Positions 1 through 64,000 of a stretch of DNA of 64,000 bases are shown here, one piece after another. The notes beneath the pieces are model-generated. The model did no database searches and was not told the origin of the DNA. It saw only the letters and a program-made list of their open reading frames with translations. The position numbers were made by a program, and so were the translations under genes. Origin of the DNA: Methylocystis sp. GTDB taxonomy: Bacteria; Pseudomonadota; Alphaproteobacteria; Rhizobiales; Beijerinckiaceae. Position 1 is the stretch's first letter; each line of letters starts with the position of its first letter. The stretch lies in assembly GCA_020252485.1 (NCBI GenBank), contig JADCCX010000097.1, positions 1-64,000 of the forward strand, read 5' to 3'.

Positions 1-127
1 CTTCGTCACCCTCAAGCACATGGCCGCAAATCTCGGCCGAAGGAAAAAGGGCAAGGATTCCCTCCGCCTAGCCCTCAAAACCGCAGCCTGGGACGACGAC
101 TACCTCGTCAAGCTCATATCAGCATAA
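1..127 (+). CDS. ISAs1-type transposase, C-terminal end only (cut by window edge)
   Basis: The reading frame is open from the left edge of the window and stops with TAA at 125-127. The last 41 residues contain HMAANLGRRKKGKDSLR followed by AAWDDDYLVKLI. This matches how ISAs1 (H-repeat associated) transposases end: a conserved ..H.A.N..R segment, a basic KGK.S stretch, then a GWD/AWD..YL motif. Only the tail is visible, so whether the element is intact cannot be judged, and no inverted repeat was identified downstream. The stretch 128-387 that follows has no gene I can support; it contains an imperfect GC-rich hairpin near 160-187. Family assignment is by recall of the C-terminal pattern. Confidence 0.5.
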   Translation, partial: FVTLKHMAANLGRRKKGKDSLRLALKTAAWDDDYLVKLISA

Positions 128-387
128 ATGCCTTCACCCGAATCCCCTGAATCTCCGGTCAGCGGGCGGCGCAAAAGCCGGCCGCCTGTGCTGATTGGAC
201 TGTCGCGCTTTCGTTTCCGGTCGCTGGTTTCGGCTTCTGCCGGCGGCGTCAGATGCTCGCTATTCCAAAGCCTGGAGGTTTTTCGTTTCAGGCCATAGCC
301 GGAGGCTATGCGAAAAAGCCTGTATCGCCTGGCGGGGCAGATGGAGATAACCTTTCCGTTGCTGCAGAATGGCGGCAGGAGAAGCGG

Positions 388-1401
388 GTGTCAGGAAAAG
401 TCATTGCCCAACCCGCGCGGCCGGCCTGGCGGATCGTCCTGTCCGTGCTGGCCGCCCTTGCCATCGGCCTGTTCGGCCTCTGGGCGACGCTTGCGCTCTG
501 GTTCCGGTTTCCCGGCCCGGAGACCCTGCGCGGCGGCGCGGCGGCGGCCTTCGCCGTCCTCACGCTGCTCACGCTCTCACGCATCATCTGGCGCGGGCCG
601 CGCCTCGCGTTACCGGCTTTCATGGCCGCCTCAGCGGCGCTGCTGCTCTGGTGGTCGATTCTGACGCCGAACATGCAGGCGGATTTCTCGCCCGATGTCG
701 CGCGTCAGGTGACGGGCAGGATCGAGGGCGACCGGCTTATCCTCACCAACGTCCGCAGCTTCGACTGGCGCGGCGAAACGGACATCACCGAGCGTTGGGA
801 GACGCAGGAATTCAACCTCGGCAAGCTTGCGACGCTCGATGTCTTCCTCTCCTATTGGGCCGGCCCCACCATGGCGCATTTCATCGTCAGCTTCGGCTTC
901 GACGACGGGCGTCATCTCGCCTGGTCGGTCGAGGTGCGGCGGACGCGCGGCATCACGTTCTCGCCCATCGGCGATCTGTTCAGAAGCAATCCGCTGATCA
1001 TCGTCGCCGCCGAGGAGCGCGATGTGATCGGCGTGCGCACCAATATCCGCGGCGAGGATGTGCAGCGCTACCGGCTCAACTTCTCCCCGGCGGCGATGCG
1101 CGCCATGCTGGTCGAATATGTCGAGCAGGCGAATGCGCTGGCGGCGCAGCCCGCGTTCTACAATTCGCTGACCAGCAATTGCACGACCTTCGTCATCCGC
1201 ATGGCGCGCGCCATTGGTGCGGATCTGCCGTTCGATTGGCGGCTGATCGTCAACGGCTACCTGCCCGAATATGCTTTCGAGAAAGGGCTTCTGGAGCCCG
1301 GCCGCTCGCTGGAGGACATCAAGGCCTCCTCGCATATCCGCGACCGGGCTCTCAAGGCCGGGCTGACCGACGGTTATTCAAAGGCGATCCGCGCGCCCTG
1401 A
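388..1401 (+). CDS. DUF4105 (Lnb N-terminal-like) membrane protein
   Basis: Product of about 337 residues with two or three hydrophobic helices near the N-terminus, then a soluble domain that begins after the membrane part and carries the DUF4105 hallmark YNSLTSNCTTFVIRMA. The conserved Asn-Cys-Thr and a downstream His are what one expects of a papain-like or NlpC-like thiol fold, so a periplasmic amidase or peptidase role is possible but unproven. An ATG at 253 would add 45 residues, but the GTG at 388 has a GGAGA-type ribosome site about 6 bases upstream and the extra residues look unlike a protein start, so 388 is preferred. It lies 72 bases before cysK and may be a separate unit. Confidence 0.75.
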   Translation: MSGKVIAQPARPAWRIVLSVLAALAIGLFGLWATLALWFRFPGPETLRGGAAAAFAVLTLLTLSRIIWRGPRLALPAFMAASAALLLWWSILTPNMQADFSPDVARQVTGRIEGDRLILTNVRSFDWRGETDITERWETQEFNLGKLATLDVFLSYWAGPTMAHFIVSFGFDDGRHLAWSVEVRRTRGITFSPIGDLFRSNPLIIVAAEERDVIGVRTNIRGEDVQRYRLNFSPAAMRAMLVEYVEQANALAAQPAFYNSLTSNCTTFVIRMARAIGADLPFDWRLIVNGYLPEYAFEKGLLEPGRSLEDIKASSHIRDRALKAGLTDGYSKAIRAP

Positions 1402-1473
1402 CGGCGCCTTCCCCGCCCCTTCCCTTTCACCGGACCGTAAGGCAGAAAGGATTTCCCTTGGGAAAGAGCGATC

Positions 1474-2505
1474 ATGCCGCAATTCACAGACGTTATTGGT
1501 TCAATCGGGAACACGCCGCTGATCCGCCTGCGCCGGGCGTCCGAGATCACCGGATGCACCATCCTCGGCAAGGCGGAATTCATGAACCCCGGCCAATCGG
1601 TAAAGGACCGCGCGGCGCTTGCCATCATCCGTGATGCCGAACGCCGCGGCCAATTGCAGAAGGGCGGCGTGATTGTCGAGGGGACAGCGGGAAACACCGG
1701 CATCGGTTTGGCGCTGGTCGGCAATGCGCTCGGCTATCGCACGGTGATCGTGATCCCCGATACGCAAAGCCAGGAGAAAAAGGATATGCTGCGGCTCGCC
1801 GGTGCGGAGCTGATCGAGGTGCCGGCGGTCCCCTATTCCAACCCGAACAACTACGTGAAGGTTTCAGGCCGAGTGGCTGAAAAACTGGCCAAAACTGAAC
1901 CTAACGGCGCGATCTGGGCCAATCAGTTCGACAATGTGGCCAACCGGCAGGGGCATATCGAAACCACGGGCCCGGAGATCTTCCGCCAGACGGAGGGAGC
2001 GGTTGATGGCTTCATCTGCGCTGTGGGAACCGGCGGGACATTGGCGGGAACGGGCATGGCGCTCAAGGCGGCCAATCCAGCGATCAAGATCGGCTGCGCG
2101 GACCCCCTGGGCGCCGCCATGTTTTCCTGGTTCACCAGCGGCGAATTGAAGATGACGGGTTCGTCGATCAGCGAAGGCATCGGCCAGGGCCGCGTCACCG
2201 CCAACATCAAGGATGCTCCGGTCGATATGGCGTTCCAGATACCGGATGAAGAGGCGATCCCGATCGTCTTCGATCTGCTGGAGCATGAAGGCCTCTGCCT
2301 CGGCGGCTCATCCGGCATCAATGTCGCGGGCGCCATCCGCATGGCGAAGGAGCTTGGCCCCGGCCATACGATCGTGACGATCCTTTGCGACTACGGCACG
2401 CGCTACCAGTCGAAGCTCTTCAACCCCGCCTTCCTGCGCTCGAAAAACCTGCCGGTACCGGCCTGGCTCGAGCGCGCGCCGAGCGTGACGGCCGATCTCG
2501 TCTGA
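1474..2505 (+). CDS. cysK: Cysteine synthase A (O-acetylserine sulfhydrylase)
   Basis: A PLP enzyme of fold type II that makes L-cysteine from O-acetylserine and sulfide in the cytosol. The 343-residue length fits alphaproteobacterial CysK. The N-terminus reads IGNTPLIRL, the PLP lysine lies in NPGQSVKDRAA (Lys44), and the phosphate or substrate loop EGTAGNTGIGLA and the glycine-rich GTGGTLAGTG loop are both present. The start codon follows a GGGAAAGAG stretch at a suitable distance. The next gene, 50 bases downstream on the same strand, is a mercaptopyruvate sulfurtransferase, so the two probably form a sulfur-metabolism operon. A cystathionine beta-synthase is less likely because no CBS domains follow. 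Confidence 0.95.
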   Translation: MPQFTDVIGSIGNTPLIRLRRASEITGCTILGKAEFMNPGQSVKDRAALAIIRDAERRGQLQKGGVIVEGTAGNTGIGLALVGNALGYRTVIVIPDTQSQEKKDMLRLAGAELIEVPAVPYSNPNNYVKVSGRVAEKLAKTEPNGAIWANQFDNVANRQGHIETTGPEIFRQTEGAVDGFICAVGTGGTLAGTGMALKAANPAIKIGCADPLGAAMFSWFTSGELKMTGSSISEGIGQGRVTANIKDAPVDMAFQIPDEEAIPIVFDLLEHEGLCLGGSSGINVAGAIRMAKELGPGHTIVTILCDYGTRYQSKLFNPAFLRSKNLPVPAWLERAPSVTADLV

Positions 2506-2555
2506 TCGGCGCTGAGGCTTTGACAGGCCAATCGCCCGAAGCGTAAAAAGCGGCC

Positions 2556-3404
2556 ATGACCCAATCCCCCTTCGTCTCAACTGAATGGCTTGCCGCAAAC
2601 CTCAACCGCGACGATGTGGCGGTGGTCGACGCCTCCTGGTACCTGCCGGCCATGAACCGGGACGGCAAGGCGGAATATGCCCAGCGCCATATCCCCAGGG
2701 CCGTGTATTTCGACATCGACGCGGTGAAGGATCAGGCGAGCGCCCTGCCCCATATGCTGCCTTCGGCCGAAGACTTTGCGGCCGCAGCGGGAGCGATGGG
2801 CCTGAGCGAAGACATGACCATCGTGGTCTATGACGGCGCTGGATTGTTCGCAGCGCCCCGCGTGCGCTGGACGTTCCGCGTCATGGGCGCGAAGGATGTG
2901 CGGATTCTGGAAGGCGGCTTGCCGAAATGGCTGGCCGAAGGTCGGCCGGTCGTGGCGGGCACGCCGCTCCCGAAACCGAAGACCTTCAGGGCCGCGCTTG
3001 ACGAAAGCGCAGTCGCCTGCCTTGGCGACATCAAGGCAGCTCTCGCCGAGGGTTCGGCCCAGATCGTCGATGCTCGGCCAGCCGCGCGCTTCCGGGGCGA
3101 GGCACCCGAACCGCGGCCGGGTCTTGCCTCCGGCCATATGCCGGGCAGCCTGAACGTGCCCTTCGATCAGGTCGTCAGGGATGGCCATCTGGCTGAGCCT
3201 GCCATGATCCGCCGGGCCTTCGAAGCGAACGGCGTCGATCTCGGCCAGCCCATCATCACGAGCTGCGGATCAGGCGTCTCGGCGGCCATTCTCTCCCTCG
3301 CGCTGGAGACAGCGGGTGTTCGGACAGAGGCGCTCTACGACGGCTCCTGGGCCGAATGGGGCGGCAGGCCCGATTGTCCGGTGGCGACCGCGAAGGATGC
3401 CTGA
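2556..3404 (+). CDS. sseA: 3-mercaptopyruvate sulfurtransferase
   Basis: Tandem-rhodanese protein of 282 residues that transfers sulfur from 3-mercaptopyruvate to thiol acceptors or cyanide. The first rhodanese domain (about residues 1-140) is catalytically inactive and contains YDGAGLFAAPRVRWTFR. The second carries the active loop CGSGVSA with Cys237. The CGSGVSA loop, close to the CGSGVTA of known mercaptopyruvate enzymes, separates it from thiosulfate rhodaneses, whose loop is CRKGVTA. It sits directly after cysK, which fits cysteine breakdown and sulfur trafficking. The stop codon overlaps the region where the following acetyltransferase gene begins, suggesting co-transcription. Confidence 0.93.
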   Translation: MTQSPFVSTEWLAANLNRDDVAVVDASWYLPAMNRDGKAEYAQRHIPRAVYFDIDAVKDQASALPHMLPSAEDFAAAAGAMGLSEDMTIVVYDGAGLFAAPRVRWTFRVMGAKDVRILEGGLPKWLAEGRPVVAGTPLPKPKTFRAALDESAVACLGDIKAALAEGSAQIVDARPAARFRGEAPEPRPGLASGHMPGSLNVPFDQVVRDGHLAEPAMIRRAFEANGVDLGQPIITSCGSGVSAAILSLALETAGVRTEALYDGSWAEWGGRPDCPVATAKDA

Positions 3405-3414
3405 CGGCCGTTCC

Positions 3415-4023
3415 ATGAACCTCCGTCACCGCCTGAAAAACTGGTCGAATCCGCACAATCTGACCCGGCTTCATCTGAAGGCCATGGCGGAGCGCTATGG
3501 CTACACGATCGGCGATTACACTTACGGTTCGCCCCGCGTGCGCTTTCCGGAAGCCGGAGCAAAACTCACCATCGGCCGTTACTGCTCGATTTCCGACGAT
3601 GTGACGATCATGGTCGGCGGCAATCACCGCCATGATTTCATCACGACCTACCCGTTTGGCGCGATGCCGGAACTGTGGCCCGAGGCCAAGGGGATCACCG
3701 GCCATCACGTCAGCAGGGGCGATGTTTCGATCGGCCATGATGTCTGGCTGGGCACGGGATGCCTGGTGATGTCCGGCGTCACCATCGGCGCCGGCGCGGT
3801 GATCGGGGCGAGAGCCGTGGTCACCAGGGATGTGCCGCCCTACGGCATCGTGGCGGGCAATCCCGCGGCGCTCAAGGGCCACCGTTTCCCCCCTGTCATC
3901 GTCGACCGGCTCCTGGCGACGCGCTGGTGGGACCTGCCGCGCGAGCGGATCGCGCCGCTGATCCCGCTGCTGCAGGGCGCCGATATCGAAGCGTTTCTGG
4001 CGGCTCTCGAAGCGATGGCGTGA
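3415..4023 (+). CDS. CatB-like left-handed beta-helix acetyltransferase
   Basis: About 202 residues rich in hexapeptide repeats typical of the LbH acyltransferase fold: IGRYCSISDDVTIMVGGNHRHDFIT, then IGHDVWLGTGCLVMSGVTIG and AVIGARAVVTRDVPPYGIVAGNPA. The NHRHD block and the insertion between coils match the xenobiotic acetyltransferase (CatB/Vat) branch, which moves acetyl groups from acetyl-CoA to hydroxyl groups of small molecules. The natural substrate cannot be read from sequence, and resistance function should not be assumed. Two ATG codons are possible, at 3397 (overlapping sseA by 8 bases) and 3415. Neither has a clear ribosome site, and 3415 gives the more typical N-terminus. It is probably the last or middle gene of the cysK-sseA transcript. 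Confidence 0.8.
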   Translation: MNLRHRLKNWSNPHNLTRLHLKAMAERYGYTIGDYTYGSPRVRFPEAGAKLTIGRYCSISDDVTIMVGGNHRHDFITTYPFGAMPELWPEAKGITGHHVSRGDVSIGHDVWLGTGCLVMSGVTIGAGAVIGARAVVTRDVPPYGIVAGNPAALKGHRFPPVIVDRLLATRWWDLPRERIAPLIPLLQGADIEAFLAALEAMA

Positions 4024-4089
4024 GCCAGGGCCACTGGCGGCCATCATCGCCTTGCGCTACCAGACCGGATCGCCAATCGGACATCACCC

Positions 4090-4326
4090 ATGACTATCGC
4101 GCTGCCAGACCGCCTCTCCGTCAATCCCGCCAGCCCGTTCTACAACGAGGAGCTGCTGCAGCGCGAGGTCGGCATCCTCTTCAACGGCAAGGAGAAGACG
4201 AATGTCGAGGAGTATTGCATCAGCGAAGGCTGGATCAAGGTGACGGCAGGCGCCGCGAAGGACCGCTTCGGCAACCCGATGATGATCAAGCTCAAGGGCC
4301 AGGTGGAGCCGTTCTACAAGGATTGA
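4090..4326 (+). CDS. DUF3297 family protein
   Basis: Small cytosolic protein of 78 residues that matches the DUF3297 pattern end to end: PDRLSVNPASPFY, VGILFNGKEKTNVEEYC, then GNPMMIKLKGQVEPFYKD. The family is widespread in Proteobacteria and has no established function. It has no signal peptide, membrane segment or cysteine-rich motif. It is separated from the upstream acetyltransferase by 66 bases and from the Tat-exported phosphatase by about 100 bases, so it may have its own promoter. The length equals that of family members, so the gene looks intact. Confidence 0.85.
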   Translation: MTIALPDRLSVNPASPFYNEELLQREVGILFNGKEKTNVEEYCISEGWIKVTAGAAKDRFGNPMMIKLKGQVEPFYKD

Positions 4327-4428
4327 AATTCCCTGACGCCGCCCCCGTGACAACGTCATGGCAATGTCACACACTCCGGTTTTGAATCGTCGAGATCCGA
4401 TCCGAAGCGGCGTCAATGAACGGGAGAG

Positions 4429-6456
4429 ATGGTGATGAACGAACAGATGAAACCCGAAGAACTGCTCCTGCGCTCGCAGCAATATGAGCTCTCCGAAGAC
4501 GCTGGCGCCAATCCTTCCGCCAATCCCACGATGGGCGAGATCATCGCCACGCGCCTGTCGCGGCGCGACATCATGCGCGGCGCGTTGGCCGTGACGGCGA
4601 CGACGGCGGCCATTGTGCCGCTGGCGCTCGAAACCGCCAGGGCCCAGACCCAGGCGTCCGCTGTGGGCGCTTCGTCCGGGAATACGACGCCATCGTTCAA
4701 CTTCAGGGAGATCGCAGCAGGTTCCGACGAGAACCATCATGTCGCTGAAGGCTACGACGCCGACATTCTCATTCGCTGGGGCGACCCCGTGCTGCCGGGG
4801 GCGCCTGAGTTCGACCCCAAGGCGCAGACGCCGGCCAAACAGGCCGTCCAGTTCGGCTATAACAGCGATTATCTCGGCTTTCTGCCCATCGACGGAAAGT
4901 CGGACCACGGGCTGCTCGTTGTCAACCATGAGTACACGAACGAGGAGTTGATGTTCCCATCGCTGCCGGGCCGGCAGGACCTGCGGGCCGTCCGCTTCGC
5001 GCAAATGACCAAGGATCTCGCCGATATCGAAATGATGGCGCATGGCGGCTCGGTTCTCGAAATCCGTAAGATCGGCGGCAAGTGGCAGGTGGTGAAGGAT
5101 TCGAAGCTTGCGCGCCGCATCACGGCCGAGACCGAAATGCTCATCACCGGGCCGGCTGCCGGCCACGACCGGCTCAAGACCGGCTATGACCCGACCGGGA
5201 CCAAGGTGCGCGGCATGCTCAACAATTGCGCCGGCGGCCGCACGCCCTGGGGCACATGGCTCACCTGTGAAGAGAACATCAACGGCTATTTCTGGGGCGC
5301 TATGAACGAGCAGCATCCCGAGAACCGCAATTACCGCCGCATGGGCATCCCCGGCCAATGGTACAATTGGGGTCAGTATTACGACCGTTTCGACATCAAC
5401 AAGGAGCCCCGCGAAGCCAACCGCTTCGGCTGGGTGGTCGAGATTGATCCCTTCGATCCCAATTCGACGCCGAAGAAGCGCACCGCCATGGGCCGCTTCA
5501 AGCATGAGGGCGCGGCTGGCATCATCAATTCAGACGGACGCTATGTCGTCTATCAGGGCGATGACGAGCGCTTCGACTATGTCTACAAGTTCGTGACCGA
5601 AGCGGCGGTCAACACCGCCAACCGCGCCGCCAATATGGACATCCTCGACCGGGGCACGCTCTTCGTCGCGAAGTACAATGCCGATGGCACGGGCGAATGG
5701 ATGCCGCTCATCGTCGGTCAGGGCCCGTTGACAGCGGCCAACGGCTTCAACAGCCAGGCGGATGTCCTGATCGAGGCGCGCCGCGCCGGCGATCTTCTGG
5801 GGGCCACCAAGATGGACCGCCCCGAGGATGTGGAAGCCAACGAGAAGACCAACAAGGTCTATGTCATGCTCACCAACAACAGCCGCCGCACGGCCGGCCA
5901 GGTCGATGCGGCAAACCCGCGCTCGGACAACCGCTTCGGCCATATCGTCGAGATGATGCCGGAAGGCGGCAACCACGCGAGCCCGAAATTCACCTGGGAG
6001 ATCCTGGTGCGCTGCGGCGATCCCTCCATCGCCGCCGTGGGCGCCACCTTCCATCCCAACACCACCAAGGACGGCTGGTTCGGCATGCCGGACAATTGCG
6101 CGATCGACGCGATGGGCCGGCTCTGGATCGCGACGGACGGCAATCAGCCATCAAGGACCGGGCGCGCCGATGGTGTCTGGGCTCTTGAAACAGACGGCGC
6201 CGCGCGCGGCACCTCGAAGCTCTTCTACCGCGTGCCCAACGGCGCGGAACTCTGCGGGCCGGAGTTCACGCCGGATATGGAAACCTTCTTCGTGGCCGTG
6301 CAGCACCCTGGCGAGCCGGATGAGGATGACCCGAATGTCAAGCCTGCCTCCTTCGATCAGATGTCGACCCGCTGGCCGGACTTCCGTCCGGACCATCCGG
6401 CGAAGCCGTCGGTCGTGGTGATCACCCGGAAGGGCGGCGGCAAGATCGGGGTGTGA
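4429..6456 (+). CDS. PhoX-family phosphatase (DUF839), Tat-exported
   Basis: 675-residue protein of the PhoX/DUF839 family, which are calcium- and iron-dependent periplasmic alkaline phosphatases. A twin-arginine signal is visible as SRRDIMRGALAVTATTAAI followed by an Ala-rich cleavage region (ETARAQ near residue 70). The mature part has the expected NHEYTNEE, NNCAGGRTPWGTWLTCEE (metal-site cysteine and glutamates), GRFKHEGA and RPEDVE segments. The long N-terminal arm before the Tat motif is usual for this family. Two ATGs (4429 and 4435) share a GGGAGAG ribosome site. No Pho box was identified, so phosphate regulation is not shown. The gene ends 50 bases from the convergent pyrG. Confidence 0.88.
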   Translation: MVMNEQMKPEELLLRSQQYELSEDAGANPSANPTMGEIIATRLSRRDIMRGALAVTATTAAIVPLALETARAQTQASAVGASSGNTTPSFNFREIAAGSDENHHVAEGYDADILIRWGDPVLPGAPEFDPKAQTPAKQAVQFGYNSDYLGFLPIDGKSDHGLLVVNHEYTNEELMFPSLPGRQDLRAVRFAQMTKDLADIEMMAHGGSVLEIRKIGGKWQVVKDSKLARRITAETEMLITGPAAGHDRLKTGYDPTGTKVRGMLNNCAGGRTPWGTWLTCEENINGYFWGAMNEQHPENRNYRRMGIPGQWYNWGQYYDRFDINKEPREANRFGWVVEIDPFDPNSTPKKRTAMGRFKHEGAAGIINSDGRYVVYQGDDERFDYVYKFVTEAAVNTANRAANMDILDRGTLFVAKYNADGTGEWMPLIVGQGPLTAANGFNSQADVLIEARRAGDLLGATKMDRPEDVEANEKTNKVYVMLTNNSRRTAGQVDAANPRSDNRFGHIVEMMPEGGNHASPKFTWEILVRCGDPSIAAVGATFHPNTTKDGWFGMPDNCAIDAMGRLWIATDGNQPSRTGRADGVWALETDGAARGTSKLFYRVPNGAELCGPEFTPDMETFFVAVQHPGEPDEDDPNVKPASFDQMSTRWPDFRPDHPAKPSVVVITRKGGGKIGV

Positions 6457-6463
6457 ACCCGCG

Positions 6464-6489
6464 TCCCTGCTGCAGGTCCCTGCTGCAGG
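6464..6489. repeat. Tandem 13-base repeat with palindromic core between phoX-like gene and pyrG
   Basis: The unit TCCCTGCTGCAGG occurs twice head to tail (6464-6476 and 6477-6489). The second copy extends to GGGA and so can fold as TCCCTG-CTG-CAGGGA. It lies in the 49-base gap between two convergent genes, so it may act as a bidirectional transcription barrier. However, neither strand has a U-run directly after the stem, so a standard intrinsic terminator is not shown. Confidence 0.5.
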
Positions 6490-6505
6490 GAGAAGCGAAA
6501 AAATA

Positions 6506-8140
<1,635 letters not shown>

Positions 8141-8237
8141 TCACGTTTAGGCGCAGTCATTCGATTCGGGTAGACCGAATCTGCATCTGCACAGGGAAAA
8201 AGAACCGGCGGAAAAGCCCTGTTCCGCCGTCGCTGGA

Positions 8238-8639
8238 TCAGTTCGAGCGCGGCGGAGCCGGAATCGCGGGCGCGGTCGGCGGCGCGGGCGGCGCAGGACG
8301 CTGCATCTGGTTGAGCTGATCGAGGACGCCGCCTGAGGCCGGCGCACCTGGAGGCGCAGGGCTCGTGGCGCCGGGCGCGACCTGATCGATGATCGAGCGC
8401 GGCGCCGATGTGCGGCTGGCGATGATCGCCAACGCCAGACTTGTGGCGAAGAACGCGGCGCCAAGAATCGCCGTCGTGCGCGTCAGCACATTGGCCTGGC
8501 CGCGGCCGGTGAGGAAGCCCGATGGGCCCGAGCCGCCTCCGCCGATGCCGAGGCCGCCGCCTTCCGAGCGCTGCAGCAGAACCACCACGGCAAGCGCCAT
8601 GACGATCAGCAGATGGACGACGATAAGGACAATCTCCAT
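8238..8639 (-). CDS. secG: Protein translocase subunit SecG
   Basis: 133-residue inner-membrane protein with two transmembrane helices, residues about 1-22 (METVLIVVHLLIVMALAVVVLLQRSEGG-like start) and 52-75. The conserved LLQRSEGGGLG loop follows helix one. The C-terminal tail is long, Pro- and Ala-rich (PAPPAPPTAPAIPAPPRSN), which is common in alphaproteobacterial SecG and rare in enterics. SecG assists SecA-driven export through SecYE. It is the upstream partner of pyrG. The 560-base stretch on its other side contains no gene and two clusters of GC-rich hairpins. Confidence 0.9.
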   Translation of the reverse strand: MEIVLIVVHLLIVMALAVVVLLQRSEGGGLGIGGGGSGPSGFLTGRGQANVLTRTTAILGAAFFATSLALAIIASRTSAPRSIIDQVAPGATSPAPPGAPASGGVLDQLNQMQRPAPPAPPTAPAIPAPPRSN

Positions 8640-8754
8640 GGGAGCAGGTTTCCGCGTTTGAACGAATTTCCCCGGACATAGGGGATGCCTGCGGGAAATG
8701 CCAGTGATTTAGGAGGAAAGGCAGGGCTGCGAATCCGGGTTAACCAGCGAGCTC

Positions 8755-8886
8755 CATCCCTCCCCTCGACGGGGAGGGTCGGCGGCGAAAGCCGCCGGGG
8801 AGGGGTGACCATAAGGGTTAGAATGAAAAAAGCCCCCCACCCGGCCTCGCTGCGCTCGGCCACCCGCCCCGCAAGGGGGCGGGATG
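8755..8886. repeat. Cluster of GC-rich extragenic palindromes between secG and pleD
   Basis: In the gene-free stretch 8640-9199 three strong hairpins can be read: CCCTCCCC-TCGAC-GGGGAGGG (8758-8778), GGCGGC-GAAA-GCCGCC with a GNRA loop (8781-8796), and CCCGCCCC-GCAAG-GGGGCGGG (8863-8883). Between the last two is a CCGGCCTCGCTGCGCTCGGCC-like palindrome. Such elements are typical REP/BIME-like intergenic repeats of Hyphomicrobiales. They may stabilise or end messages leaving secG upstream. The rest of the stretch (8890-9199) shows no gene I can support. Confidence 0.65.
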
Positions 8887-9199
8887 GGTGCTTGCGGAGG
8901 CAGTGGTTAACCCGAGTTCAGGCCGTGGGAGGAATGGTGCTGGCGGAGAAGCAGGCCCGAGGAGGCCACTCTTGCTTGCCCCCCGCCAGCGATCCCGACA
9001 CAGCATCCAGGAGTTGCGGCTGACCTGGATGCGCCTGTCGGGCGGAAGCGGCTTTCCCGGCGGTTGCCTTGAGACCGCTTCCTTGCCCCATCGATAGCTG
9101 CGGACCCGGCGATAGCAACCAACAGATATGGTGAACGAAGCGTGACTTCGCCGTTAGGGTAAAGGCTTAAACTTAACCGGCGCACGTTCGCTCCGCGGC

Positions 9200-10573
9200 T
9201 CAGGCCGCGTCGGCGACGACCTTGTTGCGACCGTCCCGTTTGGCCCGGTACAGCGCTTCATCCGCCCGCTTCAGCAACGCGTCCGACGTGGTCCGTCCGG
9301 CACGGGCGCCCGCGACGCCGATCGATACCGTCACGGGTATCGACCGCTTCCCGCCATGGATCGGGAAGGGCTGGCGTTCGACCTTCTGGCGGATGCGTTC
9401 CGCGATTATCTGCGCGACATGTTGCTCGGTATCAGGGAGCAGGATCACGAACTCTTCGCCGCCAACCCGGCAGGGCATATCGATGCCGCGGATGGCCTTG
9501 CGCACGCGGGCGGCGAATTCCTTGAGCACCTCGTCGCCGGCGTCATGGCCCCAGCTGTCATTGACGGATTTGAAGTGGTCGATATCGAGGATCATCAACG
9601 AGAAAGGCGTCCCGTGGGAGGCGCCCTGGTTGATCAGCTGGGCCAGATGGCTTTGCATGAAGCGGCGGTTGTTGAGGCCCGTCAGCTGATCGACGATGGC
9701 GGCCGCCACGGATTGCATCAACGCTTCGTCCAAGCCGTCGATAAAGCGCTTGCGCCGGATCTGCGTGCGGACCCGCGCCAGCATCTCGTTCCGGTCCACC
9801 GGGCGCACGAGATAGTCGTTCACGCCGATCTCGAGGCCGCGCAGCACCCTTTGATCGTCACCCATGCTGGCGATGATCAGCAGCGGCACCTTACGGGTGC
9901 GCTCAAGCGCGCGAAGCTGGCTGCAGAGGCGAAGGCCATCGAAGTGGGCGAGCGCGAGGCTCACGATGATGAGATCGTAATCCCCGTCAGGGGCGCGAAA
10001 CAGCGCCTGCTGCGGATCGGTTTCGGCATCGACCTGATGGTTCTGAGCGAGGCTGGCCGCCAGCCTTTCAGACGAGCTCGGCTGATCATCGACCAGAAGA
10101 ATGCGGCCGCCGAGGCCGCTCTCGGACAAAGCCGTGGCATTGGGATCGACGAGGCCGACATCGCGGGAGACCGCCGCCCTGCTCCGCAGCTCATCCGTCA
10201 GCATCTTCAGCCGCACCAGACTCTTGACGCGGGCCAGCAGCGCCACTTCGTTCACGGGCTTGGTGAGGAAGTCGTCCGCGCCGGCCTCCAGGCCCTTCAG
10301 CCGGTCGGAGGGCTGGTCGAGCGCCGTTACCATCACCACCGGCAGATGCGCGGTGACGGTGGAGGCTTTCAGGCGGCGGCAAACCTCGAAGCCGTCCATG
10401 CCGGGCATCATAACGTCCAGCAGCACGACATCGCAATCGCCGCGCTCGCAGATGGCGATGGCCTCCGGCCCGCTTGTCGCGGCGAGAACGTCGAAATACT
10501 CGGCGTTCAGCCGGATTTCGAGCAGCTTGATGTTGGGCAACAGGTCATCAACGACCAGAATCCGGGCAGTCAT
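9200..10573 (-). CDS. pleD: PleD-type response regulator diguanylate cyclase
   Basis: 457 residues with receiver-receiver-GGDEF order, which defines PleD. Domain 1 (about 1-125) has the acidic pocket [10 protein letters not shown] and phospho-Asp in [13 protein letters not shown]. Domain 2 (about 155-275) keeps [10 protein letters not shown] but has VSLA instead of the phospho-Asp, as expected for the PleD adaptor receiver. Domain 3 contains GGEEF and the inhibitory RxxD site (RGID) five residues before it, so product inhibition should be intact. In Caulobacter, PleD makes c-di-GMP at the stalked pole during cell development. The gene overlaps divK by four bases (ATGA), giving translational coupling. 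Confidence 0.96.
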
Positions 10574-10947
10574 GGACTGGCTGCCCCCGCAAACTGCTGC
10601 ACTGTCTCAAGGAAACGGGGGATGGATATAGGCTTAGAGAGATAGCCGTCGCAGCCCTTGGCCCGGATGCGCTCCTCGTCGCCCTTCATGGCGAAGGCGG
10701 TGATGGCGATCACGGGAATGGACCTGAGCTGCGAATCGTCCTTGAGCCATTCGATCACATCAAGGCCGGAAATCTCCGGCAACTGGATGTCCATCAGGAT
10801 CACATCAGGGCGGTTGTCGCGCGCCATCGCCAGCACGGCATGGCCGCTGCTGGTTTGCAGCACGCGGTAGCCGCGCGCCTCAAGCAGATCATTGAAGAGC
10901 TTCATATTGAGCTCGTTGTCCTCGACGATCAGGACAGTTTTCGCCAT
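10570..10947 (-). CDS. divK: Single-domain response regulator DivK
   Basis: 125-residue stand-alone receiver with no output domain. It begins [20 protein letters not shown], has the phospho-acceptor in [13 protein letters not shown], the conserved Thr-Ala in [14 protein letters not shown] and the Lys in LSKPISI. It matches DivK closely; DivK modulates the DivJ/PleC-DivL-CckA-CtrA phosphorelay controlling asymmetric division. An upstream in-frame extension exists, but this ATG gives the conserved N-terminus. It is the first gene of the divK-pleD operon, the arrangement found across alphaproteobacteria. Confidence 0.97.
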
Positions 10948-11039
10948 TGTGCGGAACCTACCGTCGAGGCGCCACCCTTGACCCCATGACGCCTTCCTCA
11001 CGAGAGCATTAATCGAGAAGGGTTGACGAAAGGCAAAGG

Positions 11040-11348
11040 ATGAACCGCAAACATCAGAAATCGATGGCTTCAGAAGAATTTGCGGAGGAAACCGCCATAG
11101 CGGCGCTCGCGTTCATCGCATCCGAGCCTGAAAGGCTCGATCGTTTCCTGTCGATGACCGGCCTCAGACCCGAAACGCTCCGGGCCGCAGCCCTTGAGCC
11201 CGGGTTTCTGGGGCAGGTGCTGAACCATCTGGCGGAAGACGAATCACTGCTGCTCGCCTTCGCGGCGAACGCCAGTCTCGATCCGGCGAGCGTCACTGCG
11301 GCGCATCAGTCCCTGAACCGCTCCGTTCCAGGCGAAGACGAAAGCTGA
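11040..11348 (+). CDS. DUF3572 family protein
   Basis: 102-residue helical cytosolic protein matching DUF3572, a family largely confined to alphaproteobacteria and typically found next to divK or dinB. Characteristic segments are [24 protein letters not shown] and [22 protein letters not shown]. Function is unknown. It is divergent from divK with about 90 bases between, so a shared promoter region is likely. The dinB gene starts 7 bases after its stop, which implies co-transcription and perhaps translational coupling with the polymerase. Confidence 0.85.
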
Positions 11349-11355
11349 GTTCCGT

Positions 11356-12630
11356 ATGGCCATGCTCTGCCGGGATTGCCTGACCTGGAGCGAACCCGGC
11401 TTGCGCTGCGCATCCTGCGGCAGTCTGCGGGTGTTGCAGCATCCCGAACTCAAGCCGCTTTCGGTCGCCCATATCGATTGCGATGCCTTCTATGCGGCCG
11501 TTGAGAAGCGCGACAATCCCGCCTTGCGCGACAAGCCGGTGATCATCGGCGGCGGTCAGCGCGGCGTCGTCTCCACCGCTTGCTACATCGCCCGCACCTT
11601 TGGCGTCCGCTCGGCGATGCCGATGTTCAAGGCGCTCGCCGCCTGCCCGCAAGCCGTCGTGATCAAGCCGGATATGGAGAAATACACGGGTGTCGGCCGC
11701 CAGGTGCGCGGAATGATGCGGGCGCTGACGCCGCTGGTTGAGCCATTGTCGATCGACGAGGCGTTTCTCGATCTTTCCGGGACGGAGCGCCTTCATCATG
11801 CCATCCCGGCGGAAGTGCTGGCGCGCTTCGCGAAGGAGGTGGAGCGCGCGGTCGGCATCACGGTCTCGGTCGGGCTTTCATACAACAAGTTCCTGGCCAA
11901 GGTCGCGTCCGATCTCGACAAGCCGAAGGGGTTTTCGGTGATCGGGAGAGCCGAAACGCTGGATTTTCTGGCGCCCAGGCCGGTCGGGCTGATCTGGGGC
12001 GTCGGCAAGGCCATGCAGGACCGGCTTGCGCAGGACGGCATCCGCACGATCGGCAACCTTCGGCAGCATCAGGAAAGCGATCTGTTCCGGCGTTACGGCA
12101 CGGAGGGCGGACGCCTCTACCGGCTCGCGCGCGGCATGGATAAACGCCCCGTCCAGCCGGAACGGGAGACGAAAAGCGTTTCGGCGGAAACAACCTTCAA
12201 CAATGATATCAGGGATTTCGAGGCGCTTGTTCCCATCCTTTGGGAGCTCTCCGAGAAGGTGCATCGCCGCCTGAAAGCGCAAGATCTCGCGGGATCGACC
12301 GTCACGCTCAAGCTCAAGACCAGCGCGTTCAAGCTGCTCAGCCGGTCCCGCACGGGGGAAGCAACCCAACTCGCCAGGCGCATCTTCGAGCCCGCGAAGG
12401 AGATGCTCGCGCCGGAAGCGCGCGGCAGGCAGGCGTTCCGCCTGATCGGCGTCGGTGTTTCGGGACTGGTTCAGGCGGGCGAGGCCGACCGGGGAAATCT
12501 CCTCGACCATGAGCTGAAGCGCGACATCGCCACCGAGAGCGCGGTCGACGCCATTCGGGCCAGATTCGGCAATGCCGCCGTCATCCGCGGCACCGCGATC
12601 GGCGCCGGCAAGCGGCGCGGGAAGGATTAA
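11356..12630 (+). CDS. dinB: DNA polymerase IV (Y-family, DinB) with N-terminal zinc-ribbon-like extension
   Basis: 424-residue error-prone translesion polymerase. The catalytic carboxylates are visible in [13 protein letters not shown] and SIDEAFLDL, followed by the [17 protein letters not shown] segment and helix-hairpin-helix part, then the little-finger domain. Before the palm, residues 1-25 carry two CxxC pairs (CRDC and CASC), a compact zinc-ribbon-like extension seen in DinB of many Hyphomicrobiales but not in E. coli. The C-terminus lacks an obvious beta-clamp QL.LF motif, ending in a basic GAGKRRGKD tail. It follows DUF3572 by 7 bases and ends overlapping the convergent trhO by 4 bases. 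Confidence 0.94.
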
Positions 12631-13568
12631 TCCTCAGCCAGGTGCGGCTTGCCGCGCCGGACGCCGATGCCGATCTGCCGCTGTCTCTCACGGGCCGAGG
12701 CCTTCCGGGCTTCGCTCAGGCTCTCGACGCAACGCGGGCAACTCACCCCCTCCTCGTAGCCCGGCTTCGACTCCACGCCAGGAGACAGCGGACGGCTGCA
12801 GGCGAGGCAGAGCCTGACGGGGAGTTCGGCCAGCCCATGGCCGACAGCGACGCGCTCGTCGAAGACGAAGCACCCTCCCCGCCAGCGGCTTTCGCTTTCC
12901 GGCACCCGTTCCAGATAGCCGAGGATGCCGCCCTGCAGATGATAGACCTCCTCAAACCCCTCCCGCAGCATGAAGCTCGTAGCCTTTTCGCAGCGGATGC
13001 CGCCTGTGCAGAACATGGCGATCCGGCGATGCCTGGCGGGATCGAGATTGCGCCTGACCCAGGCAGGGAATTCGCCGAAAGCGCCCGTTCCGGGATCGAC
13101 CGCGCCGGCGAAGGTGCCGATCTCGACCTCATAGGCATTGCGGGTATCGATGAGGAGGACATCCGGGTCGGCGATCAGGGCGTTCCAGTCCGCCGGGGCA
13201 ACATAGGCGCCGACCGCGGCATTCGGATCGACCGCCGGATCGCCGATCGTGACGATCTCCTGCTTGATGCGAACCTTCAGGCGCCGGAACGGCCGGGCCG
13301 ATGCCACGGAGAATTTGGTCTCCAACACGCCGAGCCCTGCGATCGAACGGACACCCTCAAGCACGTCATCCATGACGTCCGGCGCCGCCGCAATGGCGCC
13401 GTTGATGCCCTCGGGCGCAATCAGAATGATGCCGAGCACGCCATGCCTGCCGCAAAGCGCCAGAAGCGCCTCGCGGATCGCTGGCAGATCCGCGAGGCGC
13501 TGAAACCGGTAGAAGGCCGCAACTTTGAAGAGGGGTGTTTCGCAGGTCACAGCCCGTGGGATAGACAT
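12627..13568 (-). CDS. trhO: tRNA uridine(34) hydroxylase TrhO (rhodanese family, YceA-like)
   Basis: 313-residue oxygen-dependent tRNA hydroxylase that converts U34 to 5-hydroxyuridine in certain tRNAs. The N-terminal acylphosphatase-like domain contains [10 protein letters not shown]. The rhodanese domain has [13 protein letters not shown] and the active-site loop CTGGIRCEK starting at Cys187. A C-terminal cysteine cluster, [10 protein letters not shown] then CPRC, is typical of the family and may bind metal. An ATG at 13670 would add 34 residues, but the ATG at 13568 has an AGGAG site 9 bases upstream and starts where the family normally does. It is convergent with dinB. Confidence 0.92.
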
Positions 13569-13705
13569 CACGCCGGGCTCCTGTCCAGCGGGCAAAAGCT
13601 CTTGGCCAAGGGGCGGAAACTGGTCTAACCATTCTGTCGGACGGATCCGCAGAGGCCGCATGGTGTTCACAATATGACGAGGATGACACGCAGGACGACG
13701 CGTTC

Positions 13706-13828
13706 GCGCTCAAGGCTGGCGACATCATCTGTTCCGGCACGCCTGAAAATGTCGGCCCGGTCGTGCGCGGCGACACCATCCTGCGCAAGCTCGATGGCCT
13801 GCCCTATCTTTCGATCAAAATCATCTGA
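13706..13828 (+). pseudogene. C-terminal remnant of a fumarylacetoacetate hydrolase-family gene
   Basis: The forward frame encodes LKAGDIICSGTPENVGPVV then RGDTILRKLDGLPYLSI and ends with TGA at 13826-13828. The first block is the family signature near the C-terminus of FAH-type enzymes (L.pGD.I.tGTP.gvGpv..GD). Upstream codons up to the trhO start region show no further family similarity, so the 5' part of the gene is gone and roughly 40 codons survive. It lies 11 bases before an RraA-like aldolase gene on the same strand. FAH-family and RraA-family enzymes often act together in aromatic or keto-acid breakdown, so an operon was probably truncated. Confidence 0.7.
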
Positions 13829-13839
13829 AGGTTGACAGA

Positions 13840-14493
13840 ATGGCCCACACGCTTGGTGAAATCCGGCAACAACTCTTCACATCGGTGCTGTCGGACTGCC
13901 TCGATAGTGTTGGCCATTCCAATCAGGCGATGCCTTCCCGCATCAGGCCGCTGGACGAGGCATCGGTGCTGTGCGGCCGCGCCCGCACGGCGGCCTTTAT
14001 CGAGAGGCGGTCTTTCGACGAAACCAATCCCTATGCGCTCGAAATTGCGCTGATCGACAGCCTCAAGGGTGATGAGGTGCCGGTATTCGCCTGCGCCAAT
14101 TCGCTTCAGGTTGCCCCCTGGGGCGAATTGCTGAGCACTGCGGCCAAGGCGCGCGGCAGCGCCGGCGCGATCATGGACGGCTGCGTGCGCGACGTGAAGG
14201 CGATCCGCAGTATGAGTTACCCCGTTTTTCACGGCGGCATAGGACCGCTGGATACCAAGGGGCGCGCCACGATCTCCGTCATCGATGAGCCGATCATCTG
14301 CGCAGGCGTCGCCGTTTCATCGGGCGATCTGGTGTTTGGCGATGCTGACGGCGTGGTGGTCGTCCCGCAAGCGATCGAGAAGGAAGTTCTGCGGCTGGCC
14401 TTCGAGAAGGTCCAGGGCGAGAAGAACACGCTCGCCGATTTGCAGCGGGGCGACCTGCTGGCCGATGTCTTTGCGCGCTACAAGATCCTATGA
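13840..14493 (+). CDS. RraA-family protein (4-hydroxy-4-methyl-2-oxoglutarate aldolase-like)
   Basis: 217-residue protein with the RraA/HMG aldolase fold. The metal and substrate loop appears as GELLSTAAKARGSAGAIMDGCVRDV, containing the conserved Gly-Glu-Leu and Arg-Asp pair used by class II aldolases of this family. The ending GDLVFGDADGVVVVPQA is also characteristic. Members cleave 4-hydroxy-4-methyl-2-oxoglutarate or 4-carboxy-4-hydroxy-2-oxoadipate to pyruvate, or act as RNase E regulators, and sequence alone does not decide which. The upstream truncated FAH relic favours a catabolic origin. Its stop overlaps the end of the convergent SDR gene by 6 bases. Confidence 0.85.
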   Translation: MAHTLGEIRQQLFTSVLSDCLDSVGHSNQAMPSRIRPLDEASVLCGRARTAAFIERRSFDETNPYALEIALIDSLKGDEVPVFACANSLQVAPWGELLSTAAKARGSAGAIMDGCVRDVKAIRSMSYPVFHGGIGPLDTKGRATISVIDEPIICAGVAVSSGDLVFGDADGVVVVPQAIEKEVLRLAFEKVQGEKNTLADLQRGDLLADVFARYKIL

Positions 14494-15285
14494 CGGTCCT
14501 GTCTTCCGCCAGCCGGTCGTGCGTCCCACGATCGCGAAATAGAGCGGATAGGGCAGCAGATTGATCGCCTTCAGGATATAGGCGAAGCGGCGGGGAAAAG
14601 TGATTTCGAACCCGCCGCGCTCGAACCCGTCGCAGACGCGCTTCGCCGCATCCTCGTTCTTCATGATGAACGGCATGGGGAAATCGTTCTTGCCAGTCAG
14701 CGGCGTCTCCACGAAGCCGGGGTTCACCAGTTGCAGGATGAGCCCCAGGTTCACGCAATCGAAGTGGAAGGCCTCGCACATGTTGATGAGCGCCGCCTTC
14801 GAGGACCCGTAGGCGGCGCTGCGCGGCAGGCCGCCGTAACCTGCGATGGAGGCATTGACGGCCAGCTGGCCGAACTTGCGCCTGGCCATGCGCGGCATTG
14901 CCGCCGCCAGACCATGCACGACGCCCATGACATTGACGTCATAAGCCTGCTTCACCGCCGCCACATCGATGTTCGGCGCCGTCACATAGGGCGCGATGCC
15001 CGCGTTGAAGAAGGCGAGCGCGATGGGGCCATGCGTCCGCTCGATGGCCTCAGCCGTCGCCTGCACGGCTTCGGCATCGGTGACATCAACAGCATGGGCG
15101 ACGATGCGGCCAGGCAGACCGGCGGCTTCAAGCGCCAAAGCCTCAAGCTCTGTCTCCCGCCGGGCGCTGGCTGCCACCGTCCAGCCGCGCCGCGCCATCT
15201 CAAGTGCGACGCCACGGCCGATGCCGGAACTGGCTCCGGTGATCCAGGCGACCCCATCGGCGGGCGCGACTCGGCGGTTGGTCAA
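14488..15285 (-). CDS. Short-chain dehydrogenase/reductase
   Basis: 265-residue classical SDR. It shows the NAD(P) glycine motif TGASSGIG (residues 16-23), the NAG motif in FFNAGIAP, the catalytic Ser in VNASIAGYGG and the YxxxK pair at Tyr159 and Lys163 (AAYGSSK). Arg residues after the second beta strand (SARRETE) favour NADP(H). The C-terminal extension AYILKAINLLPYPLYFAIVGR is hydrophobic, suggesting peripheral membrane contact, as in SDRs acting on lipids. The substrate is unknown. It stands alone on its strand, convergent with the RraA-like gene. Confidence 0.85.
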   Translation of the reverse strand: MTNRRVAPADGVAWITGASSGIGRGVALEMARRGWTVAASARRETELEALALEAAGLPGRIVAHAVDVTDAEAVQATAEAIERTHGPIALAFFNAGIAPYVTAPNIDVAAVKQAYDVNVMGVVHGLAAAMPRMARRKFGQLAVNASIAGYGGLPRSAAYGSSKAALINMCEAFHFDCVNLGLILQLVNPGFVETPLTGKNDFPMPFIMKNEDAAKRVCDGFERGGFEITFPRRFAYILKAINLLPYPLYFAIVGRTTGWRKTGPS

Positions 15286-15335
15286 GCAATTACTCCGCTA
15301 GAGGTTGTCAACTCGGGCAGGTGCGCAGCGGCGGC

Positions 15336-15995
15336 TCAGTGCCGGATCAGGCGCTGGAACAGCCGCGCGATCGGACCGGTCAACCGCACAGGGCCTTCGC
15401 TGACGGCGAAGCAGATGCAATCCTCATCCGCGCCAGCCACGGGCTTGTGATCGACGTCGCTGTCGACCACGGCCATATCCCCGCGGGTGTAGATGCCCGT
15501 CGCATCCTCGAAGGAGCCCTTCAGCACCAATGTAGCCTCAATGCCGGGATGGGTGTGGGAAGGCATGGCGCGCCCTGCCCTGATCCAGAGCATCGACGCC
15601 TCGCAGCCCGGCCTGTCCTCGATCTTGACCTCTTTCAGGCCCGGCATAACGGCCCGCCAGGGCAATTCACCATATGGCATGCCGAGGTAATGACCGAGCG
15701 GCGGCGGCAAAAACTCCGCCCCCGCCTCGGCCTCATCGGCGCTGCAGCCATTGCTGTGGAAGATGGCGGCAAGCCGATCCGCGCGGCCGGTGATCAAGTC
15801 CTGGACATCCATCGCCGCGATGTCATCGGCGATCAGATGTTCGAGGGAATTCACAAAGGCCCGATTGTCCGCCCTGAGCGAAAGATGCGAAGCGACAAGC
15901 GCATGAAGGGGACGGCTCAGCGCGCCGGTCGCGTAGGCCGCCAGGAGCGCATCGACAGGCCCTGCCTGGACATGGGAAAGAGGAACGAAATTCAC
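15336..15995 (-). CDS. ChrR-like cupin anti-sigma protein lacking the zinc-binding motif
   Basis: About 219 residues with the two-part layout of ChrR: an N-terminal helical anti-sigma-like domain and a C-terminal cupin. The cupin keeps its metal ligands in SHTHPGIEATLVLKG and the later His in DSDVDHKP. In the N-terminal part, the HLALCPxCR zinc motif of classical ChrR is replaced by HLSLRADNR, so both cysteines are lost. No ECF sigma factor gene is adjacent, whereas chrR normally follows rpoE. The GTG at 15995 is chosen as start because the ChrR-like sequence begins there; a GTG at 16073 would add 26 unrelated residues. It may be a stand-alone cupin sensor or a decaying anti-sigma factor. Confidence 0.72.
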   Translation of the reverse strand: MNFVPLSHVQAGPVDALLAAYATGALSRPLHALVASHLSLRADNRAFVNSLEHLIADDIAAMDVQDLITGRADRLAAIFHSNGCSADEAEAGAEFLPPPLGHYLGMPYGELPWRAVMPGLKEVKIEDRPGCEASMLWIRAGRAMPSHTHPGIEATLVLKGSFEDATGIYTRGDMAVVDSDVDHKPVAGADEDCICFAVSEGPVRLTGPIARLFQRLIRH

Positions 15996-16213
15996 GGTCG
16001 CTTGGCCCTGATCAAAATTCGGGATGTTTGACGCTACTGTTCTGACTACGAAAAATGAACTTTTCCGGATCACTCGATTTCAAAGAAATTTAGCTGCTTT
16101 AACAAAGAGCTAAATAACTTAAATCGACCTAAGCAATTTCGCTTAGAGAGGCAAGCCTTGCGAAGTGCGGCATTTCGGCTGAAGGCTCTGCTATCACTCA
16201 AAAAGGGCCTCCC

Positions 16214-16927
16214 GTGATCACCGTGCTGCAATTTCGTGATGAATGGCATACGCAAAAATCCTTAGGCCGCGTGCTCGCGATCACTGAACGGGGCGGCATT
16301 ATCGTCGACCGGACCGTGTTCTATCCGACCGGAGGCGGCCAACCGGGCGACAGCGGCATGCTGATTCGCACCGATGGAGCAATCATTCCCATCAGCACCA
16401 CCGTCTGGGACAATCCGGAAAAGACAATCGTCGCCCATGTGCCGGCCGAGGGGGCCATCCCGCCCGCTCCGGGGGAGACGGTCGAGCTCGTTCTGGACTG
16501 GCCCTTGCGGTATGCGCGCATGCGCATGCACACGGCCCTGCATCTGCTCTCGGTGGCTCTCCCCTACCCGGTGAGCGGCGGCGCGATCGGCGATGGCGAA
16601 GGGCGCCTCGATTTCGATCTGCCCGAAGCCATCGAGAAGGAGGTTGTGCAGGCCCGCCTTGATGCCCTCCTCGCGAAAGATTCGGCAGTTATCGACCGCT
16701 GGATCACCGATGGCGAACTGGATGCCAACCCTGGCCTCGTCAAGACCATGTCTGTGCAGCCGCCGCGCGGACAGGGCCGCGTGCGATTGGTGGAGATCGA
16801 AGGCATCGATCTGCAGCCTTGCGGCGGGACGCATGTCCGCCGGACGAGCGAGATCGGCCGCGTCGAGGTCACGCAGATCGAGAAGAAGGGCAAGCAGAAC
16901 CGGCGCGTTCGCGTCCGGCTCGCCTGA
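16214..16927 (+). CDS. Alanyl-tRNA editing protein AlaX
   Basis: 237-residue free-standing editing domain related to the second half of alanyl-tRNA synthetase, which hydrolyses Ser- or Gly-tRNA(Ala). Both halves of the zinc site are visible: HTALH (His106, His110) and CGGTH (Cys203, His207). The N-terminal beta-barrel part begins with DRTVFYPTGGGQPGDSG, as in longer AlaX-M proteins. The start is GTG, preceded by AAGGG at about 8 bases. It is transcribed away from the ChrR-like gene across an AT-rich 218-base gap (15996-16213) that probably holds promoters for both. Confidence 0.9.
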   Translation: MITVLQFRDEWHTQKSLGRVLAITERGGIIVDRTVFYPTGGGQPGDSGMLIRTDGAIIPISTTVWDNPEKTIVAHVPAEGAIPPAPGETVELVLDWPLRYARMRMHTALHLLSVALPYPVSGGAIGDGEGRLDFDLPEAIEKEVVQARLDALLAKDSAVIDRWITDGELDANPGLVKTMSVQPPRGQGRVRLVEIEGIDLQPCGGTHVRRTSEIGRVEVTQIEKKGKQNRRVRVRLA

Positions 16928-16950
16928 CGGCAGCGCCTTAGGGCGAAGAC

Positions 16951-18624
16951 TCAGCGCTGCATCATCCGGTTGAGGATCACCAGCGGCGCCAGGCCGGCGA
17001 GCACGATGAGCAGCGCCGCGACCGCCCCATCCTCAAAGCTGCCGCGCGAGGCGTGGCCATAAAGCTGGGTAGCCAGCGTCTCGAAATTGAGCGGCCTGAG
17101 CAGCAGCGTTGCGGGAAGCTCTTTCAGGCAATCGACGAAGATCAGGATCGCGGCGCCGGCCGCGACCGGCTTCAGGGCCGGAGCCAGAATGCGCCACGCC
17201 AGCGGGCGCTCCGGACAGCCGAGCGTATGGGCGGCGAAGTCGGTATTGCGCGAGATCGTCGCCAGCCCCGCCTCCACCTGTTCAAGGCCTATGGCGAGAA
17301 AGCGGATCGTGTAGGCAAGCACGATCGCCGCGATCGAGCCGGAGAGGATCAGTCCTGCGCGCGGCAGGCCCAAAGCGATAATCAGGCCGTTCGCAAGCCA
17401 ATCGACGAAGCCCAACGCCGGCAGAAGGCCGATGACCAGCACGGTGCCCGGCAGCGCATAGCCAAGGCCCGCCAGCCGGTTCGCGGTCCTGATGCGCTGA
17501 AGACGGGTGAAACGACCTGCGAAAGCAAGCAGAAGCGCCAGGCCCAGCACCACCAGCGTCGCCAGCGTGGCGGCAAGCAAGGAATTGCCGAGCGCCTGGA
17601 TGAGGTCCTGCGCCAGCCCGTCATTCGCAAGCTGACGGATGGCATGCTGCAACAGGCTGCCGAAGGGCAGGACGAAGCCCAGCAGGACAGGCAGCGACAC
17701 GGCGAGCATCGCGCCGATCCCCCGCCAGCCGCTCAGGCGGGGCGCGGAGACGGGCCGGTAGCCGCGGCTTGCGATCCGGGTCTGCCGGTTTCTGAGCGCG
17801 CGCCGCTCCAGCCAAAGCAGGGCGAAGATCGCCGCAAGAGTAACCAGCGCGATCTGCGACGCCCCGGCGAGATCGCCCTTGCTCAGCCAGGTCGCATAGA
17901 CGGCGACCGTCAGCGTGTTGATGCCGAGGTATTGGCTCGCGCCGATATCGTTCAGGGTTTCCAGCACCACCAGCGTCGCCCCCGCAGCGAGCATGGGGAT
18001 GACGGCGGGCAGCACGACCCGGCGGAGCGCGCTCAGGCGGCTGCAGCCGAGGCTGCGCGCCGCATCGATCATTTGCGCGCCCTGGAGCGAAAACGCCGCG
18101 CGGCTGGCGATATAGATATAGGGATAAAGCACGAGCGCGTAGACGACGATCGCTCCCGGCATTGAGCGGATTTCGGGGAACCAGTAGTCCCGGCGAGAGG
18201 CGAAGCCGAAGCCGAGGCGCAGCAGCCCTTGCACCGGACCGAAATAATCCAGCGCCTCCACATAGGCATAAGCGGAGATATAGGTTGGAATGGCGAAGGG
18301 CAGGATCAATGCCCAGCCCAGCACATCCCGGCCGGGGAACCGGTAGATCGCGACCAGCCAGCCTGCGCCGACGCCGATCAGCACCGAAAGCGCAACGACT
18401 CCCATGACGAGCAGCCCCGTCTCGAGCAGCGCCGCCGGCAGGATGTAGCGCGTTGTGTGCCCTGCCAGATCAAGACTGCCGCCAAGCCCGATCGCAGCGA
18501 CGACCAGGATCGGCAACAGCACGAGGCCGGCCACGGCAGCTGCGGCCGCGTCCCAGGCGGTGAACCGGGCCGACCATCTGAAGGCGCCGCCGGTTTCCCG
18601 GCGTTGCCCTGTTGCGATCGTCAT
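16951..18624 (-). CDS. Ferric iron ABC transporter permease (FbpB type, duplicated domains)
   Basis: 557-residue integral membrane protein with about twelve helices in two homologous halves, the standard FbpB/AfuB architecture in which one chain supplies both permease modules. EAA-type loops contacting the ATPase are visible as DAARSLGCSRLSALRRVVLPAVIP in the first half and AHTLGCPERPLAWRILAPALKP in the second. It follows the substrate-binding gene by 37 bases on the same strand. No ATP-binding subunit is encoded next to it, since the next gene downstream is the convergent alaX. The ATPase must be encoded elsewhere or shared. Confidence 0.88.
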   Translation of the reverse strand: MTIATGQRRETGGAFRWSARFTAWDAAAAAVAGLVLLPILVVAAIGLGGSLDLAGHTTRYILPAALLETGLLVMGVVALSVLIGVGAGWLVAIYRFPGRDVLGWALILPFAIPTYISAYAYVEALDYFGPVQGLLRLGFGFASRRDYWFPEIRSMPGAIVVYALVLYPYIYIASRAAFSLQGAQMIDAARSLGCSRLSALRRVVLPAVIPMLAAGATLVVLETLNDIGASQYLGINTLTVAVYATWLSKGDLAGASQIALVTLAAIFALLWLERRALRNRQTRIASRGYRPVSAPRLSGWRGIGAMLAVSLPVLLGFVLPFGSLLQHAIRQLANDGLAQDLIQALGNSLLAATLATLVVLGLALLLAFAGRFTRLQRIRTANRLAGLGYALPGTVLVIGLLPALGFVDWLANGLIIALGLPRAGLILSGSIAAIVLAYTIRFLAIGLEQVEAGLATISRNTDFAAHTLGCPERPLAWRILAPALKPVAAGAAILIFVDCLKELPATLLLRPLNFETLATQLYGHASRGSFEDGAVAALLIVLAGLAPLVILNRMMQR

Positions 18625-18661
18625 GAGCGAGGGGTTCCGGACAAGGGCTGCTGCGCCAGGA

Positions 18662-19702
18662 TCAGGCGCCGGGGCCGTTGTTGAAACCGACGCGATCCAC
18701 CATCTCGCTTGCGGCGCGCCGGTTCTTCGCGATGTCGACGAGCGGCGTCGAATCCGGCGTCATGGTCCCGAAGGCCTCGACCGTCGGGTCGAGCGGGATG
18801 CCGGCGCGGACCGGATGCTCGTAGTTCTGGCGCGCATAAAGCCCCTGCGCCTGATCGCTGACCAGCCATTCGGCGAGCTTGATGGCCTCGGCGCGGTTCG
18901 GCGCATGTTTCGCGAGCGCGAAGCCCGAGATATTGACGTGCGTGCCGCCGCCGGCGAAGGTTGGATAGATTACCCGCACGGCCTCGGCCCAGGGCTTCCG
19001 CTCGGGCTCCCGGTTGAGCATCAGGCCGATGTAGTAGGTGTTGCCGAAGCCGATGTCGCACTGACCGGACGCAATGTCCTTCGCCACGTCGCGGTCGCCG
19101 CCGGACGGCTTTTTGGCGAGGTTGGCCTTCACGCTCTTCAGCCACTCATCCGCCTTGGGCTGTCCCATCCGCGCGATGCCGGCCGCGAAGAGGGACGTGT
19201 TATAGGCGTTCTGGCCATCGCGGATGCAGATCCTGCCCCGCCACTTCGGATCGGCGAGCTCCTCGTAGGTGATCGTCTGATCCTTGACCCTGTCCTTCGA
19301 GGCGTAGATGACGCGGGCGCGGAGCGTCGAGGCGAACCATTGGCCATCGGCGTCGCGATAGGCCGGCGGTACGGCAGCCTCGATCACCGGAGAAGAAATC
19401 TTCTGGGTGATCCCCATTTCGGCGGCCTGCACGAGCTTCGAGACATCGACCGTCATCAACAGATCAGCCGGGCTGTTCACGCCTTCGGCGGCGATGCGCT
19501 CCTCCAGGCCGTTCTGGGCGAACACGACGTTGACCTTGATGCCGGTTTCCTTGGCGAAGGCCTCGATCACAGGTTTGATCAGCGCCGGCTCACGCGCGGT
19601 ATAGAGGTTCACGGATTGCGCTTGCGCGAGGGACGGAAAGGCAAAAGCGGCTGAAGCGAACAAGGCGCTCATGAAGCCCTTGCGGCGAAGATCGATCAGC
19701 AT
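18662..19702 (-). CDS. Ferric iron ABC transporter substrate-binding protein (FbpA/FutA type)
   Basis: 346-residue periplasmic binding protein. The signal peptide reads LRRKGFMSALFASAAFAFP with cleavage near AQAQS, then the mature start VNLYTAREPALIKPVIEAF is typical of the FutA/FbpA branch. The adjacent tyrosines in IGFGNTYYIGLM are the usual Fe(III) ligands. The ATG at 19702 is preferred to the one at 19714 because GGAG lies six bases before it. It is first in an operon with the double permease. A 17-base Irr-like palindrome lies about 108 bases upstream, fitting iron control. Confidence 0.9.
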   Translation of the reverse strand: MLIDLRRKGFMSALFASAAFAFPSLAQAQSVNLYTAREPALIKPVIEAFAKETGIKVNVVFAQNGLEERIAAEGVNSPADLLMTVDVSKLVQAAEMGITQKISSPVIEAAVPPAYRDADGQWFASTLRARVIYASKDRVKDQTITYEELADPKWRGRICIRDGQNAYNTSLFAAGIARMGQPKADEWLKSVKANLAKKPSGGDRDVAKDIASGQCDIGFGNTYYIGLMLNREPERKPWAEAVRVIYPTFAGGGTHVNISGFALAKHAPNRAEAIKLAEWLVSDQAQGLYARQNYEHPVRAGIPLDPTVEAFGTMTPDSTPLVDIAKNRRAASEMVDRVGFNNGPGA

Positions 19703-19809
19703 GGCTATCTCCAATGGACCGGTTCAAGGCCGGCTGTCAGCTGCGTGGACGCCCCCAAATGCAAGGGATTGCCGCATGCCGTCAAGAAAAAATGCAATGA
19801 AAACAGATG

Positions 19810-19826
19810 TTTATAATTCTTCTAAA
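19810..19826 (-). promoter_or_regulatory. Irr-like iron control element upstream of the ferric ABC operon
   Basis: The sequence TTTATAATTCTTCTAAA is a near-perfect inverted repeat: TTTATAA and TTCTAAA differ from a perfect TTTAGAA/TTCTAAA pair at one base. This resembles the ICE box recognised by the alphaproteobacterial heme-sensing regulator Irr. It sits in the AT-rich gap 19703-19855, which has no gene. The iron operon on one side is the likely target; the DUF2865 gene ends on the other side and points toward it. Confidence 0.55.
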
Positions 19827-19855
19827 CTAGGGGAGGAAAGACAGTCGCGGAAAAC

Positions 19856-21004
19856 TCACCGCGTCAGAGCCCGATTCTTCTCCACATAACGCACGATACG
19901 TGTTGGCGTTTCCGCCGCCCGGCCGGCCCTTGCGGGATCGCGCAATTGTTCGTTGCGGACAGCGGGCGCGCGGCTGACGACGCCGGACTTGCCCGGCAGG
20001 GAGGCCTGCTCGATCTTGCGCAGCGACTCGCGCAGGGCCGGATCGATCAGATTGCTGCGGGCGATCGGCGTGAAGTTCGACTCGCGGTAAGGAACCACGC
20101 CACCGTTGAAGACCTTCATTCCCGTCTTCGTCATCACGATGTCGCCGATGCGCAGCGAGGTGTCCCCATAGACGGAAGGATCCGTGGCGAGACCGAAACC
20201 GTTCGCCGTGCAGCTGCAGGATTTGCTGATAGCCTTGCGGTAGCGGAACGCATTCTTCATCGCCGCATAGCGGCTCCCGGTCTCCTGCGACTGCGCCTCG
20301 GTGATATCTGCGCCGATTTCGCCGGTATAGACCGCGGTTTCCGCCGCCGGGCAGAGCCGGTTGCAGGTGTCCGCCTCGGTCGCATCTTCAAGGCTCCCTC
20401 CGCTGATCGGGAAGTAGAATCCGTCGCAGGTGCGCACGCAGTAACGCGCCTGGCCATCGCCCGCCCGGCTCGATGGAAAATACTGCGGAAGGGCGATGAT
20501 TGCCGCGCCCGTATCGGTCGAGGCGCGTCCGGCCGTTCGGCGCGGAGAACGGTCGAATGGCGAAACGGACGGCAGGGGGCCAGTGAATGGCGCATAGGCC
20601 GTCACCTGCACGCCGGAATTCGCCCCCGGCATTGGCCAGCCGCCTTGCGATCCCGCCGGCCTTTGCAACGGATAGCCGCTGCGCGGCACGGCCTCGCCAG
20701 GCCGCCTGACCGGCGAGGCGCTTCTTGAGGCGAAAAGGACGGTCGGCTGTACGGGACTTGCGCTTCGGGCGGTCGGCGCCGGCTGCGGCGCCACGCGCTG
20801 CTGACCCCGCACATAAGCCAGCACGCGCTGATCGTCATTCGCCCTGACGACGATGGCGCCGAAGGCGGCAAGGCCGATCACGGCTGTGACGGACACGACC
20901 GCCAGTCTGGCGGCGGCGCCGCTCCGCGGCCGGTTCGCATCAGGGACGGCGCGCACGGGAAACCGGGCACGTGAATCAGGACGCCTGGCCATTTGATCGG
21001 ACAT
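19856..21004 (-). CDS. DUF2865 domain protein, membrane-anchored
   Basis: 382 residues with an N-terminal cytoplasmic basic stretch, one transmembrane segment (about residues 32-55, AARLAVVSVTAVIGLAAFGAIVV), a Pro/Ser-rich linker and a cysteine-rich periplasmic domain. The DUF2865 signature is clear: ARYCVRTCDGFYFPISGG, then TCNRLCPAAET and KSCSCTANGFGL. The family is nearly confined to Hyphomicrobiales and is functionally uncharacterised; paired cysteines suggest disulfides. It stands alone. The 302-base stretch 21005-21306 on its 5' side holds its promoter region and no other gene I can support. Confidence 0.85.
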   Translation of the reverse strand: MSDQMARRPDSRARFPVRAVPDANRPRSGAAARLAVVSVTAVIGLAAFGAIVVRANDDQRVLAYVRGQQRVAPQPAPTARSASPVQPTVLFASRSASPVRRPGEAVPRSGYPLQRPAGSQGGWPMPGANSGVQVTAYAPFTGPLPSVSPFDRSPRRTAGRASTDTGAAIIALPQYFPSSRAGDGQARYCVRTCDGFYFPISGGSLEDATEADTCNRLCPAAETAVYTGEIGADITEAQSQETGSRYAAMKNAFRYRKAISKSCSCTANGFGLATDPSVYGDTSLRIGDIVMTKTGMKVFNGGVVPYRESNFTPIARSNLIDPALRESLRKIEQASLPGKSGVVSRAPAVRNEQLRDPARAGRAAETPTRIVRYVEKNRALTR

Positions 21005-21306
21005 CGATGCCGTTCCGTTCGGATTGCCGCCGCATCTGAAACCCTTAACAGTTTATGAATTCGATCAGTCAGTGGCAATGGCGATTAAGGTGAATGCGAA
21101 GGGCGCGCGCAGGAGGCACGGTGAACATGGCGCCCGTCCCTGCCCATCGGCGTGCGCTGGCCTCATGCCATCCGTTGCCGTCCGAATTCTCTTGCTGCGA
21201 AGGCGCTTCCGCTTCTGGCGGCTCTGCGCATGCAGCGGCGCCATCGAAAGGCTTGCAACAGGCCGCCGCCTCGTCTAGTCCGAAGTCACCGCCTGCTTCG
21301 GCCTGG

Positions 21307-21380
21307 TGGGGGATCGTCTAACGGTAGGACCCCAGACTCTGACTCTGGTTGTCTAGGTTCGAATCCTAGTCCCCCAGCCA
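21307..21380 (+). tRNA. tRNA-Gln (anticodon CTG)
   Basis: A full cloverleaf can be drawn. The acceptor stem pairs TGGGGGA (21307-21313) with TCCCCCA (21370-21376), followed by G and an encoded CCA. The anticodon stem CCAGA/TCTGG encloses the loop CTCTGAC, giving anticodon CTG, which reads CAG. The T arm has GGTTCGAATCC. Immediately downstream lie a recombinase remnant and an IS5-type element, so this tRNA marks the edge of a small mobile scar. Confidence 0.96.
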
Positions 21381-21517
21381 AATCCCGTTTTCGCAGGAAT
21401 GACGCCCTCAGGCGTTCTCGCAGGGATGGGCGCGGCGACGGCTTCCGCAAGGATATCAAAGGGTTGCCGGAAAGTGGCGGTGAGTTCGCCAACATTCCAT
21501 CGGCAGTTCGATACTAG
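21381..21517 (-). pseudogene. Probable C-terminal remnant of a serine-type site-specific recombinase
   Basis: Read leftwards from the IS edge, the frame gives VSNCRWNVGELTATFRQPFD and ILAEAVAAP before running into repeat-like sequence (VIPAKTG, a translation often produced by a CGTCATTCCTGCG intergenic repeat) and the tRNA. The pattern of hydrophobic-SNC.W..GEL...FRQPFD.LAE resembles the ends of large serine recombinases in rhizobia. The N-terminal portion is not present on the other side of the insertion element. The identification rests on recalled patterns over about 30 residues. Confidence 0.45.
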
Positions 21518-22363
21518 GCGTCGTGGACAAAGGTTGACGTAAGACTCGAAGATTGATTCAAGGCTTCTTTTTGGAGGAAGCCTTGGGCGAACGGATCGGT
21601 CTTTCGGACGGGGAATGGGCGTTGATCGGGCCTTTGCTGCCTGCCGAGCGCGGGCGCGGCTGCCGCCCTGCACAGGACAACCGTCGCTACTTCGAAGGCA
21701 TGATGTGGCTGGCGCGGACGGGCGCGCAGTGGCGGCATCTCCCGGACGATTATGGCAAATGGAACAGCGTCTTCCGCCGTTACCGGCGCTGGGTGGAGGT
21801 TGGCGTCTTCGATGCCATGCTGGAGAGCCTGGCGGAGTTGGCCGAGCGAGACCCCTGCGCCGATATGATCGACAGCACGGTTGTCCGGGCGCATCACTGC
21901 GCAGCCGGCCTAAAAAGGGGACTCAAAAAACCGAGGCGCTTGGCCGATCGCGCGGCGGCTTCACCACGAAGCTCCACGCCCGTTGCGATGCCCAAGGCCG
22001 CCCGCTCGGCTTCGTCCTGACGGGTGGAGAAGCGCACGATATCAACGGCTTCGCGCCTCTGCTGCGGATGATCGCCGACAAGATCGAAGCGCTGCTGGCC
22101 GACAAGGGCTACGATGCCGACGCTGTTCGTGAAGAGTTGACGAAGGCCGGGATCGAGGCCGTCATCCCGGCCAAACGCAACCGCAAGAACCCTGCACCCC
22201 ACGATGCCGGGAAATACAAGTGGCGCAACCTGATCGAGAGACTATTCAGCAAGCTCAAGAACTGGCGGCGCGTCGCCACCCGATACGACAAGAGCAAAGA
22301 GTCTTACCTCGGCTTTGTCGCAATCGCTGCAATCAAACTCTGGCTACCCTTTGTCCACGAGGC
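21518..22363 (+). mobile_element. Complete IS5-family insertion sequence, IS427 group (846 bp)
   Basis: The ends form inverted repeats: left GCGTCGTGGACAAAGG (from 21518) and right, on the other strand, GCCTCGTGGACAAAGG (ending at 22363), matching 15 of 16. The tetranucleotide CTAG flanks both sides (21514-21517 and 22364-22367), consistent with the CTAG/TA target preference of IS427-group elements. The interior holds a two-frame DDE transposase with an A6 slippage site. The transposase stop codon TAG is completed by the flanking CTAG. The element looks intact. Confidence 0.9.
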
Positions 22364-22367
22364 CTAG
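21553..22367 (+). CDS. IS5-family (IS427 group) transposase made by frameshift from two overlapping frames
   Basis: The first frame (21553-22020) gives the N-terminal DUF4096-like part, LSDGEWALIGPLLPAERGRG, with MIDSTVVRAHHCAAG carrying the first catalytic Asp. The second frame (ending 22367) supplies RGGFTTKLHARCDAQGRPL, ADKGYDADAVRE (second Asp) and the end with FSKLKNWRRVATRYDK. The frames join by a -1 shift, most likely at the A6 run at 21925-21930, after which the reading becomes TEALGRSRGGF. Programmed frameshifting is the norm for this group, so this is not a broken gene. The start appears to be TTG at 21553; no ATG is available nearby. Confidence 0.85.
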
Positions 22368-22568
22368 GCGTAAGGCTGCTCCGCAAGAATTGAAGCACCT
22401 CACGCCGAGACGAAGTAATGCAAGGTGCTCGTTGTTATTGTGGTTATCCAATCTCAAAAGCCAATCGATGAATTCCATAGCCAGATTGATAATGGTGACA
22501 TGAGAAAGCTGATCAGTATCAGCGGCAACATACGCGTCATGGGCCTCAATAATTGCGATTTCATCCAT
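22344..22568 (-). pseudogene. Hypothetical protein truncated by the insertion sequence
   Basis: The gene starts at 22568 with ATG overlapping the XRE regulator stop (ATGA), so the two were a coupled operon. Native codons run to 22368, about 67 residues including TIINLAMEFIDWLLRLDNH and HLALLRLGVRCFNSCGAAL, then reading enters the IS end and stops at 22344. The sequence is helical with an amphipathic pattern. I do not recognise a family. The missing 3' half is not found on the far side of the insertion, so more than a simple insertion took place. Confidence 0.6.
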
Positions 22569-22939
22569 CAGATAGAAATCGGGGGCAGCGATTCGTTGGT
22601 GCGCGCCTGGCGGGCCAGCTTCAGCACGTCCTCGGCGGAAAGCCCCTTGGTGGACCGCAGCAGCGCCGCGAGCTCGCGCGGCTGCTGTTTGATAATGTCG
22701 GAGAGGTCCGAGGCGACCTTGCCGGCGCGCGCAAGGAGTTCATCGACGTCGCAGGCGATCACCTGCGCAATCGCCTTGACCTTGTCCTCAGCGGGCGGCG
22801 GGAACTCGTCGCGCTCGACTTTGGACAGGTATGTCGGGCTGACGCCGATCATCTTCGCCATTTCGCGAAGCCCGATTTCGCGCGCCTCGCGCTCCCGGCG
22901 CACGAACTCGCCGAACCGTTCCGCGGACATGCTTGCCAT
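22568..22939 (-). CDS. XRE-family helix-turn-helix regulator
   Basis: 123-residue cytosolic DNA-binding protein. The N-terminal HTH_3 domain spans about residues 8-68: REAREIGLREMAKMIGVSPT then YLSKVERDEFPPP, with recognition helix in the second part. A C-terminal helical tail (SDIIKQQPRELAALLRSTKGLSAED) follows. This type of repressor usually controls its own operon in genomic islands or prophages. A downstream partner gene overlaps by one base and is truncated. A perfect 15-base palindrome 62 bases upstream of the start is a likely operator. The stretch 23017-23264 beyond it shows no supportable gene. Confidence 0.85.
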   Translation of the reverse strand: MASMSAERFGEFVRREREAREIGLREMAKMIGVSPTYLSKVERDEFPPPAEDKVKAIAQVIACDVDELLARAGKVASDLSDIIKQQPRELAALLRSTKGLSAEDVLKLARQARTNESLPPISI

Positions 22940-23001
22940 ACCCGCCGCCTGTTTAGGAATGACTGTACACCCGAAGCCCGCAGGTCTGTTAACTGATATC
23001 T

Positions 23002-23016
23002 AAACATTCGATGTTT
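23002..23016. promoter_or_regulatory. Perfect palindrome, candidate operator of the XRE regulator
   Basis: AAACATTCGATGTTT is a perfect inverted repeat (6-base arms, 3-base centre) located 62 bases before the ATG of the XRE gene, close to where a -35 region would lie. XRE repressors commonly bind such short dyads to autoregulate. The neighbouring sequence (TTAACTGATATC) is AT-rich, consistent with a promoter. Confidence 0.45.
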
Positions 23017-23264
23017 GGCGCGGTTTCAGAATGGCCTGAATGCCGCGCATCCAGGCGAGCGTGCGCAGAAATTCCGGGCCGGGCGAAATGCAGAGATTCC
23101 CATAGGTTTCAAGAAACCGCCGCCAAATTTCCCGGAAACGCCTGACGACAAATCGGTTTGTCCAGCCGGGCAGCGCGTCGGGATTCGCAGTGTCATGCAA
23201 GTGTGAGACACAGTGACGGCTGACCCCAAGCCACCCCGACGCCTTCAAAATGGCCTGGCTCCGG

Positions 23265-24236
23265 TCAGCGTGGGTCGCTCTCCGCCAGGATCAGGGCACC
23301 GGCGCTGTCGTCAGAGCCAAGGGCCGCTCCTGGCCAGCGTCCGCTTGAGATCAGACCCCGAGTGACATCTGTCACCAAATCGAGAACCAGGCCCGCCTTG
23401 ACATGCCGCGCGAACCGGGACGAACACATGAGATGGTGCTCGACCTTGAGTTCGGGTTTGACGATAGCCCACGACTTCAAGCCATGCCTCTGCCAATCCA
23501 GGCTCATCGACTCCGGCAGGATGGTGTAGCCGGAAACCGAAAGCAACCGCTCCCTGATCTGCGCAAGAGAGTCGATTTCGGCTGTGAAGCTGAGGGGAAC
23601 CTGCGCGTCCGCGGAGTAGTTTTCGATCATCCGTCGAAGCTGGTGGTCTCGGGTGGTATGGACGAGCGGCAGATTGGCGAGTTCAGCGAATGAGACCGCA
23701 ACACGATCCCCGAAAGGTCCGGCCTCACGCCCGATGACCACAAGACGTTCACGTCCGATACTGCTGACTCTGCCGCGGAATGAGGCCGACTTGCCATAGA
23801 GGATAGCGCCGTCGATATCGTTCTGATCCAGCCATTTCTGGAGGTGTCCGGTCATTCCTTCCACAATATGGAGAACGATGTCCGGATGACGACGGGCGAA
23901 AGCGTCGATGAGCGTCATCGTGACCACACCCGTCATCGTGGTGGGAAGACCAAAGCGCACCGCGAAGGTCGCGGCCTTTCCCACTGCCTGAACCGCATGA
24001 GCGGCTTCTTCAACCCGTTCGATGATGTCATTCGCCAGAGGGAGAAGGATCCTGCCGCTTTCGGTCAGGACTATGCCCCGGCTGTGCCTCACGAGAAGCT
24101 GTGTCTTGAGCTGCGCCTCCAGCGCGGCGATCTGGCTGCTCAGCGCCGGTTGAGCGATCCGCAGGTGCTCCGAGGCGCGCGAGAAGCTTCCATGTCGAGC
24201 GATCGAGACGAAGTAGCGAAGCTGCTTGATATCCAT
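23265..24236 (-). CDS. LysR-family transcriptional regulator
   Basis: 323 residues, standard LysR size. The winged HTH covers residues 1-60: MDIKQLRYFVSIARHGSFSR, then AQPALSSQIAALEAQL. The effector domain follows from about residue 90 (RFGLPTTMTGVVTMTLIDAF). Its opening resembles the NAC/Cbl-like or nitrogen-assimilation subgroup (RFGLP....), but that is weak evidence. It is divergent from the cyclase-amidase pair across a 306-base gap, so it most likely regulates those genes in response to the substrate or a product of the pathway. It marks the left edge of the catabolic island. Confidence 0.9.
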   Translation of the reverse strand: MDIKQLRYFVSIARHGSFSRASEHLRIAQPALSSQIAALEAQLKTQLLVRHSRGIVLTESGRILLPLANDIIERVEEAAHAVQAVGKAATFAVRFGLPTTMTGVVTMTLIDAFARRHPDIVLHIVEGMTGHLQKWLDQNDIDGAILYGKSASFRGRVSSIGRERLVVIGREAGPFGDRVAVSFAELANLPLVHTTRDHQLRRMIENYSADAQVPLSFTAEIDSLAQIRERLLSVSGYTILPESMSLDWQRHGLKSWAIVKPELKVEHHLMCSSRFARHVKAGLVLDLVTDVTRGLISSGRWPGAALGSDDSAGALILAESDPR

Positions 24237-24374
24237 TCAAATTCTCATCGCCCGTGCCGCCGGAGTCATCAAGAGCCACGTTACCGGCCGGGTCGATAAA
24301 CAGACGCTGGCGGGCCAGTTGTCGAAAGCCAGCTTCGGCGGGAGGCTTCGCGTCGCGCTCGACGACGAGCTATA

Positions 24375-24389
24375 GGGATCGACGATACC
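24375..24389. promoter_or_regulatory. Candidate LysR operator in the divergent gap
   Basis: GGGATCGACGATACC is an imperfect dyad (6 of 7 arm positions match) and overlaps a T-N11-A arrangement (T24373, A24385) expected of LysR sites. It lies midway between the LysR start (about 140 bases) and the cyclase start (about 154 bases). Nothing else clearly functional was seen in 24237-24542. Confidence 0.3.
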
Positions 24390-24542
24390 TGCCTTCATTA
24401 AACAGTATTTCATTTCGCTCCATGTTGCCGCGACACTCGGATCAACGGACAGCAATCGGCGTTCGAATGATCTGCCGGGAGCCATGAGCCCGCGATTCCG
24501 ATTGTCGAAGTCCGCCCAGTTCACCATGGAAAGGAAGCAGTC

Positions 24543-25250
24543 ATGCCCGGTTTACCCAGTGGACGAATTGTCGATCTGACCCTTACGATGACGGACAACA
24601 TGACGGCGCACAAAATGTTCCAGTCGCCGATCGTCGTTACACATATGCGCCACCCCGAAACGATCAGCTACAAGCTCGGCGTTCCCGGCGATCCGATGAC
24701 ATTCCAGACGAACTTCCTCTCGACCCTCGATCACGTGGGAACGCATGTCGATGCGTTTCTGCACACCAATCCAGACGGCGAATCCGTCGATAACATGCCG
24801 CTGGACATGTTCATGGGAAAAGCCGTCTGCCTCGACCTTCGGCACATTCCCGATCTGGGCGATGTCGACATCGCCGATCTTGAGGCAGCCGAAAGGAAGG
24901 CAGGCGTCAAGATTGATGGGCACATCGTCTTGATGTGCTCGGGCCTGACGAAGAAGCATTATCCGGGGCGAGCGGCCTGTGAATCGAATTGGGGCCTGAC
25001 GGCAGCCGCCACACATTGGCTCGCCGATCGCGGATCGAAGGCGCATGGCGTCGAGGGCCCCTCGACAGATCGCCCGAACTGGACGGAGTTCCCCAGCCAT
25101 CGCGTCTGCCGCGATCGCAAGATCTTCCATTGGGAATGGCTGGTGAACCTTGATGAGCTCGTCGGCAAAGGCGAGTTCTTCTTTAGCGGCGTCCCCCTGA
25201 AGATCGGCGGCGGCTCCGGCTCACCGGTGCGCGCATTCGCGATCGTCTGA
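24543..25250 (+). CDS. Cyclase-family hydrolase (kynurenine formamidase-like)
   Basis: 235-residue metal-dependent hydrolase of the cyclase/KynB superfamily (Pfam Cyclase). The metal motif HxGTHxDxxxH is present as DHVGTHVDAFLH, and VDIADLEAAERKAGVKIDGHIVL and a C-terminal HW/G(V)PL segment fit the fold. Members hydrolyse formamides, isatin or lactam-like rings. With an amidase 80 bases downstream and several cyclic-amide hydrolases further on, a ring-opening or deformylation step is plausible. KynB itself is not claimed because no kynureninase or tryptophan dioxygenase is nearby. A GGAAAGGAAG stretch gives a good ribosome site before the ATG at 24543. Confidence 0.85.
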   Translation: MPGLPSGRIVDLTLTMTDNMTAHKMFQSPIVVTHMRHPETISYKLGVPGDPMTFQTNFLSTLDHVGTHVDAFLHTNPDGESVDNMPLDMFMGKAVCLDLRHIPDLGDVDIADLEAAERKAGVKIDGHIVLMCSGLTKKHYPGRAACESNWGLTAAATHWLADRGSKAHGVEGPSTDRPNWTEFPSHRVCRDRKIFHWEWLVNLDELVGKGEFFFSGVPLKIGGGSGSPVRAFAIV

Positions 25251-25329
25251 TCCCGGGGCGGCGCGTTCCTGCTGTTTCAGGCGCGCACCGCTCTTTCCCT
25301 CAGGCAATCTGGAACAGGGCGGCAGCAGG

Positions 25330-26739
25330 ATGTCCGAGATACTCTGGAAGTCGGCGGTCGAGCTTCGCGAACTCGTCGCCAGCAAGGCGATCTCGCCCAC
25401 CGAACTGCTTCGCGCGTCGCTGGAACGGCTGAAAGAGGCCGAGGGCGACATCAACGCTTTCGTCGAAGTGACCGAAGATCAGGCTTATGCAGCGGCGCAG
25501 TCTGTCGAGGCTGCGGTTATGCGTGGTGAGCCGCTCGGTGCGTTGGCGGGACTGCCAATCTCGGTCAAGGACCTGATCGCGGTGAAGGGTGCGCGGCTGA
25601 CCTTCGGGTCGCGCGCCATGGCAGAGAACGTTGCAGCTGTGGACGCGCCGTCGGTCGAACGCGTCCGCAGGGCGCAGGGCGTCATCATCGGCAAGACAAC
25701 AACGAGCGAGTTCGGCTGCAAGGGTGTAGGGTCGTCGCCGCTCACCGGAATCACGCGCAATCCGTGGGACCTCTCCAAAACGCCCGGCGGCTCAAGCGCC
25801 GGCGCAGCAGCGAGCATCGCCGCAGGCGTCACATCGATCGGGTTGGGCACCGACGGAGGGGGCTCGATCAGGATCCCCTGTGCGCTCACGGGCCTGTTTG
25901 GCATCAAGGGCCACTTCGGGCGCGTTCCCGTCTTTCCGACGAGCGCGACCCCGACCTTGGCGCATGTCGGCCCAATGGCGCGTACGGTCCGTGACGCGGC
26001 ATTGCTGATGGGGACGATCGCAGGTTTCGATGCGCGCGATCCGGCGGCGGTCGCGCAGCCGGTGCCTGACTATCTCGCCGAATGCGGCAAGTCCGTCCGG
26101 GGACTGCGGATCGCGTGGAGCCCGACGCTCGGCTATGCCCGCCCCAAGCCAGAGGTTCTCGACATCGTCGCCAAAGCGGCAGGGAGCCTCCAGTCACTCG
26201 GCTGTGAAGTCGAACTGGTCGATGACGTTTTCGAGGATCCGCTTGAACTCTTCATGGCGGAGTTTTTCGCCGGTGCGGGAACGCGGCTGCGGCCGGTGCT
26301 CGAAAACCGGCGCGAGCTGCTGGACCCGGCCGTCGCGCGCACGCTCGATATGGCCATGTCGCAGAGCATGAAGGATTACTACGAGAAGGTCTTCAAGCGG
26401 TACGACCTGCGCCTGAAGGTCTGCGAATTCTTCTCGCGCTTCGACCTCCTCGTCACGCCGACCCTGCCGACAGAGGCCTTCGCAGCCGAGGCCGACTTCC
26501 CACCGGACATCGGTTCGCCGGACAACCTTTTTGATTGGATTCAATACACTTATCCGTTCAACCTCACGGGCCTGCCGGCTGCCTCGATCCCGGCTGGCTT
26601 CACTGCCGCCGGCCTGCCCGTGGGCCTGCAGATCGTCGGCCCGCATCTGGGCGAGGCCGTGATCATCCGACTGGCAGCGGCTTTCGAGGCAGCACGGCCA
26701 TGGGACCAACTGAAGCCGCCGATGACGTCGTTGTCATGA
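25330..26739 (+). CDS. Amidase-signature family amidase
   Basis: 469-residue enzyme of the amidase signature family (Ser-cisSer-Lys triad). The catalytic Lys lies in LPISVKDLIAVKG, and the Ser-rich motif reads TPGGSSAGAAASIAAG with the nucleophile in GTDGGGSIRIPCALTGLFG. The length and the C-terminal FNLTGLPAASIPAGF are typical. It hydrolyses a linear amide to acid and ammonia; GatA is unlikely because no gatB or gatC is nearby. With the cyclase-family gene it forms a two-gene unit under LysR. Its 3' end overlaps the convergent GTPase gene by 6 bases. Confidence 0.9.
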   Translation: MSEILWKSAVELRELVASKAISPTELLRASLERLKEAEGDINAFVEVTEDQAYAAAQSVEAAVMRGEPLGALAGLPISVKDLIAVKGARLTFGSRAMAENVAAVDAPSVERVRRAQGVIIGKTTTSEFGCKGVGSSPLTGITRNPWDLSKTPGGSSAGAAASIAAGVTSIGLGTDGGGSIRIPCALTGLFGIKGHFGRVPVFPTSATPTLAHVGPMARTVRDAALLMGTIAGFDARDPAAVAQPVPDYLAECGKSVRGLRIAWSPTLGYARPKPEVLDIVAKAAGSLQSLGCEVELVDDVFEDPLELFMAEFFAGAGTRLRPVLENRRELLDPAVARTLDMAMSQSMKDYYEKVFKRYDLRLKVCEFFSRFDLLVTPTLPTEAFAAEADFPPDIGSPDNLFDWIQYTYPFNLTGLPAASIPAGFTAAGLPVGLQIVGPHLGEAVIIRLAAAFEAARPWDQLKPPMTSLS

Positions 26740-27714
26740 CGTTTCGTCGAGGGACCGCAACCGCTGTTCCGTCGTGAAACGGCTGAGAGAGCGCGGGAGG
26801 TCCTCAGCCGCGAAGCCACGGCCGATGACCGCGATCATGTTGTCGTCGGCAACGGGGCACTCAGTTTCCGGCAGGATCTCGGGTGCCTGGACCGAGGATC
26901 GAACGCTTTGCAACAGCAGGCGCCCTGCCGGTGTGCGGATGACGCCCTTGACCCGCACGATCTCCTCGCCTCTCGCGTGCAAGAGCGCGCTGAGCCACAC
27001 CGCGAAGCTCGCCCAGTCTGGCTCCGGGCCGAGATCGAGGCTCGCCGCGAGCATTGGCCTGTGATCGGCGGCCTGCGGCTCCTGGCATGCGACAAGCGCC
27101 GGGTCTGGTGCGAGCAGAGCGACGGCGCTGCCCCGCACGGCGCCGCTTCGGCTGGCTCCTGGGTTCATGGCCGCGATCGCCGAGACAAGGCGCACGAGTG
27201 AGGCGTCCTCGGTTTCGTCAATTTTCGTGACCACAAGCCGATCCGCCGCCTCGACCTGCGCGCGCGACAGCGGCTCGCCGCGAAGTTGCGCAAGGCCGTT
27301 CACGCCATCAACGACGACGATGATCTCGGCGACCTGGAAGTGATGGATGAGAACCGGATCCGTTTCGATCGCCTCCAGGAGGGCAGCGGGATCTGCGAGC
27401 CCGCTCGTCTCGATGACGACATGGCCCGGTCCGCCATCCTCGGCGCGTGTGCGCTCGTTGGCGACGCTGCGCAGCAGGGCAATGAACTCCGTCCGCCCCT
27501 CACAGCAGGCGCACCCGCCCGGAAGCGTGAGGATGGAGCCCTTGCGGGAAAGGATCAGGCCATCGACCGGGACAGCGGCGGCCTCGTTCACGATCACAAT
27601 CGCATCCGCCATCTGCCCGTGATGCAACTGGTGCCGCAGCCAGGTCGTCTTGCCCGCCCCGAGAAAGCCGCCAATGATCGTGATCTTGAGGCGGTTCTCC
27701 GGCGTGCCGTTCAT
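26734..27714 (-). CDS. COG0523 (CobW/Nha3-like) GTPase, putative metallochaperone
   Basis: 326-residue G3E GTPase. The Walker A is GGFLGAGKTT (residues 15-24), the family metal motif GCxCC appears as GGCACCEGR (Cys68, Cys70, Cys71), Walker B-like ETSGLADP follows, and the base-recognition motif is TKID. The C-terminal CobW_C domain begins near VKGVIRTPAGRLLLQS. COG0523 proteins insert zinc, cobalt or iron into partner enzymes; Nha3 does so for nitrile hydratase. Its start overlaps the upstream CxxC gene by four bases (ATGA), and the operon contains metal-dependent amidohydrolases that are natural client candidates. The actual metal and client are unknown. Confidence 0.88.
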   Translation of the reverse strand: MNGTPENRLKITIIGGFLGAGKTTWLRHQLHHGQMADAIVIVNEAAAVPVDGLILSRKGSILTLPGGCACCEGRTEFIALLRSVANERTRAEDGGPGHVVIETSGLADPAALLEAIETDPVLIHHFQVAEIIVVVDGVNGLAQLRGEPLSRAQVEAADRLVVTKIDETEDASLVRLVSAIAAMNPGASRSGAVRGSAVALLAPDPALVACQEPQAADHRPMLAASLDLGPEPDWASFAVWLSALLHARGEEIVRVKGVIRTPAGRLLLQSVRSSVQAPEILPETECPVADDNMIAVIGRGFAAEDLPRSLSRFTTEQRLRSLDETS

Positions 27715-28010
27715 GACTCCGCGATCCGTGTGAAGCGGGGGTCAAGCGGATCGACCGGCCGACCGCAAAGGCGCTCGGCCGCAACCCAAAGGTCCTTGAG
27801 GTTATCGACGATCTCGATGCGGCCGGTCTTGTCCGAGAGGGCGATCCCCGAGGTCGCCCCGTCGTCATGGGCGCTCAGCCCATAGGACGAAAGCGCGACC
27901 CGCAGACTGGCCGAACGACGGAACCGGCTCCGAAGACGGTCTGTTGCATTGCTGGCGCCTGCCTCGGTCCAGTGGGCCAGGGTCGATGGAAAGCCGCAGT
28001 TTGAGCACAT
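27711..28010 (-). CDS. Small CxxC protein coupled to the COG0523 GTPase
   Basis: 99 residues starting MCSNCGFPSTLAHWTEAGAS, so a CxxC pair sits at the extreme N-terminus with a His nine residues after the second Cys. The rest is Arg-rich then contains ALSSYGLSAHDDGATSG and LWVAAERLCGRPVDPLDPRF. I do not assign a known family with confidence. There is no signal peptide. The gene is translationally coupled to the GTPase (ATGA overlap) and lies 58 bases after the deacetylase-fold enzyme gene. An N-terminal Cys pair plus coupling to a metallochaperone suggests a metal-handling or adaptor role; that is inference. Confidence 0.7.
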   Translation of the reverse strand: MCSNCGFPSTLAHWTEAGASNATDRLRSRFRRSASLRVALSSYGLSAHDDGATSGIALSDKTGRIEIVDNLKDLWVAAERLCGRPVDPLDPRFTRIAES

Positions 28011-28068
28011 TAATGCCTCCTGCCGGAAAATGCGTGAAGCGGACCTCCCGCCTTTTCGGCGATGCAGT

Positions 28069-28971
28069 TCAAATCACCTCGGGCCGCGCCGTACCCGCGA
28101 ATGGATAGCGGCGCCGGAAGTCGTCGGTAATCTCTTCGAAGGTCGCCCACTTCACGCCAGCGTGGCTGTTGATGTACTCGATCAGCCGCTCAAGCATAAG
28201 AAGCACTTGCGGCCGTCCGCTGACGTCGGGGTGGATGGTAAAGCAGAAGGCCGCGTAGTCCATCTCGCGATAGACCCAGTCGAACTGGTCACGCCACATT
28301 TGCTCGATGTCACGCGGGTTGACGAACCCGTGGCTGTTGGGTGCCTTCTTGATAAACATCATCGGTGGAAGGTCATCGACATACCAGTTCGCGGCGATGC
28401 TGACGAGGTCGATTTCGCGGCCATGCTCCATCGGGACCATCCATTCCCGAGCTTTCTTGGAGTAGTCGATCGTGGTCCATTTGTCGCCGACGCGAGCATA
28501 GAAGGGCTGGAAGTCCCGGTAGCCTTGCGAATGATCGTAGGAGAACCCGTACTTCTGCAGAAGGGCGGCCGTGTTGGCGGACATTTCCCACCAAGGTGCG
28601 ACGTAGCCTTTCGGCCGGCGACCCGCCATCTTCTCGATCAATTCGACAGACTTCGCCAGGACATCCTCCTCCTGCTGAAATGTCATGGCGACGGGGTTTT
28701 CGTGGGTGTAGCCGTGAGCCCCGACCTCGTGTCCAGCAGCCACGATCATCTCCATCTCCTTCGGAAACGTCTCGATGGAATGGCCGGGAATGAAGAAACT
28801 GGTCTTCAGGTCGTATTTCTTGAACAGCCGCAGCAACCTGGGCACGCCGACCTCGGTCGCGAAGACGCCGCGCTGGATGTCTGATGGGGAGTCGGCCCCG
28901 CCATAGGAGCCGATCCACCCCGCGACCGAGTCCACGTCGGTGCCGAATGCGCAGTAAATTTCTTTCGTCAT
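28069..28971 (-). CDS. PuuE-like polysaccharide-deacetylase-fold hydrolase (allantoinase or cyclic imide hydrolase type)
   Basis: 300-residue NodB-homology protein. It has [14 protein letters not shown] at the start, [30 protein letters not shown] (metal His pair region) and [21 protein letters not shown]. This layout is the PuuE branch of the fold, which includes metal-independent allantoinase and cyclic imide hydrolases, rather than true chitin or peptidoglycan deacetylases. No signal peptide is present, so it acts in the cytosol. It is in the same operon as the dihydropyrimidinase, so it probably opens a cyclic imide, ureide or hydantoin ring. Which ring cannot be decided from sequence. 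Confidence 0.85.
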
Positions 28972-29038
28972 GTCTCACTCCTCCGCTTTTTGCGTTGAAT
29001 CTCTGGCTGAAGCTGCCGGATATCCTGGCACTGGGGCA

Positions 29039-30496
29039 TCAGACCCCAATCGGCATGTGTTTCGCTGATCGTTCGATCGCGCGCGGCGCGACGATTTCCT
29101 TCCATGTCGACAGGGCCTTGCTGACGGCGGGAAAGGCGGGGCGCGCGACGTTCCGGCCGCGGCCCGGCCGCGGTCCGTTCATTCCATCGGCGCTCCAGAC
29201 AACCTCGCCCCGCGAGAGCGTGAAGCGGGGCAGCCCTGCCACCTCGAAACCTTCGAATACGTTGTAGTCGATGATGGATTTCTGGTTGGATGCCGATATC
29301 GTCTTCGTGGCCTTTGGATCCCACACCACGATGTCTGCGTCGGCCCCCGGAAGGATGGCGCCCTTGCGCGGGTAGATGTTGAGGATCTGGGCGATGTTGG
29401 TCGACGTCACCGCGACGAACTCGTTAGGCGTGAGGCGGCCGGGCGTGACCCCATAGGTCCAAAGCAGCGACATGCGGTCCTCGAGGCCACCGGTGCCGTT
29501 GGGGATCTTCGTGAAGTCGTCCCGGCCGAACTGCTTCTGGCGTGTCGTGAAGGCGCAGTGATCCGTGGCCACCACATGCAACGAGCCTGCGGCAAGACCA
29601 GCCCAGAGGCTATCCTGATGATTCTTGTTTCGGAATGGCGGCGACATGACCCTCTGGGCCGCATGGTTCCAGTCGGGATGCGCGTAGACCGTGTCGTCGA
29701 GCAGCAGATGCTGGATCAGCGGCTCGCCATAGACCCGCATCCCCTTCTGGCGCGCGCGGCGGATCGCCTCATGGGCCTGTTCAGAGGAGGTATGAACGAT
29801 GTAGACCGGCACACCTGCCGCGTCCGCCACCATGATGGCCCGATTGGTGGCCTCGCCCTCGACTTCCGGTGGCCGGGAATAGGAATGCGCCTCTGGGCCG
29901 CGGACGCCTTTTTCAAGGAAATTCTGCTGGAGCGCGGCGATGATGTCGCCGTTCTCCGCATGGACCAGCGGCAAGGCGCCGAGGGCTGCGCAGCGCTGGA
30001 AAGACGCGAACATCTCATCGTCATTGACCATCAGGGCGCCCTTGTAGGCCATGAAATGCTTGAAGCTGTTGACGCCCCTGCCGACGACCTGCTCCATCTC
30101 TTCGAAGTGGCGCTTGGACCAGCCGGTGACGCACATATGGAAGGAATAGTCGCAGAGCGACTGACGGCTTGCACGAGCTTCCCATGCATCGAGCGCCTTG
30201 ATCATGCCGCCGGTGTCGGGGATGACGAAATCGACGATCAGGGTCGTGCCGCCGGAGATCGCGGCGTGGGTGCCGCTCTCCCAGGTTTCGGCCGTCGTGG
30301 TGCCCATGAAGGGCATCTCGAGATGGGTGTGCGGATCGATCCCGCCGGGCATCACATAAGCGTCCTGGGCATCGACAACCTTGTCCCCGGAGAGTTCAGG
30401 CCCGATTTGCGCGATGGTCTCACCAATGATGAGCACGTCCGCCTTGTAGGTGCGATCCGCGGCCACGATCGTTCCGCCCTTAATGACTGTCGACAT
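29039..30496 (-). CDS. Dihydropyrimidinase / hydantoinase
   Basis: 485-residue amidohydrolase of the cyclic amidase group. The di-metal site is recognisable: HTH in GGIDPHTHLEMPFMG, the carboxylated Lys in FKHFMAYKG, and the Asp of the ATDHCAFT motif. The family opens dihydrouracil and 5-substituted hydantoins to N-carbamoyl acids. The downstream M20 amidohydrolase would then remove the carbamoyl group. The usual partner preA/preT (dihydropyrimidine dehydrogenase) is absent, which points to hydantoin- or imide-type use rather than uracil breakdown. An AGGAG-type site precedes the ATG. The stretch 30497-30730 upstream has no gene I can support. Confidence 0.92.
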   Translation of the reverse strand: MSTVIKGGTIVAADRTYKADVLIIGETIAQIGPELSGDKVVDAQDAYVMPGGIDPHTHLEMPFMGTTTAETWESGTHAAISGGTTLIVDFVIPDTGGMIKALDAWEARASRQSLCDYSFHMCVTGWSKRHFEEMEQVVGRGVNSFKHFMAYKGALMVNDDEMFASFQRCAALGALPLVHAENGDIIAALQQNFLEKGVRGPEAHSYSRPPEVEGEATNRAIMVADAAGVPVYIVHTSSEQAHEAIRRARQKGMRVYGEPLIQHLLLDDTVYAHPDWNHAAQRVMSPPFRNKNHQDSLWAGLAAGSLHVVATDHCAFTTRQKQFGRDDFTKIPNGTGGLEDRMSLLWTYGVTPGRLTPNEFVAVTSTNIAQILNIYPRKGAILPGADADIVVWDPKATKTISASNQKSIIDYNVFEGFEVAGLPRFTLSRGEVVWSADGMNGPRPGRGRNVARPAFPAVSKALSTWKEIVAPRAIERSAKHMPIGV

Positions 30497-30730
30497 CTTG
30501 CTGAGGCTCCTTTGCTTGAAGGTCTTCTTTGCGGTCAGTCCGGAACGGCGCGCCGTTGCGCATTGCGATCGGACGGCAGGCGCCAGGCTCCCGATTCATG
30601 ACAAAACCGATGGTCGTGTTCCGTCACCGCTAGCCTTGCTCCGGCAGTTCAGTCCCATACTGGGGTCGCGCTTCGTGATTTTCCTCATTCCGAGGCGCCA
30701 CCGTTCGTCGGCATGTGTTCAACAGTACAA

Positions 30731-31747
30731 TCATCGGCGTCCCGATGCTGGCCCCGCGGGCGCAAACTCGCCGCTGATGTCGAGCAGCAGCTTGCCGCTG
30801 ATCGTGCGCGACGCCAGTGCGGCGAACATCGCATCCGCCTCGGCCATCGGAAAAATGCGCTCGATCGGGACTTGCAGCGACCCGTTGACGATGTCCGTCA
30901 CCACCGCATCGACGCAGGCCATCCACGCAGGCGAGCGATAATCGAGGTGGCCGAGATGCATTCGGCCGAAGGTTAGTGATTTCGCAACCAGGCGCTCCCA
31001 GAGGTTCGGCCAAGGCTTGCCTTCCGCTTCTCCGTAGCTCACGACGTGGCCCAGCCGACGGATCGTGTCGAAGCTGCGGTCGAGGGTCGAGGCGCCTACC
31101 GAGTCGATCACCTTGTCTACGCCTCGGCCCGCCGTGAAGCGCATCACCTCGGCGACGAAGTCGTGCTCCTCGCGGTTGATCACGAGATCTGCGCCATAGG
31201 CGAGCGCCCGAGACTCCTTCCCGCGTGTCCCGACGGTTCCAATGACCGTTGCTCCCGCCTTCTTGGCGAACTGGGTGAGGTAGAGCCCGACACCACCTCC
31301 GATGGCATGGATCAGGACGACGTCGCCCTTCTGAGTGTTCGTCATCGTATGCAGGAGGTTCCAGGCCGTCGTCGCCTGGATGTAGGCGGCGGCGCCCGTA
31401 TCGTAACCGATCGAGGCGGGTAGCCTGATCAGGCGCTCCTCCGGAACGGCGCAGTACTCCGCGAATGCTCCGGCATTTTCGGAGAAGGCCGCGACTCGGT
31501 CGCCAGGAGCAAAGGCCGTCACCCCTTGGCCGACTTGCACGATCTCGCCGGCCATCTCCAGGCCGGCCACGAGAGGATAGCCCTTTGGGTGCGGATAAGT
31601 GCCGCTGCGCATCATCATGTCAGCGAAGTTGAGCCCCGCGCAAGCAACGCGGACCAGAACCTCCCCGGTCTGCACGCTGGGCACGGCGATCTCGCGCAAC
31701 ATGTCGGGATCAAGCCGTCCGGGCTCCTGGAACACGATGGCTTTCAT
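30731..31747 (-). CDS. Quinone oxidoreductase-like zinc-less MDR dehydrogenase
   Basis: 338-residue medium-chain dehydrogenase/reductase of the NADPH:quinone oxidoreductase (QOR) group. The N-terminal GroES-like domain has GLNFADMMMRSGTYP and GLEMAGEIVQVG. The Rossmann motif is HAIGGGVGLYLTQFAKKAGATVIGTV. The structural and catalytic zinc residues of alcohol dehydrogenases are absent, as expected. It lies between the transporter and the dihydropyrimidinase on the same strand. A reduction of a conjugated double bond, for example an enoyl or maleimide-type substrate, would fit this context, but this is a guess. Confidence 0.87.
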   Translation of the reverse strand: MKAIVFQEPGRLDPDMLREIAVPSVQTGEVLVRVACAGLNFADMMMRSGTYPHPKGYPLVAGLEMAGEIVQVGQGVTAFAPGDRVAAFSENAGAFAEYCAVPEERLIRLPASIGYDTGAAAYIQATTAWNLLHTMTNTQKGDVVLIHAIGGGVGLYLTQFAKKAGATVIGTVGTRGKESRALAYGADLVINREEHDFVAEVMRFTAGRGVDKVIDSVGASTLDRSFDTIRRLGHVVSYGEAEGKPWPNLWERLVAKSLTFGRMHLGHLDYRSPAWMACVDAVVTDIVNGSLQVPIERIFPMAEADAMFAALASRTISGKLLLDISGEFAPAGPASGRR

Positions 31748-31792
31748 GGGGAAGCTCCCTGTTGCATGGTCTGCCGGCAGATGAGGGTTATC

Positions 31793-32530
31793 TCAGTCCG
31801 AGCGATGCCGGCCGAGATAGGCGTCAAGAACACGATCGTCGTGGGCAAGTTCGCGAGAAGGACCCGAGAACATCGTTCGCCCGTTCTCCATCACGTAGGT
31901 CCGGCTGGTGACCTGAAGCGCGTAGCTCGCCATCTGCTCGACGAGCAGGATCGACAGGCCGCGTGCATTGAGTCCCGCGAGGATGGGGAAGAGCATGTCG
32001 AGGATCTTCGGCGCGAGACCGAGCGAAAGCTCGTCCACGATGAGCAACCGCGGTTTTGACAGCAGCCCGCGCGCAATCGCCAGCATCTGCTGCTCTCCGC
32101 CGGAAAGCGAACCTCCGAGTTGACCGATCCGCTCCCTTAGCCGCGGGAACAGTTCAAGCACCTCATCCATGTCTTGGCCGACGCTCTGATCATTGCGCAT
32201 CACGCGGCTGTACGCCCCGAGCAGCAGGTTCTCCCGCACGGTCTGGTCGCCGAAGATCATGCGCCCCTCAGGCACCATGGCGACACCCAAATGTACCATC
32301 GCGTGGCCGCGCCTGCCGGTCACGTCCGCTCCGTCGAAACGCACCTTGCCGCCCGCCGGCCTCAGAACACCGGCGATTGCACGCATTGTCGAGCTTTTCC
32401 CGGCCCCATTCGACCCAATCACGCCCACAAACTCTCCGGGCATAACTGAAAGCGTGGCATCGGTCACGGCCTCGATGGCACCGTAGCGGACCTGGAGCCC
32501 CTCTATCGAAAGCAGCGGAGAAGTCGTCAC
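31793..32530 (-). CDS. Branched-chain/amide-type ABC transporter ATP-binding protein (LivF-like)
   Basis: 245-residue ATPase with Walker A GSNGAGKSS, signature LSGGEQQMLAIARGL, Walker B LLIVDELSLGL and the H-loop region replaced by the LivF-typical LLVEQMASYAL. It is the second nucleotide-binding subunit of a HAAT-family importer. Its start overlaps the stop of the fused LivM-LivG gene by four bases. Importers of this family with catabolic neighbours often carry urea, amides or aromatic acids rather than leucine. Confidence 0.92.
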   Translation of the reverse strand: MTTSPLLSIEGLQVRYGAIEAVTDATLSVMPGEFVGVIGSNGAGKSSTMRAIAGVLRPAGGKVRFDGADVTGRRGHAMVHLGVAMVPEGRMIFGDQTVRENLLLGAYSRVMRNDQSVGQDMDEVLELFPRLRERIGQLGGSLSGGEQQMLAIARGLLSKPRLLIVDELSLGLAPKILDMLFPILAGLNARGLSILLVEQMASYALQVTSRTYVMENGRTMFSGPSRELAHDDRVLDAYLGRHRSD

Positions 32531-34383
32531 TGCACGGTCTCCTGATGTGGCGTCGGCTTCGCTGCATGGCCGAAATAGGCCTCGATGACGCGGGGATTCT
32601 CCCGTATCTCGCCCGGACGGCCGGATGCGATGACCTGACCGTAATCCAGCACTGTGACATGGTCGGACACAGCCATGATCATGTCGACGTGATGCTCAAC
32701 GAGCAGGATGGTCAGATTCCGCTTGGCGAGGACCTGGATCAGACGCACCAGATCCTCGATCTCGCCATGCGTCAGTCCGGCGGCTGGCTCATCCAGGAGG
32801 AGCAGTCGCGGACGCAAGGCCAAGGCGCGGGCGATCTCAAGCCTGCGCTGATGCCCGAAGGGCAGCGAGGAGGCAGCGACATCGGCGAATTCTGTGAGGC
32901 CGACGAAATCAAGAAGCGCCTTCGCCTGCGCTCGTGCCTGCGCCTCCTGCCGCCGCGCCGCAGGCGTGCGAGCGGCCGCCGCGAGAATCCCGCAACTGAA
33001 GCTGCCATGGAACCCGACCATAACATTCTCGAGAGCGCTCATCGCCCCGAATAGCTCGGTGTTCTGGAATGTCCGCGCAACACCCGCCGCAGCCATGTCC
33101 GTGGACGCGACACCCGTAACGTCGTGGCCCGCGAGGCGGATCGTCCCGGCGCTGGGGCGATAAAAGCCCGAAATCATATTGATGACGCTCGATTTGCCGG
33201 CGCCGTTGGGGCCAATCAGGGCATGGACGCTTCCGGTCGTTGCAACGAGATCGACTGAATCGACGGCCACAAGCCCGCCGAAGCGCAGCGTCAACCCCTC
33301 GAGTCGCAACGTCTCTGTCTGGCCGGCAGCGGGTGGCCGCACCACTCCTTCGAGATCCGGCGTCCAATGGGGCCAGTCAGAACTCGCTGGCGTGCGCCCG
33401 CTGCTCTGGCGCTGGACAAGCCAGCCCTCGATCGAGCCGACGACGCCTTTGGGCATCGCGAACAGCACCACAAGCAGCATCAACCCGTAGAAAAAGGTCT
33501 GCCACTGCTCAAATGCCTGCAGCAGCACGGATGAATAGAACACCGTCACGGTTCCAACCAGAGGGCCAAGAAGCGTCCCCGCGCCACCAAGAATGGCCAT
33601 CAGCAGAAACTCGACCGACTGCGTGAAGCGGAAGCTCTCGTAATTCACGAACAGCGCGAGGTTGGTGAAGAGCGCGCCCGCGAGGCCTGCAAAACCTGCA
33701 GAAATCATGAACGCGATGGTCCTCGTGCGGATGATCGAGATTCCCAGCGCCCGCGCCGCGTTCTCGCTCATCGCGCTGGCTCGCATAGCCCTTCCGAGAT
33801 ACGAGCGCAGGATCGTGTACTGGAGCAGGAAGGATAGGACGAGACAGAACAGCACGACGTAGTACAAGGCGTACCATGCGTTCGGTCGAAGCGTGAGCGG
33901 AAGCCCAAGGAACTCGCCGCGGGGTATGCTCGACAGTCCCGATGCGCCCCCCGTCACCGGCACCCACTCCCGCAGCACGTTCACGAACACGAGCCCGAAA
34001 GCCACCGTGATCACGGCTAGAAACACGCCGCGAACGCGGACCGAAGGATAGGCAAGGACGGCTCCCATAGCGGCAGTGAGGGCCACCGACCCGATCACCC
34101 CGGGCACGAAGCCCACGCCCGCCCTCAGGGCAAGCAAAGCCGCCACATGCGCGCCGAAGCCGTAGAGCGCTGCATGCCCAAGGGAAACCAGGCCGGCGGC
34201 GCCGACCAGGATGTTCAGGCCGATAACCACAATCGCGAAGATCATGATGCGGGTGTAAATCCGCAGGTCGAAACTCGTCGGGAAACGGCTGTCGAAGATG
34301 GTGCCGTACCAGGGAAGGACGCACATTCCTGCCACGAGCAGGATCAGGATGCCGGCGACGGTTCTACGAAAAGTGTCGGTCAT
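32527..34383 (-). CDS. Fused LivM permease - LivG ATPase of the HAAT ABC importer
   Basis: 618 residues combining two normally separate subunits. Residues about 1-310 form the LivM permease with eight or more helices, including the conserved GAAGLVSLGHAALYGFGAH. Residues about 355-610 form the LivG ATPase with Walker A GPNGAGKSS, signature-region LPFGHQRRLEIARALA, Walker B LLLLDEPAAGL and H-loop VEHHVDMIM. A linker of about 40 residues joins them. Such fusions are known in Hyphomicrobiales. Four-base overlaps with livH and livF on either side show tight coupling. Confidence 0.92.
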   Translation of the reverse strand: MTDTFRRTVAGILILLVAGMCVLPWYGTIFDSRFPTSFDLRIYTRIMIFAIVVIGLNILVGAAGLVSLGHAALYGFGAHVAALLALRAGVGFVPGVIGSVALTAAMGAVLAYPSVRVRGVFLAVITVAFGLVFVNVLREWVPVTGGASGLSSIPRGEFLGLPLTLRPNAWYALYYVVLFCLVLSFLLQYTILRSYLGRAMRASAMSENAARALGISIIRTRTIAFMISAGFAGLAGALFTNLALFVNYESFRFTQSVEFLLMAILGGAGTLLGPLVGTVTVFYSSVLLQAFEQWQTFFYGLMLLVVLFAMPKGVVGSIEGWLVQRQSSGRTPASSDWPHWTPDLEGVVRPPAAGQTETLRLEGLTLRFGGLVAVDSVDLVATTGSVHALIGPNGAGKSSVINMISGFYRPSAGTIRLAGHDVTGVASTDMAAAGVARTFQNTELFGAMSALENVMVGFHGSFSCGILAAAARTPAARRQEAQARAQAKALLDFVGLTEFADVAASSLPFGHQRRLEIARALALRPRLLLLDEPAAGLTHGEIEDLVRLIQVLAKRNLTILLVEHHVDMIMAVSDHVTVLDYGQVIASGRPGEIRENPRVIEAYFGHAAKPTPHQETVQ

Positions 34384-35255
34384 ACCTTAGCCACTTCCTT
34401 ACGCGCGAATATCCCCTGCGGAAACGCCAGGAGGACAAGGATCATGATGCTGAATCCGACGGCGTCGCGGGCCGAAGTTGAAAAATATCCTTCGATGAAG
34501 CGCTCCACCACACCAAAGACCAGCGCAACGATCACGACGCCCGCAGGGTTTGTTATTCCAGCGATGATGGCGACCATGAAGGCCTTCAGGCCGAAGGCCA
34601 GGCCGATGGTCGTGGAGGCCTGGATGACCGGTGCCACAAGGAAGCCGGCGAGCGCACCAAGGCCGCCAGCGACCGCGAAGACGTAGAGGGTGACCCGATC
34701 CGCATCGATTCCCATCAATTCGGCTGCGGTACGGTTGGCTGCCACGGCGCGGATGGCCCGACCGAGATGGGTGCGGCTCTGGAACAGGTAAAGCGCCAGA
34801 GTGGTCAGCACAGCAACTGCCGGAAGAAGGAGTTCCTGCGGAAAGATTCCTGCACCGCCAATGCGAAGCGGTTCATCCATCAAGGGCGAAGGCAGGGGGC
34901 GGGCCGCTGAGCCGAGCAGTGCCGTTGAAGCGCCGACGATCATGACGCCGATCGCGACTGTGGTCAGCATCCAGCCCACGGAATTGGGCTCACGGTTAAA
35001 GGGCCGAATGAGGAAGCGCTCGATGAGAGCGCCGGCGATAGTCGCGATCAGGATGGCCAACACTGCGCTCACCCAGACCGGAAGCCCGAGGCCGAGGAAC
35101 ACCACCGTTCCCATGCCGCCGACCATGAAGATGTCACCGTGATTAAAGTTGGCGGCGCGCGCCACGCTCCACATCATGGAGAAACCGAGAGCCAGCAACG
35201 CATAGACGCCGCCGATTGACAGGCCGGACAAGAAATACTGGATGCTCGCGCCCAT
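34380..35255 (-). CDS. HAAT ABC importer permease (LivH-like)
   Basis: 291-residue inner-membrane permease with about eight helices. The N-terminal GLSIGGVYALLALGFSMMWS and NFNHGDIFMVGGM are typical LivH motifs, and the EAA-like loop RAVAANRTAAELMGID contacts the ATPases. The stop overlaps the start of the LivM-LivG fusion. It lies 104 bases after the binding-protein gene. The transporter set is complete: binding protein, two permease modules and two ATPase modules. Confidence 0.92.
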   Translation of the reverse strand: MGASIQYFLSGLSIGGVYALLALGFSMMWSVARAANFNHGDIFMVGGMGTVVFLGLGLPVWVSAVLAILIATIAGALIERFLIRPFNREPNSVGWMLTTVAIGVMIVGASTALLGSAARPLPSPLMDEPLRIGGAGIFPQELLLPAVAVLTTLALYLFQSRTHLGRAIRAVAANRTAAELMGIDADRVTLYVFAVAGGLGALAGFLVAPVIQASTTIGLAFGLKAFMVAIIAGITNPAGVVIVALVFGVVERFIEGYFSTSARDAVGFSIMILVLLAFPQGIFARKEVAKV

Positions 35256-35359
35256 GCGCCTATGCTCCTCCGGTTACGCGCCCCGGCATGGCCTCGGGCG
35301 TGATCGACATGTCCGTCTCCGGCCCGCGCGCAGTGAGCGCGCGGGCCGGAGACCGCGCT

Positions 35360-36571
35360 TCATTTCTTTGCGGCGTAGGGACTGTCCTCGACGGGGATCA
35401 CCATGCCGTCGTGGAAAACGAACATCCGGTACATCTCCGCGCGGAGAGCGTCGTGGTTCTGTGGCGAAAAGGCCGGATTGTAGTCGGTGATGAGGCCCCG
35501 GAATTGGACCTTGTAGAGTGCGTCCCGCAGCTTCGTACGATCAAACGAGCCCGCCAGAGTGATGGCTCGCGCGATGATGTTGGTCACATCGTAGGCAGAG
35601 GCGGTACCGGAATGAAGCAGCAGATCCTTCGGTCCCGTGACCTCCCTGTTGTTCGCCATAATGGTGTTCAGCACGCGTTGCGCATTCGGGTCCAACTTGC
35701 CCCAGAACGAGAAGGTGCCCATCACGCGCACCCCGTTGGCCAGCGGTCCAGCGGTCGAACTCAGCTGCGCGCCAATTCCGAGCGCCGAAACAATCGTCGG
35801 CCGGTAGTTCAGGCGCTCCATCGAGCGCAGAAGGGCGTCGGTCTCTGCATCGAGGCCATAATAAACGATCGACTCGGCGCCCGCCGTCCGCAGTCGGATC
35901 AGTTGGGCGGTCATGTCGGTGTCGCCGACGTTGAAAGTCTCCGTACCAACGAGGGTAAGGTTAGCATTCTTGGCCGCATTTTGCACGAAGGGCGCGGCGC
36001 CCTGGCCCCATGCGCTGGCCTCGTGCATGAAGGCGACCTTGCGAGCTGGGGAGAGTTTGAGGGCGTTGTCGATCAAGAACGGAGCGACGAGGCCGTCATT
36101 GAGCCCGACGCGGAACATCCACTTGTTTGCGCGGCCCTCGTGATCGAGAACACGGACGCCGGCCGAAACCACTCCGATCCACGGCAACCCCATGTCGTGC
36201 AGCGGCTGGCGCAGGGCGATCGCACTGGGCGTGCGAGCACCGCCGATCATGACGATGCAGTTGTCCTGCTCGCCGATGCGCATGGCATTGTCGACAGCCC
36301 GGGGCGGCTCACCCCCGTCGTCATAGACGCGGAGCCTCAGCTGCTGGCCGAGCACACCGCCGGCGCCGTTGATTTCAGCCAAGGCGGTCTCGACGCCGTA
36401 CCGGATTTGGCGTCCCAGATGGGCGAGAGCGCCCGTCAATTCCCATGAGGCGCCAATACACGGTTGGGCCTGTTGGGCAGCCGCAGGGATTGCGGTGACG
36501 CTGATTGCGGCCAGGACCGCCGAGGCCAAGCTTCCCCGAAGGGCAAGCTTGCGTAGGAAACCTGTTCTCAT
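35360..36571 (-). CDS. HAAT ABC importer substrate-binding protein (LivK-like)
   Basis: 403-residue periplasmic binding protein with signal peptide LRKLALRGSLASAVLAAISVTAIPAAAQQ (cleavage near residue 32), followed by CIGASWELTGALAHLGRQIR and EINGAGGVLGQQLRLRVYDD, the usual Peripla_BP_6 pattern. The ligand is not readable from sequence. It is the first transporter gene after the M20 amidohydrolase, with a 117-base gap (36572-36688) that may hold an internal promoter. The location suggests the imported ligand is the cyclic substrate or its N-carbamoyl product. Confidence 0.9.
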   Translation of the reverse strand: MRTGFLRKLALRGSLASAVLAAISVTAIPAAAQQAQPCIGASWELTGALAHLGRQIRYGVETALAEINGAGGVLGQQLRLRVYDDGGEPPRAVDNAMRIGEQDNCIVMIGGARTPSAIALRQPLHDMGLPWIGVVSAGVRVLDHEGRANKWMFRVGLNDGLVAPFLIDNALKLSPARKVAFMHEASAWGQGAAPFVQNAAKNANLTLVGTETFNVGDTDMTAQLIRLRTAGAESIVYYGLDAETDALLRSMERLNYRPTIVSALGIGAQLSSTAGPLANGVRVMGTFSFWGKLDPNAQRVLNTIMANNREVTGPKDLLLHSGTASAYDVTNIIARAITLAGSFDRTKLRDALYKVQFRGLITDYNPAFSPQNHDALRAEMYRMFVFHDGMVIPVEDSPYAAKK

Positions 36572-36688
36572 GACATCTTCTCCATTCAGGATGCGCGTTG
36601 CTTAATGTCCCGCGATAGTTCCCTGCGGGTAGGGTAACGGTCGAGCTGGACCGAAATCTTGTGCACGGGGAGAGGGCGCATCAGCATT

Positions 36689-37978
36689 TCACGCCTCTCC
36701 GTACGCGAGTTCGTAGAGCGTCCCGGCAAGAACCTGAATGCCGGCGACAATATCCTCTACGCTGGAGAATTCCTCCGGCGTGTGGCTGCGCCCATCGCGC
36801 GAACGGATGAACACCATTCCAACCGGGCAGAGGGCTGCGATCTGCTGCGAGTCATGACCAGCGCCACTGGCCAGGCTCATGACGGGAATATTTTCCCGGA
36901 CAGCCGCGCGAGCCATCGCTGCCGAAACGGCTGGCGCGCATGGCGTCGCCTTATGGTCGAGAAGAACGCGCGTCTCGGCCTGCAGCCCCCGCCTCGTGGC
37001 AACTTCGGCCACGATCTCTTGGTGGATCCGCTGCATCTGGTCAGCAATTGTCTGGTCGGGATGCCTCGAGTCGATGGTGAAGGTCACCTTGCCCGGCACC
37101 ACGGCAGGAAGATTTGGCACCGTCACGCAGCGCCCAACGGTCGTCACCGCAGGACGTCCCATGCGATGTGCGTGATCGACCACGCGCCCGGCGATCTCGG
37201 CGAACCCCTGCATCGGATCACGACGCAGATCCATCGGGAAGGCACCGGCGTGGTTCTGCTCGCCCGAAAGCGTCACCTCCGTATGGCGGATTCCAGTGAT
37301 CCCTGTGACGATGCCGACGGGCAGACCTGCATGCTCGAGGATCGGTCCCTGCTCAATGTGCAGTTCGACGAAGGCCGCAAGGTCATTGCGTCTCGCCGCA
37401 GGGGCGAGCGCAGGATCGAATCCAACCTCGCGCATGGCCTCGGCGATCGGGACGCCGTTCCGATCGACGACGCGGTCAACGTCACCCGAGGCGATGCGCC
37501 CGGTTACAGCGCGCGAGCCCCAGAATCCGGCGGTTGGAAAGCGGCTGCCTTCCTCTTCGCAGAGCGACACCACCTCGATCGGACGGAGCGGAGGCCCGAA
37601 GCGACGCAGCAACGCGCCGGTGGCGACAAGCGCGGCGATGATGCCAAGGGCGCCGTCATAACGGCCGCCCGGGCATTGGCTGTCTTGATGGGATCCGGAG
37701 GCGATCGCGCGCTGATCCGTGGCGCGTCCGTTCACTCGTCCCCAAAGATTGCCGACTGAATCCTCGCGGACGAGGAGGCCGGCATCCGCAAACCACGCCT
37801 TAAGGAGAGTATTCGCCTCGACCCACTCAGGCGAGTACGCCGTGCGCGAAACGCCGGTATCGCCGCTGCGCCCGATCATCCCCAGCCTGACGATCATGCG
37901 CTCAACGGCAGCCCCGTCGATGTTGAGGCCGAGCGAAGCGCGGTTATGACCGATCGCGGGGTCCTCTACAGCAGCCAC
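36689..37978 (-). CDS. M20-family Zn-dependent amidohydrolase (N-carbamoyl-L-amino acid hydrolase / allantoate amidohydrolase type)
   Basis: About 429 residues. Metal-binding segments of the HyuC/AllC/Uaase group are visible: ASGSHQDSQCPGGRYDGALG, LCEEEGSRFP, ELHIEQGPILE and the C-terminal SGAGHDSQQIA. The dimerisation insert with TLSGEQNHAGAFPMDLRRDP fits as well. The family removes carbamoyl groups from N-carbamoyl amino acids, beta-ureidopropionate or allantoate, so it should follow the hydantoinase. The frame is open up to 38071, but the GTG at 37978 is preferred as start: AGAGG lies 8 bases upstream and the family begins there. Divergent from hyuA. Confidence 0.9.
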   Translation of the reverse strand: MAAVEDPAIGHNRASLGLNIDGAAVERMIVRLGMIGRSGDTGVSRTAYSPEWVEANTLLKAWFADAGLLVREDSVGNLWGRVNGRATDQRAIASGSHQDSQCPGGRYDGALGIIAALVATGALLRRFGPPLRPIEVVSLCEEEGSRFPTAGFWGSRAVTGRIASGDVDRVVDRNGVPIAEAMREVGFDPALAPAARRNDLAAFVELHIEQGPILEHAGLPVGIVTGITGIRHTEVTLSGEQNHAGAFPMDLRRDPMQGFAEIAGRVVDHAHRMGRPAVTTVGRCVTVPNLPAVVPGKVTFTIDSRHPDQTIADQMQRIHQEIVAEVATRRGLQAETRVLLDHKATPCAPAVSAAMARAAVRENIPVMSLASGAGHDSQQIAALCPVGMVFIRSRDGRSHTPEEFSSVEDIVAGIQVLAGTLYELAYGEA

Positions 37979-38217
37979 GGCCCTCACCTCTGCCAGACCC
38001 GCGAGGAGCCATCTTCCTAGGGCAAGGTCGCGGGAAATTAATGATTGTGGACTCAGAATGCACCATATCAAGCGAAATACAAGGGCAAACTGGACACCCT
38101 AAATCTTTTGCCTAAAACTTGGACGCGCTGCCTTGCAATCCATCATTCATGGGGCGGGTTTGTGAATTCGTAAGGTCGATAGCAGATGGCGCGAAGGTGC
38201 TTTTCACGCCAGGGCTT

Positions 38218-38234
38218 ATGCATTATGGATGCAT
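38218..38234. promoter_or_regulatory. Double ATGCAT motif upstream of hyuA, candidate operator
   Basis: ATGCAT occurs at 38218-38223 and again at 38229-38234, separated by TATGG, so the two palindromic half-turns are spaced 11 bases centre to centre, one DNA turn. It lies 35 bases before the hyuA start codon in the divergent gap 37979-38268. This geometry fits a dimeric or tandem-domain regulator. The GntR protein at 43485-44468 is the obvious candidate. The same motif was not found before that GntR gene. Confidence 0.35.
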
Positions 38235-38268
38235 TAGACATAGAAAATTTCCACGCTTGGAGGCTTTG

Positions 38269-40347
38269 ATGAAGGTGATCGGCGTCGATGTCGGGGGGAC
38301 TTTCACCGATCTGATCTGTTGCGACGTCACGACGGGCGACCTGATGGTCCACAAGGTTTCGACCACGCCGCAAGACCCCTCGGTGGGTGTAATGGCCGGC
38401 ATCCGCGAGCTTTGCGAGCTCAACAATATCGCCTCGTCTGACATTGAATATGTTCTCCATGGCACGACGACAGCCACCAACGCCGTGCTTGAGCACAAGG
38501 GCGCCCGGACCGGGATGATCACCAACGACGGGTTCCGCGACATCATCCACATCGCCCGCCACCAGCGCGCCGAGCACTATTCGATCATGCAGGAGCTGCC
38601 CTGGCAGGATCGGCCGCTGGTCCGCCGGCGGCACCGCAAAACGGTGGCAGGGCGCCTGGCGCCGCCCACCGGACAGGAGCTTGTTCCCCTCGATGAGGCA
38701 GGGGTGCGCGAGGCAGCGGAAGCGCTCAAGATCGAGGGGGTTGAGTCGGTCGCCATTTGCTTCCTTTTCTCCTATCTCGACCCACGGCACGAACGGCGCG
38801 CGCGGGAGATCGTGTCCGAAGTGATGCCTGACGCCTTTGTGACGACGTCCGCAGAGGTTTCACCTCAGTTCCGCGAGTTTGAACGGTTCACGACGGCGTC
38901 GATATCGGCTTTTGTCGGGCCGAAGGTTCGTTCGTACATTAAGCGCCTGGATGCTGCCTTGAAGGCGGGCGGTGTCCAGGGTGAATTGCGGGTCATGGCC
39001 TCCAACGGAGGCGTTGCAACTGCGGGAATGGTTGCGGACAAGCCCGCCCTCACGCTTCTATCGGGCCTTGCTGCCGGCGTCCTGGGCGGCGCCTGGGTCG
39101 GGCGCCAGCTTGCGAAGGATCGATTGATCACGTTCGATGTCGGCGGCACCAGTGCGGATATCGGCATTATTGTCGATGGAGCCGTTGCGGAAACCGACGC
39201 GCGCTCGACCACGATTGCGGGATTTCCGCTGCTGTTGCCCATGCTCGACGTCCATACCATCGGCGCAGGCGGTGGTTCGATCGCCTATGTGGACCGGGGT
39301 GGAGCCTTCCGTGTCGGCCCGCAAAGCGCCGGCGCCTCTCCTGGCCCGGCGGCCTACGGCAGGGGGGGCGCCGAGCCGACCGTCACTGACGCCAATCTCG
39401 TGCTGGGCCGCCTCGATCCCAACGATTTCCTGGGCGGAGGAATGCGACTTGATTTGAATGCCGCCCGGAAAGCGGTGCAGGAGCTGGCGAACCGGCTTGG
39501 CCTCGGCCTCAACGAAACCGCTGAGGGAATTCTCACTATTCTGAACTCGAACATGGCAAACGCCATCCGCTCGCGTACAGTGCAGAAGGGTATCGACCCC
39601 CGTGGCTTCGCACTCGTGGCAATGGGGGGCGCCGGACCGCTGCACGGAGTCGAGGTTGCCGCCATGATTGGCGTGCCGGAAGTCATTGTGCCGCCCTATC
39701 CCGGCATCACCTCCGCGATGGGTCTCTTGACCACGGACCTCAAGTACGACCTCACGCGAACCCAGTTCCAGACCTCCGACGCGATTGATGTTGACCGGCT
39801 CAACCGTGAATTCTTGGACATGGAGGCAGAGCTGCGCAAGCGCCTCGCCGCGGATAACGTGCGGCCGGAGGCCATGAGCTTCAAGCGCATGGGAGAGCTG
39901 CGTTATGTCGGGCAGGGCTACGAGTTGAAGATCGCCATCCCCGAAGGCGTTCTCACCCGGGATCGGATGGCGGGTGTGTGGGCCGGTTTCCATGCGGCGC
40001 ACGCTGCAGAGTATGGCCACGCCTTCGAGGCCAGCACGATCGAACTCGTCAATGTCCGGGTCTCCGGTATCGGGCAGATGCCTAACCTCGAAGCAGCCGC
40101 CCGCCCCGCGGGTGGAAGCCTCGAAGCGGCGAAACTTCGGATGATCGAATGCGTCTTCCGTGCAGGGGACTCCCTGCGGAGCTTGAAGACAAGCGTCTAC
40201 AGGCGCAGCGCACTTCCGGCAGACGTGCCGATCCAGGGGCCTGCGATTTTTCTTCAGAAGGACAGCACCACGGTGGTCCCCCCGGATTGGACCGCCCGGG
40301 TTCACGCAACGGGCAGCATCCTTATTCGTGTCGGAGGTGAGAAATGA
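38269..40347 (+). CDS. hyuA: Hydantoinase/oxoprolinase family protein, subunit A (HyuA)
   Basis: 692 residues with the ATP-binding actin-like fold of N-methylhydantoinase/5-oxoprolinase A subunits. It starts MKVIGVDVGGTFTDLICCD, contains VLHGTTTATNAVLEHKGA, TFDVGGTSADIGII and HTIGAGGGSIAY, the signature phosphate loops of the family. The frame is open from 38119, but GGAGG six bases before the ATG at 38269 and the conserved N-terminus fix the start. With HyuB it forms an ATP-dependent ring-opening enzyme for hydantoins, 5-oxoproline or similar lactams, or a carboxylase-type relative. The hyuB start overlaps its stop. Confidence 0.93.
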   Translation: MKVIGVDVGGTFTDLICCDVTTGDLMVHKVSTTPQDPSVGVMAGIRELCELNNIASSDIEYVLHGTTTATNAVLEHKGARTGMITNDGFRDIIHIARHQRAEHYSIMQELPWQDRPLVRRRHRKTVAGRLAPPTGQELVPLDEAGVREAAEALKIEGVESVAICFLFSYLDPRHERRAREIVSEVMPDAFVTTSAEVSPQFREFERFTTASISAFVGPKVRSYIKRLDAALKAGGVQGELRVMASNGGVATAGMVADKPALTLLSGLAAGVLGGAWVGRQLAKDRLITFDVGGTSADIGIIVDGAVAETDARSTTIAGFPLLLPMLDVHTIGAGGGSIAYVDRGGAFRVGPQSAGASPGPAAYGRGGAEPTVTDANLVLGRLDPNDFLGGGMRLDLNAARKAVQELANRLGLGLNETAEGILTILNSNMANAIRSRTVQKGIDPRGFALVAMGGAGPLHGVEVAAMIGVPEVIVPPYPGITSAMGLLTTDLKYDLTRTQFQTSDAIDVDRLNREFLDMEAELRKRLAADNVRPEAMSFKRMGELRYVGQGYELKIAIPEGVLTRDRMAGVWAGFHAAHAAEYGHAFEASTIELVNVRVSGIGQMPNLEAAARPAGGSLEAAKLRMIECVFRAGDSLRSLKTSVYRRSALPADVPIQGPAIFLQKDSTTVVPPDWTARVHATGSILIRVGGEK

Positions 40348-42137
40348 AAAGCGCCGCGATAGTCCTTGCCCCCGCGCCTGCCAACCGGGTCGATCCCGTC
40401 ACCGGAGCGGTGATCCAGGGAGCGCTCGAGAGCATCGCGATCGAGATGGGCCATAAGCTGATGCGGATGAGCTATTCATCGATCATCCGCGAAAGCGAAG
40501 ATTTCGGCGCCGCGATCACCGACGCGGAAGGCAGGCAGCTTTGCGAATGCAAGATGTCGACGCCGCTGCAGTCGGGCCCAATTCCAGGGTACGTCCGGAA
40601 CATCGTCGCGACAATGAAGGCGCGCGGCGCCCCAATCCGGCCTGGCGACGTGATCATGCACAACGATCCTTACGGTGGCGCGAGCCACGGACCCGACGTA
40701 GGTTTTTGCGTGCCTGTCTTTCTAGACGAGACCCTCATTGGCTTCTCGGTCACCACGGCGCACCATCTCGACATCGGAGCGCTCACACCAGGATCCTGCG
40801 GCATCGTCGATGCTGTCGACACCTATGCGGAAGGCCTCCAGTTCAAGGCGATTAAGGTCTATGACCAGGGACGACGCATCGAAGAGGTCTGGCAAATCCT
40901 CAACGACAACATCCGTGCGCCCCATCTTGTGGTCGGCGACATGGAGGCACAGGTCAAGGCGGCCCGGATCGGAGCCGAGCGGTATGTTGAACTGGTACGC
41001 AAACACGGGTTGGACACCGTCACCGCCGCCTATGAAGACCTGATGGATTATTCCGAGCGGCTGATGCGGGCTGCGATCTCCGCCTTGCCGGACGGCGACT
41101 ATACGGCCACAACTTACATCGACGGCTATCTCGACAGCAGCGATCCAAGCCGGCGGGAGCTGCCGATCACCGCAACGCTGCAAGTTCGCGGCGACGAATT
41201 GACAGTGGACTTGACGGGGACAGCCCGTCAGCTGGATGACAAGCCCATCAACATGCCTCTGGTGGGCACGGTGGACTGCGCAATCTGGCTGACTGTCAGG
41301 TCGATCCTCCTTGACAGTGCTGTCTACGGCCATATCCCACAGAATTCGGGGCTTACCCGTCCGATCCGGATTGTGGCGCCGCGCGGGACGATGGTGAACC
41401 CTATCTTCCCGGCGCCGGTCATCGCGCGGTTCTGCCCGGGCAATGCCTTGGCCGACACGGTGATGAAGGCCATCGCACAGGCAGTTCCGACGCAGGTCTC
41501 GGCGGGCATTGGGAACCTTCGCGTGATCGCCTTTTCGGGCCTCAACGAGGGCCGGCATTGGGTCCATATGGAGATACTCGAGGGCAGCTACGGCGGCCGG
41601 CATGGGGCCGACGGCATGGACGCTGTCGACACGCTCTATGCAAATACGCGCAACAATCCGATCGAAGATGTCGAGTCCCACCTGCCGATCAGAGTGGAGC
41701 GCTACGAGCTGCGGGAGAATGCAATGGCTGCCGGCCGGTGGCGCGGCGGCATCGGCACCGTTCGTGAGTTCCGCATGCTCGTCGACGGCGGGTTCTCAGT
41801 CGAGGGCGACGGCCATCGCTTCAAGCCTTGGGGCTTCGACGGTGGAAACGAGGGGCATGTGAGCCGTTTGCAGCTCATTGGTGTCGACGATACATCAACG
41901 GACCTCGTTTCCAAGGTGCCATATCATCGCATCAAGCAGGGCGAGCGGTTGTGTTCTCTTGGTCCATGCGGCGGCGGTTACGGAGATCCCCTCGAACGTT
42001 CGCCAGGCGCTGTGCTCGACGATGTGCTGGATGAATTAATCACCCCGGAGATCGCTTTCGCGGAATACGGTGTCGCGGTGACAAACGGCAGCGTCGATCA
42101 ACTGGCGACCGAGGCAGAGCGCTCCAGACGCAAGTGA
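40344..42137 (+). CDS. hyuB: Hydantoinase/oxoprolinase family protein, subunit B (HyuB)
   Basis: 597 residues matching hydantoinase B/5-oxoprolinase beta. Conserved blocks include DPVTGAVIQGALESIAIEMG, RESEDFGAAITDAEGR, GDVIMHNDPYGGASHGPDV and the Gly-rich C-terminus EGSYGGRHGADGMDAVDT and GPCGGGYGDP. The start overlaps hyuA by four bases (ATGA), ensuring equal synthesis of the two subunits. Together with the separate dihydropyrimidinase the island has both ATP-independent and ATP-dependent ring-opening routes. The 173-base gap after it (42138-42310) holds two hairpins. Confidence 0.93.
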   Translation: MKSAAIVLAPAPANRVDPVTGAVIQGALESIAIEMGHKLMRMSYSSIIRESEDFGAAITDAEGRQLCECKMSTPLQSGPIPGYVRNIVATMKARGAPIRPGDVIMHNDPYGGASHGPDVGFCVPVFLDETLIGFSVTTAHHLDIGALTPGSCGIVDAVDTYAEGLQFKAIKVYDQGRRIEEVWQILNDNIRAPHLVVGDMEAQVKAARIGAERYVELVRKHGLDTVTAAYEDLMDYSERLMRAAISALPDGDYTATTYIDGYLDSSDPSRRELPITATLQVRGDELTVDLTGTARQLDDKPINMPLVGTVDCAIWLTVRSILLDSAVYGHIPQNSGLTRPIRIVAPRGTMVNPIFPAPVIARFCPGNALADTVMKAIAQAVPTQVSAGIGNLRVIAFSGLNEGRHWVHMEILEGSYGGRHGADGMDAVDTLYANTRNNPIEDVESHLPIRVERYELRENAMAAGRWRGGIGTVREFRMLVDGGFSVEGDGHRFKPWGFDGGNEGHVSRLQLIGVDDTSTDLVSKVPYHRIKQGERLCSLGPCGGGYGDPLERSPGAVLDDVLDELITPEIAFAEYGVAVTNGSVDQLATEAERSRRK

Positions 42138-42186
42138 CCGTATCGGCGGGGAATGGCGGTTGACGCATGGGCGAGGTTGGCGCCTT

Positions 42187-42255
42187 CTCCCGGTCTTTTC
42201 GGGAGTGCATGGTCGTTTCGTGCTTGCATTTCGCATATCGAGTTCGAAGCAAGCA
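42187..42255. terminator. Two hairpins between convergent hyuB and binding-protein gene
   Basis: A short strong hairpin CTCCCG-GTCTTTT-CGGGAG (42187-42205) is followed by a longer one with arms TGCTTGC (42221-42227) and GCAAGCA (42249-42255). They lie in the gap between two converging genes, where bidirectional termination is expected. No U-run follows on either strand, so this is only a positional guess. Confidence 0.3.
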
Positions 42256-42310
42256 TCCGGCGGGCGTCGTTGCTTGAGGGCGCGGGGTTCACCGGCGGAG
42301 GCAGGAGGCG

Positions 42311-43483
42311 TCAGGGTGTGACGAACTCGCGCCACCGCCGCATCAGATAATTGTGCTCGTCCATGAAGGTGTTCCAGACCCGCACCCGCGACATGCGCTC
42401 GCGGTGGGAGCCTCCCGCGCGCCGGTGCCCGATGGGCACAGCCGGCCGCCCTGTCGGATCGGGCAAATGGCAGGCTGCAGGCTCGCCACCGTACCAGTAG
42501 CCCCATTCCTCATTGGTAAGGTGCTGGCGCACCTGATCGGGGAATGTGGCGTAATAGCCTTGACGGGACAGGCAGGCCGCTGGCCAGCCAGCATGCCACC
42601 AGTTCAAGTAAGCATAGGCTGCGTCCAGCACGTGGCCGGTCGCCGCTGATGAAATGCAGAGATCGAGATGCCATCCACGCATCCCCTCGATCGGGTCGGA
42701 CATGATGACCGGGAGGCCCTTGCGCTGCAGCAGGACGTAGCCGGGATAGAACATGCTTTGCACCAGCACCCCGCGCTGCATCAGCATGGCGGCTTCCTGA
42801 TAGTTCCTCCAGGTGCGGCGGAGCCGACCGAGCCGCTTGAGCCGGACGAGAAGGTCTGCGACGAGATCGATCTCGTCGATGGTGAGGTTGCCAACATTGG
42901 CGAAGGTGATGCGTTCATGCGCTTCCGTCGCCAGGGAGGCCTCGATCATGCCGAGGACCGGGTCCGACAGAATCGCGGTTCGCGCCGCCCATCGACGGTC
43001 GAACAGCCAGCTCCAGCTTTGTGGCTCGTCCGGGTCGATATATTTGTAGATGTCCGCATGGAACGCAAAGCTGTCGACGCCATGAAGACTTGGCAGCATG
43101 GCGATCCGGTTGGTTGCGGCAGGTCCCAATGTGCCATTTGGCTGTACGAACAGCTTGTCGAAGATGGCGCCGTTTCCGCCGCGGTCACCAATCTTCGTGC
43201 GGGCGGCCACCGCGATCTCGCGCCCGCCGACGATGCGATCCAGCTCGATCGCCTGAATGCCCCGCGCAGTCCACATCAGATCGCCAGTATGCCACTGGTG
43301 ATAGACATCAAAGCTGTCAGGTCGGCTGACCACGCGCTGCAAGCCGTCGATGCTGTCGCTGAGCTCGAAGTCGATTGCAAAGGGGAGTTCGGCGCATGCG
43401 CGCTGCTGAACAGGTTCGGGCAGAATCTCGCTGCGACCCATCACCCGCAAGACTGTCCCCGGGGAACCCGCGCCGCTGCTCAT
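42311..43483 (-). CDS. PotD-like extracellular-type solute-binding protein without a signal peptide
   Basis: 390 residues with the family 1/8 binding-protein fold: LRVMGRSEILPEPVQQRACA at the start, then DVYHQWHTGDLMWTARGIQAIELDRI, and a C-terminal AAYAYLNWWHAGWPAACLSRQGYY that is typical of PotD-type proteins. The N-terminus has no hydrophobic export signal, and the open frame upstream to 43696 has none either. The ATG at 43483 overlaps the stop of the GntR gene (43485), so the two are translationally coupled. No permease or ATPase of this class is in the window. It may be a cytosolic ligand sensor or chaperone. Confidence 0.78.
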   Translation of the reverse strand: MSSGAGSPGTVLRVMGRSEILPEPVQQRACAELPFAIDFELSDSIDGLQRVVSRPDSFDVYHQWHTGDLMWTARGIQAIELDRIVGGREIAVAARTKIGDRGGNGAIFDKLFVQPNGTLGPAATNRIAMLPSLHGVDSFAFHADIYKYIDPDEPQSWSWLFDRRWAARTAILSDPVLGMIEASLATEAHERITFANVGNLTIDEIDLVADLLVRLKRLGRLRRTWRNYQEAAMLMQRGVLVQSMFYPGYVLLQRKGLPVIMSDPIEGMRGWHLDLCISSAATGHVLDAAYAYLNWWHAGWPAACLSRQGYYATFPDQVRQHLTNEEWGYWYGGEPAACHLPDPTGRPAVPIGHRRAGGSHRERMSRVRVWNTFMDEHNYLMRRWREFVTP

Positions 43484-43484
43484 C

Positions 43485-44468
43485 TCAATAGATCCGTGTA
43501 AGGTAGGGGGCCAATTCCGGCGCGTCGAATATCGAAAGAACCTTAAGCCGCGAGATGGATCGTTCGTGGTCAGCGTCGAGATGGAAGCGAAGCGCTGCTT
43601 CCGTGCCGCCACGGTCTCCGATGAGCATGTGGTCATAGACCAGGCGGTGCTCCGCCAGGACGGCTGCCGCATCATGGACGCCGATATGCGCCGCAAACAG
43701 CCGGTTGACGATGCCTGAGAACTGCACGGTCTTGACCATGTCGTTCAGCAATCGGTTGGGCGAAGCGTTCACGCATGCGCCATGCAGCGCGTACTCGATG
43801 GCTTCCATCTGTTCCGGAGAAAGCGCCACACCGTCATTCAGCGCAGCACGCGCCGTCTCCCGCATCGCCAACAGGTCGACCCGCGGGATCTGACCGATGG
43901 CGCCAGCCACCGCAAGAGGCTCAAGCTGGCGACGCATTTCCTGGCCCTCGTTCAGCATCCGCGCGCTGAGGGGGCCTGCAATCCAGTGCGATTGGCGGTC
44001 CTTGCGAATCATACGTCGGCCATGCAGACGCGATAGAACTTCCCGGGCGACAGACCGGCCGACGTCGAAATGACGGCCGAGTTCAGTCTCGGAAATCATG
44101 AAGGTTCCAAATGGAGTGCAGTTAAGGATGTCGGTCTCGACACTCTCCAGAATGCGCTCCCAACTTGGCGCAACCAGTGCTTCGTCGCGGGTCTGGTTGA
44201 GATCGAAGCCGACATCAAGTTCGTGAAGGTTACGCCGGAGAGGGGTAGTGGCGCCTTCGCCGCACACCATGTAACCATGTCCGTCGATCGGCTCGATCAG
44301 GCCCCGATCCTCGAGCTCCTTGAGCGCTCGCGTGACCGGTGGTCGACTGACGTTCAGGCGTTTGGCAAGCGCGCTCGCCATGAGCTGGGTGCCGGCGGGC
44401 AGGCGGCCTTCCGCGATGCTCAACGCCAGCACATCTTCCACAATTTTAAAATACGGTCGATGTTTCAC
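43485..44468 (-). CDS. GntR-family regulator with two winged-helix domains and an FCD-type ligand domain
   Basis: 327 residues, longer than usual FadR-type regulators of about 230-250. The first GntR wHTH covers residues 5-70 (SALAKRLNVSRPPVTRALKE). A second wHTH-like segment covers about 100-165 (ISETELGRHFDVGRSVAREV, then LHGRRMIRKDR). The rest is an FCD-like helical effector domain with candidate metal ligands in YALHGACVNA, EHRLVYDHMLIGD and RFHLDADHERS. It likely controls the hyu genes and its coupled binding-protein gene. The intergenic 44469-44629 has no clear operator and no gene. Confidence 0.85.
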   Translation of the reverse strand: MKHRPYFKIVEDVLALSIAEGRLPAGTQLMASALAKRLNVSRPPVTRALKELEDRGLIEPIDGHGYMVCGEGATTPLRRNLHELDVGFDLNQTRDEALVAPSWERILESVETDILNCTPFGTFMISETELGRHFDVGRSVAREVLSRLHGRRMIRKDRQSHWIAGPLSARMLNEGQEMRRQLEPLAVAGAIGQIPRVDLLAMRETARAALNDGVALSPEQMEAIEYALHGACVNASPNRLLNDMVKTVQFSGIVNRLFAAHIGVHDAAAVLAEHRLVYDHMLIGDRGGTEAALRFHLDADHERSISRLKVLSIFDAPELAPYLTRIY

Positions 44469-44629
44469 GCCGCGTCTCCTACAACTGGAACGGCACGCGC
44501 GCTAGATTAGAAGAGGCTCGACTAACCTGAACGTCGGAAACTGCATGGTCTTCGCATAAACATGGCCTGAGAGCCGGAGAAAACTGGGCCAAGCCGAGTG
44601 AACCGCCCCCGGTTTGCCGGCAACTGTAT

Positions 44630-45567
44630 TCAGATCGGCCCCTGAGGTGTGTATCTCTGACCGGAGGCGATCATGGCATTGAGGGTGACGAGCAGCTTGC
44701 GTGCGGTGGCTATGTTGGCTGCCTTTGGGCGCTTTCCCGCACCTTCCAGGCGTTTCCGGAACCCGCGGAAGTTGCTTGACGCCCGTGATGCGTGGAGGCC
44801 GGCAAGGTAGAGGATCGTCCGAACAACAGGCCGGCCGCCTTCGATGGCGCGGGGTCCCGACCTCGTTCCGCTATCGCGGGCGACGGGCGCAAGACCTGCA
44901 AGGGCGGCGATGGCTCGCCGGTTGACGCGCCCGAGTTCGGGGAGTTCCAAGATCAAGGCAGCAGCCACAATCGGGCCGACACCCGGCGCCGATTGCAGGA
45001 TGTCGTTGACCTCGGCCAGTTCCTGATCGGCCATCACGAGCCTGACCATCTCCTTCTCAATCTTCGCAATGCGCTGCTCAAGCACGGCGATCAGAGATCG
45101 GATGTCAGCGCGCACGTCAGGGGCGGCCGTTTGCTTCAGGCGGGTGTCTTCCTGCTTCCGCAGGTCAACAAGTTGACGTCTTCGCACGGTTTGTGCCTGC
45201 AAGGCTCGTCGTGATTGTGCCAGTGGCTCGGTTTGCGGCGGATTCAGCCGGGCACCGAGTTCAGCCAGCATCCGCGCATCGACCTGATCGGTCTTGCCGA
45301 TAACGCCCATGGCGCGAGCGAAGTCCCTGTCCTGACGGGGATTGACGCGGCTGAAGCGCACCTCCGCTTCTTCCAGTGCTTCTCGGAGGATACGGTCATA
45401 TCCGCCGCTGGCCTCGAATATGACCCAGGCACCCTCCTTCGCACATGCGCGAGCGAAGACTTTCGTACCTTTCGGGGTATTGTCTATCCGGCATGGCTTT
45501 CGTTCTGGGTGTGGATATCAAGCCAGCCTTTGGCCACATCGACACCAATGAAGGTCTGTTGCATCAT
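44630..45567 (-). pseudogene. IS110-family transposase with a one-base frameshift
   Basis: The start at 45567 reads MMQQTFIGVDVAKGWLDIHT and hits a stop at 45484-45486. Shifting by one base near 45487 restores DNTPKGTKVFARACAKEGAW, FEASGGYDRILREALEEAEV and then the long frame to 44630. The DEDD catalytic residues are visible in IGVDVAKGWLDIH, FEASGG and KTDQVDARML, and the C-terminal Tnp domain has SAPGVGPIVAAALILELPEL and SGTRSGPRAIEGGRPVVRT. About 312 residues are recoverable, so the gene is nearly full length but inactive unless frameshifted. The exact element ends were not found. Confidence 0.85.
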
Positions 45568-45760
45568 GGCTCCTGCTCCTGTCCTGCGGGGTCTGCGCGA
45601 ACAGCCCCAATCAACTGTTCAGGATGACGATGGAAGATGCGGCTGGTCCCTATTCCGGCAAACGGGATTTTCGCCCAGGAGGCTTGCGGGATGCCAGCCG
45701 CAGATCTTCAATAGCCCATCTCGCTTAGACAGGAGGTTAGTCAGGGTTACTGGGCAACCC
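45568..45760 (-). ncRNA. Possible IS110 left-end bridge RNA region
   Basis: In IS110-group elements the non-coding stretch directly upstream of the transposase encodes a bridge RNA of about 150-200 nt that pairs with donor and target DNA. Here about 190 gene-free bases lie between the transposase ATG and the parD promoter. Several inverted segments occur (for example CTGTTCAGGATG and CCTATTCCGGC regions), but I could not derive a convincing fold. The call rests on position and family knowledge only. Confidence 0.25.
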
Positions 45761-45844
45761 TTTTTAGAGAAAGAACAAAACAAGAATTCGCTTGCTGTCA
45801 GGTAGGATATTATGCCACTCTATAAGGGAGCAAGGAGCCCCGCC

Positions 45845-46135
45845 ATGCAAAACGCTGAAAAGATTAGTATCACCATGACCCCGGAGATGATGCAGGTCAT
45901 CCGCGCCAGCGTGGCCTCGGGCGAATACGCCTCGACCAGCGAAGCGATGCGGGATGCGGTCCGAATCTGGCAGCGTGACCGCCAGGAACACAGCGAACGC
46001 CTGGAGGCGATCCGTCAGCGGGTGAAGGCGTCGGTCGATGACCCTCGGCCTTCGGTCGGGGCGAGCGAGGTCAAGAAGCGGTTGCAGGCCCTTCACGCGG
46101 AAACCGTGAAGGGTCATGGCCGTGAAGGTCTATAA
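45845..46135 (+). CDS. parD: ParD-type antitoxin (RHH/CopG family)
   Basis: 96-residue ribbon-helix-helix antitoxin. The N-terminal DNA-binding part is KISITMTPEMMQVIRASVAS followed by GEYASTSEAMRDAVRIWQRD, characteristic of ParD. The C-terminal half, which wraps the toxin, has KASVDDPRPSVGASEVKKRL. AAGGAG seven bases before the ATG at 45845 makes this start better than 45812. It overlaps the parE gene by 20 bases, the usual antitoxin-first order. AT-rich sequence at 45770-45830 is the likely promoter and autoregulatory site. Confidence 0.9.
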   Translation: MQNAEKISITMTPEMMQVIRASVASGEYASTSEAMRDAVRIWQRDRQEHSERLEAIRQRVKASVDDPRPSVGASEVKKRLQALHAETVKGHGREGL

Positions 46136-46430
46136 GGTCACCTATCGGGAAGCCGCCGTCGCTGACATTCTGGACGTGTATCGCTGGGTCTATGAGGTCA
46201 GCCTTGATCCGGTGACGGCCGAGCGGTTTACGGCGCGCCTGGAGGCTGCCTGTGAGCGGATCGGTAATGTCCCACTGGGTGGACGGCCAAGGGATGATCT
46301 TTTGCCGGGATTGCGCACGGTTCCCTTTGAGAAGCGGGCGGTGATTGCGTATCTGGTGGAGGCGGAGGCCGTCGTGATCACCAATGTGTTTTATGGTGGG
46401 CGAGACTACGAAGCCCTTTATCGGGAATGA
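46116..46430 (+). CDS. parE: ParE-type toxin (RelE/ParE superfamily)
   Basis: 104-residue toxin of the ParE branch, which poisons DNA gyrase. It shows the typical YKVTYREAAVADILDVYRWV, RIGNVPLGGRPRDDLLPGLR and the final VVITNVFYGGRDYEALYRE with the conserved GG.D.E ending. The length is normal and no disruption is seen. It is coupled to parD by a 20-base overlap. Its position beside a decayed IS110 element is consistent with an accessory region. Confidence 0.9.
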   Translation: MAVKVYKVTYREAAVADILDVYRWVYEVSLDPVTAERFTARLEAACERIGNVPLGGRPRDDLLPGLRTVPFEKRAVIAYLVEAEAVVITNVFYGGRDYEALYRE

Positions 46431-46464
46431 CTTTTAGAAAAAAGACAGGGCTGGGGCATAGGCT

Positions 46465-46720
46465 ATGGAACGATTTATCGATGAGCTGAAGACGCTGATC
46501 ATGGCGTCTGCCTGTGGATGGCTCGGCTGTTGGCAACCAGAGCTTGTTAGCCGCATTGCTGCAACAGGACCCAGCAATCACGGAGACAGCCCTTCAAGAG
46601 GCAAAAGAGCTGGTGATTGCAGAGGTTGAGCTGGCCAAGGGCCGGGGCATGGGTGGCTCGGTGTACCGCGTTGTCGATACCGATGACGAGGACAGCGAAA
46701 CACTCAGTCAAAAGCGTTGA
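46465..46720 (+). pseudogene. Frameshifted small gene, unidentified
   Basis: Frame one reads MERFIDELKTLIMAS from 46465; frame two, from about 46514, continues DGSAVGNQSLLAALLQQD and KELVIAEVELAKGRGMGG then SVYRV before ending at 46720. The two join sensibly only if a one-base change near 46505-46515 is undone, so the gene is frameshifted. The GRGMGGSVYRV ending resembles winged-helix tails of some restriction-modification methylases, but similarity is weak. Nothing else is recognisable between 46721 and 46878. Confidence 0.4.
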
Positions 46721-46878
46721 ACAGCCCTGCCATACCCGGGCAAGTTCACCCGCCATCAAAAGCGGCTGTGATGCTGCGGGGAATGCGGCATGGCGAAAGG
46801 GCTGCCGGCGCATCATGGTAAACCGGTCCTTAACCGAAAGCGGCTAGTCTCCACCCATCTGCGGAGGAGAGCCAGTTC

Positions 46879-47181
46879 ATGGGCGCGTTTATCGAATTTC
46901 TGACGGGGCGGAAAAACAAGCTGCTGCGGGACATGCTCGCAGCTTCCGTGGTGGTGGCCTTGATCTGCGTGGCTGCCGTCACCTCTATCAATGCGGCGGT
47001 AACGACGTTCACGGCCAGCCGCCAACCGATGCCGCCTCGTATCGCCTATGGCCAGGGCGGTGCTGGCTACGGGCCGGTCACAACCATCATGCGGTCCGTC
47101 CTCGACGACGCAACCCTGACCGGTTCGATCGGCGGCCACCGCATCGTGCTTGATCCCTGCACGGGCAAGGAAAAGAAATAG
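46879..47181 (+). CDS. Small single-pass membrane protein, unknown function
   Basis: 100 residues: a short amphipathic start (MGAFIEFLTGRKNKLLRDML), one transmembrane helix (about 21-43, AASVVVALICVAAVTSINAAV), then a soluble tail with GGHRIVLDPCTGKE. A GGAGGAGAG ribosome site precedes the ATG at a good distance. The general layout recalls Flp-type pilins, but the GxxxxEYG processing motif is missing, so I do not call it a pilin. It is convergent with the alpha/beta hydrolase gene, which ends one base away. Confidence 0.55.
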   Translation: MGAFIEFLTGRKNKLLRDMLAASVVVALICVAAVTSINAAVTTFTASRQPMPPRIAYGQGGAGYGPVTTIMRSVLDDATLTGSIGGHRIVLDPCTGKEKK

Positions 47182-47182
47182 G

Positions 47183-47887
47183 TCAAACAGCCGAAGGAGC
47201 GAAGCCCAGGAAACCGGCCAGCAGGCGGTTCACGTCGCCAGGCCGCTCCAGGCTGGAGAGATGGCCGCAATCGGCGATTTCGGCAAAGGCCGCGCCTTTG
47301 ATAAGGCTGGCGATCTCGCGTGAATGGCCGGGCGGCGTGATGACGTCCTGTGCGCCAACCGCCACCAGCGTCGGCACCGAGAGGGATTCCAGCAGGGGCC
47401 GGTAGTCGCGCCGGTTGAGCACCGCCGTCTGCTGACGGATGAAGCGCGCCGCGCCGGTATCGCGCATCATGCCGGTCACGGTTTCTTCGAGAGCAGCATC
47501 CGTCAGGCGGTCCGGATGCACGAGGCGCGGCCACAGGATGCCATGCAATTGTTCGAACCGCCCTTCGCGGGCGAGCGCCAGCGTGCGCCGGCGCCGCTCG
47601 GCATCCTCCTCGGTGTCTGGCTGGGCGCGGGTGTCGAGCAGCGCCAGGCGGCTCACGCGTTCAGGCTGCTGGCGCATGATCTCATAGGCCACATAGCCGC
47701 CCATAGAGAGTCCGACCAGCGCGAAGCGATCCGGCGCATGGGCCAGAACAGAGGCGGCGATCGCCTCGATATCATCGGCCGCCGAATGATCCGCAACCGC
47801 GCAGCGCGCCTGGCCCTTTAGCGTTTCGATCTGCGGGCCGAACAGCGCGGCGGTGCAATTGAGGCCTGGTACAAACACCACATTCAT
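47183..47887 (-). CDS. Alpha/beta-fold hydrolase
   Basis: 234-residue cytosolic hydrolase. The nucleophile elbow is GLSMGGYVAYE (Ser in GxSxG), the acid is likely Asp in VAVGAQDVITPP and the base His in ADCGHLSSLERP. An oxyanion loop follows FVPGLNC at the N-terminus. The closest functional types are esterases and 3-oxoadipate enol-lactonase-like hydrolases, but the substrate cannot be assigned. It stands alone on its strand and is divergent from the rhlE-like helicase gene, with about 118 bases between. Confidence 0.85.
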   Translation of the reverse strand: MNVVFVPGLNCTAALFGPQIETLKGQARCAVADHSAADDIEAIAASVLAHAPDRFALVGLSMGGYVAYEIMRQQPERVSRLALLDTRAQPDTEEDAERRRRTLALAREGRFEQLHGILWPRLVHPDRLTDAALEETVTGMMRDTGAARFIRQQTAVLNRRDYRPLLESLSVPTLVAVGAQDVITPPGHSREIASLIKGAAFAEIADCGHLSSLERPGDVNRLLAGFLGFAPSAV

Positions 47888-48005
47888 CGTCCATCACCCA
47901 TATTTCCGGGGGGTTCACGCGGAATCGATTGCAATTCGATCTGTTTGCCGTCACAGGCAGGAAGGCGCTCCGTGCTGCGGTGCGTCATGCCCGAAGCAGG
48001 ACCCT

Positions 48006-49574
48006 ATGTCATTCACCGATCTCGGACTTTCCGAGAAAGTTCTGAAAGCCGTGACCGGCGCCGGCTATACGCAGCCGACGCCGATCCAGGAGCAGGCGAT
48101 CCCGCATGTCCTCGCCCGCCGCGATGTCCTTGGCATTGCGCAGACCGGCACAGGAAAGACAGCCGCCTTTACCCTGCCGATGCTGACGCTGCTGGAACAG
48201 GGCCGGGCCCGGGCGCGCATGCCCCGCACACTGATCCTGGAGCCGACGCGCGAACTCGCCGCGCAGGTCGAGGAGAATTTCCTGAAGTACGGTGCCGAGC
48301 ACAAGCTCTCGGTCGCCCTGCTGATCGGCGGCGTGTCCTTCGGCGACCAGGACGCCAAGATCCAGCGCGGCGTCGATGTGCTGATCGCGACGCCGGGCCG
48401 GCTGCTCGATCATTTCGAGCGCGGCAAGCTCCTGATGACCGGCATCGAGATCCTCGTGATCGACGAGGCGGACCGCATGCTGGACATGGGCTTCATCCCC
48501 GACATCGAACGCATCTGCAAATTGACGCCTTTCACACGGCAGACGCTGTTCTTCACGGCCACCATGCCGCCGGAGATCCAGCGGATCACGGAGCAGTTCC
48601 TGTCGAGCCCGGTCCAGGTGGAAGTGAGCCGTCCCGCGACGGCGGCGGCGACGATCACCCAGCGGCTCGTGGCTTCAGGCTCGAAGGATTTCGAGAAGCG
48701 GGACACGCTCCGGCGCATCCTGCGCGACGCCAAGGATCTGAAGAACGCAATCATCTTCTGCAACCGCAAGCGCGACATCTCCGTTGTTGTGAAATCGCTG
48801 GAGAAGCACGGGTTCAACGTCGGCGGCCTGCACGGAGACATGGACCAGCGCGCCCGGATGGCGATGCTGGATTCATTCAAGACGGGTAAAGTTCCGATCC
48901 TGGTGGCGTCGGACGTGGCGGCCCGCGGCCTTGATATTCCCGATGTGAGTCACGTGCTGAACTACGACGTGCCCATCCATGCGGATGATTATGTCCACCG
49001 CATTGGCCGCACGGGACGCGCGGGGCGCACCGGCGTCGCCTTCATGATCGTCTCCCGTGCCGACACCAAGTATCTCGATGCAATCAATACGCTGCTCAAG
49101 ATGCAGATCGAATGGGACGGCCCATCGCTCGCCGATTTCGTGCCGCCATCATCAGACGAGGAATACTCCGGCGAAGGCCGCACCGGCGGACGCGATGGCG
49201 GACGCGATGGCGGACGCGGCCGCCGCGGCGGACGCGATCGTCCTGGCCGGGGCCGCTTTGCGGAAGGCGCGGATTCATCGCCTCGTCCGTCACGGCGCGG
49301 CGCCCGGGACAGAGGGACGTCTGACGAGGTGAAGGACGACGCAGCGGCGGCGCCTGCCGCGCCAGCACATCCGGCCCGGCCGGAACGCCCGGCTCCGGCC
49401 GCGCGTTCCCATGACGATAGCCGCCGTCCCAGGGATAACCGGCCGCCGCCGCCGCAAAGCGTTGCGCCGGCACGCCGCAACGAGCGCGGCCGGGACGACG
49501 ATGGCCCGCATGTGAAGGGGCTGGGCGACCATATGCCGAGCTTCCTGATGCGGCCGCCCCGGGCCAGAGGATGA
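48006..49574 (+). CDS. rhlE: DEAD-box RNA helicase (RhlE type)
   Basis: 522 residues. The Q motif (GYTQPTPIQEQAIP), Walker A AQTGTGKT, DEAD box VIDEADRMLDMGF, SAT-like FTATMPPE, and the C-terminal lobe with ARGLDIPDVSHVLNYDVP and HRIGRTGRAGR are all present. The tail after residue 385 is low-complexity, with GGRDGGRDGGRGRRGGRDR then a Pro/Ala/Arg-rich part, as in RhlE proteins that bind RNA nonspecifically. The frame is open from 47853, but the ATG at 48006 has an AGGA site and begins at the conserved MSFTDLGLS. It probably acts in ribosome assembly or RNA turnover. Confidence 0.92.
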   Translation: MSFTDLGLSEKVLKAVTGAGYTQPTPIQEQAIPHVLARRDVLGIAQTGTGKTAAFTLPMLTLLEQGRARARMPRTLILEPTRELAAQVEENFLKYGAEHKLSVALLIGGVSFGDQDAKIQRGVDVLIATPGRLLDHFERGKLLMTGIEILVIDEADRMLDMGFIPDIERICKLTPFTRQTLFFTATMPPEIQRITEQFLSSPVQVEVSRPATAAATITQRLVASGSKDFEKRDTLRRILRDAKDLKNAIIFCNRKRDISVVVKSLEKHGFNVGGLHGDMDQRARMAMLDSFKTGKVPILVASDVAARGLDIPDVSHVLNYDVPIHADDYVHRIGRTGRAGRTGVAFMIVSRADTKYLDAINTLLKMQIEWDGPSLADFVPPSSDEEYSGEGRTGGRDGGRDGGRGRRGGRDRPGRGRFAEGADSSPRPSRRGARDRGTSDEVKDDAAAAPAAPAHPARPERPAPAARSHDDSRRPRDNRPPPPQSVAPARRNERGRDDDGPHVKGLGDHMPSFLMRPPRARG

Positions 49575-49633
49575 GGTTTTCATTCATCACTGAATGACTG
49601 AAATCCCAATTGAATCGATCTGATTTGCCACCC

Positions 49634-49648
49634 TTAACTCCGCCTTAA
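49634..49648. promoter_or_regulatory. CtrA-type binding site (TTAA-N7-TTAA) before the diguanylate cyclase
   Basis: TTAACTCCGCCTTAA matches the CtrA full-site consensus of two TTAA half-sites exactly seven bases apart. It lies 48 bases before the GGDEF gene start, in the 122-base AT-rich gap 49575-49696, where a promoter is expected. divK, also in this window, belongs to the pathway that controls CtrA. Confidence 0.6.
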
Positions 49649-49696
49649 ACGGCATATGCCATTGAATTGAACTAGATTAACGATCAAGGGTGGCCC

Positions 49697-50767
49697 ATGT
49701 CGCAGAATCGCGGCGACTACGAGCGCACAATCACCATCGGTGAAAAGGCATTCGCCCACATCCGTAGCCACCGGACTGCCGCCTACCCACGCGCCTATGA
49801 GCTTTGGTACACCTATGTGACGGGTCATCACCCCGCTCTCATGCGCGCCATCAATGATCTCCTGCGCAAGTTCGGCCGCGTCTCGCAGTCCGAACTCGAC
49901 GAGATCTACGATCGCTTCATCAACGCCAACCGCTTCACGGCCGAAGCGGAGCGCGCGACGGTCCGGCTGCTCAGCCAGATGGAGACGGTCGGCGATGCGC
50001 TAGAGAACGCCAAGACCAAGATAAACGATTACTGTGGAACGCTGAACGGCTCGGTCGGCGAAATGGACTCCGGCGTTGGCGAAGACCGCCTGCGGGCCAT
50101 CATCGCGGAGCTCATGGCCTCGACCCGCAACATGTCGCGCCTCAATGCCAAGCTGGTCGAACAGCTCGGCGACGCGAAAACGGAAGTGGCCGAATTGCGC
50201 GAGGCTCTCGAATCGATCCGCACCGAAAGCCAGATCGACCCGGTCACAACGCTTGCCAATCGCATGTACTTCGACACGGCGCTGGCCGATGCCGTCCCGC
50301 ATGCGCACCGGACCGGCGATTTCCTCGCAATCCTGATGACCGACATCGATCACTTCAAGAAGTTCAACGACAGCTACGGCCATCTGACCGGCGATCAGGT
50401 CCTGCGCCTCGTTGCGATGTCCATCAAGCAGAACGTGAAAGGCCTCGACACGGCCGCCCGGTTCGGCGGCGAGGAATTCGCGATCATCCTTCCAGGCTGC
50501 GAGTTGCGCGGCGCCATTCAGGTCGCCGAACAAGTCCGCAAGGCCGTCATGAGCCGCGAGCTGGTCAAGCGTTCGACGGGCGAGTCCCTCGGCCGCGTCA
50601 CCATCTCGGTCGGGGTGGCGCAGATCCGCCGGGACGACACGCCCGCGTCCTTGATCGAGCGCGCCGATGCGGCGCTTTATGCCGCCAAGCGCGGCGGCCG
50701 CAACAGGGTGATGGCCGAGACGGACCCCGACGTTCCGCCGCTGCGCAGCGGCGGGCGCGCCGCCTGA
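49697..50767 (+). CDS. Diguanylate cyclase (GGDEF) with N-terminal helical sensor region
   Basis: 356 residues. The N-terminal half is helical (YPRAYELWYTYVTGHHPAL, coiled coil around 120-185) with no membrane segment. The GGDEF domain occupies about 190-340 with TDIDHFKKFNDSYGH and GGEEF, so it should be catalytically active. At the inhibitory site, where RxxD is expected five residues before GGEEF, the sequence is KGLD, so Arg is replaced by Lys and product inhibition may be weakened. The gene resembles the DgcA-like, cytosolic class of alphaproteobacteria. A CtrA site upstream suggests cell-cycle-timed expression. Confidence 0.92.
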   Translation: MSQNRGDYERTITIGEKAFAHIRSHRTAAYPRAYELWYTYVTGHHPALMRAINDLLRKFGRVSQSELDEIYDRFINANRFTAEAERATVRLLSQMETVGDALENAKTKINDYCGTLNGSVGEMDSGVGEDRLRAIIAELMASTRNMSRLNAKLVEQLGDAKTEVAELREALESIRTESQIDPVTTLANRMYFDTALADAVPHAHRTGDFLAILMTDIDHFKKFNDSYGHLTGDQVLRLVAMSIKQNVKGLDTAARFGGEEFAIILPGCELRGAIQVAEQVRKAVMSRELVKRSTGESLGRVTISVGVAQIRRDDTPASLIERADAALYAAKRGGRNRVMAETDPDVPPLRSGGRAA

Positions 50768-50784
50768 GAATCACCGGCTCAGAA

Positions 50785-52221
50785 TCACTGCCGCGTGTGG
50801 CCCCAGAAACTGGGGAGCGCCTTCAGCAACGGCCTGAATTTGCCGCGGTCCAGCATCATTTCCGCCTCCTTCTGGGCTTCCTCCAGCACCCTGGTTTCGT
50901 TGACGCTGGCAACCACCCGATCTTCCATCAGGATCTTGCCGTCAACGATCACTGTCGTGACGTCATTGCCATTGGCGAAATGCACCAGCCGGAACACCGG
51001 CATGTGCAGCGGATACATATGCGGCCGGGCCAGATCGACGAGCGCGATATCCGCCTTCTTGCCCTTCTCAAGCGAGCCGATCTCCTTTTCCATGCCGAGC
51101 GCCCTGGCGCCGTCGATGGTGCACATTTCAAGCGCCTTGCCGGCCGGGAGGACTTTCGGGTCCTTGAAGAAGGTCTTATGGTAGTGCATCGCCTGCTGCA
51201 TGTGGCGGAACATGTCGCCGTTGCGGTCGGGCGCCGTGGCGTCGGAACCCAGCGCCACCGTCACGCCTGCATCCATCAACTCGATGGCCGGGCAGCGCGC
51301 CAGCACGGAAGCGATGGCGCTCGGGTTATGCGCGATCTTCGTATCGGTGTCGGCGCAGATGCTGATCTCGCCCTTCGTCAGACCGGTCGAATGCGAAAGC
51401 AGCGCTTCCGGTCCCAGAATCCCCATCTTCTTCGCGAAGGCCACCGAACCCTTGGCATGACCGTCCTGCGTGAAAACAAGGCCGTTAGCCCGTGCCAACG
51501 CACTCACCTGCTTCGCCTGGGCGATGGCTTTGGCCATGTCGCCGGCGGAGAGCTCCTTGCGATGCTCCTCCCGCAATGTCGGGGTGATCAGTGCGATGTT
51601 GATGCGTTGCCCGTGCTTGCCATGCCAGGTCTTGATGAGCGTTTCGCACGTGGCGTATTGCTGCTCGAAGGTCACCGGATAGGTCTTCGCGTTCTTGCCG
51701 CTCCAGCTGCCATAGGTGAGAGGATGCGGCGGCCGCGTGGAGCCCACGGCCACAAAGGACCTTGTGCCGACCTCCTTCACGCCGTCGCAATGCGCATCGC
51801 CGTAGATCGGATCATCGGTGCGCAGGATCGTGTCGCCGCCGCCCAGCAGCGAGACGCCAGTCGTCACGCCGAAGCGCAGCCTTTCGAGCGCGGCAAGTTG
51901 CGCCTCCGCGCGCCAGAATTCCGGCGTCGAGCCTTGGGTATAGGTATAGCCGCAGGCCTCGTACCAAAGGTCGGATCGCCCGGCGCCAAGCGTCTTGATG
52001 AATCCATGGCCGGCATGGGCATGCGCATCGATGAAGCCGGGCATGACGATCTTGCGGGAGGCATCGATCACCTTGGGAGCGCTGTGCTTGGCCGTGATCT
52101 GCGCCGTCGCGCCGACGGCCACGATCCGGTCGCCGGTGATGGCGACGGCGCCGTCCTCAATGACGCGGCGCTTGCCGTCCATGGTCACGACGATGCCGTT
52201 GATGATCAGGATATCGGCCAT
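50785..52221 (-). CDS. Amidohydrolase-family deaminase/hydrolase (TrzN/SsnA-like)
   Basis: 478-residue cytosolic metal-dependent hydrolase. The first metal site is HAHAGHG in MPGFIDAHAHAGHGF, then DGHAKGS and LLSHSTGL supply further His residues, and LGSDATAPDRNGDMF gives the catalytic Asp. This is the subtype-III layout used by cytosine, guanine and S-adenosylhomocysteine deaminases and triazine hydrolases. The ATG at 52221 has GGGAGG seven bases upstream; the longer frame to 52380 is not supported. It is the last gene of the Dpp-type ABC operon, starting 17 bases after the ATPase, so its substrate is probably the imported compound. Confidence 0.9.
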   Translation of the reverse strand: MADILIINGIVVTMDGKRRVIEDGAVAITGDRIVAVGATAQITAKHSAPKVIDASRKIVMPGFIDAHAHAGHGFIKTLGAGRSDLWYEACGYTYTQGSTPEFWRAEAQLAALERLRFGVTTGVSLLGGGDTILRTDDPIYGDAHCDGVKEVGTRSFVAVGSTRPPHPLTYGSWSGKNAKTYPVTFEQQYATCETLIKTWHGKHGQRINIALITPTLREEHRKELSAGDMAKAIAQAKQVSALARANGLVFTQDGHAKGSVAFAKKMGILGPEALLSHSTGLTKGEISICADTDTKIAHNPSAIASVLARCPAIELMDAGVTVALGSDATAPDRNGDMFRHMQQAMHYHKTFFKDPKVLPAGKALEMCTIDGARALGMEKEIGSLEKGKKADIALVDLARPHMYPLHMPVFRLVHFANGNDVTTVIVDGKILMEDRVVASVNETRVLEEAQKEAEMMLDRGKFRPLLKALPSFWGHTRQ

Positions 52222-52238
52222 GGTGTTCCTCCCAGGTT

Positions 52239-53951
52239 TCAGGCGATGGCGATGCGGTCGATGCGGGGCACGAGCGAGAGGAGCTCCCGCGTATAGGGAT
52301 GGCGCGGCGTTTCGAACAAGGTCTCGCCGGCTTCGATCTCGACGATCCTGCCGGCCTGCATGACCGCGACGCGGTCGCACATCTGGCGGACAACCGCGAG
52401 GTCATGGCTGATCAGGAGCAGCGTCAGGCCGGTCGAATCGCGAAGGTCCTTGATCAGGTTGAGGATCTGCGCCTGCACGGACACATCGAGCGAGGATGTC
52501 GGCTCATCGCAGATCAGGAGCCGGGGGCGCGCGCCCAACGCACGGGCGATCGATATCCTCTGCCGCTGGCCGCCGGAGAAGGCGAAGGGGAAGCGCTTTG
52601 CGTGCTGCCGCTCCAGTCCGACGGCCTCAAGCAGCAGGGCCGCATCCTCCGCCGCTTCCGCCTTGCTGCCCGCGAGCCGGTAGAAGAGCACCGGCTCCGC
52701 CAGGATTGCGCCGATCCGCATGCGCGGATTGAGCGAAGCATAGGGATCCTGGAAGATCATCTGCAACGCCTGCCGCGAAGCCTGGCGCGACGCCCTGCCC
52801 GCACCCTCTCCCACGATCGTCTCGCCCGCGTAAAGCACGCGCCCCGAGGTCGGCTTCACCAGGCCGGCGATGACGCTCGCCACCGTCGTTTTGCCGCAGC
52901 CGCTCTCACCAACCAATCCCAGCGCCTCGCCGGCCCGGATGTCGAAGGAGACGCCATCGACCGCGCGCATCGACCGCCCCTTGCTGCCAGGCAGCCAGCC
53001 GCGCGTCACATAATCGACTGTGAGATTCTCGACTGTCAGCAGCGGACCGTCACCGGGCGTCCGCTCCATCGGGCTTTTGCCGGCGATGGCCTGCCTGGCG
53101 GCATGGGCCGCCTCGGATTTCTCCGAGGTCAGGACAGCGAACCGGGTCAGCTTGCGGTCGAGGCGCGGAACAGCCGCAAGCAGCGCCTTCGTGTAGCTGT
53201 GCTGGGGATCACGCAGCACCTGCGCGACAGGCCCCTGCTCCACCGCCTTGCCCCGCAGCATCACCGTGACGCTATGGGCCGTCTCGGCGACCACGCCCAT
53301 GTTGTGGGTGACGAGCATGACGCCAAGGCCACGCGTCCTGGCGAGATCCTTGATGAGGGCCAGAATTTGCGCCTGGATCGACACATCGAGCGCCGTCGTC
53401 GGCTCGTCGGCGACCAGGAGCTTGGGGTTGCAGGAGAGCGCCGCGGCGATGACGACGCGCTGGCGCTGCCCGCCCGACAATTGATGCGGGTAACTCTGCA
53501 GCCGCCGCTCCGGCTCGGGTATGCCGACGGCCTTGAGAAGCTCCAGCGCCCTCGCCCGCGCCTCAACCTGCGACAAGCCGAGATGGAAGCGCATCGTCTC
53601 CGTCAACTGGCTTTCGATGGTGAAGAGCGGGTTGAGGCTTGTCATCGGGTCCTGGAAGATGACGCCGATATCGCGGCCGAGCTGGACGCCGTCGCCCCTT
53701 CCGGTGGCAGGATCAAGCAGCGCACCACCAATCCGCATCGTGCCGCCGGCGACACGGCCAGGATTCTCGATCAGGCCGATCAGGGCATTGGCGACGGTCG
53801 TCTTGCCGGCGCCGGATTCGCCGACCACCGCGTGGATCTCGCCCGGCGCAATCGTGAGGGACACACCGTCCACGGCCGCGAGCACGCCGCCATCCGCCTG
53901 CGGATATTCGACACGGAGATCCTCAATGGCGAGCGCGGGGACGGTCGTCAT
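52239..53951 (-). CDS. Dpp/GsiA-type ABC transporter ATPase with two fused nucleotide-binding domains
   Basis: 570 residues forming both ATPase subunits in one chain. Domain 1 has Walker [10 protein letters not shown] and signature [15 protein letters not shown]; domain 2 has GESGCGKTT and [15 protein letters not shown]. Both keep Walker B ([12 protein letters not shown] and [12 protein letters not shown]). This matches GsiA/YejF-type proteins serving peptide, nickel or glutathione importers. The frame is open well upstream, but the ATG at 53951 overlaps the permease stop (ATGA), which fixes the start. It belongs to a five-gene operon with two permeases, a binding protein and an amidohydrolase. 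Confidence 0.93.
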
Positions 53952-54871
53952 CCGCGAGACCTCAGTTTCGGATTGAAGCGATCGCGCAGCCAATCGCCGA
54001 TCACATTCACCGCCAGCACAAGAATAACCAGCGCCAGCGCCGGGAACAGCGCGATCCACCAGATTCCGGAGAAAACGAACTCGTTGCCGATGCGGATCAG
54101 GGTGCCGAGCGACGGATAGGTGGGCGGCATGCCGACACCGAGGAAGGAGAGCGTCGCCTCCGTCAGCACCGCCTGCGCCAGGTTGATCGTGGCGATCACC
54201 AGCACCGGGCTCATCACATTGGGCAGGATGTGCCGGAACATGATCCGCGCTGACGGCAGGCCGATCACGCGGGCGGCCTTCACATATTCGCGCGCGCCTT
54301 CGACCATCGTGGCCGCGCGGACCGTGCGCGCATATTGCACCCATTCGTGGATGGCGATGGCGCCGATCAGCACGAAGGGCACATAGCGCGGATTGGCGGC
54401 CTCCGGCGTGACGGCGCGCGCCAATCCTGCCACCAGCAGCGCCAGCAGAATGGTCGGAAACGACAGGATGATATCGCCGATCCGCATGATGACCGCATCG
54501 ATGCGGCCGCCGAGATATCCCGCCAGCAAGCCGAGCGAAACACCGATGGCCGCCGCAAGAAACACCGCGCCGCCGCCGATCATGATCGAGACCCGCGCGC
54601 CGTAGAGGATGGCGGAGAGCATGTCGCGGCCCTGATTGTCGGTGCCCAGCAGAAAGCGGGCATCGCCGCCCTCCACCCAAAAGGGCGGGATTTCGCTGTC
54701 GGCGAGATTGAAGGAGCGGAGGTCGAGCGGATTGGTGGGCGCGATCTGCGGCGCGAAGAGTGCGGCCAGCAAGAGAGCCCCCGCGACAAGGCCCGCCATG
54801 GTGACATAGGCCGGCGGCATGGCCCGACGCAGCGCGCCGAGCCGCGTGGCGGTTATCACGCCCTTGGTCAT
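53948..54871 (-). CDS. Dpp-type ABC transporter permease (DppC-like)
   Basis: 307-residue permease with an N-terminal cytosolic stretch and six helices. The OppC/DppC N-terminal helix is AYVTMAGLVAGALLLAALFA. The mature domain begins with LGTDNQGRDMLSAILYGARV, a hallmark of the DppC side, and the coupling loop is EYVKAARVIGLPSARIMFRHILPN. Its start overlaps the stop of the DppB-like gene by one base and its stop overlaps the ATPase gene, showing tight operon packing. Confidence 0.93.
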   Translation of the reverse strand: MTKGVITATRLGALRRAMPPAYVTMAGLVAGALLLAALFAPQIAPTNPLDLRSFNLADSEIPPFWVEGGDARFLLGTDNQGRDMLSAILYGARVSIMIGGGAVFLAAAIGVSLGLLAGYLGGRIDAVIMRIGDIILSFPTILLALLVAGLARAVTPEAANPRYVPFVLIGAIAIHEWVQYARTVRAATMVEGAREYVKAARVIGLPSARIMFRHILPNVMSPVLVIATINLAQAVLTEATLSFLGVGMPPTYPSLGTLIRIGNEFVFSGIWWIALFPALALVILVLAVNVIGDWLRDRFNPKLRSRG

Positions 54872-55842
54872 CAGGCTGCCCTTGTGCGCAGGCGCGGGTC
54901 AACCAGCGCGTAGATGATATCGACGGCCATGTTGATCGAGACGAACATGAACCCGACGAACAGGAGATAGGCCGCCATCACCGGCAAATCGACGAAGGAC
55001 ACCGCCTGAATGAACAGGAGGCCCATGCCCGGCCACTGGAACACGGTTTCGGTGACGATCGCGAAGGCGATTAGCGCGCCGATCTGCAGGCCCGTCACTG
55101 TGATCACCGGCATCAGCGCATTGCGCAACGCGAGCTTGCGGTGGATGTAGCCCGCCGGCAGGCCGCGCGCCCTGGCGTAGCGGATGTAATCCGACGAGAG
55201 CACATCGATCATCTCGGCGCGGACGAGGCGCATGATCAGCGTGACCTGGAAAAGCGCGAGCGTGACCGACGGGAGCACCAGCGACCGTAAGCCGCTCGCC
55301 GTCAGGAACCCCGTTGTCCACCAGCCGAGTTTCACGACATCGCCGCGCCCGAAGGACGGCAGCCATTTCAGCCAGACGGAGAAGATCAGAATCAGGACAA
55401 TGCCGGTGACGAAGGTTGGGGTCGAAATCCCGATCAGCGAGATTGTCTGGATGGAGCGCGTCAGCCAACTGTCGGGCTTGAGCGCGCAATAGACGCCAAG
55501 CGGAATGCCGAGCGCCAGCGCCAGCACCGTCGCCACGATCACGAGTTCCAGCGTCGCAGGCAGACGTTCGGCGATGAGGCCGGAAACCGGGCGCTGGTTG
55601 CGGAAACTGTTGCCGAGATCGCCCGTCAGCACCCGGCCAACGAACCGCCCGAATTGCACAATGACCGGTTGATCCAGCCCGAGCGCCTGGCTGAGCGCGG
55701 CCTTCTCGGCCGGTGTCGCATCCTCCCGTGACATGATCAGCACGGGATCGCCGACATAACGGAAGATGACGAAGGCGACCGCCGTCACGGCCGCCATCAC
55801 CATCAGCATTTGCGCCGCACGCGCGAGGAGAACGCGGATCAT
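54871..55842 (-). CDS. Dpp-type ABC transporter permease (DppB-like)
   Basis: 323-residue integral membrane protein with six helices and the large periplasmic loop after helix 1, typical of DppB/GsiC. The family motif GDLGNSFRNQRPVSGLIAER is present, and the coupling loop reads YIRYARARGLPAGYIHRKLALRNAL. It follows the binding-protein gene by 32 bases. The cargo is not determined by the permease sequence. Confidence 0.93.
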   Translation of the reverse strand: MIRVLLARAAQMLMVMAAVTAVAFVIFRYVGDPVLIMSREDATPAEKAALSQALGLDQPVIVQFGRFVGRVLTGDLGNSFRNQRPVSGLIAERLPATLELVIVATVLALALGIPLGVYCALKPDSWLTRSIQTISLIGISTPTFVTGIVLILIFSVWLKWLPSFGRGDVVKLGWWTTGFLTASGLRSLVLPSVTLALFQVTLIMRLVRAEMIDVLSSDYIRYARARGLPAGYIHRKLALRNALMPVITVTGLQIGALIAFAIVTETVFQWPGMGLLFIQAVSFVDLPVMAAYLLFVGFMFVSINMAVDIIYALVDPRLRTRAA

Positions 55843-55874
55843 GGCGGGCAGTTGCCGCGCATCCCCTCCAAGCC

Positions 55875-57452
55875 CTAGTTCACGGTCGCGAACCAGAGCC
55901 TGACATATTCATCCGCGAAAACGGGCACCTCGATGTTCTTCTTCATCGCCCAGGCGACCGGCTGCTGGTGCAACGGGATGAAATAAGCCTCGTCCCGCGT
56001 GATCTTCAAAGCCTCGGTCAGGAAGGCCCGCCGCTTCGGCTCGTCGAGCTCCACCGCCGCTTTCTTCGTCAGATCGTCGAGGCGGGGATCGGAGAGGCCA
56101 TTGGGGTTGTTGCCGCCCAAGGCGCCGCTCTTCGTGTGCAGCAGCGCTGATGCCACCGAATAGCTGTCCATCGGCGGCAGGGTCGCCCAGCCGAGGATGT
56201 AGACATCGGTCTCGCCCTTGTCGACGAGCGGGAAGTAGGTGGCGCGGCTCTCCGTCTTGAGATCCACGGTGATCCCCGCACGGGTCCACATCGCGGCGAT
56301 GGCGACGCAGGTCTGCTCATCGGCGATATAGCGGTCGTTGGAGCAGTTGAGCTTCGTCTTGAAGCCGTTGGGGTAACCGGCCTCCGTGAGCAGCTTCTTC
56401 GCCGTATCGACGTTGAAGGGCAGCGGCTGGTCGAGCGCGGCCGAATAGCCGGGAATCGGCGGGGCGACCATCGTGCCGACGTTGCGGGATTTCGCCCGCA
56501 TGACGCGCCGGTGGATCGTGTCGAGATCGATCGCATGCCAGAGCGCCTGGCGGACGCGCTTGTCCTTCATCGGGTTGGGCTTGCCCGGTTCCGCCTGCAA
56601 TTCGGCGCGGTGGTTCAGGCCGAGGAAGATCAGCCGCAGCGACGGCTCCTCCACGACCTTGAAGCCGTCGGCGCCGCCGATCCTGGCCAGATCCTGCAAG
56701 GGTGCGGGCGCCATCATGTCGATTTCGCCCGAAAGGAGTGCGGCGACGCGGGTGGCGTCCGACTTGATCGGGCGGAACTCGATGCGGGTGATGTTGTGGA
56801 CCGGCTTGTCCCACCAGTTGGGATTGACATTCATGACGGTCCGGTTGTCGGGCTGATAGGTCTCCAGCACGAAGGGTCCCGTTCCGTTGGCGTTCGTGGA
56901 GGCGAAGGTGGTGACGCCGGTGGTCGTGTTGCCGGGCTTGAGCGCATTGTTGGCCTCAAGCCAGCCCTTGCTCATGATGAAGATGCCGGAAAGATCGTTG
57001 AGGAGCAGGGGATAAGGCCCGTTCAGGACGAAATCCACCGTGAAATCATCGACTTTCACGGCTTCCTTCACGTTCGAGAGATTGCCGCGGGCGCGCGCAG
57101 CCGGATCGAGCAGCCGCGCCACCGAGGCAACCACGTCATCCGCCGTGAACGGCCGGCCGTCGTGGAACTTCACGCCTTGGCGCAATTTGAAGCGCCAGCG
57201 GTCCGGCGCCTCGATCGTCCAGGAGGTGGCAAGCGCCGGTTCGATCTGCAGCTCCTTGTTCCGCCGCACCAGCGGATCATAGATGTGGTGCTGCATGTTG
57301 GAGGTGAAGCTCTCCGTATGCGCATAGGGGTCCATCGTGGCGATATCGCCCTGCGAGGACCAGCGCAGCGTCTTCGCCTCGACCTGTGATGGAAGGGCCA
57401 GAAAGCCTGCTGCAGCAAAAGCGACCGCCCCCGTCAGAACCAACCTGCTCAT
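55875..57452 (-). CDS. Family 5 solute-binding protein of the Dpp-type ABC transporter
   Basis: 525-residue periplasmic binding protein. The signal peptide is SRLVLTGAVAFAAAGFLALP with cleavage near SQVEA, and the mature start KTLRWSSQGDIATMDPYAHT is typical of family 5 (peptide/nickel/opine). GVKFHDGRPFTADDVVAS and YPNGFKTKLNC also match. The frame runs upstream to 57758 through the tRNA-Val gene, but GGGAG lies about six bases before the ATG at 57452, which starts the export signal. It heads the operon ending in the amidohydrolase, suggesting uptake of an amide- or N-heterocycle-containing compound. Confidence 0.93.
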   Translation of the reverse strand: MSRLVLTGAVAFAAAGFLALPSQVEAKTLRWSSQGDIATMDPYAHTESFTSNMQHHIYDPLVRRNKELQIEPALATSWTIEAPDRWRFKLRQGVKFHDGRPFTADDVVASVARLLDPAARARGNLSNVKEAVKVDDFTVDFVLNGPYPLLLNDLSGIFIMSKGWLEANNALKPGNTTTGVTTFASTNANGTGPFVLETYQPDNRTVMNVNPNWWDKPVHNITRIEFRPIKSDATRVAALLSGEIDMMAPAPLQDLARIGGADGFKVVEEPSLRLIFLGLNHRAELQAEPGKPNPMKDKRVRQALWHAIDLDTIHRRVMRAKSRNVGTMVAPPIPGYSAALDQPLPFNVDTAKKLLTEAGYPNGFKTKLNCSNDRYIADEQTCVAIAAMWTRAGITVDLKTESRATYFPLVDKGETDVYILGWATLPPMDSYSVASALLHTKSGALGGNNPNGLSDPRLDDLTKKAAVELDEPKRRAFLTEALKITRDEAYFIPLHQQPVAWAMKKNIEVPVFADEYVRLWFATVN

Positions 57453-57592
57453 CATCTTCTCCCTGCTGACTTTCTGCAGCTTGCGTTGCTTAGCTAACGG
57501 CATGAGTGCACCATCCGTCAATGGCGCTGCACGCACTCTGTTTGCAACGCCGCTGACCTGCGCCGCGAGGCGAAACATGGTGGCGAGAAAAT

Positions 57593-57667
57593 TGGTGGGC
57601 AGTGAGAGGATCGAACTCCCGACCGGCTCGGTGTAAACGAGCAGCTCTACCGCTGAGCTAACTGCCC
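57593..57667 (-). tRNA. tRNA-Val (anticodon TAC)
   Basis: Read on the minus strand, the acceptor arms GGGCAGT (57667-57661) and ACTGCCC (57603-57597) pair, followed by A and an encoded CCA. The anticodon stem GCTCG/CGAGC encloses the loop TTTACAC, giving anticodon TAC, which reads GTA and related Val codons. The D arm TAGCTCAGCGGTAGAGC and T arm GGTTCGAT-like segment (GAGTTCGATCCTC) are normal. Confidence 0.96.
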
Positions 57668-57726
57668 CCGCATGACCGGGCAGGTAGCATGGCGCTGCCC
57701 CGTTCGCCAAGCCTGCAAAAGACTGA

Positions 57727-57856
57727 CGTCTCTGCGAGGAGCGTGAGCGACGAAGCAACCCAGCCCCGTTCTATCGCCAGTCTGAACGCAAACCGCTGGT
57801 TCGCGCGCCAAACTGGCAATCCGGGACTGGATCGCTTCACTGCGTTCGCAATGACG
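57727..57856. repeat. Extragenic inverted repeat element between tRNA-Val and lon
   Basis: The left arm, about 57730-57763, reads TGCGAGGAGCGTGAGCGACG then AAGCAACCCAG; the right arm, about 57827-57856, reads CTGGATCGCTTCACTGCG then TTCGCAATGACG. The arms are imperfect reverse complements and correspond to the common extragenic element whose core is CATTGCGAGGAGCG...GCGACGAAGCAATCCAG. About 60 bases separate the arms. The element lies downstream of lon and may be a non-autonomous repeat. No gene is present in 57668-57875. Confidence 0.65.
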
Positions 57857-57875
57857 GTGCGGCGAGCTGTCGGCT

Positions 57876-60317
57876 TCAATGCGCAGTCAGAGCGCCGGCA
57901 TCGCCCTTCTTGACGGCGAGCGAGGCGGCCCTGGCGGCTTCCGCCTCCTCGTCCCACTCGATCGCCACCGGCTGACGCACGAGCGCATGCTTCAGCACCT
58001 CGTCCATCCGCGAGACGGGCACGATCTCGAGCCCGTTCTTGACGCTGTCGGGCAGCTCGATCAGGTCCTTGGCGTTCTCCTCGGGGATCAGCACCTTCTT
58101 GATGCCGCCGCGCAACGCCGCGAGCAGCTTCTCCTTGAGGCCGCCGATCGGCAGCACCCTGCCCCTGAGCGTCACCTCGCCTGTCATCGCGATATCCCGG
58201 CGCACCGGGATGCCGGTCATGACCGAGGTGATCGCCACCGCCATGCCGATGCCGGCGGACGGACCGTCCTTCGGGGTCGCCCCCTCCGGCACGTGGACGT
58301 GGATGTCCTTCGTGTCGAACAGCGGCGGCTTGATGCCGAAATCGATGCAGCGCGAGCGGACATAGGTGGCCGCCGCCGAGATCGATTCCTTCATCACTTC
58401 CTTGAGGTTGCCGGTCACCGTCATCTTGCCCTTGCCGGGCATCATGACGCCTTCGATCGTCAGCAATTCGCCGCCGACCTCCGTCCAGGCGAGACCCGTG
58501 ACAACGCCCACCTGATCCTCGGTTTCCGCCTCGCCGTAGCGGTATTTCGGCGGGCCAAGATATTCCTCAAGAAGCTTCAGATCGACGACGACCTTCTTCT
58601 TCTTGGACATCAGGATATCCTTCACCGCCTTGCGGGCGAGGTTCTGGATTTCCCGGGTCAGGTTGCGGACGCCCGATTCCCGCGTGTAACGGCGGATCAC
58701 CTGCATCAGCGCCTCGTCCTTGATAGCGAATTCCTCCGCATCAAGCCCGTGCTTGGTCAGCGCCTCGGCGAAGAGATGCTGCTTGGCGATTTCCAGCTTC
58801 TCCTCTTCGGTGTAGCCGGCCAGACGAATGATCTCCATGCGGTCCATCAGGGGCGCCGGAATATTGAGCGTGTTCGCCGTCGTCACGAACATCACGTTCG
58901 AAAGGTCGTAATCGACCTCGAGGTAATGGTCGGCGAAGGTCGCGTTCTGCTCGGGATCCAGCACCTCCAGCAGCGCCGAGGAAGGATCGCCCCGGAAATC
59001 CTGGCCCATCTTGTCGATTTCATCGAGCAGGAAGAGCGGATTGGAGGTTTTCGCCTTCTTCAGCGACTGGATGATCTTGCCGGGCATCGAACCGATATAG
59101 GTGCGCCGGTGACCGCGGATCTCAGCTTCATCCCGCACGCCGCCCAGCGACATGCGCACGAATTCGCGGCCGGTCGCCTTGGCGATCGACTTGCCGAGCG
59201 AGGTCTTGCCGACGCCCGGAGGGCCGACAAGGCAGAGGATGGGGCCGGCGAGCTTGTTCGCCCGCTGCTGCACGGCGAGATACTCGACGATCCGCTCCTT
59301 GACTTTCTCGAGGCCGTAATGATCGGCGTCGAGGGTATGCTGAGCGAGATTGAGGTCCTTCTTGACCTTGGATTTCTTGCCCCAGGGCAGGGAAATCATC
59401 CAGTCGAGATAGTTGCGGACCACGGTCGCTTCCGCCGACATGGGCGACATCTGCCTGAGCTTCTTCAGCTCATGCAGCGCCTTGTCACGCGCTTCCTTGG
59501 TGAGCTTGGTGCGCTTGATCTTGTCCTCGAGCTCGGCGAGTTCGTCCTTCTCCTCGCCGTCACCCAATTCCTTCTGAATCGCCTTCATCTGCTCGTTGAG
59601 GTAATACTCGCGCTGCGTCTTCTCCATCTGGCGCTTGACGCGCGTGCGGATGCGCTTCTCAACCTGCAGGACGGAGATCTCGCTCTCCATCAGGCCCAGC
59701 ACCTTTTCGAGGCGCTTGGAAACGCTGATGATCTCCAGCGTCGCCTGCTTGTCGGCGATCTTGACGGCGAGATGCGCCGCCACGCTGTCGGCCAGCTTGC
59801 CGTGATCGTCGATCTGCCCGATGGCGGCGACAACCTCGGGCGAAACCTTCTTGTTGAGCTTCACATAACCTTCGAACTCGGAGACGACCGACCGCGCCAA
59901 GGCTTCGACCTCGACGGCCTTGCCCGGATCCTCCGCGATGATCTCTGTTTCGGCGACATAGAAGTCGTTCGTTTTCAGATACTTGCGGATTCGGCCGCGG
60001 GCCGCGCCTTCCACCAGCACTTTCACGGTGCCGTCGGGCAGCTTCAGAAGCTGGAGGACGGATGCGACGGTGCCGATCTCGTAGATTGCCTCCGGCGCAG
60101 GGTCATCTTCGCCTGCGTTCATCTGGGTCGACAGCATGATATGGCCGTCGTTGCGCATCACCTCTTCGAGGGCGCGGATCGATTTCTCGCGGCCGACGAA
60201 CAGCGGCACGATCATATGCGGAAACACCACAATGTCGCGGAGCGGCAGAACCGGCAATTCGTGAGCGGTCCCGGCAGGCAGCGGTGGGCGAGTCTTGCTT
60301 GTGGTCCTTACGGTCAT
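57876..60317 (-). CDS. lon: ATP-dependent protease La (Lon)
   Basis: About 813 residues: N-terminal substrate-binding LON domain (LPVLPLRDIVVFPHMIVPLF), a coiled-coil region, the AAA+ module with Walker A GPPGVGKTSLGKSIA and Walker B FLLDEIDKMG, and the C-terminal protease domain with the catalytic Ser in PKDGPSAGIGMA and Lys in GLKEKLLAALRGGIKKVLIP. It degrades misfolded and regulatory proteins, including CcrM and DnaA in Caulobacter. Two starts are possible; the ATG at 60317 has AAGGA seven bases upstream, better than 60344. In relatives lon directly follows clpX; here a patatin gene intervenes. Confidence 0.97.
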   Translation of the reverse strand: MTVRTTSKTRPPLPAGTAHELPVLPLRDIVVFPHMIVPLFVGREKSIRALEEVMRNDGHIMLSTQMNAGEDDPAPEAIYEIGTVASVLQLLKLPDGTVKVLVEGAARGRIRKYLKTNDFYVAETEIIAEDPGKAVEVEALARSVVSEFEGYVKLNKKVSPEVVAAIGQIDDHGKLADSVAAHLAVKIADKQATLEIISVSKRLEKVLGLMESEISVLQVEKRIRTRVKRQMEKTQREYYLNEQMKAIQKELGDGEEKDELAELEDKIKRTKLTKEARDKALHELKKLRQMSPMSAEATVVRNYLDWMISLPWGKKSKVKKDLNLAQHTLDADHYGLEKVKERIVEYLAVQQRANKLAGPILCLVGPPGVGKTSLGKSIAKATGREFVRMSLGGVRDEAEIRGHRRTYIGSMPGKIIQSLKKAKTSNPLFLLDEIDKMGQDFRGDPSSALLEVLDPEQNATFADHYLEVDYDLSNVMFVTTANTLNIPAPLMDRMEIIRLAGYTEEEKLEIAKQHLFAEALTKHGLDAEEFAIKDEALMQVIRRYTRESGVRNLTREIQNLARKAVKDILMSKKKKVVVDLKLLEEYLGPPKYRYGEAETEDQVGVVTGLAWTEVGGELLTIEGVMMPGKGKMTVTGNLKEVMKESISAAATYVRSRCIDFGIKPPLFDTKDIHVHVPEGATPKDGPSAGIGMAVAITSVMTGIPVRRDIAMTGEVTLRGRVLPIGGLKEKLLAALRGGIKKVLIPEENAKDLIELPDSVKNGLEIVPVSRMDEVLKHALVRQPVAIEWDEEAEAARAASLAVKKGDAGALTAH

Positions 60318-60567
60318 CGTCTTGTCCTTATCTCGTCCCGCCATCAGGCCCTATGATGAAGCCACCGGATGGCGTACGCAATCGCGGATTTCCTTGGTCA
60401 AACAGAGAACCACGAGTCCGCTGGCGAAAGACCGGAAAGGATAGGCGAAACATGCCCATGAAGCCCGCCCGTCGCGGCGCTTGCTCCTTCGCATCGCGTA
60501 AGATGTGATCGCCGGACCCGCCTTTCAAGCGATACCCGGCAAACGAATCAGGGAGGCGAAACCGGCC

Positions 60568-60720
60568 TCAGGCGCTGATTGGAACCTTCTGTTCGCGCTC
60601 GCCTGTCCCGCGCTCGATCGCCTTCTTGGCGATCATCGTCACGCCGCGGTCTGTGCGGGTCAGGTCCGCGCCCTCCATCTCGAACAGGCGCTGATACTGG
60701 TTTGTAAGGCGAAGTCTCAT
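60568..60720 (-). pseudogene. Decayed duplicate of the clpX 3' end with internal deletion
   Basis: The minus-strand frame of 50 codons reads [50 protein letters not shown]. Intact ClpX in this window has [35 protein letters not shown] and ends [10 protein letters not shown]. So the fragment keeps about 30 codons of the C-terminal domain and then jumps across about 50 codons to the final residues. It sits on the far side of the patatin gene from clpX and in the same orientation. The stretch 60345-60567 next to it has no other gene. Confidence 0.85.
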
Positions 60721-60924
60721 CAATGGAGAGCGTTTTGGTGACGTTTCGCCCCGGTTCCCGTCCCCTTACGCCTTCCCGGCTCAATGAATCCCAACAAAAA
60801 CTCACTTAAGAGGCTGCACTCACTGCTTTTTTTACTGCGTGATCAGTTGACACCGTGGATCGCCTCTGAAATCAAGCTCACTCTTGAGAAACCACAGAAA
60901 TACGACAGCTGATTGGGGTTAGGA

Positions 60925-62289
60925 ATGCGGCTTACCCATCCAAGCCTCCTTGCTCTATCGTTGTTGGCGGCCTGTGCCCACATTGATAACGCGCCCGTTA
61001 ATGTCGAGAAGGCCGGCCCGGCTTCACGTAACAGCCCATTTCCAAAATCATTAGTTGTCGCGCCGGAAGAAGCTCGTTCCACCCTGATCGCTGTGACCTT
61101 GTCTGGAGGCGGAACACGCGCCGCATCTTTTGGCTGGGGAGCGCTTTCTTACCTCGCCGAGGCAACCGACCGGCGTAATTCGCTCGCAGAAAACATACGG
61201 GTCGTCGCAGGCGTCTCGGCCGGAGCGATTTTGGGCGCCCATTTCGTGATGTCAGGCCCTGATCAGCTGGCTGAGTTTCGGGCTCGCTTTCTCGATCAGG
61301 ACGTCCAATCGACTTTGCGGACCGCGCCAACACCCACCAACCTCCTCCGGGCTAGCCAAGGAGGAATCAATGATCGAACCGGCCTTCCAACGTGGTTGCA
61401 GGATAATCTTTTTGGCGGCGCCACGCTTGGTGATCTCGACGATGTGAAACGGCCGCGCCTGATCATTCATGCGACTGACGTGGAGAACCGATCGCCGTTC
61501 CTGTTTGATCAGGCAAGTTTCGATTCCCTCTGCAGTGACCGGAACCGGTTTCCTCTTGCCGAAGCTGTGGCGGCGTCTGCGGCCGTACCTGTGTTGTTTG
61601 CTCCGATTGTCATCAAGAATTTCAGCAGCGACTGCACAGTTTCCTGGAGCGGCAACCTAAAAACAGGCAAAGGCGATAACGCGACGCGCCTGGACGGACA
61701 TGGCCTCCGGTCCTTGCGGGCTTACCGGGAAGGCGGGCCGAACGCCTACGTCAAGCTCAACGATGGCGGCCTCGTCGATAACCTCGGCACCGGGGCTTTG
61801 ATGATGACCGCAACTTTAGCGCAACATAGAAGTGCACCGTTTGCTCCTCAAGAGACCGATTTCGCACGCGAAGTGATGTTTCTTGTTGTCGACGGGTCGA
61901 CCCGCAACGGAAAAGGCATCAATGCTGAACTCCAGGGGCCTGGCGCGGTGACCACCATTGCAGCGTCGGTTGATGCGATGATCGATACGGCAAGCAGGCA
62001 TAGTGTCGATCTGCTTGAGCGCTGGATGCATGAGTGGCGCAGGAGGGTTGTGGTTGATCGTTGCGCGCGCGGCTTACCCAAATGCGGAAAACTCAATGTC
62101 ACTCTCGTCCGTATCGCCCTTGAGGCGCTGACGGAAGATGATGACGCCAAGCGGTTTGCCCAGAGTGGCACCGCGCTTCGCCTGACGCCGGAGGATGTCA
62201 GCTTCTATGTTGACAAAGGCAGAGAGTTGCTGAGGATCAACGAAGCCTTCAAGGCGTTTGAGCGTCGGATCGGTGGACCGGCGCCTTAG
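60925..62289 (+). CDS. Patatin-like phospholipase, predicted lipoprotein
   Basis: About 454 residues. The N-terminus MRLTHPSLLALSLLAACAHI has a lipobox (LLAAC), so the protein is likely lipid-anchored. Patatin motifs are present: oxyanion GGGTRAASFGWG, nucleophile GVSAG in RVVAGVSAGAILG, and the catalytic Asp in LNDGGLVDNLGTG (DGG). Residues around VAASAAVPVLFAPI fit the fold. It should hydrolyse acyl esters of phospholipids at the envelope. An upstream TTG at 60913 would add four residues. The gene lies opposite in strand to, and between, clpX and lon, an unusual place for it, bordered by a partial clpX copy. Codon use looks slightly less GC-rich than the neighbours. Confidence 0.88.
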   Translation: MRLTHPSLLALSLLAACAHIDNAPVNVEKAGPASRNSPFPKSLVVAPEEARSTLIAVTLSGGGTRAASFGWGALSYLAEATDRRNSLAENIRVVAGVSAGAILGAHFVMSGPDQLAEFRARFLDQDVQSTLRTAPTPTNLLRASQGGINDRTGLPTWLQDNLFGGATLGDLDDVKRPRLIIHATDVENRSPFLFDQASFDSLCSDRNRFPLAEAVAASAAVPVLFAPIVIKNFSSDCTVSWSGNLKTGKGDNATRLDGHGLRSLRAYREGGPNAYVKLNDGGLVDNLGTGALMMTATLAQHRSAPFAPQETDFAREVMFLVVDGSTRNGKGINAELQGPGAVTTIAASVDAMIDTASRHSVDLLERWMHEWRRRVVVDRCARGLPKCGKLNVTLVRIALEALTEDDDAKRFAQSGTALRLTPEDVSFYVDKGRELLRINEAFKAFERRIGGPAP

Positions 62290-62477
62290 AGCATGGCGCA
62301 ATAAGACGGAACCACAGCGACGGAGCAGATTTGCTCTGGATTTCGAAAGGGCGAAGAGATCGATCTGGTTGATCGGGAGAGGAGCCGTTTCGAAATCCGG
62401 GCCAAATATGCCCGTCCCTTCGGCTTGCGCTGGAGATGAGCGCCTTGTTCGATCCTTTCCTCTGTGTCGAGTTCCGC

Positions 62478-63743
<1,266 letters not shown>

Positions 63744-63965
63744 CGCTCATCTCCTCTCGACGGCCCCGTCCGCAGGCCTTCACCCGCCCGCAAACCCCGA
63801 ACCGACGCATCAGGCTTTATAGCCAACCAAGGGCCTAAGCCGAAAGTACCCTGGAGTCGCAACAGCGAGTCCTGTGATCAATTTGCCACCCCAGACCCTA
63901 CCTTGAGCTGAAAACACTACCAAGTTCCAGCCATTCGTCAAAATGCGCTGTCTCATGGTGGTCAC

Positions 63966-64000
63966 TCACTTGGCCTCATCCGAGGATTCGGGGCGCTTTT
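63966..64000 (-). CDS. clpP: ClpP protease, last codons only (cut by window edge)
   Basis: At the right edge the minus strand reads KRPESSDEAK followed by TGA at 63966-63968. An ..EKRPE.. ending and acidic Ala/Ser tail are what alphaproteobacterial ClpP proteins end with, and clpP is the usual gene before clpX. The 222-base gap to clpX is typical. Only about 11 codons are visible, so the identification depends mainly on gene order. Confidence 0.5.
   Translation of the reverse strand, partial: KRPESSDEAK

Follow-up and report, generated by a model that had tools for sequence, protein, structure and literature searches.

The window analysed here is a 64,000-nt stretch of a Methylocystis sp. 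contig. It holds a gene run on the reverse strand that is opened by an M20 gene and ended by two genes, those of a small CxxC protein and of a COG0523 GTPase (hereafter the pair). The features of the run and of the genes facing it are as follows:

36689-38071, reverse strand: M20 hydantoinase/carbamoylase-family amidase, first gene of the run (TIGR01879, 418 bits)
35360-36571, reverse strand: ABC transporter substrate-binding protein (branched-chain amino acid / urea substrate-binding protein models)
31793-35255, reverse strand: branched-chain-type ABC transporter with LivF, a LivM-LivG fusion and LivH (homology to Liv genes elsewhere)
30731-31747, reverse strand: quinone oxidoreductase-like zinc-type dehydrogenase (ADH_N and ADH_zinc_N)
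29039-30496, reverse strand: D-hydantoinase/dihydropyrimidinase, HydA (TIGR02033, 575 bits, over cut-off)
28069-28971, reverse strand: candidate CE4-fold cyclic imide hydrolase (imidase), probable client, between HydA and the pair
27711-28010, reverse strand: small CxxC protein of 99 aa starting MCSNCGFPS, candidate metallochaperone adaptor of a putative new family
26734-27714, reverse strand: COG0523 (CobW/G3E) GTPase of 326 aa, with an ATGA overlap with the CxxC gene
25330-26739, forward strand: amidase-signature enzyme, candidate half-amidase, convergent with the operon (NF004815, 513.6 bits, over cut-off)
24543-25250, forward strand: Cyclase-family hydrolase, upstream of the amidase (PF04199, 1e-29)

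The open reading frames bear out what an earlier note on this DNA had said of the pair, namely its coordinates, the ATGA overlap, the MCSNCG start, the GCxCC motif and the Walker elements, and also that HydA and the M20 enzyme share its strand and gene run. The same note omitted the constant metal-enzyme neighbour of the pair, the CE4-type imidase encoded between HydA and the pair. In R. johnstonii pRL12 an amidase and then a cyclase are likewise found downstream of the module. Within the transporter genes, the LivM permease and the LivG ATPase are apparently fused in one 618-aa ORF (32527-34383). Judged by eye, divergent forward-strand genes adjoining the operon (38119-42137) resemble HyuA/HyuB-type hydantoinase/oxoprolinase subunits, and two overlapping frames near the operon (21553-22367) resemble a frameshift-split IS5-type transposase. 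A Zur-regulated zinc-stress role was considered and dropped, the lone weak Zur-like match (at 4851) being at chance level and far from the operon.

The GTPase carries a Walker A (GFLGAGKTT), the GCACC motif and TKID, and it matches cobW (PF02492, 1e-34) and CobW_C (PF07683, 2e-9, 37.8 bits, over cut-off), while no NCBIfam subfamily scores over its cut-off. Its nucleotide-binding domain, Walker A, CxCC and CobW_C domain place it in the COG0523/CobW G3E family, and the nearest solved structure is that of YjiA (1nij). The CxCC is kept in all 63 pair GTPases examined. In a tree of the pair GTPases and 29 other COG0523 proteins, mostly from module-bearing genomes, the pair GTPases group together, and five paralogues lacking a CxxC neighbour form a clade nested among them; the branch is therefore not exclusive to the module. 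In 44 of 58 loci the two genes of the pair share 1-17 nt, which suggests coupled translation.

The small protein found no convincing match in Pfam, NCBIfam, PHROGs or PDB sequences, and the annotated plasmid records that mark its gene label the product "hypothetical protein". An alignment of 61 members shows M1, C2, C5, W14, G63, W75, D87, P88 and L89 to be invariant, and G6 (60/61) and H13 (57/61) nearly so. The start codon immediately precedes Cys2 in all 60 relatives checked, usually with a purine-rich ribosome-binding sequence before it. Because methionine aminopeptidase normally cleaves off a Met that precedes Cys, the mature protein should carry an N-terminal Cys. Two members modelled with AlphaFold2 (mean pLDDT 80 and 78), on an alignment that left out the rows from plasmid records, are predicted to have a disordered CxxC tail followed by a helix, three strands and a helix; the tail itself is weakly modelled (pLDDT about 40-60). 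A Foldseek search of the PDB with these models returned nothing below E 0.3. An assignment to the class-II glutamine amidotransferases was tried and rejected, since no GATase domain was detected with Pfam or NCBIfam in the 61 members. Going by its sequence, we call the small CxxC protein an apparently undescribed family, absent from the family databases searched here.

The gene directly upstream of the pair encodes a protein with 68% identity to H. pylori HP0310 (198/290; phmmer 4e-142; PDB 3qbu), and it retains a complete CE4 metal site. In an alignment of 64 sequences, the Zn ligands H86 and H90 are present in all 64 and D14 in 62, the other two being gapped at the N-terminus; likewise, of the catalytic Asp and His, D12 is found in 62 (two N-terminal gaps) and H247 in 64. 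The same CE4-type family includes HxnM of A. nidulans and YZ-26 of P. putida. HxnM acts in fungal nicotinate breakdown, and the metabolites of mutants identified it as a cyclic imidase; it is 64% identical to the P. putida cyclic imide hydrolase AAY98498 (YZ-26), and 3qbu is its closest structural homologue (PMC9304392). The structure of HP0310 has a buried small-molecule site, a bound ion and no signal peptide, and the protein was inactive in vitro on the polysaccharide substrates and allantoin tested (PMC3084791); an acetylesterase activity has been reported for it (PMC3688963). Given this kinship, which reaches YZ-26 by way of the HxnM paper (PMC9304392), we read the window CE4-fold protein as an imidase whose substrate is presumed to be a cyclic imide. 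The annotated records call the whole group of 28069-28971 "polysaccharide deacetylase"; its sequences and the published work speak for cyclic imide hydrolases. H. pylori "PgdA", which is HP0310, belongs to this same group, and its peptidoglycan role consequently deserves re-examination.

The association of the pair with the imidase is well supported. When bacterial genome contigs were scanned for the small protein, 14 relatives came up, all with a COG0523 gene directly downstream; a CE4 gene of 78-83% identity lies upstream and close to the small gene in 13 of them, and HydA is found in only three (L004, L006 and L010). We then tallied the neighbours within 8 kb of 62 non-redundant small-protein loci. 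The COG0523 gene is directly downstream in all 62, which also keep the MCxxCG start, so that the pairing goes well beyond chance; an imidase is near the pair in 59. Amidase-signature enzymes are near the pair in 32 loci, asparaginases in 7 and short-chain dehydrogenases in 33. Two pair loci have their imidase farther off, at 10 kb (G261) and at 33 kb on the same contig (G322). In genome G166 the pair stands without an imidase (at E 1e-60); an allantoinase/hydantoinase-type amidohydrolase adjoins the pair there, and a client switch at this locus (L056) is possible. The imidase-less pair of L056 (G166 C7:250000-264000) also lies beside a GntR-type regulator and a Liv transporter.

The module spans replicons of Alpha-, Beta- and Gammaproteobacteria and of Rubrobacter. 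The triplet is carried on plasmids of Bradyrhizobium, Haematobacter, Paracoccus, Rhizobium, Shinella, Ensifer, Sulfitobacter and Leisingera, and also of Rubrobacter (Actinomycetota), and on Klebsiella and Paraburkholderia plasmids the pair is three genes downstream of the CE4 gene. The Rhodococcus plasmid pLRE138 has an imidase relative without the pair nearby. A grouping of two short-chain dehydrogenases, an imidase and an amidase recurs at L017, L019, L069, L071, L075 and other loci, and a bacterial hydroxy-imide or piperidine-dione pathway is a possible explanation for these groups.

The two components also occur together at the level of whole genomes. In a phylum survey of 398 genomes, the imidase and the small protein occur in one identical set of 10 (Fisher p = 4e-20). 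In an order survey of 397 genomes, where an imidase was counted above 60% identity and the small protein where the model threshold was reached, they number 37 and 33, respectively, with 32 genomes in common (p = 9e-41); these p values overstate the evidence, because genomes within one clade are not independent. In three of the five unmatched imidase genomes (G130, G225 and G293) the pair adjoins the enzyme and fell below the threshold of the first model, and in G092 and G224 the imidase is present and the pair is absent. A more distant CE4 protein (39% identity) without the pair is found in G250. The taxonomic breadth of the module, from Alphaproteobacteria to Rubrobacter, is a better argument than the co-occurrence p values. 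The distance matrices of the three module proteins are correlated as well (Spearman 0.66-0.74), as shared descent would also predict, and the mean identity is 70% for the imidase versus 40-42% for the pair.

Taken together, imidase, CxxC protein and GTPase probably form a dedicated maturation module, made up of the GTPase and a detached CxxC adaptor. The imidase would open the ring of cyclic imides, leaving the half-amide for an amidase or asparaginase encoded nearby to finish. The metal, a divalent ion and probably Zn, would be held at the CxCC motif of the GTPase and transferred in a GTP-dependent manner to the Asp-His-His site of the imidase. In the small protein, a Cys-x-x-Cys(-His) tail joined to a small alpha-beta domain would bind metal, and the protein could serve as a separate docking or relay unit that links GTPase and imidase. 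What the data show directly is the gene module with its conservation, its intact motifs and its co-occurrence; that the small protein binds metal, that the proteins interact, that metal is delivered and in which direction, which metal it is and which imide is cleaved are what we infer from them. That the module represents an undescribed class of COG0523 maturation, in which a separate adaptor with an N-terminal Cys and a CxxC handles client recognition or metal relay for CE4-type imidases, we would give about an even chance. The strongest evidence against this reading is that imidase relatives without the pair exist (Rhodococcus pLRE138, G092, G224, HP0310 and HxnM); the pair is thus not universally required, and it may matter only when metal is scarce or for particular metals.

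As for the client, the earlier note had put forward two enzymes from this operon, HydA and the M20 amidohydrolase. Each is a metal enzyme encoded in the gene run, a hydantoinase is within 8 kb of the pair in 11 of the 62 loci, and the sole imidase-less pair genome is the one where an allantoinase/hydantoinase-type amidohydrolase adjoins the pair. However, no hydantoinase is nearby in the other 51 loci and no M20 hydrolase in any of the 62 (the window's own M20 gene falls just outside the 8-kb range), and 67% of the genomes of the order (256/382) carry hydantoinase genes, against about 9% (33/397) for the small protein. We consider it scarcely probable that the pair serves either enzyme, and the clients named earlier are wrong or at best secondary. 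What stands of that proposal is a metallochaperone-type GTPase with an unrecognised CxxC partner in a cyclic amide/imide operon, in a Nha3-like arrangement. The neighbour survey it had suggested was run, and rather than occurring mostly without a metal-hydrolase neighbour, as the note had allowed for, the pair has the imidase with its complete metal site beside it in nearly all loci.

It could also be that the GTPase metallates the CxxC protein, which would then join the imidase as an accessory structural or regulatory subunit, or would be the client itself. The closest coupling is indeed that of the CxxC gene with the GTPase gene, given their frequent overlap, and both proteins covary with the imidase, but the homotetramer formed by HP0310 is complete without such a subunit (PMC3084791) and a tiny Zn protein would be unusual grounds for a dedicated GTPase; we regard this as unlikely. 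Still less credit can be given to a non-metal role, where the N-terminal Cys pair would be a thiol switch or nucleophile and the GTPase a conformational chaperone for the tetrameric imidase. The N-terminal Cys expected in the mature protein would suit it, as would the MCGLCG start of some members, which resembles class-II amidotransferase starts; however, the second Cys is invariant and the His nearly so, as in metal sites, and the idea seems quite improbable. Finally, the GTPase might be a general zinc-limitation COG0523 protein with no specific client, placed in catabolic operons by chance. A link to Zn is widespread among COG0523 proteins (PMC2770081) and the tree does hold nested relatives without a CxxC neighbour, but there is no Zur-like site near the operon, the neighbours of the pair are transporters and amide-cleaving enzymes, and small protein and imidase share identical genomes in the phylum survey, all of which make this explanation very improbable.

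We know of no metallochaperone for the CE4 superfamily, and literature searches returned no paper connecting the imidase or this deacetylase group with COG0523. The client is unknown for most COG0523 branches (PMC9164220). If the proposed maturation module is real, the imidase would be the first identified client for this branch, and the GTPase a metallochaperone for the CE4 superfamily; the link between pair and imidase supplies one COG0523 branch with a specific client that can be tested and with a small partner that is always there. Many bacterial enzymes annotated as "polysaccharide deacetylase" would be reassigned to imide catabolism. The module may also explain the little activity of HP0310 purified without accessory proteins.

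Among the known systems, E. coli YjiA (PDB 1nij/4ixm) shares the GTPase fold and the CxCC, but it has no known small partner and sits on another branch of the GTPase tree. The frequent grouping of short-chain dehydrogenase, imidase and amidase at pair loci parallels HxnW-HxnM-HxnN, although no CxxC/COG0523 pair has been described for HxnM, the YZ-26 imidase or HP0310. In eukaryotic ZNG1-MetAP1, Zn is likewise transferred by a CxCC GTPase, and ZNG1 docks through the zinc-finger region of its client, the contact being made by its N-terminal extension (PMC10642216, for MAP1); here, by contrast, the CxxC unit is a separate protein and the client would be unrelated to MetAP. The other close likeness is to Nha3 / P47K (COG0523 subgroup 2), where Nha3, the activator of Fe-type nitrile hydratase, is a COG0523 protein with its client as operon neighbour (PMC2770081, PMC9164220). 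Both are cases of a COG0523 GTPase gene beside that of one metal hydrolase in a catabolic operon. No nitrile hydratase is found among the window neighbours or the genes of annotated relatives, which sets the window GTPase outside Nha3 proper; its client would instead be a CE4-fold imidase with a mononuclear site, and it has a small CxxC protein as a constant additional partner.
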